Below, one piece after another: positions 1 through 64,000 of a stretch of DNA of 64,000 bases (within the stretch, counting starts at the first letter, position 1; each line of letters starts with the position of its first letter). Under the pieces are notes generated by a model that did no database searches, had not been told where the DNA came from, and saw only the letters and a list, made by a program, of their open reading frames with translations. This DNA is from Membranipora membranacea (taxonomy: Eukaryota > Bryozoa > Gymnolaemata > Cheilostomatida > Membraniporidae): contig OU612066.1 of NCBI GenBank assembly GCA_914767715.1, positions 26,634,283 to 26,698,282 on the forward strand. The letters are read 5' to 3'. Made by a program: the position numbers and the translations under genes.

Positions 1-3
1 ACG

Positions 4-336
4 TGCTGAAAAGAGGGTTATCTTGAAAACCGCTTATAATAGGATAAGAATTATTTTTGATTCAGAATCTGCAACATTGAAAACTCAAATGGACATAGTT
101 TGGGAAATAATTGTAGTATTTGGATAGTCAATTATAGCATTTTATGCCTGTTTTGCGGACAATTTGGCAGAATCTTTCTTGAGATTCGTCACTAAAATTT
201 AAGATTTATCAAAATTCAAGCCTCCAATGATTTGGAAACCCTGTCTCACAGGGTTTTCAAATGGTGCAGACTCTGAATCAAAAATCATTTTTATCCTAAC
301 ATTAGCGGTTTTCAATATAACCCTCTTTCAGCAGAT
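4..336. mobile_element. Hairpin MITE-like inverted repeat
   Basis: The first about 70 bases (from GCTGAAAAGAGGGTTAT) return as the reverse complement at about 264-336. The spacer between them is about 190 bp and has no ORF. This is the form of a small non-autonomous DNA transposon. The left flank is cut by the window edge, so no target duplication can be checked. Confidence 0.6.
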
Positions 337-642
337 TTTTCCTATGCGGCGTGGGTTAAAAGTATCAAACTGGAGAGAGGACAACTCCGAATTGAGGCAT
401 AAATAAGAGCTCAGAAAACTGTCTATATCGCACAACTTGAAATAATGAATTCATTGATGACAAGGAATTCGTGACTGCATTGTCAATTTGTTCAAGTGGT
501 GTTTTCTGACAGCAGCTCAGGATTGGTTTGCTTGTTGTTGAAGTCGCTTTCTTTATTTATTGCGTTTGCCTCTTATTGTGTACTCTATTCTTGATCACAT
601 TGCTTGCATTGCTAATTTTTGGCAGAGATGAATAATAAAGAT

Positions 643-1026
643 AACATCAAACTTTTGCATGAGAATTATGTTTGGTATTTGTTGTGGGTATTTGATTTCA
701 TTTGTGATAAGCTATGCTCTTACTGCACTGCCAATCCCAGTGATTTGCGAAATAGATTTTTATGGCTAAATAGAAATTTGAATTTTAGGAATGTTAAAAA
801 AGTGATTTTGCTGGTGAACCGGATAAATCCAGGCAACATCAAACTTTTGCATGAGAATAATGTGTGGTATTTGTTGTGGGTATTTGATTTCATTTGTGAT
901 AAGCTATGCTCTTATTGCACTGCCAATCCCAGTGATTTGCAAATAGATTATTATGGCTAAATAGACATTTGAATTTGAGGAATGTTAAAAAAGTCATTTT
1001 GCAGGTGAACTGGATAAATCAAGGCA
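643..1026 (+). repeat. 192-bp tandem duplication
   Basis: Two adjacent copies of a 192-bp unit (643-834 and 835-1026) differ at only a few positions. The duplication gives a 113-aa ORF at 619-960 with an internal repeat. That ORF is not similar to any family I recognise and is probably an artefact of the repeat. Confidence 0.7.
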
Positions 1027-1379
1027 ATGATTTCAATAGCATCACATTACATCAATTATATGGCGGCGGCTCGATTCGTCAGCCTTTAAATCAATATTTT
1101 CACAAACATAATTTTACATCATGGGGATTCATTTTCACCTGTGGCGATAGCCTTGGTTAGTCCATATGAATTGGTTCATCTGGATCAAATCTAAAATTAT
1201 TTACGATTTTATGTTTACAAGAAATGCTCTAGGTTTTTATTGATTTACTTGCTATCACAAACATGAAATGTTGCGAGAAAAGGATGCATATACTTTGTCA
1301 TTAAAGGAGCTTTCTACTAATGTATGGAACTTGCATTTGAGGGCATCGCTCTAGAAAATTTTATATGATGTGATGCTGA

Positions 1380-1640
1380 TCAGCAAAACAGCACAATAAT
1401 ATTGAGGTCGCCTACGTCAAGCCTCAAATTCTTGGCAACATTAAAAACTTTTCTTAGTAATTTCTTGTCTATTGTACATATGCTCGTGTGCAAAACAGGC
1501 AGACAATACATCAAGAGGGAAACTACAAAACTTTTGAACATCATGGAAGCTAATGGCTTTGTACTTAGACGCAACATTTTTTTATCAACATACATTCTTT
1601 GACTTGCTTTGCCAGCCATTCTTTGCACATAATCTTCGAA
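1380..1640 (-). pseudogene. LINE reverse transcriptase C-terminal fragment
   Basis: The minus-strand reading has the thumb and C-terminal pattern of CR1/Rex/jockey-type non-LTR retrotransposons. It runs KASQRMYxxKKM, then a hydrophobic stretch ending SLLMYCLPV, then a KLLRKVFNVAKNL-like tail. Only about 80 codons survive and there is no catalytic YADD part, so it is a relic. The reading is by motif only; the exact clade is not determined. Confidence 0.45.
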
Positions 1641-4008
1641 ACCTCAGGTATTTCACCCGACAATTTTTCGGTGCCATCTCAGACGTACCCTCAGCTGTTT
1701 ATGCTCAGGGCGTTTTACACCTTTAAAATACCACTATGGGCCATGCTAATATCAAAACTCAGGTTTCGAATCCTCCCAGGTTGAGAGCCCTGATATTACG
1801 TAATCAAATAGTAACTAGAAACCAGAAGTATTTTATATCTGATATAATATGCCTTCATAATAACAATACTACTATTATTAAGGCTTCTTTGAGGGAAAGA
1901 TTTGGGATTTTAACGTGACATTTATTTTCGCACAAATCAGAAGCACTGCCCAATCTATTTTACTTGAAAGACAGTAATTTATGTTTGAAACGACCCTAAT
2001 AATCTTCAATAATTTTCAATTGACATTGTTTCCTCAATCAATGCGACCTCATTTAATCCCCCCACTCAAAAACTTTGACCTCATCCAGCAAAAATTAGAA
2101 CCAGTAGTATTGAATTTGGATTGGAAATAGTAAATCAAATATCCATCGCTACCTATTCTCTTTCTATCTTGCAGCTATCTTACGGAGAGTTATTTAACCA
2201 GATTGACACAATTGATTGTTCTGCTTGGTGCTTGGAGTTTGAAATAAAACCTGTATACGCGGGTTGAGTATGTTGCTGCTTGTTTCAATATGTTGAGTCC
2301 TCCTCAAACCGACTTCTCCATCAGTTTGAGAATCCCCAAAATGAAATTTTGTTACATAAAAATAAGTGAGTGCAAAGCTCACTGACCATCTTATTATGAC
2401 TTCATTTTCTCAAGTCAATAATGGTAAACTGTTTTATTTATTTTGATTTATTAATGTGCCAAAGTTTCGATGCTATCAACCTATTACAGGATGGATACTA
2501 GAAATTAGGCAATAAACAACCTTCAAACTTCAAAACTGAAGAGGTCAACTACTTAAGACCCAAGACTTTCAATCTTATCACTGAGAACTAACATCAATAC
2601 TCTCGTGGTGTCATATGTAGTGGTATTCCGCTAGATCAGGTATTGCGTTAAACCAATTGAAGAGAAAGCTCATGATAACCGATGATGGTGATAATAAAAG
2701 CTCTACTTAAATCAAAACTGATATACAATGTCTAATATCACACCTGCTTTAGGCTAGCATGGACTTTGATTGGTTTTTCTTTTTTATTGTATTTCAAATC
2801 CAAGGACTAAAATAGTGAAATAAAATAAGGCAGTGGCATGGTCAGATTAGTCCAGGACTAGTAAGGCGACCATCCGATTATCAGGAAAACGAAGGCTACT
2901 GTCCCCAGGGCGAGCCCAGACACACAGCCTACTCGACAAGAAGCGAACCACACCCCCACAGCGAGGACACCAGCCTCCCACGCAACTTATCTTACTATCC
3001 AGATTGACTAAACAACATGACTAGAGAATTGACTAAAGAATTGACTATTGAATTGACTAAAGAATTGGACTTAAGAATTTCACTAAATATTGGATTGCTG
3101 CGCATATGTTTATGTTAGGTTATAGGGAGCATGCACATGTTGCGCTAGCTAATATTGGTGGTTGAAATGATTGGTACATATAATAAATACTGAAAGCAGT
3201 CTAGTTCTCGCTCAGTCTTAATCATTAATTAGTAGCAGCACCAGCAGCAGGTATTTGAAGCCAATGAAAATCAGCTACAAAGTTGAGCGCTGTTTTTGAA
3301 ATTTAGATGTTTATACTAATATCATGTTTCATATCAAGTTCATCAATGATCAGTTTTAAATAACACACCTTGCAATGGCGCATAAATAACTGAAAACAAC
3401 CTAGATTTTTCATTGTAGGCGTTGATACAAGTTTATTGATTAGTGGTACACACAGCATGGTTTTTGTTGAGAAAATCCAACCGTATACAACATTATGTAG
3501 GTAATTGGACCAAACTTATAATCTGCCTGCTCATGCCACTGCTGTAATTTTGAAGGGCATGACGATACAAGTTATATTAAAACTGTCCTAAAGAAATTCT
3601 GTAACTCAAAATCAACCAGCCCCTAAGTTAGGTATAATCTCACGGTCATACAACAAATTTTCTTATAATGGATAAATATTGTTCACAAAATAAGCATACA
3701 TAATTGATGTTATCACAATGAAAGAGTGCAATTCTTTTCCAAATTATTGATTTTCTGTGTTGACTCTTAGTTCCTCCTTCAAGGTGAAAATGATTTTTAT
3801 TGTTGGCTTTTGTGTGCTTGCAAACACCAAAATTGTAAAGGGATATTCAATACTAATAATGATATGCACTCTTCAATTAATCAAATCAATGTATGTTTAA
3901 AATCTGTAAACAAATATTCAACTGGGACGGAATAGTTTCCACACTATATTGAACAACCATACATGGGTTTAGCCCAGCCAAGCTTAGTTCGAATGCTACA
4001 GTAAAAAA
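1641..4008. other. Upstream region of CLCA-A, no gene seen
   Basis: Only short ORFs without family signatures occur here. The stretch holds a dispersed repeat at 2806-2990 and a short array of about 13-bp GAATTGACTAAA-like units at about 3002-3070. The last several hundred bases must include the CLCA-A promoter and 5' UTR, but I see no unambiguous TATA box or initiator. Confidence 0.5.
2806..2990 (+). repeat. Dispersed repeat (second copy at 40809-40975)
   Basis: About 180 bp starting ACTAAAATAGTGAAATAAAA is repeated in the same orientation at 40809-40975 with moderate divergence and small indels. Neither copy has an ORF. One copy lies upstream of CLCA-A and the other in intron 1 of CLCA-B. 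It is a short interspersed repeat of unknown class. Confidence 0.6.
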
Positions 4009-7000
4009 ATGGGTAGCAATACTTCTTTTCTAAATTTGGTTTCAGTTCTGTTGTTTTTTACCTCGGTTTATCAGTCTACATGCAATGCAGATGGTAGTAT
4101 TGGAGATAGGAGACAGGAAATCACATTGAATACAGATGGAGGTTACGACTTGCTTGTAGCGATTCATGATGACATCACCGAAGACCTCGGACTGCTGAAC
4201 ACTCTGCAGGTAAGTCTGCCATCTCACAATTTGGGATTGCTGCATAATTCAGTATAGTGATGCATTCTGTCTGCAGCATAGCCTTGTGACATAGCCTATC
4301 TCTGCAGTACAGCGATGGTGGGGCTGCTTTCCATCAAGAAAGGCATCTACAAACCTTTAAGGTTGTGAGAAGGCAAAGCCAGTGTTTCATTTAGGCCAAA
4401 CTATTTCCAATTCATGTGTTTCTATTTTGTTTCCAAGTAAGGCACTCAGCCTAGGTTACTTTATTCAGGCCCAATGCTGCAGAGACCAACTTACACCTAA
4501 ACAGTTTGCACATGCGCAGAGTGAAACTACTTATAGGGAGAGATTCCATTGTCCTAAACCTGGATGTCTCTCCGCAACTACACTTAGAATATCTATATTT
4601 TGGGTCATGTTATGTGAAGGGACCAGATTCCCGTATTTATGGACAAGTCTAGACGGGGCCAAGTTTGATATTGGTCAAGGTTGGAGGGGCCAGAATGGCT
4701 TGGACCAAGTTGTCATGCGCCTCCTGATTGAACAGATTGCACCATCGTGCAGTTGGAAGTGAGTTGATTTCGAAGATGTTGTTTAGGAGAACCTGAAACT
4801 ATTACTTTAATTTCTATTCACCTCAGTTGTATTATTTCAAGTCATGGGATGTAAAATAAGTGCCTGCTGTCAATGATCAGTTATTCAGTTTACAATGCAG
4901 AAAAAAGTTGCCTGGACAGTGTCTCTCCACAGTCCTGCCCTGACTCCCGGTCTTCATTACCATAACAACTTTGTTCCTTTCATTCAGTAAGCTGTATGAC
5001 CATTTTGTTGCATTTACCTGAAGCCCATATGTGTTTTTGTAAAGAGCACAATATTTTGCTGCTCTATTGTATATGAGTACCATTCACTCCTAGTGCACAA
5101 GTTAGCAAAACAAAGAACCAATTCATTACATACAGTATGTGCACTGAAAGGTGCTGTATTAAGAATTACCCCCAGCATAGTTACTTTCACCAGACTGTGT
5201 GTATTTAAAAACTTATTTGACTTAGGTTTTCTTGCGAAAAACAATTGACAAACTCCATGATAAAATCAATACTGTTTAGGAGGCGCTGGTAACCATGATT
5301 ATTAATTTTGTGTATTCAGGAACTATACAGAGGTGCTTCTCAGTATCTAATGAAGGCAACAGATGGTCGAATGTATTTTCACAACATCACTATCCTTGTG
5401 CCTATGAACTGGACTGAACAAACTGACTGGGGAGAGGTGTGTGTTTCAGATTTCTCTTTTTGATATGGATTTATGTGTACATACCTTAATTTGGTTCTTT
5501 TATGAACTTTTAAAGGATCCTGTAACCGTCCACCATCACTATGCATCTGTCATCACCAAATAGAGAAAGTAGAAGCTTGAAAATTAAGATCTCCCTCTGA
5601 ATAATTCATATGGTATATCCTGATGGGTAGTAGTAGATGGTATCTTTAAGAGAGTCAAAAGTATCGCCGAATCCTGGCTTACCCCGGGCATCTCAAAATC
5701 ACGGACAGAATTAGATGGATATGAACAGTTTACAAATAAAAGGCTACCAAAGGATAGTTGTAAGACAATAGGAGGAGGCATTTTGATGTACATCGATAAA
5801 TGCTGGTCAACTAATAATCAGACTATCTACAATCATACGGACAATCACTGCGAGATCATGACAATTAAATCTAGACCACATTGGCTACCCAGAGAATTCT
5901 CTTCAATCATCACTCTCTCATGCTATACCCCTTTCACTGGAAAATCAAGACTCAAAGATGCAACCGCCTCGACTATATACACTATAACTTCACATCTAAA
6001 TGAAATTGAGACTAAATGCCTGCATACTACTGATGGGAGACTACCAATCAAGCTCAACAACTACTATCAAATAATCAAGAAACCTACTCGGAATAATAAA
6101 ATACTGGATAAATGCTTCACTGGAATCAAGAACGGCTACAGTCACTGCCACCAACTTGCTAAACTTGGCCTTTCTGATCGCCATGTCATGCATTTAATAC
6201 CTAGCTACAAGCCTCTGTCAAAAACTAAACATTCATATGTCACCCTGTGGGATAATCTTCTCGACGAAACATGCATAAATAAACAGACAGATGTCATCTC
6301 GGATTAGTTAAACTTCTGTACGGACCTGTGCATACCTAAGAAAACATTTAAAAAACACGCAAATCAGAAACCATGGGATTACAAAGCACATAGATAGTTT
6401 GATTGAACAGAAACAAGAGGCGCACCAAAGTGGAAATAGAAAACTGTATCATAAACTTAAAAATTAGTCACCAAAGAAATCACCAAATCCAAAGTGGAAT
6501 ACTCCAAAAGAATTCAACAACATCTAATCAATGAACCGGCCAGAGCTTGGAAAGATATTATTAAGAAATTAAATGGACTTCCTACATCAACCTCTACAAC
6601 TGAACATGAAATAAAATTCAAACCAGATGACCTGAACACCTTCTTTGCACGCTATGAGAAACCTGTAATAAATAACCCAGATATCGATGAAACCAAAATG
6701 ACTGCTCATCCATTTGAAGTGAATTAAGAAACTGTTCTCAAACAACTGAAAACACTCAACTCTAGGAAAGGAGCTGGACCCGATGGATTAATCCCTAAGG
6801 TCCTTCGGATATGTGCCTACCAACTAGCCCCTATTATCACTAAACTGTTCAATAAATCTATAGAGCAACATACGACACCTAAGCTATGGAAATCTGCTGT
6901 AATAAAACCACTACCAAAAGTCACTACACCTACACAGCTCAAAGACTACCGCCCGATTGCCATAACCAGCTGCCTATGTAAAATGTATTAATTTTTAACA

Positions 7001-7300
7001 GAGTATCTGTCTATTTCAGATAAACTGCCAATGTATGCTTGAAAGGATGTGTTTTAGTGTGGTGCTTCCAATAGACGGATGAGCTGTCAATGATTTTCAG
7101 TGTATGTGTGTCAATTTTTCAGGCCCAAGGAGAGAGTTTCAATAGAGCACGAGTTTTGGTTGAACAAGGACTGGACTCTTTTCTTGACCCAGTATTCACA
7201 GTGCAGCCTGGTGGTTGTGGGGAGGAGGGTGACTTTACCCACCTGACACCATCTTTTATCAAAGCCGTTGGGAAGTTGCCAAGTCCATTTGAGAATGATG
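4009..7300 (+). other. CLCA-A exons 1-3: signal peptide and N-terminal domain
   Basis: Exon 1 codes a Met, a hydrophobic stretch of about 14 residues and a small-residue Cys/Asn/Ala cleavage region, then a beta strand (GGYDLLVAIHDDI) typical of CLCA N-termini. Exon 2 gives the strand FHNITILVPMNW. Exon 3 gives GGCGEEGDFTHLTPSFI, matching the conserved CLCA CGE-G-x-(Y/F)-x-H-x-TP motif that precedes the protease helix. Exon 3 ends in phase 1. Confidence 0.85.
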
Positions 7301-10300
7301 GTATGTTCGTGTGAACGAAAACAGTTGCTTCTTCTTATCTGTTATGACTTTCAGTCAAACTTTCCTCTGATTTCATTGAATTCTGTTTGCTTTCAAATGA
7401 TTTTTTGTATCACTCACTGAGAATGCCAATGCCTTCGATTATGTGAAGATGGAAAATGTATGCTTAGACAAGAAAATAGTGTCATGTCTATGTGAAAATA
7501 GCACTAAATATATCTGAAAGACTGCAGAAAGTTAAATGCATTTATAGTCCGGCAGCTACTTATGTTACATTTTATATAAGCTTTGCAAAGGGAAAAATTG
7601 TTTAGTTCCTTTGCCATAAATATTTGATGGTAGTAACAGGGAAATTGTTAGCGAACTCAGCCAATCACAAACATTGCGATCAAGGGACATCACAATGAAG
7701 GGTATGGGAGTTACCTTCCCTCATGGGGAGAACTCATATCACCATCTAAAATTCACGTTCAGATGAGCTGTGCACTTTTCCCTATGCAGATATTATGTAA
7801 CCTTATCACAAGTACCTGCCTGGTTATAACATGAGTTGATTTTTGTGAAGCCTTTAAATTATTTGTAACAAAATTTATAGAAATATTTTGTGGACTCCTT
7901 TCTTTGTGGGAACTCTACTCTCTGGGTCAATAGTGTCCCAACTGGCCGCGATACAGCCCACAGGGAAATCTGTTGCGGTTTGAATATCAAATTATAAGCT
8001 TATGCAGAAATATAGATCTGTAATAGTTATATGATTGATGATATGTGATGAGATGAGTTCCCACCAGTTCCCAATAATTTCTAACACAGCATATCTCACT
8101 TGTAGACTTGTATGAGATGTATGGATTTGATCCTTTTGAACACAGAGACATTGCCTTTGAGCAAACACTTCTTTTTGGAACAAACAATTTACCAGTCATA
8201 GCTTTGTATCTCTCTGCTACTGCGAGGCGAAGCGAGCTCTACTCGAAAGATGGTGAGATGGATAATCCCTTACTCTCCTCTATTGTGGAAAATACCAAAA
8301 TAGAATTTTTACTAGCTTTTGGTTTAAGTTTCATAGATTTAAGATTACCATTCAGCAATCTTTTTTGTCTTTCAGAAAAGGCTGGCGAAGTTTTCCAACA
8401 TACTCTGTGGGGATTTCTCATGAAGCAGATAATGGGTGTCTCAAACTCAAAGGATGTAAGCGATCGTTTTGAGGTGTACAGAACAGAGAGACAGAGGGAG
8501 GATTTAAGTCTCAGTGATCGCCTGATCAACCTTCATAACAGCAAAGTTGGACGAGAGCTTGCAATATCTCTTAATATTTCTGAATTTGCTGTTGGAACCT
8601 TCGATTTGATCTTTGATTCTGCAAAGTTCTGCCTGTTGAAACAAATCATAAAGGGAGCGTTTATCTGTGGAATCATCATTCGTCCTTCTGATTCTACTGA
8701 AGAACTGAACACAAGTAATTGGCTTGAATCATGATTTTTACATGTTTTCTCTTAGGTGACTCAAAATAAACATCAGTAACAATATCTCAGTCCTTCACTG
8801 TGAGTAAACAGAGGTCAATTAATGTTTATTTTGCTTTAGCTGATAGTCTTCATTGACACAGAATGTTGTATAGTAAAACGATCTCCAATTTACTCTTTTT
8901 TTTAGTTGTGGAGCTGATATTTCTGCATCTTCGTCGCCTGATTTCGGCTGTATCATGTAAAGCTGACCTGAAACGTTTTGCCAGAAAATTTGGACTGTGT
9001 GTGTTTAAGAAGGTTGTTATTGGCACCTACGATGCATGGATTGATGCGTCCGTGAGTGAGGTTCAGAAAGCCATGAGAACTGGAAAAACTCTTTCTCAGA
9101 TTGATGATGTGTATGATGTTTCAGCGAAAGAGTTTGATAGGAAATATTTACCAATAAAATATGGAGCATCTGGTAAGTGATCATACTAGATGTTTTCATT
9201 TTCATAGTTTGAGTAGAACAAACTGTGTATAGGAAAAAATACAGTTCATGAGAGTTAAAACTCTATAGACAATAATATGGGATCGGAAAGGATGAGATGT
9301 CCCAGGGAGATTGAAACAAAGTGAGATGAATTCTTATAGAATTTTAAAGAGATCACTACCTCATGTTGCTTGAATTTCAGCTGGTAAAACAACATCTTGT
9401 TTCAGAATCATCTAATTTAAAGACTTTGTTTGAGGCTGCATTTTTGTATCACATCTTATTCTCCATATTTTATTCTATCATGTGAGCGATTTTCAGCTTT
9501 ATAATCCAAATATTGAGGAAGTTATGGCCTCTCAAACTTCCAAGGTGACGGCAATTTATCGGCAGTAAGAATCAGCCGGCAATCCCTAGGGTACGTCACA
9601 ACCATCATACTTATTACGATCCACTAATAAATATGTTGATGATCAAAATGTTCAAATCTGTAACGGTCTCGAACCCAGGTCCAAATGGCTTTGCAGGCAA
9701 CGCCGCTAACACTGAGCTATATTGTCTCCTTGCTAACCTAGTTGGTACAAGTGGCGTGAATGTGATGGTAGCGTCGTTGCCTGTAGGTATGGGAACCCGG
9801 GTTCGATTCCCACCCAGGTCTGAATTTTGATCATCATCTTATCTGTGTGATTATTAGTGTATTAACTAATAACTCATAATGTCTATGTCACATGTCTATG
9901 GTTGTGACATACCCCAGGGGAAACATCCGCTTATTCCCAATGCCTATTGAAGGCAATCACCCTGGAAGTTTGAGAGGCCATAACATCCTCAATATTTGGA
10001 TTCTAAAGCTGAAAATCGCTCACATGATAGAATAAAATATGGAGAATAAGATCTGATACAAAAGAGCAGCCTCAAACAAAGTCTTTAAAGACTACAGAAG
10101 GGCGAAGCAATAGCAAGCAAGCATTAGCAGCCCATAAAACAGTTATCGAGCTGTATGATTCTCTTGATTGTTCTAGAAAAGAAAATTGTAAGAGAATGGG
10201 GGCATCTCAGATGGGGACTGTTTGATGAAAGTCCAAAGGGGAGTGACCCCTTTTTCTATAGCAATGGAAGAATCCCCAAGCCAACCGGGTAAGTACAAAC

Positions 10301-13300
10301 AAGGGGATGTCAGTGCGTTTTGCCCAAGGAGAAGCTCTGAAGTTGTTTGAATTTTGTTGTTGTTCTGATGCTCTCTTTGACTGAATTACAGCCTTAGTAT
10401 GGGAACAGCAATGAATTTGTATATTGCCCCAGTGTCTTATCGCTATGACTACATTGGACACGTCTTTGAGGAAGAAATATGGTAGTTGTTTTCGCTCTAT
10501 GTATTCCTACATAAAACCCATGTTAACATTTTCCCAATGCATAGACTGGATCATGCATGCATATATTGACACAAAGTTGCATCTCAACCACATTTTGAGT
10601 ACCAAATCTTTTCCCAGTTTTTTGCAATTGATCGGAAATCTTTGGATCATGCCCTAAAAAGGTTAGAGACTGTACTTTGTATAAACTTGAAATTGTTCAG
10701 AGAAAAACTCTCAGCATAAGTCGGTAATGTTACACGCTTAGATAATAGATAACTCATCACATATTCATTAATAGGTGTCCAAGAAATATCAAGGGAAGAG
10801 TACATGATTGGGAAGACAATACAAAAGGCTGCAAAGTAAACGCAGCAACTGGATTGCCAGAGAATTGTGCCTTTACAATCGACGGAAATATGAACGAGAC
10901 AGCATCTCTGATGTATGCCGAGTTTCTTCCTGGGGTAAGTTTTAGCTGCTGCAATTTCTTCTCACTCTGATTGGATGATCATTACAAATGGGAAGTCTGA
11001 ACTCAATGACTGCTGCTTAATCTAGAATGCTAGAAGTGGCAACAGTAAAGCAATAAATCATTTAAGGTCTATAAAGCTTTCGTGACTGTCCAGTTTGATT
11101 TCAGTATCTTATGAGAAAAACTTTATTGAAACCACGCATTTAATCTCATGATTTATTTGTGTAAGTTTTTTTCTTTCTAAGTAGCCTTATTGAATACATA
11201 TTCACACAGGTGACACAATTCTGTAATGGAGGAATAATTGTGTTTGATTGGTTTGAAGTCACATGGTTCGTTAGTGATGATCACCTGCATGACTCTCAAT
11301 CACCAAACCAGCAAAACAGAATGTGCAACCAGCAGAGTGCCAGAACCGTCATGGATGCCCACAAAGATTTTGGTGAGTTTTTGCATTTTTATTTTTGATT
11401 AGTTTATTTGTTGTGGCTTTCTAAAAGTCTATGATTAAAGTCAATTAAAAATAACTATTTTTCATTCACAGATGATATACTATAGATATACCAAAAACAT
11501 TCTATTTCCCATGATAGCAGAGTTAAGCATAAAAAGACAATAAAATTGAGTGTCACCATCACTATGATTAATCCCTGTGCACTCCCTACCTCTCGTTCGT
11601 TCTTAGACTGATGTGCTGCCCATCTATAGTTTGGTCTGCAGGATAAGGCCCGATTATTTTACTTTATTGATTAGAGATAATTATTATTCATATTGCTCCT
11701 GTTCTTGCTGCGAACCTAATGCCTGTCTACACAAGCGTGAAATTATATTTCAATATTGCTTTTAACTTGCTTGCATCTCTTCCACTGCAACACAGGATCA
11801 AACCTGCCATCCAAGAAATCATTCATTCCTCCTACGCTCTTCACAATTATACAACAGAAGCAGAAAAACAACACAAAAACAGTTTGTCTTGCCTTGGACA
11901 CCTCCGGGAGTATGGCGGTAAGTTTAACCTCTCAGACTTCATAACTTAAGAATTGTTGGAACTTGTCAGCTACAAACCAAATGTGCAGACTGTTCTGTCC
12001 ACGTAATTCGACAGCAAATTGAAAGTATTATACAGTATTATATATATCCCAGTGTTTTCTTTCAGGGTGATAGAATTGAAAACATGGCAGCAACTGTACG
12101 CAGCTACATAGCCACCTATGTACAAGATGGATTCTCTGTTGGAATAGTAGAATTTTTCACTTATGCCAGAACTGTGGCTGCTATCCAGATGATTACTGGA
12201 CAAGAGGTCAGGGACCACCTTCTTGCTGCTGTTCCCATTGAACCAGGTGGATCCACAGACATAGGGGCTGGACTGCAACTGTGCCAACAAGTGAGCTTCA
12301 ATTTGGTGTAGTTACATCTCAAAACTCAAAATGGTTTTTTTCCTTTATTGACAAATTCTTTTGACAGTACTCATGCAGGACTGTGTATAGTGTATGCTTG
12401 TTATATTCAAGATCAGTTTTTTTTTTAGAATTTGAGAGGCTATACAGATGGATCACCGATGGGCACAACCATTCTGCTACTGAGCGACGGAATATCCTCC
12501 CTTCCTAGTAACGTAATCCCTAGCTTAAATCAAGACGGTATCACAGTCAATACCATAGCTTATGGGTACGTAGGGTTATTATGTGGTCCGTAATTCAGCA
12601 TTGCAAACCATTTTTGCTACCTACTTGCTTATACTAAAGTTTTTTATACTGTCAGAATGAACAATTTGATCCTTCCCTCGAACTGAATGCATGTGCGGCA
12701 TGCATACTCTACTATGATGTTCTGCGTAATCTTTTATGAATTTTTGAAATGTATATTGTTCTTATATATATTATGACTTTCTGAAAAATAATGTTCCTTG
12801 CATTTGTGGGTTTTTTGGGCTCTGATCATACTGATTCTAAATTTTGGCGGGTCAAATCTGGCGGTTCACACTGGTTGACATCATGACAATCAGAAGTCAA
12901 TCTAGTACCCTGTCAATCAAAATCAATGGTAGCAATGTCTCAATCTGGTTGATTTTAGACAAAGCACTGGAACAATTCTCGATGAAATATCAAGCAACAC
13001 AGGTGGAATAAGCTATTTTGCAGGAGACACAAATGCCTTAAGCAGTATAACAGCTGCACTACTGGCAATCACACAGCGGAGCTCTAATGATGCCTTAGTT
13101 TCAGTATGTTTCAAGACTATGAATAAGTTGATTGCCTCTGATTCTAAGAATGATGAATGAATGAATGTGTTCAATTGTCAGTTACGGATATATATCAATG
13201 CAGAGAGAAGAAAACCAATGACCTATGACCTATGACCTATGGCCTATGACCTATGATCTATGAACTATGACCTATGACAGCCACAGCAACATTTGAGTCA

Positions 13301-15872
13301 TATTGACACTATTGTTTATGGAAAGTGAGTAATTCTTACTTCTTCTTATTGGCAGCATATTGTTTTTTCAATCTTCTCTTAACTGCCAGGATGAAACCTT
13401 TTTTTTACAGATAGCTAACAAGATTGTGACCCTCAGTCAGGCAGAGCCAACATTGAGTCAGATAGTACACCTTGACCCCAGCATTACAAACACACACTTG
13501 TCATTCACATCCTCCAGTGACATCCAGGTAGATGTGATCACCGAGGATGAATCTGCGGAAATTGTTTTCACAGAACAACCTTCAAATAATAGAGTTGTTG
13601 CTGACATAAATAGACCAGTTGTAAGTATTTCCGATAACTATTATATTATGATCCATGAAAGAATACTGTGATAAAGGAACACGTGCAAAATAGTGCCCTT
13701 CAGAATAATTCTCTCCCATGTTGGATCTTGTTAGCCATATATTGAGCAAGCAGTGGGATAATGGTAAATAATAGAATAGCCCTCATATATTATATTGTCA
13801 TAATAATAATGTTCAATTACTATTCCATATCGTTGTCAAAATTTTTAATTCGTTATACAGGAATTATTAAAATTAACAGCTATACTTCATCTTGCCTTTT
13901 AGTCAGGTGCGGTGGAGTACAACATTACAAGTTTATATCCATCAGCAAATCACGATGTTGTTGTGACTATTACATCAACCCCTGTCAAAGGACAGGATCC
14001 GATTGTCATCGATGCAAAATCAGACAAACAGAATATTACCTTCAATGAACTCTCACAGGTGACTGAGGACTTACAACCATCATGTGTTCTTTGACTTTAA
14101 TATTATAGTATATTATTAACAAAATTTAATCTTATTTGAATGCTCTATATTCATTTCACTTCGCCTTAGGAACAATCCTCACAAATTCTATGTATTAAAT
14201 GTTATCTAGGTCAAATTCTTCGTGACGATCCTCAAAGGAGTTGTACCAGTGTCTGGTTTGGAGGTGATCACCACAGTCAGTCTACCTCTCAATGATGAGC
14301 AAGCGCTCATAAAAATGAATGACAAAGGGACAGGTATACTTCTGATGGTTAAAATAATAATTAATGTTAATATTAGATGTTTCTTGCAACCTGCTGCCAG
14401 TTCGACAGACCAAGAAGCTACCAATAATGTGAAATGGCAACAAGAATCTGCTCCTTGTGAAGCTACCTTTGAGCTATTCTCTCAAGTATTGAAAAAAATT
14501 TACAATACCCTTGTGTTTGTTTTGTTATGCCAGGAGTCGATTCTGTGGCTTGTGATGGTGTTTACAGTGGAAACTTGAATCCCAACCAGTTCAATGGGGA
14601 CGGTTATTATGGTTGGAAAGTAAGTACTTCAAGTTCAAAATTATGTGCACTGGCATTGACCAATTGCGGAATATGATAAATTCCACCTGTAAACTTATGG
14701 ATTAAGGTGAAAAACAAAGTTAAGAACTTCATTCATATCTGAGTAATTTTTGCTCATTTTCAGGTTGATATTAGTGGGTCTCCCTTTTTGAGAAATGTGA
14801 AAGAAAGATCATTTTGTGTTCGAAGTGAAGGACTACCACTTAATTCCATAACAAGGAATCTCGAAGGTGAGAATGATGAATTGGAATCATATCAGCTGCC
14901 ACAATTATCATCACCAGTTACTGACTGCAGTATGGCTGATTGTTCTTTATCATACTTCTAGCTAAGCTTAGCGATTCTCAGTCTTCAGCACTGTAATACT
15001 TCTTTATGCTGTCAATTTGAAATATGCATCTACCATAGATAAACAGGACACTATTAAGAACATTAGCATAAGCGGCGTCACAACAGTTTTAGAATTGTTT
15101 GAATTGAATTGAATTTGAATTGCGAATGAGATTTTTGACTTTTTTTGAAGTTTTCTTGCCCCATTGAAAGAGCATTATATTTGAAGGTGGGCTGATTTAT
15201 GTGACAAACTGGAGGATGATATTGATAGATGAGATGCCCCCAGAGCCTGTTCGGGATCTGACACTGCTGACTGCTGTAGATGGATCAGATACTTTCACTA
15301 TTGGCTGGACAGCTGCAGGAGATAACCCTGGTCAGGGTACAGGTTGGTTTGCTATCGATGTTTCGGTAGTTGGACTAATGTTACCCATCAATTATGTTTT
15401 GAAAACCGATGCCCAGAATGAATTACGTGAATTGGAATGGTTTATTGTTTCACCTAGAGATGAAACTGAACCAAATGTCAAGCATCACCGATGTAATTCA
15501 AGGCCAGTTCCAAGGACATAACCTGTTTTACTTTTGATAAGGTTTTTCTGACACAAAAATTACCCATCATAGATCATGTTTCTGTCTTACTAGCCACAGG
15601 ATATGAGCTTGCAGCACATACTGATCTGAAAACTATACTGAATACCACAACACTGCAACCTAATAACATATTTTGGACAAACTCAAGTGGGTTGGAGAGG
15701 GAAGCTGGAGAACCAGTCCAGATGAAAATCAATGCGAGTATGTAATAAATGATCCTAACAATCTTGAATAATTGCTTTTATTGTTATCACATTGAATTGT
15801 TTGTTGCATCGTGTTTATGGTTGACTGATTCATTGATTGACTGATTCATTGATTGACTGATTCATTGACTGA

Positions 15873-15965
<93 letters not shown>

Positions 15966-18900
15966 TGACTGACTGACTGACTGACTGACTGACTGACTGA
16001 CTGATTGATTGACTGATCGACTGACCGACCTACCGACCGACCGACCTACCGACCGACTGACTGGCTAACTGACTGACTGACTGCTTGATTGGTGAGTTCC
16101 GTTACATTATCCCATATTTAATACCAACATTGTGTTCAATACAAAAACATGATAACTGTCATAAAGCTGAAAACAGACCACTGCAGAGAAAACAAAAATA
16201 CATGTACCAATTTCGGTTTGGCTGAATCACTGATATGAATAAATTTTAGCAGTGATCATATTGATGTGTGTGATGAACAGCATGTCTGTCTCTTCATCAT
16301 TAATATGCGGTATACTTTTTCTCAGCTGAGCTGGCCATGATGATCAACAGCAGATCAAAGCGGTCTGTAGATGATCAAAACAACCGGACATCCGCACTAA
16401 ACCAGACAGACATTGTGTACTATATCAGACTGCGAGCATTCGATGCGGAGAAGAATGGTGCTGCCTGGTCTAACATTGTGTCTGCTTTCTTCTTGAAACC
16501 AGAAGACTTTGAGAAACCTGTAAGTGAAATGAGTGAAGGAATTTCAGAACTTTAGAAATTTTGTAGACTCAGTCATATATTTCAGGGCTATCTGCATCAA
16601 TTGAATTCTCTAGAGTCTAATTCACCCCAACAAAAATATATATTGGTAACGCAATCTCCAGAGCGAATGAACTGATCAATCAATTGGATTCTATTAGTAT
16701 TTTTCCAGGGTATATTCATGGTCGACATCTATTGTTTTTATCTTTATCCCCATTTAATGTTTAAGGATCATGAATGGATTGGCTGGTGATCTAGAGCACT
16801 AGCTCTTTAATTGCATACCGCGGTTGGTTAATATATTTTTCAAGACTGCAAGTTGGTTTTTGTTTTGCTCATGTTTGTGTGAGAACCATAGACATAATAA
16901 TACACCCAGAAGGGACACTATATGGAGCATTAGCATTGAGGCACTGAGGCATTTAATTGTGGGCGACGTAACGACATTGGAAGGGGTAGAAGCAATGATG
17001 CTATCATTAATTTACTGTTCAAAATCCAGGTTTTTTGTAGATAACTCCATTTTGATCGGATTTTGAGTTACAATAGATTTAGTAGCGTGTCCTGAACAGT
17101 TTGATACTAATTTTAGGCAAAAACAACTTTGAAGAAAACATAGCATCAAGTTGATAACAAGATGCTGCTGATTGTGAGCAGTCAAACATCCCGAGAGACC
17201 CAGATGAATATTCTATGGCCACCATTCATCGCTGCTTAGTGCATAGGGCTAGATGATCAATAATAAAATGTTTTCATGATAATGTCATTGTACTATTCCA
17301 TTGCATTTATTTGATTGACGTGAGAATCGATTGATAGCAAGAATAAGAAAAAAAATACTTTACCTCATTGTTTTTATGCTGTTTCCTCCTTCTGTTCTTA
17401 AATACTACTCTCCCTTTGTTGTTGTTTTGACCTCGCTTGTTCTTTTGATTTCCCATGGTCAGTTCATACAGTTATTTTACAGACTTGGTCAGCAAAGACA
17501 GATAAAAATTAAAGCATCAATTAATTCATTCACAACAGCAACTAAAGATGGCCATCAAAGTAAACTGCGCAGTAATACAACAACAGGCCACGCCTCCTTT
17601 ATCACCAAGCAACCCCAAACAAACAATAAGTTTGATTGTTGACCTCTGTGAAAACTACACTATCTCATATACACAAAAGCCTAATTCTAGAGCATGGTTC
17701 ACGACCAATCATCAATGAGGCACTAAATTACATGCATGAGCAACAGCTGGTTGCCAGCATAACACTCATCACCAATCATTCATGCTAAACAAAACCAGCA
17801 AATATAAGCCCTTCACTTTCAATAATACTATCATATTATTTACGTCAATATCCTAAACACAATATGGTCAACATTCTAGAGTTGAGTTAAACCTGAGAAT
17901 AGATTCGAGCCCTATAACATGAACTCTTCTTCAACACTATATCAGTTTCAAACAGAATGGTAGTAATTAAGTTGCTAATACTGTCCGGTAAAAATTCCAT
18001 GAAAATTGGAGGAGTTGTCCCCCTTTTATCCAGTCTGTATTAGCTGAAATTAGGGTCGTCTCTCCAGTTGATTAGTCAGAACTTGTATTTGCCCAGCTCT
18101 TGTTGTGGCACTCAACAAGGTTATATGGGACATGAGGTGCCGTATAATTTTTGACAGTGAGGTTTTTATCTTCAATGTTCTAAGGTCGAGATTTTTGTCT
18201 GCTGTTAAACCCTTTTTCAGCAATATCATCATCATCATCATATTTTATGATTGATGTATATCGTGCATCAATAGAGATTCGTTTTTCTTTCTTCTCTCAT
18301 GGTTTTTTTTCCAGCAGTCACTCTCAATGACTGATCCGAAATTTGTTTTTGTTGCCAACTCTTTGGTGAGCCACGGGACAACCTTTTCTCCCGCTAGTGT
18401 GTGTTCAGGCAATCGATGTCTGCATGAGAATTTGTGGTGAGCCGGTCACAGCATACTTAGCAAAACCTAATACCATACACAAACCTTAATCAAATATCAT
18501 CTCACTAATTTTCCTTCCTTTCACAAACATTATTCCCGTGGCTCAGTAGACAGTTGAAGAGGGTGATATGGGATCAATCCCAATTTTTTCCGAGTTTCTG
18601 GGTGAAACGTCGTCCTGCTTATCAAAGTTTTGATAACGAAGAGGCTTTATAGACCAGTATTTTGTCGATGTTCTGGCTTGCCTTAAACAGGAACATTGGG
18701 ACTCAGTTGAAGGTGTAAATCAATATTGTATTATATTCAAATAACATAAGCCAAACACCCTGTTCTATTGAAGCTTTAATATCCATATGTTTTTAGATGA
18801 AATGACCCAAAAAACATGATCATGACACAACGTCATACACATTTGGTCTTCAAAAGCTAATAAACAAATGCTAAGGTCATCTACTTTAACATATAGACTG

Positions 18901-20499
18901 CTTCGAAAAAATATTAGATTATTATATTTCACCTTAAGCACTTTTCAAATTCAAAATCCGATCGAAATTGATCGATGTATGAACAAAAAACCTGGATTAT
19001 GGGCATCAAATCAATAATAACATCATTGCTTCTACACCTTCCAATGACGTTACGTCGCCCCACAATTAAAGTGCCTCACTTCAGCTGCATACAGTATCCT
19101 GTCTAGGTTTATTATTAAGTCTATAAGGAGAACTTACACTGACTACCAAAGCGTTCGCTCAGTGGTATCCATATTCCTTTGATTTACTATATAATTATTC
19201 AATATTCTAAAATACCCACAGTGAAAGTTAAGCTTGATGCTATTGATAAATCATTATATAGGCTTGTGAAGCTTTGACTTTATTTTCAGATCATACTGGA
19301 TGGAGACAAGTATGAGGTATATGATCCGAATGAGGTGAGTTGAATGGGCATCGATTTGGCAATTCAAATGAAGTTGCCCGTTGTTAATTTGAATGTTATT
19401 TATTAGGTTGCCATGATGATAAAACTTCAAAATGTTCAACTGCGGTTGAAAATTGAACCTGAGCCTCCAATGCCACAGCCTACGATGTTAACAGCTCAGC
19501 CACACGTATCGGAGACCAAAAGCAAATGATGGAACATGCACCAAAATTAACGAAGGTTTAACTCGATAACTCTTGTATAATTGATGTGAAATCGATACAT
19601 GGGGATTTTTAGGTGTTTGTGATTTTCCTATAACCTTGCTATAGGGATCTTTAAAACAATTTGAGAATCATTTGTGGGTTACAATTCGCCTTAAACGCAG
19701 AATCATGATGAAGATAAAATCTTTTAGCTGTATATTCTAAAATATAATTATTTCATGATTACAACAGTTCCCACCATCCAAGTGTTTTAGCTGTATATTA
19801 TAAAATATATTCATTTCATGATTACAACAGTTCCCACCATCAAAGTGTTTTAGCTGTATATTCTAAAATATAATTATTTCATGATTACAACAGTTCCCAC
19901 CATCCAAGTGTTTTAGCTGTATATTATAAAATATATTCATTTCATGATTACAACAGTTCCCACCATCAAAGTGTTTTAGCTGTATATTCTAAAATATAAT
20001 TATTTCATGATTACAACAGTTCCCACCATCCAAGTGTTTTAGCTGTATATTATAAAATATATTCATTTCATGATTACAACAGTTCCCACCATCAAAGTGT
20101 TTTAGCTGTATATTATAAAATATATTCATTTCATGATTACAACAGTTCCCACCATCCAAGTGTTTTAGCTGTATATTATAAAATATATTTATTTCATGAT
20201 TACAACAGTTCCCACCATCCAAGTGTTTTAGCTGTATATTATAAAATATACTTATTTCATGATTACAACAGATCCCACATCCGTATCACCAACTCATTTA
20301 TATTTATTATCAGCTCACCCTTGCGGAGATCCTGATCGCTGAAATAGAGCATGGAGACAATGATGATGATGATGACGACCCGACAGTACGTGTAAACAAA
20401 GGAGATATTGTTCTAGCAGGTGGCATTATCGGTGCCCTTGTTGTCATAATCATCATAATAATCTTTGTAATCATAATCTTTGTGAAGAGAAATAGATAG
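4009..20499 (+). CDS. CLCA: CLCA-A: CLCA-family protein with inserted domain, 23 exons, 1238 aa
   Basis: Exons: 4009-4209, 5320-5436, 7123-7300, 8106-8252, 8376-8714, 8906-9172, 10177-10288, 10775-10934, 11210-11372, 11796-11917, 12066-12290, 12429-12565, 12959-13103, 13411-13620, 13903-14058, 14210-14333, 14534-14619, 14764-14866, 15187-15342, 15594-15737, 16326-16519, 19290-19334, 20314-20499. All joins are GT-AG and the frame stays open for 1239 codons. CLCA proteins are secreted or surface proteins with an HExxH metalloprotease domain and a VWA domain, and they modulate calcium-activated chloride channels. Seen here: signal peptide 1-26; N-terminal domain to about 165; a foreign 251-residue block (166-416); a degenerate REWGH motif (422-426); VWA MIDAS at D596/S598/S600, T666 and D697; RSKR at 1107-1110; a membrane anchor near 1209-1233. 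Vertebrate CLCAs have about 900-940 residues, so the insert explains most of the excess. The start is the first ATG before the signal peptide. Confidence 0.9.
5570..6990 (+). pseudogene. LINE fragment in intron 2 of CLCA-A (endonuclease C-terminus to RT start)
   Basis: At about 5640-5800 the reading gives the end of an AP-endonuclease (ESWLTPGI, then GGGILMYID). At 5783-6307 and 6494-6980 follow the linker and the RT opening (SRKGAGPDGL, LWKSAVIKPLPK, KDYRPIAITS). Stop codons at 6307 and 6725 break the frame, and homology ends just after 6980, before the RT catalytic core. It is truncated at both ends, which is unusual for a LINE, where 5' truncation is the rule. It belongs to the jockey/CR1/Rex-like group; the exact clade is open. 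Confidence 0.75.
8106..9172 (+). other. CLCA-A exons 4-6: inserted DUF6973-like domain
   Basis: Three exons (147, 339 and 267 nt), each phase 1-1, code 251 residues (166-416) absent from ordinary CLCA proteins. Conserved features are YGFDPFE near the start, H223-x2-W226-x2-L229-M230, G235, D244-x2-E247, and the block DRLINLHNSKVGR at 262-274. Towards the end is a SEVQKAMRTGKTL segment. From memory this order (H..W..L, G, D/H..E, D(L)HN..VGR, V..A...GK) matches a helical domain found in bacterial extracellular proteins, catalogued as DUF6973. The match is by eye. Its biochemical function is not known to me. The region lies in the secreted part of the protein. Confidence 0.55.
9416..10092. mobile_element. 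Palindromic element with two outward tRNA-like modules
   Basis: It lies in intron 6 of CLCA-A. Two arms of about 310-330 bp (9416-9722 and 9750-10092) are reverse complements with moderate divergence. Near the apex each arm carries a tRNA-like Pol III module. On plus, the box GGTTCGATTCC lies at about 9800-9810 behind GTGATGGTAGCG. On minus, GGTTCGAGACC lies at about 9665-9675 behind ATAGCTCAGTGTTAGCGG. The modules point outward. It is probably two SINEs joined head to head, or a MITE that captured a SINE. No true tRNA cloverleaf closes. Confidence 0.65.
10177..11372 (+). other. CLCA-A exons 7-9: broken HExxH helix and Cys-rich region
   Basis: Exon 7 opens EKKIVREWGHLRWGLFDE. The CLCA consensus here is a zinc-binding HEWAHLRWG. 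In A the first metal His is Arg (R422) and Ala is Gly, while Glu423 and His426 remain. Exons 8-9 carry the family's Cys-rich segment (CPRNIKG, KGCK, ENCAF, TQFCN, NRMCNQQSA) that leads to the VWA domain. Without the first His, classical gluzincin zinc binding is unlikely. Confidence 0.85.
11796..13103 (+). other. CLCA-A exons 10-13: VWA domain
   Basis: VCLALDTSGSM gives the MIDAS DxSxS (D596, S598, S600), GGSTDIGAG gives the Thr (T666), and LLLSDG the Asp (D697). All MIDAS ligands are present, so divalent-cation binding is predicted. In vertebrate CLCA1 the VWA MIDAS is needed for effects on TMEM16A; transfer of that role to this protein is inference. Confidence 0.88.
13203..13278 (+). repeat. 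Heptanucleotide array (CCTATGA)n
   Basis: About ten imperfect copies of CCTATGA lie in intron 13 of CLCA-A. Confidence 0.8.
13411..14866 (+). other. CLCA-A exons 14-18: beta-rich domains
   Basis: Exons 14-16 code beta-strand-rich segments (SGAVEYNITSL, HDVVVTITSTPVKG, VKFFVTILKGVVPVSG) that match the beta-sandwich region after the VWA domain in CLCA proteins. Exon 17 has ACDGVYSGNL, equivalent to the NDGIYS motif of the family. Frame and phases are intact. Confidence 0.75.
15187..16519 (+). other. CLCA-A exons 19-21: FN3-like domain with RSKR site
   Basis: PPEPVRDLTLL, FTIGWTAAGDNPGQGTA and YYIRLRAFDAEKNGAAWSNIVS form an FN3-like beta domain found near the C-terminus of CLCAs. Exon 21 contains RSKR followed by Ser (R1110/S1111), a furin-type consensus, in a polar loop. 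The exon 19 donor was chosen at ACAG/GTTGGT because it restores the family sequence GTA and the phase of exon 20; a further open stretch after it is intronic read-through. Confidence 0.75.
15818..16090 (+). repeat. Compound (CTGG)n/(GACT)n microsatellite
   Basis: Intron 20 of CLCA-A holds GATTCATTGATTGACT units, then about 20 CTGG units, then GACT, GACC and mixed units. The boundary patterns suggest successive slippage. Confidence 0.9.
16887..19125. mobile_element. TIR element with long arms and imperfect 8-bp duplication
   Basis: It lies in intron 21 of CLCA-A. The left end starts CATAGACATAATAATA and the right end is its complement; similarity continues about 200 bp inward at both ends. 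The flanks GTGAGAAC and AGGAGAAC agree at 6 of 8 positions, consistent with an aged 8-bp target duplication. The 1.8-kb core holds no transposase-like ORF; a 103-aa reading at 17331-17642 has no family features. It is the same family as the ends at 26567/30246 and 52226/63898. Confidence 0.65.
19290..20499 (+). other. CLCA-A exons 22-23: C-terminus and membrane anchor
   Basis: Exon 22 codes 15 residues (IILDGDKYEVYDPNE). Exon 23 codes an acidic run (DDDDDDP), a hydrophobic helix of about 25 residues rich in Ile and Val, and a basic end KRNR before TAG. This is a type I membrane anchor, as in the membrane-bound members of the family. Confidence 0.85.
19736..20274 (+). repeat. 63-bp minisatellite, 9 units
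   Basis: It lies in intron 22 of CLCA-A, ending about 40 bp before exon 23. The segment TTTCATGATTACAACAG recurs every 63 bp from 19751 to 20255. Two unit variants alternate in the first six copies (TATAATTATTTC with CCATCC, then TATATTCATTTC with CCATCA), a 126-bp higher-order period. Because 63 is divisible by 3, it creates a false repeated ORF on the minus strand. Confidence 0.93.
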
Positions 20500-22334
20500 C
20501 ATCCTACATAAGCACCACTGTAGTATTATCTAACATTCTAAGGTTGTTCATGATAAGGTTCTTCTTGATTTATTTAACTTATTAGTTCTACAATGTAGGA
20601 AGTCGGTACTTTTTATTTGCTAACAGCATTTTTATTTGAAATATATTTTTATCAAAACTTTTAAAAACATAAACAATAATGATTTATTGTTGATAATGGT
20701 ATTGGCAGCACACTGACTTTTTTCTAATCCTTACTGGCATGCACTTTTACTGGTACCTTTTCGTAGACTACTAGAAATTTAAAAATTATATATATTTAAC
20801 CACTCAGGTCATACTTTAAATTAAGTGATTTTATCAAAAACTGTTTGACACCGATGTGAAACATGATTACACAATATTGCCATATGCAACTTTTCTTTCC
20901 ATCCCTGTTATTTTTGTGAAATTGATTAGTTAGTTTTGGTTGGGTCTTCACATGCTATAGAAAGGTCTAAAGAAAATAAGGCAATCTATAATATAAGATC
21001 AATCCCTTTTTTGTTACAAAGAGTAATTGAATATTCAAAATAATTTTTTTTATCTTTTCATAAGTTTTTTTTTATAATTTTTTTCAATGTTGTTTCAACC
21101 AATTTTTGCTCTTTCTATTTTGGCTATAATTTTCCATGAATAAAGAAAAATTCTTCACTGCCACCCGTCATCAGGATAAATTAATGAATCTGAACATGAG
21201 ATTATTTTATCATTAAAAATAAATGATAATGATGCCAACTTTTTGATTGGACTTGAAATGCTACTATGACTACCATTATTAAAAGCCAGATTCCCTGCAT
21301 CTTCCATCAGCATTCAGTGGAAAGGTTCATCAAATATTTTAAAGATTTCAACAATAAGGTTAGGCTCGAAATAGTATATTTCTTTTTGCATCAGTAAAGG
21401 GTTTGGGGTTATGAGTAGGAACAATTATTATTTATTACAACTGGGCAATATCAATATGATATTTAATTTAATAAACTATGCAAGTCTCACATAGTGTTGT
21501 AAGTTAAATGTTGGTATGTGAATAAGGTCACTAACTAACAGAAACTAAGCTGTAGGTAGCTAATAATTTAAGACCAGCCGTGAAGCCAACAGCAAAAAGA
21601 TTAAGATGATTAAAATCGGCAGTGTTAACCACAACGGCAGAACATTGCTCAATATCATAACAAGCCTAGCATTTGAGACAATTTCATCGAATTCGACATC
21701 AGCTTAGACAGTATATTACAGCGTGTACATTCTGAGTAGAGGGTACAGACTACAGTAACTGTCTAATTAAATGTTAACTTCGAACTACAGAAAATTACTA
21801 TTATTGTGTATATACCCAACTATCTAGCCGCAATCTAACGTTCTGCATAAGCTTTCTGGTGCGAAATATACCACAGAGCTGCCGAGGGCATCCTATATTA
21901 GGTTTATTTCAAGCTTGTTCACACCTTTACAATAAAGGCAATCTTTGTGATTAGCTATCTCATATATTCTCACAAAACTATCAATATCACTCTTTGTGAA
22001 CTATGTATTGCTTGGAGTTATGGGGTAATTGGTGTGGAGTGAAGGTTTGAGGTGTGAAGTGTGGATGAATGGTGAAGGTGCTAAGGCCTAAGCCTGTACA
22101 TACAAGATCAACCCAACTGACTTATTTTCAATTCGGCTTTTTTTTACAAACCCGGCAGTAGTAATGCTCAGTTCAGTGACATGAGTGTATTTAACTTTAT
22201 TTGATAATTTTGTCACTGACATATCACAGTTTTGTTATGTTAGAATCTGCGAGTCCTTACATTTGGTAATGGCTACTGGCATATTGCATTATGTATCACA
22301 AGTGTACACTACTAAACCCACATATACCTTGCTC
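20500..22334. other. 3' flank of CLCA-A and intergenic sequence
   Basis: AT-rich sequence without a recognisable gene. It must hold the 3' UTR and cleavage site of CLCA-A. Confidence 0.5.
21139..21144 (+). terminator. Candidate poly(A) signal for CLCA-A
   Basis: AATAAA lies 640 bp after the stop codon in AT-rich sequence. It is a canonical hexamer, but its use cannot be shown from sequence. Confidence 0.4.
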
Positions 22335-22784
22335 CTAGCAAGCAGAAACTCCCTTTGCTTTTGTTGCTGATATCTTATGATACATTTCGGCTTTATCCTC
22401 AGTTGTCATGAGAAGCATTCCCTTCTTAATATTTATTCCCATTTGGTTTTTATCCGAACCAATGATGCTTTGAGGAGCCAGTATGTAGCATTGCATATTT
22501 GACGTTGCATACTTAACAGACTGGATGGGGGATGAGGTTAAAAAACTATTCGTGAAACATTTAATTGTAATCTCAAATTGAGGCACTGGTTCCTCATCGC
22601 CTTGGTTCGATTCTTGGCTCTCAAACCACTCAGCTATGTCGTCATCCCTTGAATTGGCGAATTTTTTCAGATGCTTCTCACGACTATTGCATTTTTTGAA
22701 GTTTGCAAGGGTTTTGCAGGTTGAAAATCTGCTCCGACATTGGTGGAGCAAACTTTGTTCCCTAGTCATTGATGCTTTGCTCAT
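22335..22784 (-). CDS. Unidentified 149-aa ORF between the CLCA genes
   Basis: An uninterrupted ATG-to-stop reading lies in the gap between the two convergent CLCA genes. The product is hydrophilic, with a basic Cys-containing N-terminal part (CRSRF, CKTLANFKKC), an acidic middle (RDDDIAEWFESQ, NQGDEE) and no signal peptide or membrane helix. I recognise no family. It may be an exon, a transposon-derived ORF or chance, since long ORFs are not rare in this composition. Confidence 0.22.
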   Translation of the reverse strand: MSKASMTREQSLLHQCRSRFSTCKTLANFKKCNSREKHLKKFANSRDDDIAEWFESQESNQGDEEPVPQFEITIKCFTNSFLTSSPIQSVKYATSNMQCYILAPQSIIGSDKNQMGINIKKGMLLMTTEDKAEMYHKISATKAKGVSAC

Positions 22785-23150
22785 TGTTAATTCTCTCAGC
22801 GTTTTGTGATAACTGAGTGGGCCTCAATTGCTGTTATGGGTATCTATGAGAGAAGATTTCAGGTAGAGAGAAGTCTTCTTTCTTGTCTAAAGGCATAATA
22901 TTGGCTATCAAAGATGGTTAAACAGATATAATCACATTTAAATTTCCAGTGGTTCTATGACATAAATATAAATAAAAAATTAAAAGTATATTAGCATGAA
23001 AAAATACACAGTTTGTTGCCAATAACAAAAACAAAAATTCATAAAAAAATTCATACTTATGTTTGGTAAATGTTTGGATTATATCAATGAATAACAATGG
23101 GGCACAAATACATACACAACAGTTATAAAAAAACTAATATAATAACATGT

Positions 23151-23522
23151 CTTAAAGCCATAGTTACGCCTCTCCTTATTTGGTATCATATCGAAGGTCT
23201 CCGTCTAATTAAGAGGATCGTGGCAACCTTTTGATAACCTATGGATACAGTTGAAACCATAAGCTTTACTAAAATTAAAAATTTCTCAACTTTTCCTAAC
23301 CACTAAGGTTGTCCCCCTCCTAATCTTTATAAGGTATAGTGGATAAAGAGGGGACAACCTCAGTTGTTGACAAAGATAGAGAACGACTTTTCATTCCAGT
23401 AAAGCCTACGGTTTCAACTGTGTCTGCGAGCAATTTGAAAGGTTGTCATGGTGCTCTTATTAAGACTGAGACCTTCAATATGATACCAAATATGGGGAGG
23501 AGCAACTGTAGATTTAAAGATC
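23151..23522. mobile_element. Near-perfect palindromic MITE
   Basis: The left arm (23151-about 23330) and right arm (about 23342-23522) are reverse complements (TATTTGGTATCATAT against ATATGATACCAAATA; GGTTGTCCCC against GGGGACAACC) with only a few bases of loop. It lies between the 3' ends of the two CLCA genes, immediately beyond CLCA-B. No ORF of note. Confidence 0.75.
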
Positions 23523-23612
23523 ATAGTTTTGCCTTATCATGTGAGTTAATTTCAGAATGATGTTATGTAGGAAATTATTTATATCTCTTTACAAGGAATA
23601 CAAACAACCCAA

Positions 23613-24043
23613 CTACGGCGACAAGGAAAAGTGCACCAAAATGCTTCCTGCCATAATGAAATTTACGCACACTTTTGGGTCATTAGCATCACTTGTTGGA
23701 GTTTGTATGACGTTGTCTCTGTTCTCCATCTCAACGATCAGGCTCTCAGCAAGGGTAAGCTGATAAGAAAATATTAATCAAATTGATGATAGTGATTGTG
23801 GTAATGATAAAAAAAATATAGTATTCTAATATTTAACCATCAATTGCTTTTGAAATAAGCTTTGATATTGAGCAGAAAAACTTTTAAGTTTTATTGTTCT
23901 GTTTTTGAGGCCCATCACCTAGGAAAACCGACACCCTAAACATGGCTCTTTAGCAGTGCACATTAGTTGTATTATTAAATCGATCCAAATAAACTCACCT
24001 CATTCGGATTGTACATTTCATAGCTTTCTCCATCCAGTATGAT
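23613..24043 (-). other. CLCA-B exons 22-23: C-terminus with frameshift
   Basis: Exon 22 (IILDGESYEMYNPNE) is normal. Exon 23 begins LTLAESLIVEME as in A, then after a run ATTTTGG the frame gives only a few residues and TAG (23613-23615). In the neighbouring frame the downstream bases code a hydrophobic helix followed by a KRYK-like basic end with a TAA at 23575-23577, matching A. One extra T in the run is the simplest cause. The in-frame product would lack a membrane anchor and might be fully secreted. A sequencing error is equally possible. Confidence 0.75.
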
Positions 24044-27000
24044 CTGAAAAAGAAAGTCCAGATTTGACACCGACATCGGGCTTATGATCCTCAATCACAA
24101 TTATCCAACATGCCCTTACTGTGAAAGCTTTAGATGATGGCATATTCAGTTATATTTCGTCAGGAACGGGTGGAATTGAAAAGTATCAATATCAATCAAG
24201 CTTCAAATTGAACCAGGGCCATCACTAAAAAACGCACATGAAAATGACCTAACAATCTAAGATTCAATGTGCATTGATTGGAAATCCAAGCCAGGGTTCT
24301 GCATGATGTGTGGTCAGTCGGACTGCAATGTCATTATCAGTGTAAGTTCAACCAAAAATATGAACAGAAACAAAAGCAGCTTCCAAATATTCACAGAAAA
24401 TTCAACCATCAGGTATCCAATTAAAAGGAAAGTCAGTGCACAGGCCTACCAGATTTTCAATGCATTGTGCTTCGATTTCTAAGAGACAATGGGTTCGAAT
24501 AAAGATAGAAACATTTGACGTTGACAAATACCCATATTCTGATTGGTTAATAAATTCATTAATTACAGTTCAGGCGCTATTAGTACCAATGTTTGATGAT
24601 GACGTAAATCTGTAAAGCCTATGATTGAATTGCTGTAGAAATGCATAAGAATAGATGATTGAAGAATCTGAATGATGATTATTTACTGGCTGTGACCACT
24701 TACTGGTTTCTCAAAATCTTCTGGTTTTAAGAACGAAGCAGAGACAATGTTAGACCAGGCAGCACCATTTTTCTCTGCATCAAACGCTCGGAGCCTGATA
24801 TAATATACAATCTCTGTCTGGCTTTGTGTAGAGGTTTGGCTGCTTTCATCATCAATAGACCGCTTTGATCTGCTGTTGATTATCTTGGCCAGCTCAGCTG
24901 AGGAAAAATTATTTCTTATTAATGAAGGCAGGAACATTGATATAATGCATTAATATGTGTGATTCTGACAAACTGAAAATTTTGCCTTCTGTTGTTGCCA
25001 ATCATCAATTAGCTGGTCGACCTATTTTGCCTTAGGACAGGAGATTCCTTTCTACAGAATATTGACAATGTTTCTGTTTGAGAATACAGCAAAGGTAACA
25101 TAACATATACATGAGTCGGCTCCTATCAATCAATTATCAATGTAGCTAACATCAAAATACATACTTTATGAGTGGCCTTTAATATAATTAAATATTATGA
25201 ACAAATACTTATATGAGGGACTTATTATTTGCTTACTTGCATTGATTGTCATCTGGACCGGTTCTCCAGCTTCCCTCTCCAACTCACTTGAGTTTGTCCA
25301 AACAATGTGATTAGGTAGCAGGGATGTGCTATTCAGTAAGGAGTTCGGATCAGTATGTGCTGCAAGCTCATATCCTGTGGCTAGTACGACAGAAAAAAAA
25401 CTGCAGATAGCTTGTGGATCAAAAGTTTACAACAAGACTTAAAATAATTGGTTGCTTGAACCAGGTGCGACATGGGTGAAGCTTATCATTCAGTTCAATT
25501 CAGTTTCACAAAAATGATTGCCCTTTGAACTCATCCATTCAGGTTAACTGGTTGTCATTTACCTTATTTATGAGGCCAATGATTCTGATGACCAGGAACA
25601 TCAATAGCAAACCAACCTGTACCCTGGCCAGGGTTATCTCCTGCTGCTGTCCAGCCAATAGTAAAAGTATCTGATCCATCGACAGCAGTCAGAAGTGTCA
25701 AATCGCGAACAGGCTCTGGGGGCATTTGATCTCTCAATATCCTCCTCCAGTTTGTCAAATAAATAAGCCCACCTATAAAATTATATAAATGTTTCATTGT
25801 TTTATTTTAGTAGAACTTTCATGATTACATAAACAAAGATCATTTATGCTCTACTTAGTCAAAAAGGTTTTAGCCATAAACAGATGTTCAACTAAGGAAC
25901 AGCTCACCATAAATTACATGCTGTTGGTCTACGTGCAAATTTCTGGAGCTTTGGGATAATGGGCGGATAAATAAACTTCTTATTTCTAGCTTTTACTTGT
26001 AACTACAGTGTATATACCTCCATAGAAAAGAAGTGACAACAAAGAACATTAGTTAAGGTTGTTTCAAAAACTTCCACTGCGCGTTTGTCACAACTAGAAT
26101 ACCCTTAGGAATCCAAGGCAATGTAGAGTCAAAAGGCAAAAACCAACACACAAGAAAATCATAGCCTTTGAGAAATTGTTGATGAAAGGTATGACACCTT
26201 GATATCATTCCAAGAAATGCTGCAGTATAATAAATGAAGGGAGCTTATTGGTTTACTACATGTTTTACTGTAAGCTACTCTGACCTTCAAGGTTTCTTGT
26301 TATTGAAGGAAGTGGTAGTCCTTCGTTTCTTGCACAAAATGTTCTTTCTCTGACATTCCTCAAGAAAGGATAGCCACCTACATCTACCTGGAAGTACGCA
26401 ATATTTACGCAAATTTGTACATTCATTAGGTTTGGCCTTAAAATGCTATTTTATTTCTCAGGTTAAGACCTTAAAGAATATAAAAAGATTATGTGATTTT
26501 GCTCTTTGCCAGGCATAACTAATGTAACTACATAAGAATTCCATGATGAGAATATCCTGAACCCACTCTAAACCTAATAATAAACCTAGACAGGACACCA
26601 TATACAGCTGAAGTGAGGCACTTAATTGTGGGCGGCCTAGCGACATTAGAAGGTGTAGAAGTAATGATGCTATCATTGATTACAGTCCACAATCTAGGTT
26701 TTTTGTTCATAACTCAATTTATTTTGATCGAATTTTCAATTTGAAAATTGCTTTACAGTCAGCAGCAAATTCGGACAGTAAAATTGGGATCCTTGTAGAT
26801 CAATTTGCTCCTTTCAAAACACATCGTTCACAGCAAAAGAGTGATCTTTGCTGGTCATGTCCAGTAGCTACACAGCTTGTTAAATTAAAAGACAGGCTTT
26901 TCAAAAATTTGCTGACAGTGATTACGATAAGTCCTCAGTTGCTTGGGAAAATTATCGTGTTTTGCGTAATCAAGCTGCAAATGCAGTGCGAGATGCAATA

Positions 27001-30000
27001 AAGCAAGTTACAAAAGCTGTCCTTGGTGATAATTCGATTTATCAATGGCAAAAAATCAAGATTTTTCAGGATAGTATTCCCCAAGGTAACAACACAATAA
27101 AAGAAATGGATTTTAACGGTTCAAAAACAACATCTAACTCTGAAATAGCAACTGGTCTGAACAATTTTTTCTCAACTATGGGTATAGAGTTAAACGAGCA
27201 GGCAGAGTCATCAGCAATTTTGTCAGATACTGTTCCAACTGAAATCCTAAATTTTAACCACAACAGAATTGCCTTTCAAGAGACAGATAATTCTGAAGTA
27301 TCCAATACATTAAATTCCCTAGAATCAAGGAAAACCGGAGGTTTGTCACAAATACCAGCTTTTATATACAACGTTTTAGAACCCTTGATTCTTAATCCAT
27401 TGACTCATATTTTTAATCTTAGCCTAAAGACCAATCAATTCCCAAGTATTTGGAAAAAAGCTCTGGTGATTCCAATTTTCAAAAGTGGTAAAACAACTTC
27501 TCCTAATAATTACAGGCCAATTTCATTGCTGCCAATACTCAGCAAAGTTTTGGAAAAAATAATGATGCCCAAATGCCTGAATACTTAGACTCTCATGACC
27601 TGATAGCTTTCAGACAATTTGGTTTTCGTAAAGGCACATCAACTGATCAGATACTTTTACAATTTGTCAACAAAATCAGACATAAGCTTTCCAAACCTGA
27701 TTCCCATTCTGTCACGCTTGCTGCACTAGACATAAAGAAAGCATTTGATTGTGTTAATCATGAGTTACTGACCAAAAAATTATCTTCCAAGTTTCACTTT
27801 GAAAATGGTGCTTGCGCTTTCATCAAAGATTATCTGTCTAATAGGGTGCAAGCTATGAAAGTGAAAAGGCACATCTCGGACTGTTGTATGATTAGAACAG
27901 GGGTGCCACAAGGTTCTGCTTTGGGCCCATTATTATTTATAATGGGCCCAATGATTTGATGAGTCTTCAAAACTGCTACCTCTTTGCTTATGATTGCTTG
28001 TTGGTTACTGGGGGTAATAATCCCTTAAAATCTACTCGAGCAATGGAAATTACTATGGTTCAAGCCTCTGAATGGTACAATTCTAATTGTCTAGTGTTAA
28101 ATAGTGCCAAAGCTGATGTAATAACAATATCAGTGTGCCTGCGGCTGCGCCTGCGGCTGTGCCTGCGGCTGTGCCTGCGGCTGCGCCTGCGGCTGCGCCT
28201 GCGGCTGCGCCTGCGGCTGCGCCTGCGGCTGCGCCTGCGGCTGCGCCTGCGGCTGCGCCTGCGGCTGCGGCTGCGCCTGCGGCTGCGGCTGCGCCTGCGG
28301 CTGCGCCTGCGGCTGCGCCTGCGGCTGCGCCTGCGGCTGCGCCTGCGGCTGCGCCTGCGGCTGCGCCTGCGGCTGCGGCTGCGCCTGCGGCTGCGGCTGC
28401 GCCTGCGGCTGCGCCTGCGGCTGCGGCTGCGCCTGCGGCTGCGCCTGCGGCTGTGCTTGCGGCCTGGGTACGTTGCCTTTGGGGTGGTGTAATTGCTATG
28501 TGTTTGTAGCACTGACCTGATTGGTCGCATGGCGGTGATAATTGGTTTGCTTGCCTTGGTGTGGGGTCTATTGTTTGCACTCCTGCATTGCCCTTCAGTG
28601 TGGATTTGGTTATCTATTAATTTTCATCTCACTTCAGTTATACTATAATTGAATTTTCCTTAATTTTACCTGTGATTTATTGAGTCATAGGAGTTGATGA
28701 GAGCCTTCTGGATCACTGAGGTGAGATCTTGTATTACATTATTGTTTTCATGCTTATTGATGTTCGCATTACTGATATTTTTGATGTCAGATTTTTTGTT
28801 GTCAATGATTTGATGTCAGCATCATTGCCATTGGTATTTATGCCATTTATCAGAACTGAACTTATGCAATGTTTTTTCTCTTCTTTCAGTTTTACAACAC
28901 GTATCGTTATAATATAACACATCAAACCGTAACTCAACCCAGAAACCTGGTTCCACACACCCCTATAACAACCACAAAACAATTATACAACAAACATACG
29001 CTGCCCTGCAGCTACAATCAGTTAACGATGATATCTCCATTCCCGATTTGAATTTTAAAAACATGACTTTTAAACAATCCGAAGTAATAAAATACTTAGG
29101 AGTTGTGTTGGACAACAAATTGAATTTTAAAAGTCACATAAAGAAAGTAAAACAGAAATTATACCCTATTATCACAAATTTTTAGCATAACAGAAAATTT
29201 TTATCTCCCCAGCTGGCTCGCCTATGGTATACTGGTCTCATTCGATGTCATCTGGAATATTGTGCATCTTTAATACACTCCATGAACGACCAAATAAAAA
29301 AAAGAATTTCAGAAAATTGAGAATCGCTGCCTCAAAATAATTGATTTTAACCAAACAAAAGATGAGACAAGGCATCTATACAGTATCCCTAAATTTTTAA
29401 CTCGTTTTGAATACCTTTATCTTTTAAGGTTTTACCAACTTGTCAATTCTCAGGTGCCAATCATTGATAGAGAACTTTTACCTAAAAAATTGACTAGCGA
29501 AACTCGTCCCTCTAAAAGCGAAGTATTACAATTATCAAAGGACAAATTTAGATTTGCCATCGCCAATTTTGGTGCCAAACAATTCAATTCATTACCTCAC
29601 CACAGTAAGCTATGCTCAACAGTTATTATGTTTAAATCTGCCATAAAGAGCCACCTTCTTCATTGTTAGTTCTCTAAATTTCTTTCGAATATTTTATTTT
29701 TATTGCTTATTATTTGACGTATATCTGCTTAATGTTTTTCTTTGATGACTTGCTAACTGATAAAAAGTATTTTGTGTATTAATAATGAACTTTTTCTTAA
29801 ACTTCTTAGTAAATTTTACAGTTAATAATTCTTATGCTTGCCTTTTAATTAATTTTTGCCTAATATATTTAAAATCCGCGATTTCTCACATGTATGTTTA
29901 TTTGTTTCTGGATAAAAGTCCCTGACTTAATCTGCACCAGAATAAAAATGGAAAATATATTGTGTTAACAACTCAATTTCTTTCTTCTTCGAAAATTGTT

Positions 30001-33000
30001 TTTGTCTAAATTTTTTTGTAACAAACTGTTCAGGACAAGCTGATTAATCTATTGTAATAACTCAAAATCCGATCATAATTGACCAATTTATCTACAAAAA
30101 AGCGTTCGGTTTGTCGACATTAAATCAATGATAGCCTCATTGCTTCTACACCTTCAAATGCTGTCACGTCGCCCACATTAAATGCCTCAGTGCCTCAATG
30201 TTTATGCTCCATATAGTGTCCTGTCTAGGTTATTATTAAGACTATGGTCTAGTCAATTGACTGGTCTAGATTAGCTCTGATTGGAGCAATTCAAGCCAAA
30301 CACATTTGCAAAGTTAGAGATAGTTCAGCACCCAAATACAAGTGTTGATGATGGAAAATTAGAGGACACATGTGGGGGCGTAATAGGTGACCAAACAGGT
30401 CTTTCCACTTTAAATACTCACTTTCCAACTGTAATAACCGTCTCCATTGAATTGATCGGCATTTAAGTATCCACTATATACACCATCACAAGCCGCAGAA
30501 TCAGCTCCTGGTTATAACAGAACAAACAAAAGTTTCAATAAGAGTGTAGTACATTTCAGAATAATTAAGAAAAGTTTGTTGTTAATTCAGTTGTGTTACG
30601 GTCCTCAACAATTCAAAGATTATAGACAGCTAATTTGAGATCTAATTTTACACACTCGGTAGCTGTAAATAATTGAGAATTGGTCACTTATCATGTAATG
30701 CACAAGGACATCATCCGATGGTGGTTGTTGCAATAAAAATGTATACATGTATATATATATATTCAGGGAAATAGCTATCCAATGTGAAGGCTCTGGTTGG
30801 CTTGTGGGAGGGAGAAGTGAGAAAACACGGACAGACAGAAAGTACCTTTTGATATAATGGGAAATGTGAAAGTAAATCAGTTTAGTTTACACTTTATCCC
30901 AATAGGTACCTGCAGTGACCTTGCATTGGCCCTCTTTCACCCAACAGACAATCAGATCAGAGCCAAAACATTGGCTAGAAAACAGCGTGCAAAGTCTTCA
31001 GTAGTCACATTAATTTCAGCGATCTAATTTGCATGATTCATCAATATCAAAATCAATAATACCAGATAATTGCACCCAGAACATACCTGTCCCGTTGTCG
31101 TTCATTTTTATTATCACCTGCTCATCATTGAAAGGAAGACTGACTGTGGTAAGTACTTCCAAACCAGACACTGGTGCAACTCCTTTGAGGACTGTTGCAA
31201 AGAACTTGACCTACGACATTGAATATAATCTTAGTATAAAAACGGTAATTGTGATCGATCACGATTAGGAGAAGCTAAATGCATCAGCATTCAATAGTGA
31301 GTGTTATTTTCCGTTTAATGTTTGTTGCATATATATGCGCAACAGTGATACAGTTGAGCAGACTTAAGATTAAATAGTTATGTATTTTAGAACACAATAA
31401 AATAAAAGAATAAATTAAAGAGCATCCTCGAAAATCACAATTTAGATGTTTTCAATTATTGACAGCTTCCTTACTAACCTGAGTGAGCTCATCGAAAGGA
31501 ATATTCTGTTTGTCAGATTTGGCATCAATTACAATTGGATCCTGTCCTTTGACAGGGGTTGATGTAATAGTCACTGCTATACTCTGAGTTGTTGACGGAT
31601 CTAAGCTGGTAATATTGTACTTTACCTCACCTGACTAAAGCACAAAATCAAGTATTTCAATAATTCCTGATAATTGTTGTATTACATTATATGTATACGC
31701 CAAAATTAAAGAGTTGTTGACGTTTTCCAGCCCACAAGAGCTGTATGCTCGAACAATGATCAATTCGATTCAAATGTGTAACAAGAAGATAGAGAATTTG
31801 TTTGGCGACTCAGGAAGGGATTATAAACGTTGACTTGGAAACTTACAACTGTTCCGTTTATGTCTGCAATAACCCTGTTATTGGAAGGCTGGTCTGTGAC
31901 ATCAATATCAGCTGATTTGTCCTCTGCCATTACTTCTACTTGGATTGCGACGGTATAAGTGAAGGACAGACGAGTGTTTGTAATGCTGGTGTCAAGGTGA
32001 ACACTATGAATCTGAGATGGCTCATCCTGACTGAGTGCCACAAGTTGGTTGACAATCTGCAAAGCAAATTGACATCATGATAGGAATGATATCAACAATG
32101 TAAGTCTCAATACCCATGCCCCATATATCAAAAGAGATAAACATCAAAAAAATTATTTAAAAAACCATTGGTGCTCTCAATAAATGAATAAAACATGACA
32201 AAATACCTTTCACACTACCTTTGAATTCACTTTCAATTGTGTAAAATGATTTTCTTAAGTTAGGAAGACAGAGTTGTCTTATAAAAATAATTAACAATAA
32301 TCAAGAAAGAAATATATCATAATCATCATTTGGAGACTAACCGAAACAACAGCATCAACAGAGCTCCGCTGTGTGATTGTTAGCAGTGCGGATGTTATAC
32401 TACTCAAAGCATTGGTGTCACCTGCAAAATAACTAGTTCCCCCTGTACTGCTTGATATCTCATCAAGAATTGCTCCTGTGTTTTGTCTGAAAGCGACCAG
32501 ATTCTAAGTTAAGACAACACTTTGGTACTGATCGTCAGAAGTATTTTGAATGCAATTCACAATGATTGTTAGCAAAACAAAACATTCACAAGAAAATGAA
32601 AATGAAAACTGTTTTTTCTACTAATTTTTCAACTAATTTATCCTAAGTATTTTAACTAGAGGACATTCGTCTGTTCACAGGTCTTTAATACACCTCGGAT
32701 TAGATCCACACTTCATTTTCCCACTGATCTGAGTAGATATAGTTTTGTTTCAGTTAATTCCATGTCATCTTTAATTTTAATTATCACTCAAGAATATTAG
32801 AGAATGATAGAAAAATTCTCCTGTCTGTAGTGGTATTTGTTGGCCAATAGATGACATTGAAGAATATGCAACCTTGACCTGAGGACCAGCCCCTTACTTT
32901 CTGTTGGTGAGCCTTTACTTCCTGTTGATGAGCCTTCACTTCCGGTTGAAGTCCATGGGCACGATGATCCTTGTCTGGTGAACCAATCCAACACAACTGG

Positions 33001-36000
33001 TGAGTTACCTCATACATCAGTCAATAGTATTCACTAGATGCAGCAATAGTCAATGAACATTTGACAACTCTCAACTTCTTCAAATACTTGCTTTGCAAAA
33101 ACATATTCATGAGCACCATGTCAAATTATGCCACCATTTTACTGCAACTCACCCATAAGCTATGGTATTGACTATGATACCATCTCGATTCAGGCTTGGA
33201 ATGATATCATCAGAAAGAGTAGAATGCCCATCACTCAGCAGTAGAATAAATGTCCCAATAGGTGATCCGTCTGTGTAATCTCTCAGATTCTGCATCACAA
33301 AATAAAAATTATGACAATGACAACAGGATTCACTCTACCCTAATCAATCATATCCCATACCTATTTACACACTAACTGCCACAACATCATAAGTCAGACT
33401 CAATTAGATATGGAAATGGTAATGCATGCTGTAAAACGTTAAGTTAGCTATCTTCCCAAACCACGACTGCCATGTGGTAGGACATTTTCATTTATAATTA
33501 TGTAGCCGTCCAAAGGCAAATGTCATTATAAGCTGTGAGAAACGATGATTATTTTCAAATTAACTGAAATAAATATGTAGAGTAGGGATGCTGCGAAGAA
33601 CGAATAATCAGATTGGGTTGGTTCCATTTTCTTTTAAAGTAATAAGATACAACTAATGGTACTTGGGGCTGGAACAATCTATCTCAAATACTCTCCCAAT
33701 AGGACTTTAACTCCTCCTGGCCGTGAATAGCGCCAATTTTTATCTCCCCGTATCCATGTACGCCCCCCCCTCCTTGTGCCCATTCACATTCATTATTGAA
33801 AGCATAACTCATCAAAATTTGAAAATCATACATTATATAAATTGTTCAATTTCTCACTCACTATGGCCTGTTATCATGTCCCTAGACATTATATTGAAAC
33901 TTACTTGTTGACATTCTAGTAGGCCGGCTCCCATACTCGTACCCCCACCTGCAGATGATGGCACAGCAGCTAAAAGAACGCTCCTGACCTCCTGTCCAGT
34001 GATCATTTGGATATCAGCCAAGGTCCTAGCAATATTATCGAATATCACTATTCCAACAGAAAACCCATCCTGCACAGAGTCCGTTATGTAATTTCGCACA
34101 GTTGTCGCAAGATTTTCAATTCTGGTGCCCTGTTGTAAAAAATTTATCCACATATCAAGTTTATACAATTCCTTCATATATGAGATTGTAATTGGGAAAT
34201 CGGCAAAAATTAAATTCCATATTTATCATTTTATACATTGATGTAAATTAATCGTTCAAATAAAGGAAACTAAGAATGCAGTAAATAAAATCACATCATA
34301 TTTGTGTCAAAAGCAGAAAATAACTGCAGGAATGAACATTAATTTGAATTGTAATAGAAAGTAAGATTTACGGATACTTTTTTTTCATAAAGCATGAATA
34401 TGTCAATTTTTGGATTCCTGAATATGGATGTCGAGTGCGGTTATTAGGAATCCGGAGATTTTTTTCCAACAAAAAGAAATTTCATTTCCTTCCTCAACAG
34501 CTTTTATAAAATTTTGCATATGTATCATACATAATTATGATACATCCTCTGTAAAAGATCAAGGTGACCAACTCAGACAAACACAACACCTGCAGTATAT
34601 GAATTGCATCAATAAGTATGAGATCATGATTTATCCTGGCTGTCTTACTTACTGACATACTTCCTGATGTGTCCAAAGCGAGACAAACTGTTTTTGTGTT
34701 GTTCTGTTGTTTCTGCTGTACGATTGTGAACAGAGTTGGAGGAGTGAATGACTTCTTCTCCGGCAGATTCAAGGCTGGGTAGGAAATGACAGTCACAGAT
34801 AAAGGATAAATTGAAATATAAAACACTCTGGCTTGTGTCTGGGAAAAGTTGTTAAAAACATGTGATTTATATACTGGGAAGGTAGGAAATCATTTATGCC
34901 CTTTCATCATGATTGATCTAATTGTGCTTTATCTGGAGAGGACTTAGAGTCTTGACACGCAAGAAAGCAAGTGGAAAAAATAATGGTGAAGCAAACAGTA
35001 GAGTAATGAAAAATCAATTGAGAAAAGACATATCCAGACTGACTTACCAAAATCTTTATGATTATCCATGACGGTTCTGGCACTCTTCTGGTTACACATC
35101 TTGTTTTGCTGGTTTGGTGATTGAGAGTCATGCAGATGATCATCACTTTGAAACCCTGTGACTTCAAACCAATCAAACACATTTATGCTTCCTTTACAGA
35201 ATTGCGTCACCTGTTGAAAGATAAAGTACAGATTCCCATTTCCCAAATAACAACTAAGCAAAAAACTGGCGTTGAAATATCATTTATAAATGGGAAATCT
35301 TGCATCATTGATAAACATGTTTAACATGTGAATATTGTCTCGATGATGCAGCTTTTGGGAATTAGTCTTAGCGCTTTGTAGAGGGAATATGAGCTGGCAC
35401 CTCTTCAGAGAAAGGACATAAGAGCAGAGAATTCTTACCCTGGGCAGAAACTCGGCATACATCAAAGATGTTGTACTGTTCATATTTCCGTCTATTGTAA
35501 AGGTACAATTTTCTGGTAATCCAGTTGTTGAGTTTATTTTACAGCCTTTCCTATTGTCTTCACGATCATGCATTCTTCCCTTGATATTTCTCGGACATCT
35601 GTATGATATATTGTGATTGCTATTGTTAACCATCTAAACATCCGATGCTTAACTATGTATAATTTTAAGTTTCAATAAGCTACAATGCAGTCTACACCTT
35701 AGAATTTTGCCACAGCATCATTCCTTATTTCTATTGCTTACCCAGTAGGTTTAGGAATCCTTCCACTGCTATAAAATAAGGGGTCACTTCCTTTTGGATT
35801 TTCATCAAACAAGCCCCATCGAAGATGGGCCCACTGTCTTACCACTCTCTTTTCTGAAACAAACAAGAACATTGTAAGCAATGATAAATATGACCACTTT
35901 CGCACGACTCAGTAGGAAATAGGAGACAGATAACTTTTACCGGTGTAGTTTTGTAAGCTGTCCCCGGGACAACAACGTCTTGGGGACAGGTTACAATACA

Positions 36001-39000
36001 GTAAATTGTCCCTGGCTTACTTTATAATAGAGACAGACCTATTGTAAACTGTCCCCCCCCCCCCCTATTGTGAAGTGTCCCCCTATTGCTGACTGTCTCA
36101 TCTTAAGGATGTAAATATTTATGATCATTCTCAAAAGGTCAGATCACCTAGCTGGTGCGTACCATGGTGTTCTGGCTACCACTGCGATTACCTCAGCAGT
36201 ATGAGTTGATGGTTGTGGTATCTGATCCAGATTATGATTGAGTCTCATACCCCCCTATTTTGTGCAGTACCTGATATATCTTGTATTTTGCGCACACCAG
36301 TTGTTCTTTGAAGCTCTTATGATTGAAAGAGGTCTGGTTTGCAAATAAATGTGCACTAAGCAGACAGTGAATAACATGTGCTTGGTACACCACAGAACAC
36401 ATGCCCTCATAGTGCCTTGCCAATGGCTACCATCGCCAAAGTAATACCAATTTTCAGAATGATGCTTTGGCGCCTTTATGATTATAAACTCTTTCAGGCA
36501 GGTGGCTCATCAAACAAAATAGTAACAATGTGTACTACTGCTGCTTTCTTATTGAGTTAAGACAAAAAGATTTGCCAGACTTTATCGAAGCTAATAGTGA
36601 ACCTTAAGATAGGAAGATGAGAATTATAAGCATTTAAGGATAAATTAACTAAGTCATTGTTTCATCTTTCACCAGGTTCTTCTGAAGCTTATATGTTAGT
36701 AATGTGACGTCATGCAAACCGCTCTGCACTCTGAGGTTGCAACCGCTGATCAAACCTCTGAGGATGAGCTGATGAGCATATTTGTTTACTATGGTGACGT
36801 CGTTCAAACCTCTGAGGTTACAACCGCAAAATGTGTTTTGACCATAATGTGTATTTACCTGTCGCCCCATATTTAATTGGTAGGTACTTTCTATCAAATT
36901 CCTTTGCTGATACAGTTTCGTACAGATAATCAATCTGATGAAGAGTTTTTCCAGTTCTCATTGCTTCCTGAACCTCGATCACCGACGCATTGATCCATGC
37001 ATCGTATGTGCCATCATCTGCCTTCTTGAAAACACACAGTGCTACGTTCTGGGCAAATGTTTTCATCTCATCTTTGCATCTTTCAAGTGACAGCAGACGA
37101 GGAATTCGAAGAAATATCAGTTCTACGACTAAAACATAGTAAACAGAAAATCGTTTGACTGTACAAAACAATGTCGGGCAATGCCATGGCTTCATATACT
37201 AGTTTGGGTATAACTTCAACATAACCTGTGCGAAATTGCAAACACTTACTAATGGGAATACTTTGCTCCTCGGGGGTACAAGAAAAGTGTAACCAAGCTC
37301 AGTATCGATGAGACCAACTAATAGTTCAAACTCAAGATATCGACCGAACAAGGTAAAGTAATGAGTTAATATTACTTATGTCCCTTCCATAGCACCATAT
37401 TTCTCAGTTTTCTGACAGTAACAAGCGGTCATCACCAGGCTCATTTGGAAAGATACCAGAATGCAAAAATTATGACAGAGGTGGTTGAAAGACACCTTGT
37501 GAAAAAGATTCAAACCAATTACTTGTCTTTTGTCCTTCCAGCGAATCAGGTGCAAAAGGAATAAAGATTCCACAAATAAATCTTCTTCCTGTGATTTGTT
37601 TCAACAGGCAGGTCTTTACAGAACCAAAGATCAAATCGAAGGATCCAACAGCAAATTCAGAAATATCATAAGATATTGCCAGCTCTTGTCCAACTTTGCT
37701 GTTATGAAGGTGGATCAGGCGATCACTGAGACTTAAATCCTCCGTCCGTCTCTCTGTTCTGTACACCTCAAATCGATCGCTTACTTCCTTGGAGGTTGAG
37801 GCACCCATAGTCTGCTTCATGAGAAATCCCCACAAAGTTTGCTGGAAAACTTCGCCAGTCTCTTCTGGAAGGCAAAAAATATTGATTGACTAAGAATTAT
37901 AAACTAGGAATCCTTTAGCAAACATTACCTTGAACTGAAATCATTCAAATAACAAAGTTGGATGAATAATTTATTCATTCCCACACCATATAACAGGAGA
38001 GTGAGGGAGTGCACTTCCTATCTCACTAGAAAACCTTCAGTGAGCATAGCAAAACTTATAAAATTCAACCCTTGTATAAGTACTTGAATAATATAACCTG
38101 AATAATTATGTGGCAGATCAAAAGTTTATCAATAATGATGAGAATTGTCAGAACTGCGAGAGACATTAGGTGCTTGACTGAACACTTAAGCTTATTTTAG
38201 AAGTAGATGTGACAGGCTAAAACAATCTTAGACTTTCATTGAGCTCCCACCTTCATTCGAGTAGAACTCATTTTGCCTCTCAGTAGCAGAGAGGTATAAT
38301 GCTATGGATGGTATATAGTTTGTAACACTGAGAAGTGTCTCTACAAAGGCAAAGTCTCCATTTTCAAAAGGATCAAACCCGTACTTCTCATACCAATCTA
38401 CAATCGAGATACATGAATATTATTAATAGATCAATGCAAATCAATTTTTCTTATAATCATTGTTACAGTAATTTAGAACAGCCTCAAACACTCTTTTCTT
38501 GCATGTTTGACCTTGAAGTAGCCTGACATCATTTTTCGTCTTGATATGAGTCTTTACTAGCCAGAAGAGGGAGCTTATAAATGTTCAATCAAAGCAAGTC
38601 GATAATCCGCCTAAAAGTAACTATGATAAGAAGAGAGAACAGAAATTGTTAACACAAACATACCATCATTTTCAAATGGACTTGGCATTTTGCCAAGGGC
38701 TTTGATAAAAGATGGTGACAGGTGGGTAAAGTCACCCTCCTCTCCACAACCTCCAGGCTGCACTGTGAATACTGGGTCAAGAAAAGAGTCCAGTCCTTGT
38801 TCAATCAAAACTCGAGCTCTCATGAAACTTTCTCCTTGAGCCTGAAAAGTTAAAATGCTTATATTGAGACACATTATGATCAGTTATATGCATATATTCT
38901 GTCAAAAAGGATGAGACATCTGACAAAGGCAACTTTCAAGATTGGTGAAATCAAATGTCTTCATCTCTGTATATCACAATTTAGAACTAGATAATGAGGG

Positions 39001-42000
39001 AATGCACATTTGTTAGCTTTCCCATGTAAATTGAAGGAACCAAAAATAAGGTCAATTCTGAAAACTTTGCTGAAAAATTATGAAAAAGCTAAAGCTAAAG
39101 CTTTTCCAACAAAAATCATCAAAACTTATCAGATTAGTCTTTAGAAAACTTTTATTTGAGTACTTCTACTTAGTACTGGTGAGCGATATTGATTAACTTT
39201 GACGCTTATGATCTATGATTATAAAAAGTCTTTGACATAATTGAAGTTGTCCGTTGATACTCATCCATTTTATAATCCATTAGTGTAACAGCCAAAACAA
39301 CCAGGAAATGTATTCATTATCCAATGATATGAATTAACCGTATCATAATGCTGCTAATCACCATCATGATATTGGATGTGGGCAAGGTGATTCTGATAAC
39401 TAAAATTTCTAGAGCAATAAAAGAAAACAGACACAAACACACCTCTCCCCAGTCAGTTTGTCCAGTCCAGTGTGTAGGCACAAGGATTGTGATGTTGTGA
39501 AAATACATCCGACCATCTGTTGCCTTCATAAGATACTGAGAAGCACCCCTGTAAAGTTCCTGAATAAACAAAAGGCAACACAGCTGAATCCGCTACAATT
39601 CGCCAATGCACGTTTTGCCAATGCTATGTTTTGCCAATCACAAATCACAAATCACAAATCGCCAATCACATTTTGCCAAAGACATTTCGCCAATCTTATT
39701 TTGCCAATCACTTTTCGCCAAAGATGTTTTGCCAATCTTATTTTGCCAATCACATTTTGCCAAATACATTTTGCCAATCTCATTTTGTCAGTCACATTTT
39801 GCCAAAGACATTTTGCCAATTTCATTTTGCCAGTCACATTTTGCCAAAGACATTTTGCCAATCTCATTTTGTCAGTCACATTTTGCCAAAGAAATTTTGC
39901 CAATTTCATTTTGCCAGTCACATTTTGCCAAAGACATTTTGTCAATCTCATTTTGCCAATCATATTTTGCCAAAGATATTTTGCCAATCATAAATTGCCA
40001 ATAACATTTCGTCATCGCCGATTGCCAATTAAGGCGTACAAATATTCGTTCCAAAAAGGCTTCATGATGATGGTAAGGAATGCGTACCGGGTCAACTGTC
40101 GGGATGGGACGAATCCAATTGGTTTTGAGCACGCGCAATCAGCACTTATATATTGTTCCCTCCTCATGGTTCTGGTTTACTATCATCATCCCTTTTTGCT
40201 GTGACCATTACCATAACCGATATCAGCTCCTATATTTTATCCAAAAAATTCAAATTTCAGACTAGATCGTTGACCGCAAATCTGGTTTTGTATTTGCTAT
40301 CATCAAATGTGTAATGTCAGATGGTAAGCCATATAGTTTAGTGATGGCATCATATCTATTCTGGAAATTACTCTTTATGTTTATTGTGCTGCTCGTTCAT
40401 AAATCAATTAGGAACCTATTGAAATCAATTCAATAATATGTTGAATGCACACATTTTTGTTTTAATACTTTATTGGAAGAATTTTCATTCTCAAAGAATG
40501 TTTTACAATATAAGCCTTGAAAAGAAAAAAAAATTAAATAGTAGATTGACAGAAAAGATATTATCATGTTATCTGTGAAAAATAATGTTGGGAAGAATGA
40601 ATTTTGAATAAACTGACGGCCGTGGTGGCAACCAAGGTTGAAGGTAAGCTGTTTTAACAGGACGCTATAATATTGTTTAAAAGATTATTTGTTGACATAA
40701 CATTGACATAACGTGTGAAGTCAATGGTTGCAGGCCAGAGGCCTAGCCTACAGAGGAAAGGAAAATCTATCATTTTCTCTGCAACAAGTTATTGTATTTA
40801 AAATAAATGCACTAAAATAGTGAAATAAAATAAAGCAGCGGCATGGTAGGATAAGTCCAGGAATAGTGAGGCGACCCTGTCAGGACAATGAAGCTTACTT
40901 TCTACAAGGCTAGCCTACTTGGCAAGATTCAAACCACACCCCGCAGCGAGGACGCCAAACTCTCACGCAAGGCAAAAGGAGCCGCCCCCTCCTCCCCCAG
41001 TTGGTAGGAATTCAACAAGTTTGCACCAAGTGGCTGTTACGGCTGGGGTTTTGATTTCTAACTCGCCATTATTATTAAAAAGTAACAATTTACGGTATTT
41101 AACAATCATTTCAATGGGCACAATTTGATTCACAGAAAAGAAATAGGTCACATAACTATGTGGGCTGATTTTTGAAGTGGATAGGTGTGATTTAGATGAC
41201 AATATGCGACATGACCATAAAACTCAATACCATAAATTTAATGTGGATAAAACAATGTGTTATACAATTTGATCATCGTATGAAAATTATGATATGGTTG
41301 TACACAACGCATTAAAAATAGGATGTACTTCAATTTCCGACAAACTTTTAAAATATTTGTTTTTAAAACTATGCTCTCATCAAGGTGAATGCCGAGAAAT
41401 TTTATGACCTTTTTTTTTAATTTCGTGATCATTAGAAGATATATTTGTGTCGTCGGCAATTTGACTTCCACTGGGGGATGCTTTATAGATTGCCTGTTCA
41501 AACCACCATTTTGGTCGTTCTAGTCTCCAGCATCCTTTGAGATGTTTGTTATTAGTATTAATATGACAATACAAATTAAACTTAATTTGATATTTTTCCA
41601 TTTTAAGACAGTTATTATAAAAATTTCACATGGGATAAAACCATTGTCCAATAAAAGTTACTCAGGCTTTGATAATGATAAAGCTTTCAGTTTTCCAAAA
41701 TTTGCTTTTCAAGAAATTACATCAAGTGAGGTGTCTAAATATCTGCACACATTGAAATCACGTAAAACTGGGGGATTAAATCAGATCCCTGCCTTTATTT
41801 ATAAAATCCTAGAGCCTTTGATTCTGAATCCATTGACACATATTGTTAATCTGAGCCTTAAATGTCAAGAGTTTCCAGATGTGTGGAAAAAAAGCCTTAG
41901 TAATTCCAATTTTCAAAAGTGGCAAGAAAAGTTTGCCAAATAATTATAGACCAATTTCGCTATTGCCAATATTAAGTAAAGTCCTAGAAAAGATAATAAA

Positions 42001-45000
42001 TTACCAAATTCGTGATTACCTGGAAATTAATGATCTAATAGCCTCTCGCCAATTTGGTTTCAGAAATGGAACATCCACTGATCAAATTTTAACTCAACTA
42101 GTCAACAAATTTCGTTCCCTGCTGTCAAAGCACGAGTCAAAATTTGTCACAGTTTCTGCACTTGATATCCGTAAAGCTTTTGATTGCGTAAACCATAAGA
42201 TCCTTGCCAGTAAACTGTTAACGAAATTCAATTTCCACTCTAATGCATCAAATTTAATTAAAAATTATCTTTCAAGTCGAGAGCAGGCCATGAAAGTTAA
42301 TGGTTGTGTATCTGAATGCAGTCGAGTTATAACTGGTGTGCCGCAGGGGTCTGTACTTGGACCACTCCTGTTTATCATGTTTATTAACGATCTGATGGAG
42401 CTCAAAAATTGTTATCTATATGCTGATGACTGCCTACTAGTCACCAGTGGGGAAAACCCAGACATTTCCACAAAACTTATGGAAAAAAGCATTCATCAAG
42501 CATCCAGTTGGTACAGTGAAAATTGCCTTGTTCTAAACAGCGGTAAAACGGATGTCATGACCATTTCTAATAAACGTAACATCAAACCTCCGGAACTTAA
42601 ATTTAATAATCTCATTTTCAAACAATCTGACAAAATTAAGTACTTAGGTGTGATTCTTGATAACAAATTAAATTTTAAATCTCATACCAGTAAAATTAAA
42701 CAAAAACTTTATCCAATAGTCACCAACTTTCAACGTAATAAAAAATTCCTGACACCTAAATTAGCTAAGCTTTGGTACATTGGACTTATACGTTCTAATC
42801 TGGAATACAGCTCTCCTGTTTTATAAAAGAATTTTTAAAAATTGAGAATAGATGTTTGAAAATTATAGACTATAACAGTTCTAAAGATAATACTCGAAAG
42901 ACCTACAACATCCCTGTTTTAACTTTGTGTTTCGAATATTTGTATCTGCTGACGTTTTATAAAATTGTTTATAGTTTAGTCCCAATAATTGATACCAATC
43001 TGCTCCCCGAGAAATTAACTAGTGAAACTCGGCTTGCTAAAAGTTCTGGGTTTAGACTATCCAAGGAAAATTTTAGATTTGCTTTAGCTAATTTCGGTGC
43101 TCAGAAGTTTAACGAATTACCCAATCATGTTAAGCTGAGTCAATCCCTTGCTACATTCAAAAATGCCACTCGGAGCCACGTCCTCAAACTTCTCAATTAA
43201 TGAGTCAGTTCTTTTCATTTCATTTTAGCCTACTGCTACATTGTTCTAACTTTTCTTTTCCTAGCTATTGTGTATCAACTTGTGTAATGTTTTACTGCTA
43301 ATTAATGTCTGCGTGTACGTTGAAATTTAACCTGTCATTGTTCTTGATTTTTAGTTACATGTCTTTTTAATTCTACACCATATTTTTATCAATTTTTCTG
43401 TTTTCTGGGTACAAGTCCTAAGGACTTATTCTTCTCCAGAATAAACATGGAATATATATATATATATAAGTCCTGGTTGTCTTCTCTCTCGACAGGGGAA
43501 GCAACTCTCATTCCAACAAATGTGCATGCCAAAAATAGTGTTTTTATGTAAAGAATTTGTTGTGATCTTACTCCTCATCATAAACAGATGTGAGTGCCTT
43601 TGTGAATGATCATCATTAATTTACACAATTATTTTGGGGAGTTGCTCTTGCGTTGATTCTATATACTAATGTAGTCTACGTTCAATCCAGCACTTTTTAT
43701 GTTCATTCCAGGGTTTTCGACTTTCATACCAGTCTACTTTCATTCCAGCTAATTGCAATCGTGTGGCGTTCATCCCAGCCGACAGTAATTCCAATCCGCT
43801 GCGCACACCAGCATATGATATGATCAAATTCTAGGGTGCATGACCTGATATGCCGATTTGTATTTTTAACAGGAATTTGATCACAAATAAATGTATTTGT
43901 TTCGCCAATTCTTGTTTGAAATTGGATGAAAATTTTAAAATTAATGGTTTTCAATCGAATTGCTTTATTCTTCTGAAGAGAAGACTAAATACTTTTCTGC
44001 GTTTAATAAATATTAAGTCACTAACAAGGAGTGAGTACGAGCTGAGAGAAGGAAGATATATATACTTTTATTGTCATTCTACATCATCTTTAGGAATGTT
44101 TTTCATGCAGTGACAGAACAAAAAAGAAAAAACTTAAGCGGAGAGAAAAAGAAAAAATACTCAAGTAACAAGAATTAATAGGATATAAAGTGCTTTGATA
44201 GTTGTTGTTTAAAATGAGTAAGTTTGGTTGCTGAGCGTATCTGAATTGGAAAAGAGTTAAAAGTTGTAGTGATTTTTTGTCTTAATTGATCAGTGTGATA
44301 ATGTAATAAGTATTTGTCTCTAAAAAAGGTTTTAGAGCTAGCTGGAATAAAGCCTTCCAAAAGAAAGTCAGGTTCAATCAAATGCAAAATCCTCCGATCC
44401 TCCGGTAAATGCCAGATCCTCCGGTAAATCTGGCGAAGTGCACAAGGGCGCCCGGAAAACAGGGAGCACTGTGCGTATTTGAAACAATTTTAATAGAAAT
44501 AGATCACATCATTGTTTTTCCTCTAAAATGTTTCACCTTAGTATTGCAGGTAGTTGTCCCTTCTTTTTACAAGTAGAAACAACTCTAATGTTTCAAACTG
44601 TTGATATGGTAAAAGCAGGGAGGCAGGGATATACCTCTCCCACCCTCCCTGGTAAAAGCAGGAAGGGTCCCTGATGAAAGCAAATAATTGTTGAAACTTT
44701 CTTATCCTTCATTGTCATCTCGGAAAGGATCTTGTGCGTAAATATACATAGAATGGAAATTTCTTTACATTGTTTGGTGGTTGATTGATAAAAGCTTGTA
44801 AAATGGTATGTGGCGGATAACATATGATGCAAGCTTAATTTTGTAGAGTGATATGGCCAATAACCGTAATATGATAATCTCTTCAGCTCGGGCAATGATT
44901 AAATGGCTCAAAACTTTTGAGAATTGGCATAAGCACCATTAATTTGTTTTGTTGAAAAAGAAGTTTATAACAAGGAGGCAATTTTGATGAAATCAACCAC

Positions 45001-47812
45001 TTGGACTAACTTGTGCAATAAAGAACTCAAATCAAAATCAACCCATTACTTATAAAATCAACTCACATCTCCATTTCCAAAGCTATAACTTTCTCCAGTG
45101 CTGGCTGGATGTGAACATTGTTAACGTATTTGTGGGTGGAGAAATGGATTGGTGGGAAAACGTGCAGGAGGGAAACTAGATTGGTTGGAAAACGTGCAGG
45201 TGGGAAAATGGCACAGTGGGAAATCAACCAGGTGGGATAATGGCTCGGTGGGAAAATGTCCAGGAGAGAAAACGGCAGAGTGGGAAATCAACCAGGTGGG
45301 AAAATGGCTTGGTGGGAAAATGACATTGGGAAAATGGGGCAGATTCATTTTTGTACACATTGTCCACTCTAGAGTATATAATAACTTTATGTGTTCAAAC
45401 ATTGACATTATATTATATTATATCAGTGTGTGCTTATAACATATTATCATAATTATTCCTGTAGGTGCTTAATTAATGTATGACTGAACGGCAGAATAAA
45501 CGTTCATAGTCCCCCCCCCCTGAATAGATATGGTGTCTAATACCAAACTATCATTAAACTTTAGATCACAGCAAATACAAATCCAGATTTGCGGTCGACA
45601 ATATAGTCTGAAATCTGAATTTTTTGGAAAAAATACAGGTGCTGATATCGGTAATTGTAACGGTCACAGCAAAAAGGGATGAGGATAGTAAAACCAGAAC
45701 CATGAAGAGGGAACAATCAATAAGTGCTGATTGCGCGTGCTCATCAAAAACAATTGGAGTCGTCCCATTCCTTACCATCATCATGAAGCATTTATGGAAT
45801 GAATATTTCTACGCCTTAATTGGCAATTAAATTTAATTGGCAATTGAATAATTTGGCCTTAATTGGTTGACGAAATGTTATTGGCAATTTATGATCGGCA
45901 AAATGAGATTGGCAAAGTATCTTTGGCAAAATGAGATTGGCAAAATGAGATTGGCAAAACATCTTTGGTGTAATGTGATTGGCAAAATATGACTGGCGAA
46001 ATGTCTTTGGCAAAATGTGATTGGCAAAATAAAATTGGCAAAATGTCTTTGGCAAAATGTGACTGGCAAAATGAGATTGGCAAAATGTATTTGGCAAAAT
46101 GTGATTGGCAAAATAAGATTGGCAAAACATCTTTGGCGAAATGTGATTGGCAAAATAAGATTGGCGAAATGTCTTTGGCGAAATATGATTGGCGAAATGT
46201 GATTGGCAAAACATAGCATTGGCAAAATGTACATTGGCGAAATGTCTGCCACCCACACAGCTTCATGGAAATAATTTTCATTTGTGAGCGAACACAATTC
46301 ACTTACGGGAGGGTGTCTAGAAGCAGGTCTTTGTAATAAATGCTCATGAAAAAAATGCGGAGAAAAAACTATGTAGGTGTGAGCTCCATTCGTCAAAAGG
46401 TGTCAGTTTGGCTAAACACTCGTAGTATTCGATCGCATTGGCCAATAAAACAGAAATGAGATGAATTTAATTGCAGGAATCATTCACACGCTTTGTTTAT
46501 GGAATATCATTGGCTGATTATGAACCTCATGAATATCCCATTCTGTTGCTGCCTACTCGTGTGTGCAATGGCAAATCAAGACATTATAAAGCTAAGCCAG
46601 TTTTTCTTCCTTGAGCCAGAGCGGGTTGTCTAGCCTCTCTTCAGAGGGCTTCAAATTATAGATATCCAATACAGTTCCGGGGGCAACATTAAATGATTAA
46701 GCATACTGAAAAGCGCATTTGCCACCTCAGGGGATCATTAGTTATGCAATAATGTTAGAACCATTAAGCCTGTTCACTAACTGAAAGGAACACATGGGTT
46801 GAAAACAATATATACCAAGAGTCTCAATGGTGGGCAACAAATTACCATAGTAGTTTTTTAGCCTATTTCAGTGTCGGAGTAATACCAGCAAGCTGTTATA
46901 TTTCAGCTGATAGCTGAGGGAAGTAAAAATTGGCTGATCAAAAACTTGTAATAGTTTCCAGTAACTAGTTCCCCAGACGGTATCTTTCCAGCGAAATGCT
47001 CTTCGATTACAGCACGAGGCATACTATTTTCTTCAGCTGCATTGGTGTTCAAAAATTAAATAAAAATTTTCACTGATTACTATTGACATATGCCATCGCT
47101 GTTTTCAGAAGCCATAGCCATTATGATAATAAGCCAATAATGCAGCAAGGTCTTCAGGGCATACATAAAATATCAATTATCCAATCAAGATATTATGGTT
47201 GCACAGGGTTTACCACAGGCAGCTTGCTATTGGTTGAAGCTTGTGAGAACCATTTACCCCTGATGTGATTGTATATATATAAATATTCGCTTTTCGCGTA
47301 ATTGCCTAAGTAGCGAAATTTAGTGTAACTTAAATAAAACTCACTCACCATAGTTTCATAAACAATGTACAATTATAAAGGAATACACCTTACCTATGCA
47401 TGCAAGGTAGTGTGGTGTAGTGGTCTAAGTGTCTGCCTTGCAATCAGTTGGAGAGTTATGCCGGACATTTTTTTTTAATTTTCGAAATTTAGTACCAGGT
47501 CCAGATAGCGAAATTGAACTCTAGCTAAATTAAACTCCTATAGGGTAATTACTGAAACAAAATTATACACTGCTGCAATTTATATTAATGTTTGCAAGAT
47601 AAGAATCATACCTGTAGAGCCTTTAGCAGGTTGAGATCTTCGGTGATGTCATCATGAATGGCTACAAGAAAATTATAACCACCATCTGCATTCAATGTTA
47701 TTTCCTGTCTCCTATCGCCAATACTACCATTTGCGTTGCAGGAAGACTTATAAACAGAGAACAACAACAGCAAAACCGCAACCAAACACAAAAAATTAGT
47801 GTTGCCACCCAT
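23613..47812 (-). CDS. CLCA: CLCA-B: inverted paralogue of CLCA-A, 23 exons, 1227 aa
   Basis: Exons in gene order: 47612-47812, 39443-39559, 38664-38841, 38251-38397, 37523-37864, 36859-37128, 35742-35853, 35439-35598, 35048-35210, 34653-34774, 33905-34129, 33153-33289, 32342-32486, 31847-32056, 31479-31634, 31087-31210, 30422-30507, 26285-26387, 25617-25772, 25237-25380, 24704-24897, 23999-24043, 23613-23759. Exon lengths equal those of CLCA-A except exons 5 and 6 (one codon longer each) and the last. All junctions are GT-AG and all exons are open. The domain layout is as in CLCA-A: signal peptide, N-terminal domain, inserted domain, broken HExxH (RQWAH, residues 424-428), VWA with full MIDAS (D598), beta and FN3-like domains, RSKR at 1109-1112. 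The final exon has a frameshift before the membrane helix, giving an early stop. Intron 1 holds a 6.6-kb foldback element and intron 17 a LINE, so this copy spans 24 kb. Confidence 0.87.
24704..25772 (-). other. CLCA-B exons 19-21: FN3-like domain with RSKR
   Basis: Nearly identical to A in PPEPVRDLTLL, FTIGWTAAGDNPGQGT and YYIRLRAFDAEKNGAAWSNIVS. RSKR-Ser is conserved although the neighbouring residues differ (SIDDESSQTSTQ against SVDDQNNRTSAL). Confidence 0.75.
26770..29980 (+). pseudogene. Degenerate LINE in intron 17 of CLCA-B
   Basis: Antisense to the host gene. Linker motifs (FAPFKTHRSQQ, YRVLRNQAANAVRDA) are followed by RT motifs (SLESRKTGGL, FKSGKTTSPNNYRPISLLPILSKV, FRQFGFRKGTSTDQIL, LDIKKAFDCVNH, GVPQGSALGP). 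Frameshifts occur at about 27580 and 27957, and the catalytic YADD is replaced by a sequence reading AYDC. After about 28130 a GC-rich repeat and about 550 bp of foreign sequence interrupt the ORF; it resumes at about 29060 (YLGVVLDNKLNFKSH) and ends near 29669 with the 3' tail AATAAAAATGG. Clearly dead. Same family as the LINE at 41640. Confidence 0.85.
28133..28465 (+). repeat. GC-rich 12-bp minisatellite (TGCGCCTGCGGC)n
   Basis: About 330 bp of alternating TGCGCC and TGCGGC hexamers with occasional GCGGCT additions lie inside the LINE. The array is free of stops in several frames on both strands, which yields false long ORFs (poly RLRLRL, PAA, SRRR). GC content is far above the surroundings. 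Confidence 0.95.
32342..34774 (-). other. CLCA-B exons 10-13: VWA domain
   Basis: DTSGSMS (D598, S600, S602), GGGTSMGAG and LLLSDG keep every MIDAS ligand. Other VWA surface positions differ from A (VIFDNIARTLADIQ against VEFFTYARTVAAIQ), so the two copies have had time to diverge while the metal site was kept. Confidence 0.88.
35048..35853 (-). other. CLCA-B exons 7-9: doubly broken HExxH helix
   Basis: Exon 7 reads EKRVVRQWAHLRWGLFDE. Compared with the family HEWAH, both the first metal His (to R424) and the catalytic Glu (to Q425) are lost, while the second His (H428) and the LRWGLFDE tail are kept. The Cys-rich region follows as in A (CPRNIKG, KGCK, ENCTF, TQFCK). Confidence 0.85.
36859..38397 (-). 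other. CLCA-B exons 4-6: inserted DUF6973-like domain
   Basis: Exons of 147, 342 and 270 nt, all phase 1-1, align with the insert of A throughout (YGFDPFE, TLWGFLMKQ, DRFEVYRTER, DRLIHLHNSKVG, AMRTGKTL). Two residues conserved in A and expected from the pattern are changed: His223 is Gln and Arg274 is Gln. Intron 6 contains two copies of a GTGACGTC-containing segment at about 36705 and 36793. Confidence 0.55.
41238..41480 (-). pseudogene. LINE RT fragment with ADD motif
   Basis: The minus strand reads SQIADDTNISS, then after a frameshift FLGIHLDESIVLKTNI and MIKLYNTLFYPH. These are the catalytic ADD and thumb motifs of a jockey/L2-like reverse transcriptase. It is a different family and orientation from the LINE at 41640, inside the core of the foldback element. 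Confidence 0.6.
41640..43470 (+). pseudogene. LINE with intact YADD, 5'-truncated
   Basis: The RT domain is almost complete: SRKTGGLNQIPAFIY, FKSGKKSLPNNYRPISLLPI, RQFGFRNGTSTDQIL, LDIRKAFDCVNH, GVPQGSVLGPLLF, YLYADDCLLV, KYLGVILDNKLNF. A frameshift in an A run at about 41890 and a stop at about 42823 break the frame; the C-terminal part resumes at 42856-43200. The 5' part and endonuclease are missing. The 3' end is AATAAACATGGAATATAT followed by an (AT)n tail. Same family as the copy at 26770, and less decayed. Confidence 0.88.
44175..44387 (-). pseudogene. LINE 3'-end fragment
   Basis: The reading ends TTTFNSFPIQIRSATKLTHFKQQLSKHFIS, followed by a stop. This FNSLPxxIRxAxxLxxFKxxLK pattern is the usual C-terminus of L2/CR1/jockey-type ORF2 proteins. 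Confidence 0.5.
45125..45340 (+). repeat. About 20-bp minisatellite (GGTGGGAAAATGGC-like)
   Basis: About ten imperfect units related to GGTGGGAAAATGGC lie in the core of the foldback element. The repeat is open on both strands and gives false ORFs. Confidence 0.8.
47404..47465 (+). repeat. tRNA-like SINE head fragment
   Basis: GTGTAGTGGTCTAAGTGTCTGCC resembles a tRNA-type A box and D arm, but there is no matching B box or closed cloverleaf. It is probably a SINE remnant 5' of exon 2 in intron 1 of CLCA-B. Weak evidence. Confidence 0.25.
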
Positions 47813-50705
47813 TTTTTGCTGTTGTATGCGAACCTAGCTTTGCCAAGCTCAAACCAATGTATGAATCTAGCTTTAGGCTTTAGGTTTGTTGAAAAAAAAA
47901 GTCAATACTTTTCCGTCTCATTTGATTGATTAGATTACGATGATTTGATTACGAGTACAAATGTAAGAGTACAAATGATTATTTGCGTTCAAAAAAATAT
48001 TGAATGTCGCCTTATCAATGCTAATGGTTGCAAACACCCAGAGGGCCACAGCAAAAATAGCTCATTCAATGCGGAACTATGTAACAGTTAACAGCTAATC
48101 AATAATTTGGGAAAAAAATAACTCTTATTTAGTGATCACATGTAATGGAATCATGTCATGTCATGTAATTAGCATCCATGATAAAAAAATGACCCTGAAT
48201 CCGTTAACAGTAGAATCAATCACGTAGCTTACGTCATAAACCTAACTGCGGCTAGTTGATTTTGAGTTATTTGAACACAGGTGTTAACGGAGATGGGAGA
48301 TTGTACCATTCCAAAATACTCACTTTTACAAATATATGGTGGTTTTCTTTCCTCTATTTTAGACTCTACTATTATACATGTCTTCTTGCATTAGCACTGC
48401 TTTGTCAGATACAAAAACTAGTTTGAGACAAATGCGTCAGCCCAAATACGTACAAAGGGATGTCATGTCAACACTGTAAGCTGTGAAGATACTAAAGTTT
48501 AGATCTTTATTGACAACGACTTATGCTGTTTGATAGCTTGAAAATATTCTTATCAGGGATTCATATAGAGTAAATGTATGGTGGGCCTCAACGGTTCACT
48601 TTATTATGATGATCTAAATGCTGTTGACGATGGATGAGCTAAAAGTTGCATGTTATTTGTTTATCTATGGACAATAACCCCTTTCGATAAGTGACCTTTC
48701 ATAGCTTTTCATACTGAATGAAGAGCCACCGGAGGATTCACGAGGCACAGCTGTGTGCAGAGAGGTACTTCTGTACGCCCAAAGGAGCAGTGCACTGACT
48801 AATCAGTTAAATTTAGCACTATATCCCAACGAGATAGTATGTGTTGTAAAATGGAAATTTTGAAATTGCTCAATTCACAAGACAATGTCCAAAGTCGATC
48901 ACATCGATAATTCATTGTTGAAACTTCATCAAACTTGAGCAACAAAGAAGGAATCGTGCACCACACTAAACTGGAAAGAGCATTCTACTTTAAATATCAG
49001 TTAAACAGTGCCCGACAACCCAGACGAGCTTAGCATTATGAGGCCAACATGGTTATTACTGTGGTGTTGCGTCTATGCCTATTGCAAACGTAACATCTCC
49101 ACACGAACACTGTGCAACAATCGACAGAGCTGTATACCAAAGCGCCGCACTGCAAAGTATGCCAACAGCTTTTTCGTCAAATATGCTATGTAGATTTAGT
49201 GTAACACTTCATTATTGAATGTTTTCCTTTTGTTCATTGAACAACTACTCCGTTATAAACCCCATTGTTTCTGCGAGAGTTTCAATAAAATCTTATCTTA
49301 TCTTAATAGTAGAAATTGTGCGGATTCTCTTTTAAAAGCTCAGTAAAGAAGTTATGCTCATCATTCAGTGTTTCCCTGATATTGAGACTTTGGCAAGGAA
49401 AATGATCAGATCGAAGAATTATGATGCTTTGCACAAAGAAATGTAAGGCTTGTCAAGTTTCACCATGCATCCAAAAGAGTTGGTTCAAGGTCACAAAATG
49501 GATTCACTGGTGAAGTATAACATAAACTAAATCATTAGTCATGATAAATGACAAAACAAAATTTACACATTTTCAATAGTTTAGTAATTATATAGTAATT
49601 AAAGATGGATAATGATGCCATCACTTTGTTTGAGTTCGAAATGACATTATGAAATGTAATATGAGATCAAATATAAAAGATATCCTACATATCTATGTGT
49701 ACAGACATGGATTGACACGTGGAAATACTGGGCAGGAAGAATTAGCTTTGTTTCCGCATTATTAAAATTTGGATGGGACAGACATGCAAGTGATGAAGGT
49801 CGGCCAAAGCACAAGAGTTGTCTAGCATTGACAAATGGTAGGACATTGACAGACAGTATCAAATGATGGACAGGAGAGAGCAAGGTTGCGATCTTGTTCG
49901 CTGCATTTTGAGTAAAATCAAGTGAGGAATCCATGTAAATGGTGAAGAATTTGGATGAGGAAGCTGACACTGATCAAATGCTTAAATGTTGCTTGCTATA
50001 TCACTATATTGGTTTGTTAATCATCAAACATAGTCTGTTGTCAATTATCTTTCCATAGTGGTTTTGAAAGATATTAGGTTATTGAATATTTTCTTATTTT
50101 AACCAAAAGGATCCCACTTGAACATCAGATTTCACCAATTACGGTCTCTGCAAACTGTTGATGTTGTGTGCACTGGTAACAATTTTATTTCAAGAAAAAG
50201 ATTTCCTATTTGAATGATTTCCATCGTGAATAACAACTACATCATAGCTGTGAATAGCGTTTTGGCAATGATTCAATACCTGTAGACTTTTGATTGAAAT
50301 GGATGTTTAATAAGATTTTTAACTCATATTCAAAATAATGCAGCAAAAAAAAATCAATTAAACTAATTAAATTTGATGATTGCTGTCAATAAATGTTTAA
50401 AAAATGTATAAAATATATTTTATAAAAGTGTATAAAAAATAAACAATCAATCAACACCAGATTACATACAGAAGCAGCAGTGAAGGCGGAAGGGTACTGT
50501 AAAAACGTATTTAGGATTTAATGTCTGAAACTCATAAGCAACCTCATCTCAGGCATTGAATTATTAAATAAAACCACAGTATATTTAATGATTTCTGTCA
50601 ATGCTTGTCAAAAATCTTACTGAAACGCCAATAGTAAATATGACACAATTCAGAAATCCAGCCTGAAGCTCACTGTTATGTGTGTTGTTAGTGTCATACA
50701 TCTGT
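47813..50705. other. Upstream region of CLCA-B and intergenic sequence
   Basis: No recognisable gene. The CLCA-B promoter must lie in the first part. A 51-codon reading at 49038-49193 (+) starts with a signal-peptide-like MRPTWLLLWCC, has further Cys residues and basic pairs (KRR), and has AATAAA at 49283-49288; it may be chance. The ORF at 49647-49970 (-) shows no features of a protein. Confidence 0.4.
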
Positions 50706-52118
50706 TCACTCAGATGTTACCATGACAAGGGCAACTCTTTCCAAATACAACTTCTTATCTTTAGAATGGATCATATCAAAGTTATCAGGGTTCAGATCGT
50801 TTTTCTGCATCACTTTTACAAGTGCTGGCCAGAGAAACATACATTGATAGACTTGTGGTGAACTGATTTGAGATGATTGCATTTCCAGCGCCTGCAACAT
50901 GCCAAAGGCATAGAGATGATTTTCTCTTCCTTGTTTGACGAGGACATGGACAATGGATCCGCTTTGACCTTCAAACAACCTGTAAAATATTCAGATAATC
51001 TGTTAGGTTTTGAGCTTGAGGGCAACAAAAGGGTAAATGTGTAGAGTTGAGAAATTCAAGCTGATTCATTTTACCATGGCATTTGAACTTCTGCAACTTT
51101 TCAGTGTGACAAAAGTTTTAACTGAACGGAAAGTGTGTTGCCACGTAATTATAATGTTAGGTTATTAGGTATACGCTGTTTGAGGTAGGAAGTTCATTAT
51201 AGGAATTAACCTTCTCTCAGTTGTAATGCGGAAACTTGTACACTCTTTGCACGTGTCGTTTGTCCCGGGTATTACTGCAGGATCGAGTCCGACAATCTGA
51301 CCGACGGTATTGCCTACGAACACACGAGTGTTACGCACAACTTTGCGCTTCAACTGATGGTGTTTATATTTTCATATACGGAGAATCCCTCGCACTGGTT
51401 CTAGATGTATTTCAGGTTTACCCAGCGATGCTGATGATACATTTGTTTGAAAGTTACTAAACCCGCCAATTGAACTGTGGCAGTAATTTGAAATGGTATC
51501 CCTACATATGGAAAATAGGGCAATATCAGTTTCGATCGACTGCAGAGCATTGGTTGGTTGTATCTGCCTGCGAACAGTGTAGTATTTTCTGTAGTCAAAT
51601 TCTGGACACTGATATCGTGAAGATTCCAAAATTCCCTGAATATCATCCTGTATGACTGAACGAGTGTAATGTCCATAGCCTCTCACTCGTCTTTCAGATG
51701 CTGTCACCCTATCTTCATATTCCTCAGCATTGTTGCACCTATCCTGGTGGGGGCGTTTCTCATCGTCCATCATTATTGTATGTGCTGAAGACACTCCGAA
51801 GTATTTTTTCCTTTTCTTGTCATAAAGGACGAGTTCGAGTGTCCCAAGATTATAGTTCTCTCCTTCTTGATCATTAAAGTAGACCTGTATTGTGAGTGGT
51901 AAACGGGGTTTTGCTGTTCCATTCTCGAGATGCAAGGGTTTGTGAAAACCAAGCACAGAACTGCCAATAACAGAATGACATATTTTGAAACCCTCATTCA
52001 GTGTCTTCATCTCCTCTTTGAGTTTTGAAGTGATTGCTGACTTTTGATAGACTATCAAAGACCTATCATCCACAGGATGGGTGAGTATCTTGTAGTTCTG
52101 TATATCATGCTGCTCCAT
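50706..52118 (-). CDS. Putative PA-clan (trypsin-like) serine peptidase, about 364 aa
   Basis: Proposed exons in gene order: 51441-52118, 51211-51353, 50706-50979. The product has no signal peptide. The fold signature is present in order: His113 in GVSSAHTIM, Asp198 in ETDIALFSI, then VFVGNTVGQIVGL (the strand pattern KxGxxTGxTxG common in this group), and Ser280 in EGQSGSIV. So all three triad residues are visible. Proteins of this layout occur in marine invertebrates as uncharacterised intracellular peptidase-like proteins; substrate unknown. The 51211-50979 junction is GT-AG with matched phase 2. Between 51441 and 51353 the same frame continues but contains a TGA at 51372-51374; I treat 51354-51440 as an 87-bp phase-0 intron (GTATCA...CATCAG). 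A splice acceptor lies just before the ATG, so the first ATG used here may be inside a second exon. Confidence 0.6.
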
Positions 52119-52274
52119 CAGGCTAATAAAAGGAAAACAGAATGCCTCGAGAAACTGGAGGCTTAGCCACCCCTTACTTTGTCAAAGGAATGCTAATTAT
52201 GCTGATTCCAGACATGGAGTTAAATCATAGACCTACTAATAATAAACCTAGACAGGTGACCTGCGCAGCTGAAG

Positions 52275-54145
52275 TGAGGCCTATAATAACCGGAATTCCC
52301 CAATGACATAACGTTACTGTGTTGTGCACAGTGAGCGCTGCAATGAATGGTTTTACTATATGAGCATGACTGATTATTAGCTATAATGTCATTTTTCTCA
52401 TAGAGATATCGAAGACTGATGCTTACAAGTTAATTTTATCTGGAGGGTGATGTAACAAGCAACGTCATAGTCTCTGAATTTTTTCTCTAGCTCAAATATT
52501 GAATGAGATACCACCATTAGAAGCCAGCAATATCTGTAAACGGTGATACATTATTTAAGCATTGCAGCAAGAAAATAGCATTTTTTTTCACAGATTCATC
52601 GAGAAATTATGCAAGAAAGTTAATTTTATGTGAAATGTGATGGACCAAGCCAGCTGTAAGTCTTTGAATTTTGTATCTGACTCAAATATTGAGTGAGTTA
52701 CATCCATAAGAAGTCGGAAATATCATGACTCAATGACTGACTGTTGCATGAAAATATTTGTTTATGCGTTCTGAAAGACACAGGCCTTACCATGTGTGTG
52801 CGCTGCAATCAGTTGATGACTCAAAGCATGGCTAGCTAAAAATAGCTATAACCTTGGTCAACCTTGCACATGCTGTGTCAATCTGTATTGTAGCTCAAGG
52901 GGTTTGTAACACGTCCCCATAAGTAGCATTACAGTTGCTTAGTTTTATAACAGCAAACTTTCATTTGAAATATATCCTCCTTTTAAATTTTCACATCACA
53001 CAACAAGCTAAATATTGAAAAAACTAATAAAAGCAAGATAGTGTTGCTAAAAATTTTAAGAGGCTTGGACTTGACGTTTCTTATGACGGGGGTGTAACAA
53101 AAACCCCAAACATCATGCTCTGGTATGATTCTAAGTTTAGTTTACTTTTTTTTCACTCATAAAAGATCTGCAACTAGTACTAACCATCCTTCTAGATTTA
53201 CAAAATTACCACATGCATAAACCTCACCTTCTATAGGGACCAAAATTGATTGAATGGGCTTATTCGATTACTTTGTAGGAGGGTATGTCATCCGCTCGAC
53301 AAAACTGAATTGTTAAGACTGTAGAGATTCACTTAGAGATACAGACACAAGCGACCCGAATGATACTACACTGGTGTCCGTCAAGAATAGGGGCGGGCTT
53401 GTTGTACTGGCTCCCAACACAAAGAAGCTCTTCGTAGTGAGCGAGCAACTGCTCCGCAATTATATAACATGCAATGGTGTTGACACAAACATACTTATCA
53501 AAACCCGAAACAGAGTCCTCAACCATATTCTTTTAGGAAATTTGCATGGATTTATGAAATGTGCTGTGCATTCCACTTCAACAATCAGATCCCTTATCCA
53601 CCGATACATAATGATACGAGTTCATCACGAAACCCAGAAGATAACGTCAGAGAAAAATGAAAATATCCGATCTAAAATCAATAGATTGGTAATGTTTCAG
53701 CATCAGTAACTGGTCTATCTATGCATATCATGATATAAAGTACGCAACTCGTACTTCTAGTGGTACTTCCGGATGTTCAGTTGCATAATAAGAATAAGAC
53801 TTCTCATTAATTATTACAACCAATACAAGACACATTATTTATCTTCTCTGTTGCTCCTTGCTATAATGTATCAACGTTTACAGATATTGCCGACTTCTAA
53901 TGGTTGTATCTCATTCAATATTTAAGCTAGAGAAAATATTCAGAGACTATGGCGTTGCTTGGTACATCACCTTTCAGATAAAATTAACTTGTAGGCATCG
54001 GTCTACTATATCTCTATGAGAAAAATGCCATTAAAGCTAATAATCAGTCACGCTCATATAGTAAAACCATTCATTGCAGCATGCACTGTGCACAGCACAG
54101 TAACGTTGTGTCATTGGGGAATTCCAGTTATTATAGGCCTCACTG
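52275..54145. repeat. Internal long inverted repeat of the outer element
   Basis: About 300 bp at 52275-52570 returns as the reverse complement at about 53850-54145 with roughly 90% identity by eye (GGAATTCCCCAATGACA, GCAATGAATGGTTTTACTATATGAGC). A diverged direct copy of part of the left arm lies at about 52590-52710. The 1.3-kb spacer has no convincing gene. Confidence 0.75.
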
Positions 54146-54386
54146 CTCACTGTATAAGCTCTATAATAGGCAAAAGCGCGACCTGTTCCAATTTAATAAA
54201 TATTGACTGGGAAACCCAATAACTCTGGGGAATTCCCACTGTTAATAAAATATTACCCAATCGTGTGGCGCGACTTTTGGGAAACAATTATTTCAATAAT
54301 AACTGGCCAATAAAAAGCCAATGTAGGTTGTAGGTGTTATCCAATGGGAATGTTTCAAATATTTTCCCCATTCCACTTGGTGAAAG

Positions 54387-57300
54387 ATGGCAAGCATGGA
54401 CTCAAGCCAGTCAGACAAGCATCAATCAACATTGACAACTGTGACTTTGATGATGGATGCACCACCTCTACTGCCTCCTGATATCAACCATGCATTCTTT
54501 GGCAACAGTGGCAAAGATTTCAGGCCTACAAGAGATCAGCTCTATGAATCGTTGCCAGACTGGAGTCAGTCTAGATTCAAAAGTGCCTTCAGGCTCTCAA
54601 GAGGTAGGCTGCTACAACAATACAACACTAGTCCTTCTGAACTGTGGCTGGTATTATTATTTTTAGGGTACTGTACAGGCTTTATCAAGCTACCTGGTAT
54701 GATCTTCTCCTACTTTACTCTACCCTACTCTACCCTGCAGTAATCTACTGACACTGACTGTTTTATCATAATAATAATGGTATATATATATATATATATT
54801 ATGTATATATATAAATCATCATATGTTCTCACACATTAATTACTTACTTTCCCATTAATCCTAACATTGATGTTATTTCAATTGACTTGGACTTGGTTGG
54901 ACACCTCAGTTCTGCTGTCCTACCAGTCAGTTCCAAAACACCCTAACTAAATAAAGAACACACATTCCTGCGGCGACATCCTCACAGGCAACGGACCATT
55001 CAGGAGATATACCTTAACTATTATTCCACTATCGAGCTTGCTGTTTTGTTACGCAACAAACATTATACTGATTTTTATACAATTGACAATTAGTTTGGAA
55101 ACACGAACAATTGCTGCATAACCATTTTTATCACCGTTAGTGACTGGGTTAACATGTCAACCTTGCCTAACATTTATACTTTTTTTTATAATTATAGAAG
55201 CATTCGATACTCTCCTCAGTGAGCTAAAGCGAACTGAAAGCGGTAAAGAGTGGTTGCGGGAACCGAGTGATCCGTATATGCCCCCTAACACTCTGCCAAG
55301 TGAACACCGGCTCATTATTGCACTCCACTTTTTCTCTACCGTTGACTCTATGGTTTCCATAGCTACACAGTAAGTAGAGGAATTGTGAAACCTTTATATG
55401 TGGTTCTGGATAAATTGTCGGATAACAAGCGTAGATCTATTCCAATCCGCTTACTTTTGGGTATTGATGTGTATGTTATGGTGTACCAGCGCTGACCCCC
55501 TTATATTTCTGCACATATATTTCTGTCATTTTCATTATGCATTAGATTTCATGCCTATGCCATGCCTACAGACAGCAGTTTGCTGCAGTTGTGCAGGTGG
55601 CTAGAAAACTATGTCACACGAACTTTGATGACATTGCAGATTTCTTTAACATCTCTCAATAGTTTGACTTATTATGTTTTTACAGTTTCAACGTTACCCA
55701 CTCAACTGTCCGAGAATGTGTTACCCGTATAACTGATGCCCTTTTGGAGTTGGAAGGGCGGTACATAAATTGGCCAACAGATGAAGAAATGGCTATTGAA
55801 GAGGCCACATTCTTCACTAGATATGGTAAGTGAGTTTTTATATCATTAACAAACTAGGTCATAGTCTGCATATTGGAGTAGGCCTGATTGAGAATTACTT
55901 ATAAATTAGCAATCATTATGTTAATACACTGCAAATTTGATGGTAACAGCTTGTTCTGACAGAGGGAAGTGTTGTCCCTATGTGTTTTAGCGTAAAGATG
56001 AAATTCCAGTTCTGTTTGACCAATATGCGAGGCCTAGTAACAACCCTACTTTCCATCCAATTTTAAAAGTTGTCTTCTGTTAACGGTCAAGTTTTAACAT
56101 ATACTCCATGCTGAAGAATTTGCCTAAGCTGCCATGTCTAAGACGGTGCTGTGTAAAGTGTCCTTCTCTTGATTTCTGCATTTCTTGTGCCGTCATTTCA
56201 GTCACAACATCATATATGTGAAATTGACTTGCAGCTTAATGTTTCATAGGTTTTCCTGGAGTCATAGGACTTGTTGATGGTACGGAAATCAAGATAGCCC
56301 AACCTTCTCGTCGCTCAGAGGTAGGGAATTCACTCAAGAGCAATTATCCTCAAAGTAGGCCTTGATAAAGTATACAGTCTATTGCAAGGGAGAAAGCCAA
56401 AGGATTTTACTTTATGGCAATTTTAATGTGTATGAACTTGTTTTTGACTATTTTGTATTTTTTGCACTGCATCAAATCGCGAAGTATGTGCTGGCCTGTT
56501 AATGCAATATTGAAATTTGTATTGTGTGTTTTGATAATTAAGTACCACAAACATGCTGTGTTGTTATGTAGGTACTTTTCTAAGTAATATCACAACATAA
56601 AAACAGTCACGGAAAAAATTTACCCTATAGATTAACATGGGGTAAATATCAAATTGTAAAGCTTCTTGTTTGGGTGATCGGCACCTAATGGTTATCATAA
56701 TCATTCCGTGTTTTATTGTAGACATATTACAGCAGGAAGTCAAATTATTCCTTCAACTGCATGCTGGTGGTAAATAGCGCTGAAGAGATTATATATTACT
56801 CTGTTGGCTCACCAGGCAGTTATCATGATGCCAGGGTGTTGAGGAGGACCAGTCTCGTGGAAAAGCTGGAAGCATTGCCTAAGCAGTATCACATATTAGG
56901 TGAGCTTTTAACAGACAAGCATACTCTCAGACAGTTATTTCTCTTCTAGCACCAGTGGGTTCAAAAATAGCTTGGCAACAACAACAAATTTTTTGGCAGG
57001 AGTTCATTACTGGTCTTATCTGTTGAAAACTGAAATCTGAAAAAAATCTGTTGAAAACTCAAAAACACAAACTCTAGATCAGTTAACGTTAGGTAAAGTT
57101 TAGCTTAGCTAGTTTAAGGTCACGTCATGTTAACTAGAATAGAAAGTTGGTCAGCTTAGTCCATATAAAGTAAGGAGGCTGAGTAAACCTTAGCTAGCTT
57201 TAAATTCAGATGTCTCAAGGCTGTGCGGATTGGCTAACTTTTTCTCTTGGTGATAGAGTATACATTTTAAAGTTTATCTACACCACCGATCAATTTATGT

Positions 57301-57757
57301 AGCTCAAATCAGGGGCCAACCACGGCTTATTTAGTGTTAAATTTCTGTTAACATATATTCTTTTGACATCTCTTATTCAGGTGATAGCGCATACAGGCAA
57401 GAGCTTTATATGATGAAACCTTATAGGGATAGGAACAACAACCCGAGGAGAGTTAAGAGGTACAATCAGGCTCATAGTGCTACCAGGGTACTTGTTGAGC
57501 ATGCTAACGGCCGTCTGAAGAATACCTGGAGGAGACTGAAACATCTGGATGTACGCAGTAGGCACAAAGGCCGTGTAATAATTAGATGCTGCCTTGTGCT
57601 GCATAATTATATGCTTAAAATGGACTGCGAGTCCGATAGGGAAAATGCAGCTAGAGAAATGGCCACTTTAAGATTTGACACTGCCTGTGGTAAAAGAGAG
57701 GCCATTTGCAAGACTTATTTCAAAGCAGCTTCAGATGAAGACACTGTCCTGGAGTAG
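54387..57757 (+). CDS. Harbinger DDE transposase, 6 exons, 384 aa
   Basis: Exons: 54387-54603, 55198-55369, 55686-55825, 56250-56320, 56722-56899, 57381-57757. All junctions are GT-AG and the phases match, giving 385 codons. The protein cuts and moves the transposon in the nucleus as a complex with the Myb-like partner. Visible features: FKSAFRLSREAFDTLLSEL (family N-terminal helix), an HTH-like VSIATHFNVTHSTVRECV, first catalytic Asp in GVIGLVDGTEI, second in GSPGSYHDARVLRR, GDSAY, and the C-terminal NQAHSATRVLVEHANGRLKNTWRRL with the final acidic residue. No stop or frameshift is seen, so the gene may be recent. It resembles HARBI1-type proteins but sits inside TIRs, so it is a transposon gene rather than a domesticated one. 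Confidence 0.9.
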
Positions 57758-57917
57758 GCTTTTGCGCTGTCTTGTGCCATCATGAATTAGTTTTTTTTGT
57801 ATTGATTTTGAATTTATTTTCTAACTAGTTTCTGACGATCACACTTTTGTAAACTTTTGTGTCATGGCAACAAATTCATTGTTGAGTGTATCGGGAGCAA
57901 GTGTTGTTAATTATAGT

Positions 57918-58362
57918 GTGCAACTAAGAATTTTTAACATCATCACTGCGAAACAAACGCTGTCATTGACAAATAAGCTGACAGGTTTGAATCAGCTAAA
58001 ACTCCCTCAGCCTAAGTATCAGTCGACATTTGAAACATCCCATGTTCGCAGATCTTTTAGTTAGGCACCGCTTAGCACTGTTACTTGGTATCTCACACTT
58101 GCGTTTGTTATGCCCGTTTGTTTGGTTCTGCTTAAATTCCAGTATCCTGTGTCACATGGCGTTGGCCTGCATGACTGCCAAGATCTGATTGATGCGCAGC
58201 TGAGCGCTTCGCAGCATCCTGTGTAACTGTTCATGGCTTAGGTTCCCAAGTGACGTCGTGATGCTGTAGCTACAGGATATTTGGCTGATTTAAACTTGTC
58301 GGCATATTTGTCAATGACGACGTTTGTTTCACAGTTATGATGTTAAAAATTCTTAGTTGCAC
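57918..58362. mobile_element. MITE inside the Harbinger element
   Basis: GTGCAACTAAGAATTTTTAA at the left returns as its complement at the right; the arms pair over about 85-100 bp. It lies between the converging 3' ends of the transposase and Myb-like genes. It creates a false 66-aa ORF. This is a younger insertion in the Harbinger, or part of its natural spacer. Confidence 0.7.
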
Positions 58363-58833
58363 ACTTTTATTTACTCACAAGCCATGAACTTGATCTGATC
58401 TACTTCAATTTATGCATTTGCAGAGTTTTTGGATGTCATAATGGAACTATTCTGTAAGAAATACAATAAAGATGCATTTTCATGTGCACTATCACTGTCG
58501 GTCTATTATTAATTTATTGGTACTAAGAACAACAGAAGTTTACACAAGTGTGAACCATAGCTGAACAAAATGAGTGCAATATCAGTATAATGGATGTGTT
58601 GATTAGCAATGCATTGTGGGTTTTTTATTGACCAAGCCATGGGATAGATCTGCTTGTCTTTATTTAATAAAGCTACTCAGCATGTACCTGCTCTCACAAT
58701 CAACTGTTATGTACAGTAGTGGAGCTTTATAGTTCTCAATTGAAATGAAAACATTTATTTTTTATAACGAAAGCTCATGATACTCAAAATGTAACATTAC
58801 ACACAGCTCACATAATATATCTGACAATTTAAA

Positions 58834-61800
58834 TTATGATGAGGTAATATGGGTAACAAGTTTGTCGAGCAGGTCTACCTTTCTCTGCTCAAACTCAAGC
58901 ATTTTTTGCATGTAGTCAATTTTGGAGTTAACCTCCCTCTCCAGCAGCTCGGTCTTTTTTTCCTCGGAGTTCAGATTACGACCCTTAGGATGTTTACGTG
59001 GCCTTATGCCGGATGATGCAGCAGCTGGTCTGTAACAGTAATAATACACTTGATGGAAGGAGTTAAGTCATGATATGGTTGAAATGGCAACACTGACTCT
59101 GTTGAATATTGCAGGGTTGGTTTTTTGAGAAACAGCGTTTCAATAGCATGACATGATATTACCAAGGAGGCAGAAATAGTGTATGTGCAGGAAGTTAAGG
59201 TATTGCGACAATATATTGTACATTAGGAACTGGGTGTGCTGATGATTGGACATCATATTATGAAAACAGCTTTGTGAGAGCTTAACTCCAGGAAGAATAC
59301 TGTGGTCGATTGATACTGAAGAGGGATGTAGGGTTTGAATTTATCTCTTCTTCATTGCGGCATTTGGCTGCTCCGGTCAAAATTTCAAAGAAGATTGATG
59401 ACTGTAGAGATATGGATTAAAAAAATTATCGTCTTGGCCTAAGGTAGACAAAATACTCACTCTCCTCCTGCATCAACAGTGACATTCATTTCTGGCCCCT
59501 CTCCCTCTGCTTTCCTCACAGCATTGTCAAAAGTTTCTCCATATTTAAATTTCCTTCTGTTGCGACCTGTAAAATTTAAACGCCTACTCTAGTTATTTGC
59601 AAACATATTTTTGAAAATGAGAGCGAAATAAAGGGAAAGATATGAATATGCAACATGGAGGTATTACCAGCTAGCAAGATCTCTTAATGCCTAGTGTGAT
59701 TTGTTAGATATGATTAGGATCAATCAAAGTGTTAGCAAGCAACTCATTTTGCTCGTATATAATAATTCTCCTATCTGAACAGGTGCTCCTTGATTCTATC
59801 ACCTCAGTCGGCCATGACGACCATATTTGTTGTAACTGCTCTCATTCTTACATTCCTGCAACCACAGGGGGTTACAAACGCAAGAGATGTACAACTCTTA
59901 CCAGATTTTGAGTTCCAATCTTCAATTTCTTTGTATGTTTTGAGCAAACTTTGATACTTTCTTCTTATATCTGTACCACGTCCCCTGATCATTGCGGGGA
60001 ATCCCTCTGCTACCAACTTATCCTCGATTGTCTCCCATAGCTGTTGTAACAGAACGACATGAAAACCAACTTATCCGGGGTATGATCAGTTGGCAAGTGA
60101 AACTGGTTCCACCCATTCCATCATTTTGTTTTTATATAGGAAAATAAGTTGCGTAGCTCATAAATGGCTCGTTAGTCAAATCTACATCAACAACATTAGC
60201 TGTTTCACTTAAATGGATTCATGTGATGATACCTTCTACTTCTCTGAGAACTATTAAAATAAATGAATTACGCAACAAGGAAAATTTTAGCCTGTCTTGA
60301 CATTTTTGTCAAGACAAGCTCAGAAACTTGAGGCATATTTATTGGCACACCAAAGACATACATAGCTGAAAACAAACAAATGTTTGAGCTGCAAAATAAA
60401 TACCTTATCCTTTTGTGATGCGGATTTACACAGAGTCCACCGTCTCATGTTCATCACCATCACGGTGATGAGTACCTCTATCCTCTCTTTTGTGTACGGT
60501 ATACATGCTGTAATGACAGAACAGAATGTGATACGCTAAGAAACGGGATATAAAAACATGTCAAGTTTTGATATCTTTGAGGTGTGCAGATGCTGGGCAA
60601 ATTAACGACATGGAAAAAATAAACAGTGCTGTTACGTTAAATAATTGTACCTGTGCCTTCCCCTTCGTAAAGTTCTTGGCGCACTTCTTCATTATCTGAC
60701 TCCGATCTTACGCTGATAGACACGTTTACTGGTGACTGGAGGAAGGACTCCCTCCTATCGAACATACCTCCATGCTGTGGAGTGGACTGCAATGGAGTGA
60801 GAGATTAGATTAATTTAAATACTTGCGGGCGCATGTCTCAGCCTGTGAACAGATATACTGGGGAACATTGGTAAAATATTTTAGATATAGCAGGGATGCA
60901 GTTCTACCCGATAGATTAACAATGCAAGAGAACTAGGACTGTTTTATTTTTCAACCATTGAGTGATGAAAGTCACAAACATTGACATATTTGAGAATACT
61001 TACACATTTAGGAGTGGTGGGAGTTGAAACTGTGAATCTGTGTGACGGGGATGGCGTCTTCATGAGCTAAAATACAAAGTACATGATAAATGGAATTGAA
61101 ACTAACTGGAATTTAAATTAAACCTCTGCCCTGCTACAGTCAAACAATCATAACAATAAAATTTGGCCGGAGAAAATGGACATGATCTTCATCGCCAGTT
61201 ATTTAGGCTATGAAATAGAACTTCATTTTGAATCCATTTTAAATGAAAAAGGCAGTTGAAACAATCCCAACTGGAATGATTGTTTGAATTTTGACACTCA
61301 TTATCCTAACTGTTACCAAAAATGTTCTTACCGAGGTTTTCTTGGCCTTCGCCAAGACTTTTTGAGATACTGTCGTCTGACGGTTTTTTGATCCCTTTGG
61401 CCTCCCTCTCTTCTTCTTGATGTTTACTATGACCTCACTAAAAGAATGCAATCATTGAAATCATACAACTCAATGATAAGAAAGTGCTTGGGACGCAGCT
61501 ACACATATAATTGTAGCGAAGGATGCTGCACATGGGAATTCATGAAGTTTGTAGAATAGCTCAAGGTTAGTTTACTAAGCAATCTTTATCAATACCATGA
61601 AAACTATTATCACAACACCCATTACTTTCATTAGAGATTATGAGAACATTGGAACATTGGAACATTAGAACTTGAAACTTGAACATAAAAACCAGTATCA
61701 AACCTTTGGGAGGGTTTTGGAGTGGCAGAAGCCATCATCATGACTAGTGTACAAAAGAAATCAGGTTAAGCAATTGTGCGAAAAAGAATGTGAAAAAAAG

Positions 61801-63337
61801 GGGAATGTTGTTTTAGGAGCATAAAAAAGCAAACTATTACTGGCAACTAAGGCAAGGGGTTTAGGACAGACCAGTGCTCAGACTCCAGGTTTACATCTTA
61901 ACATGATTTAGGAACATGCTTTCGGTGTATGACAAAAGGAGTACCAACAGCTTTCATATATGACTTCATGTTTTAGTCGTAAAACTTAATACTCAGTTAT
62001 CATCATGCAAAATACATTGCACATACCTTCTTGTTTCACGGATTTAGCTTGTGATTCCTTCTGTCCTGGTGTGTCATCATTGACCTCTGTAAGGTCAACT
62101 AGCATCTCCAAACAAGGAATGTTAGCTAAAAAAAGTCAAGCATGTCAATTTCAAAATACATTGCCTACAAGGAAGGGGGTTTTCGTAATTACAGATAAAT
62201 ATACAACGAAGCCAGAACGGCCATCAAATATACTGCTTAGAAGTTATGACAGGTTTCAAAGCTTCAGAACCACACCAACCTGATTGTAAACTTATGAAAA
62301 AAAGCTCCGATCAAAATAAGGAGCTGAACTGAATACAAAGCTGAGAAAACATATTTTGTTTAAAACTTTGTATACCTAAGAAAATTCGAAGGCAACTCAA
62401 AAGGAGATAATACAGTTACATCTTAATTAGCACACGTTATTATGATGGCAACTGTACAACCTGTTCTTTGTGAAACTGTAATTGATACCAGTCCAGTTTA
62501 TGTAAAGAACCAAAACTTCAAGTGAGTACTCTCTGGCCCTGTCACATGTAACAGTGTGTGATGGTGAAGTGACTTCATTACGACAATAAGCCACAGAGAT
62601 ACCGATATCGCTGTATCACCAATGCAAGTATTCAACAGGGCCCACAGAGAGCATAATTTTGGGCCTTGACCTTAGTAGTAGCTAGAAAAGAACATTAAAA
62701 AGCCATAGGGGCCATAAGAACATTATCAAACAATAAAATAATTTGACAGACTTCCAGAAACACAGGTCGATTGCCAAACTTTGGTAAATGCTGGCTACAT
62801 TCTCACCATTACTTGAAGCCTTGGCAATGGTGGGCTTGTGTTACATGAATGAACACCAGAACATAAACTATTCCAATAGATTCAGTAGTCTTTGGCTTCA
62901 CAGCCAGATAACTCCTTTAATCAATAGGCCAAAACACGCTGTAGTCGACTTCAGAACCACAGGCCAATTGTCAAACCAAAGACCTGTTGCTCCTTGGTCA
63001 AACCTTGGTGGTAAATGCTGGCTAGTTCTCACCCAGGAGTAAAAGTCACTCCTTGGTCCTCACCAAGCATTGGCAGTGGTGGGCTTGTGTTACATGAACA
63101 CCAGAACATAACATGGATCATTAGACCCTGGCATCACAGAAAACAGTTCCATTGCTGATCAAAGGGGCCAAAACATGCTGTAGTTGACTTCAGAACCACA
63201 GCAGGCCAAATCAATGCTGACCAGTTGAATTGCTCTTGGCCTCACAGCCAGATAACCCCCCCCCCCCCCCAGATAAATCAGGAGACAAGCAAAAGATTAT
63301 TTTGACACTTACTCTGCTCTGTCAATGGTGACTCCAT
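58834..63337 (-). CDS. Harbinger Myb/SANT-like AT-hook protein, 10 exons, 337 aa
   Basis: Exons in gene order: 63313-63337, 62027-62125, 61704-61743, 61332-61437, 61004-61066, 60651-60786, 60404-60507, 59902-60040, 59461-59566, 58834-59029. Every junction is GT-AG and in phase, giving 338 codons. Harbinger elements carry this second gene; its product binds the TIRs and brings the transposase to the nucleus. Features in order: MESPLTEQ start, an acidic linker, AT-hook-like KKKRGRPKGSKN, an acidic segment (RSESDNEE), a trihelix/Myb-like domain (YTKERIEVLITVMV ... DIRRKYQSLLKTYKEIEDW), and a C-terminal coiled coil (NSEEKKTELLEREVNSKI to EQRKVDLLDKLVTHI). The start lies about 260 bp inside the right end of the transposon. 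The very short first exon is the least certain. Confidence 0.8.
62755..63215. repeat. About 240-bp imperfect tandem duplication
   Basis: GGGCTTGTGTTACATGAA, ACACCAGAACATAA and the CTGTAGT(C/T)GACTTCAGAACCACA segment each recur after 238-249 bp. The repeat lies in the first intron of the Myb-like gene and is followed by a C homopolymer at about 63257. Confidence 0.75.
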
Positions 63338-63602
63338 AGTAGCGGGCTTCGGTTAGTAAAGGTTTGCTTAGACAATGCTGGGCTAGTGCCCACTGAATCA
63401 TGACACATACTATTAATAGTTGATCAGCTAGCCAATGGCAGGCTAGTCACGTGACACCACTGGACTGGGGAAAACCAGTCAATAAATATTAGGTAGTTTT
63501 ACCGCTCCCAGTAATACGATTGGAATTCCCCAGGGTTAATGGGTTTCCCAGTCAATATTTATTAAATATTCTTACCATGGAACAGGTCGCGCTTTTGCCT
63601 AA

Positions 63603-63857
63603 TAGGTAACTTCGCGACCTTGGTATCTATATTAAATAATCATTAATTATAATCATTTTCATGGGGAAATCCAACTGAATCCAACTTGAATTCAAGTTGT
63701 CTCCCTTTTACCAATGAGGAGATAATTCTAAGTTTCATGTCAATATCATTGAAAAACCGTATACCTAATCATAAAATCTATTCAGTTGGATTTCCCCATG
63801 AAAATGATTATAATTAATGATTATTTAATATAGATACCAAGGGCGCGAAGTTACCTA
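63603..63857. mobile_element. Hairpin element abutting the right end of Harbinger
   Basis: About 78 bp at 63603-63680 (TAGGTAACTTCGCG...CATGGGGAAATCCAACTGAAT) is repeated as the reverse complement at about 63777-63857. The spacer is about 100 bp and has no ORF. It lies between the Harbinger duplication and the right terminus of the outer element, so it is part of that element or another insertion in it. Confidence 0.75.
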
Positions 63858-64000
63858 ATATCTGTCACCTGTCTAGGTTTATTATTAGTAGGTCTATGAG
63901 TTAAATGGATCAGTAATTAATGTATGAATCATAGCAATATAACAATGAGAGGAAAGACTTGCATCATATTCATTGAGCTAATTATAAGGGATTTTTATCT

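Follow-up and report, generated by a model that had tools for sequence, protein, structure and literature searches.

A predicted in-frame insert with a DUF6973-like core between two conserved CLCA motifs in paralogous genes of the bryozoan Membranipora membranacea

The analysed window, a stretch of 64,000 nucleotides from contig OU612066.1 of Membranipora membranacea (assembly GCA_914767715.1), contains two convergent paralogous genes of the CLCA family, designated here gene A (forward strand, from 4009 to about 20499) and gene B (reverse strand, from 47812 down to at least 23990). Gene A exons 2-20 are bordered by acceptor AG and donor GT dinucleotides, as are 16 exons of gene B from exon 2 on; exon 1 has a GT donor in either gene. 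The joined frames of exons 1-18 are free of stops in gene A (taken without exon 8) and likewise in gene B. Gene A opens with exon 1 (4009..4209, +), where a start codon and a hydrophobic leader are recognizable by eye and which is backed by its frame, donor GT and match to the paralogue; exons 2-3 (5320-5436 and 7123-7300, +) encode the first CLCA part and end past the CGEEGDFTHLTP motif. Downstream, exons 9-22 (10775..16519, +) provide the remaining CLCA sequence, a VWA domain with its metal-site residues and a beta-rich, FN3-like part, while a candidate exon 8 (10392..10481, +; 90 bases, in frame, GT-AG) has no counterpart in gene B and was omitted from the protein used. Exon 23 and a putative last exon (19290-19334 and 20314-20499, +), joined on the basis of phase, encode one strong hydrophobic helix, preceded by an acidic stretch and followed by a short basic tail and the stop. 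VWA (PF00092) is matched with E 3.4e-14 in gene A and 2.9e-14 in gene B, the metal-site residues DxSxS, T and D being retained in both (DTSGS, T and D). The gene A product is a predicted type I membrane protein consisting of a leader, a CLCA pseudoprotease with an insert, VWA, the beta/FN3-like part and one membrane helix, by which it would be anchored. Gene B (23990..47812, -) starts with its exon 1 (47812-47612) and is traced as far as the equivalent of gene A exon 23 (24043-23990), and a counterpart of the last exon with the membrane helix was not found for it at E up to 10. An early end of gene B at 30.4 kb was ruled out by later exons located at 26.4-24.0 kb.

In gene A, the CGE motif is separated from the zincin helix by an in-frame insert of 251 codons made up of exon 4 (8106..8252), exon 5 (8376..8714) and exon 6 (8906..9172), all on the forward strand, each exon being of phase 1-1 and the junctions 7300|8106, 8252|8376, 8714|8906 and 9172|10177 having GT-AG borders and consistent phase. 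The equivalent site of gene B (36859-38397, -) is occupied by a block of 253 codons composed of exons 4 (38251..38397, -), 5 (37523..37864, -) and 6 (36859..37128, -), which is 71% identical to that of gene A at the protein level; in the four introns that adjoin its exons, alignment of the two genes is limited to short pieces, the longest of 39 bases. The Pfam CLCA family (PF08434) recognizes both genes (E 2.2e-51 for gene A and 4.3e-42 for gene B) in two stretches per gene flanking the block, the best of them covering profile positions 1-116 of 266 in gene A and 121-261 of 266 in gene B. The first-pass annotation had proposed that both paralogues carry a large in-frame block at a place where other CLCA proteins have none, and the borders, the phase, the identity of the two blocks and the split PF08434 match bear this out. 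Inclusion of exons 4-6 in the mRNA of both genes is predicted from the DNA, and since all three are of phase 1-1 the frame would also be kept if they were skipped. Intron 4 of gene A (8253-8375) is 123 bases long and free of stops in the reading frame, so its retention could be harmless; intron 4 of gene B has 386 bases.

A search with the full-length protein, in which 7993 candidates sharing most words were scored, yielded 19 CLCA relatives, the top-scoring one being P0001, from another bryozoan, Bugula neritina (E 6.4e-97; 31% identical across 53% of the query), where CLCA and VWA follow in the same order. The spacing between the end of GGCGEEGDF and the zincin helix amounts to 277 residues in gene A and 279 in gene B versus 23-30 in 18 of the 19 relatives (P0015, the remaining one, is without the first motif), and the block is absent from all 18 with both motifs, including P0001, a predicted protein without the insert as read from an annotation that may miss exons. 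The spacer of about ten residues previously ascribed to ordinary family members in fact comprises about 18-25 after TP, that is 23-30 after GGCGEEGDF. The helix itself, encoded by exon 7 in gene A (10177..10288, +) and in gene B (35742..35853, -), had been described as HExxH; the sequence found there is REWGH and RQWAH, respectively, so the first zinc-binding His is Arg in both genes and Glu is in addition changed to Gln in gene B. HExxH is kept in 16 of the 19 relatives, the exceptions being P0016 (HEWGQ), P0019 (HEWAK) and Bugula P0001 (REFAH), in which the first His is likewise Arg. Zincins with Arg in place of this His, and CLCA proteins whose site was lost repeatedly, are described in PMC3650047. 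The loss of the protease site may predate the split from Bugula.

For the gene A block, the sole match in Pfam is DUF6973 (PF22322; E 7.1e-5, 22.8 bits, block residues 45-115), a family of bacteria and archaea, and it is also the only family found for the gene B block (E 0.024, 14.7 bits) and for P0020 (E 0.01, 15.9 bits), a relative of the block considered below, all three scores lying under the PF22322 cut-off of 27 bits. A set of prokaryotic DUF6973 sequences was gathered by pattern scan with a motif of this family, which gave at least 120 loci; of the 120 listed, 96 satisfied a regular expression for the domain, and limiting mutual identity to under 60% left 41, Pfam confirming 41 of 41. 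Some members of this sample of 41 contain WXG100, PPE, EspA or RHS parts. The profile built from the 41 bacterial sequences scores gene A at 21.1, P0020 at 13.5 and gene B at 13.4 bits, compared with 5.2 bits for the best shuffle in a control where 6507 of 9000 shuffles scored, while hhalign of the block against the bacterial profile gives a probability of 90%. In pairwise comparison with the 120 loci listed, the highest scores belong to two proteins from Endomicrobium (43.1 and 40.8 bits), neither of which is put forward as a donor. The core encoded by exon 5 shares with DUF6973 the pattern HxxWxxLM ... E ... LHNxxVGR, and profile and pairwise similarity together point to statistically significant homology of this core to the bacterial family. 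The second half of exon 4 aligns with the first bacterial DUF6973 helix, by alignment only. Exon 6, 89 residues in gene A, reaches no more than -0.8 and -1.3 bits with the C-terminal profile of the bacterial set, below the best shuffles of 7.4 and 8.5 bits (5000 shuffles each, of which 3418 and 3312 scored), and its assignment to the DUF6973 C-terminal helix on the basis of an 'A..TGK' motif, as suggested initially, was ruled out. The resemblance to DUF6973 noticed at first pass is therefore statistically real, with only residues 45-115 of the block matching by Pfam and exon 6 falling outside, and the view of the 251 residues as one single domain is not supported. NCBIfam and PADLOC had no match for the block, viral pattern scans had none either, a PDB sequence search with the block alone had no credible one, and PHROGs gave weak matches only, to PHROGs of unknown function. 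A weak match of this sort (PHROG 36663, E 0.0058) concerns gene B exon 6 (37128-36859), gene A not being listed for it.

By our reading of PMC12419801, DUF6973 corresponds to the Min-Wnt family of the lipocone superfamily and looks like a relative of Wnt and lipocone proteins, which changes the meaning of the insert. In the active-site columns of Min-Wnt (His of H2, Glu of H3, Asp of H4) gene A has H, E and N, and gene B and P0020 have Q, E and H; the His of the HE pair is Phe in all three, and the sNxxGR motif of H4 appears as NSKVGR in gene A and P0020 and as NSKVGQ in gene B, the second Asn of NNxxGR being Ser in each of them. From the substituted catalytic columns an inactive insert is predicted, comparable in this to animal Wnts as described in PMC12419801. 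The eroded active-site columns and the sub-cut-off score keep the insert from being classed as an active Min-Wnt or a PF22322 member, and, judged by its residues, it is an eroded homologue distinguished from DUF6973 also by its nesting in an animal CLCA protein. With animal Wnts it would share the superfamily core, via DUF6973, and loss of the active-site Asp. It differs from them in that the Wnt profile PF00110 has no match at E up to 10 in gene A, gene B or P0020 (HMMER filters on) and in that the alignment, which took 40 of the 41 bacterial sequences (L051 left out), runs through helices H2-H3 without any loop of the kind that PMC12419801 describes for Wnts, with cysteine-rich hairpins and a lipid-bearing Ser. 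A structure model of 8111-8713, folded as read from DNA with intron 4 read through, is weak (mean pLDDT 56), with blocks of 72-87 over residues 91-160 and helices on the core motifs; it does not single out a lipocone, BteO coming second in Foldseek (probability 0.35) and ninth by Z (4.2), with no Wnt listed. A lipocone fold of the insert itself is presumed from homology of its core.

Between the paralogues dN/dS is 0.35 in the block, compared with 0.20 in the CLCA part and 0.15 in exons 11-18, and purifying selection on the block (exons 4-6) is significant by Fisher test (P 2.5e-8). Resolved by exon, P equals 0.012 for exon 4, 0.19 (not significant) for exon 5 and 3.8e-8 for exon 6. Synonymous divergence is low in exons 2, 3 and 5 (dS 0.21-0.27, exon 5 at 0.21) and higher in exons 4 (0.56) and 6 (0.91), which patchy gene conversion would explain. 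With so few synonymous changes in exon 5 the A-B pair does not demonstrate constraint on the core, in favor of which, to some degree, the match to P0020 argues at the level of sequence. The reading of the locus as a pseudogene was ruled out by the absence of stops together with dN/dS of 0.35.

P0020, a protein of 161 aa from a contig of 1122 bases with 50% identity over 40% of the query, was the only relative of the block alone among 4973 candidates in the protein collection, while residues 150-432 used as a query produced no matches at E up to 1 among 2208 candidates scored. Protein searches of this type require shared 5-letter words, so that distant fusions and the Min-Wnts of rotifers or an acorn worm may escape them. 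The literature searched contained nothing combining a lipocone with CLCA, nothing for DUF6973 and nothing for BteO with Bacteroides fragilis, and the terms CLCA, Bugula, bryozoa and chloride channel do not occur in the main text of PMC12419801. The fused architecture, for which a search in other invertebrates had been advised, is within the word-sharing protein searches and the literature searched a new architecture of known parts, with the reservation already made for distant fusions.

Burroughs et al. (2025) argue that Wnt goes back to bacterial effector domains acting on lipids, whose catalytic activity was lost once they had entered animals (PMC12419801). The same source describes Met-TelC proteins of cnidarians and arthropods as mostly inactive lipocones in secreted proteins with vWA, Ig domains and a TM helix, and proposes that those with vWA use the inactive lipocone as a sensor of lipid-linked envelope molecules. 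Judged by this description, the likeness to the gene A product is one of functional analogy, whereas Met-TelC belongs to another lipocone family, precedes vWA and is not nested in CLCA. Min-Wnts of rotifers and an acorn worm, the animal ones named there, share with the insert a Min-Wnt-type domain independent of Wnt and differ in being mainly standalone and catalytically active, again by published description. The tentatively preferred reading, rated a little under an even chance, is that of a surface receptor with VWA and without enzymatic activity, in which the lipocone pocket would bind ligands that are lipid-linked and perhaps microbial. As a symmetric cassette of phase 1-1 exons, an eroded DUF6973 relative and about 90 further residues would have been placed between two conserved CLCA motifs; the pocket would have stopped cutting lipid head groups and would bind instead a lipid or lipid-linked ligand, probably of microbial origin; VWA would bind a protein partner; and both jointly could form a receptor for adhesion or immune recognition, after the proposal of Burroughs et al. 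for Met-TelC. In a protein whose protease site is gone and whose lipocone site is eroded, binding appears the likeliest job, while ligand binding by the insert and an immune role are suggested by analogy. Against a receptor speak the PF22322 scores under 27 bits, the weak model, the P of 0.19 for exon 5, an exon 6 with no assigned relative and a gene B for which the membrane exon was not found.

Direct joining of exons 3 and 7 yields FEND-EKKIVREWGH, close to YP-EKRLVREFAH of Bugula, and in line with this the cassette might be optional, most transcripts encoding an ordinary inactive CLCA protein and the insert being rare or confined to one cell type. Since both paralogues keep three open exons with good borders and dN/dS of 0.35, the insert should be made at least sometimes; a predominance of skipping is unlikely, with an appreciable residue of probability, and it would leave the identity of the domain uncontested. 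Retention of the VWA metal-site residues and of the general CLCA layout, along with the chloride-channel role on record for vertebrate CLCAs, may also be taken to mean that the proteins serve ordinary CLCA tasks at the cell surface, related to chloride channels or mucus, with the insert tuning stability or partner binding and having no ligand of its own. The protease site, described as needed for self-cleavage of vertebrate CLCAs, is gone here, and a block of 250 residues beside that site is a heavy means of tuning binding, which makes this possibility plainly unlikely.

Two further explanations bear on the origin of the block. Gene A reads LINLHNSKVGR where solved Wnts read LMNLHNNEAGR, with the same change of Asp to Asn, as if the insert had been derived from an animal Wnt gene and not from a bacterial Min-Wnt. 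Gene B and P0020 have His and not Asn at the Asp column, so that the change in gene A is no evidence of Wnt descent, and with no Pfam match to wnt in gene A, gene B or P0020, the bacterial helix pattern HxxWxxLM kept and no Wnt-type insert between the helices, such a derivation is improbable. Chance resemblance of an unrelated helical insert made within animals would agree with scores under the Pfam cut-off, with a match limited to about 65-70 of 251 residues, with the weak structure model and with a bacterial set gathered by a motif partly like that of the first-pass annotation. This is highly improbable when set against two paralogues and P0020 that all hit DUF6973 and no other family, 13-21 bits versus a maximum of 5.2 among the 6507 shuffles that scored, a pairwise match of 43 bits and a Pfam result independent of the motif scan.

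In its broader form the receptor reading would mean that an animal lineage acquired a bacterial effector-type Min-Wnt again and independently, nested it in a dead surface CLCA protein and turned a lipid cutter into a lipid or pattern sensor, which we regard as possible and rather doubtful. If true, this would be a parallel route of the superfamily to lost catalysis and a recognition role in animals, and a separate case in an unrelated host with partly the same positions eroded would amount to an independent replicate of the path taken by Wnt. The insert would then offer a place to test inactive lipocones as lipid or pattern sensors, and a CLCA pseudoprotease appears able to take a foreign block directly ahead of its former active-site helix.

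Sequences resembling mobile elements also occur in the window. In gene A, intron 2 contains broken reverse-transcriptase-like fragments, recognized by eye, at 5624-6991. Inverted arms at 39650-40001 and 45853-46204 (352 bases, 89% complementary, 5851 bases apart) lie within the first intron of gene B; they are built of short repeated units and flank a reverse-transcriptase-like frame at 41524-43200, the whole arrangement over 39650-46204 looking like a fold-back element. The region 26884-29660, broken by a simple repeat at 28117-28500, and that at 41524-43200 are related to each other as reverse-transcriptase-like by eye, with a likeness of about 60-70% at the protein level over most of the aligned pieces, and an open frame at 57341-57757 resembles, likewise by eye, part of a transposase.
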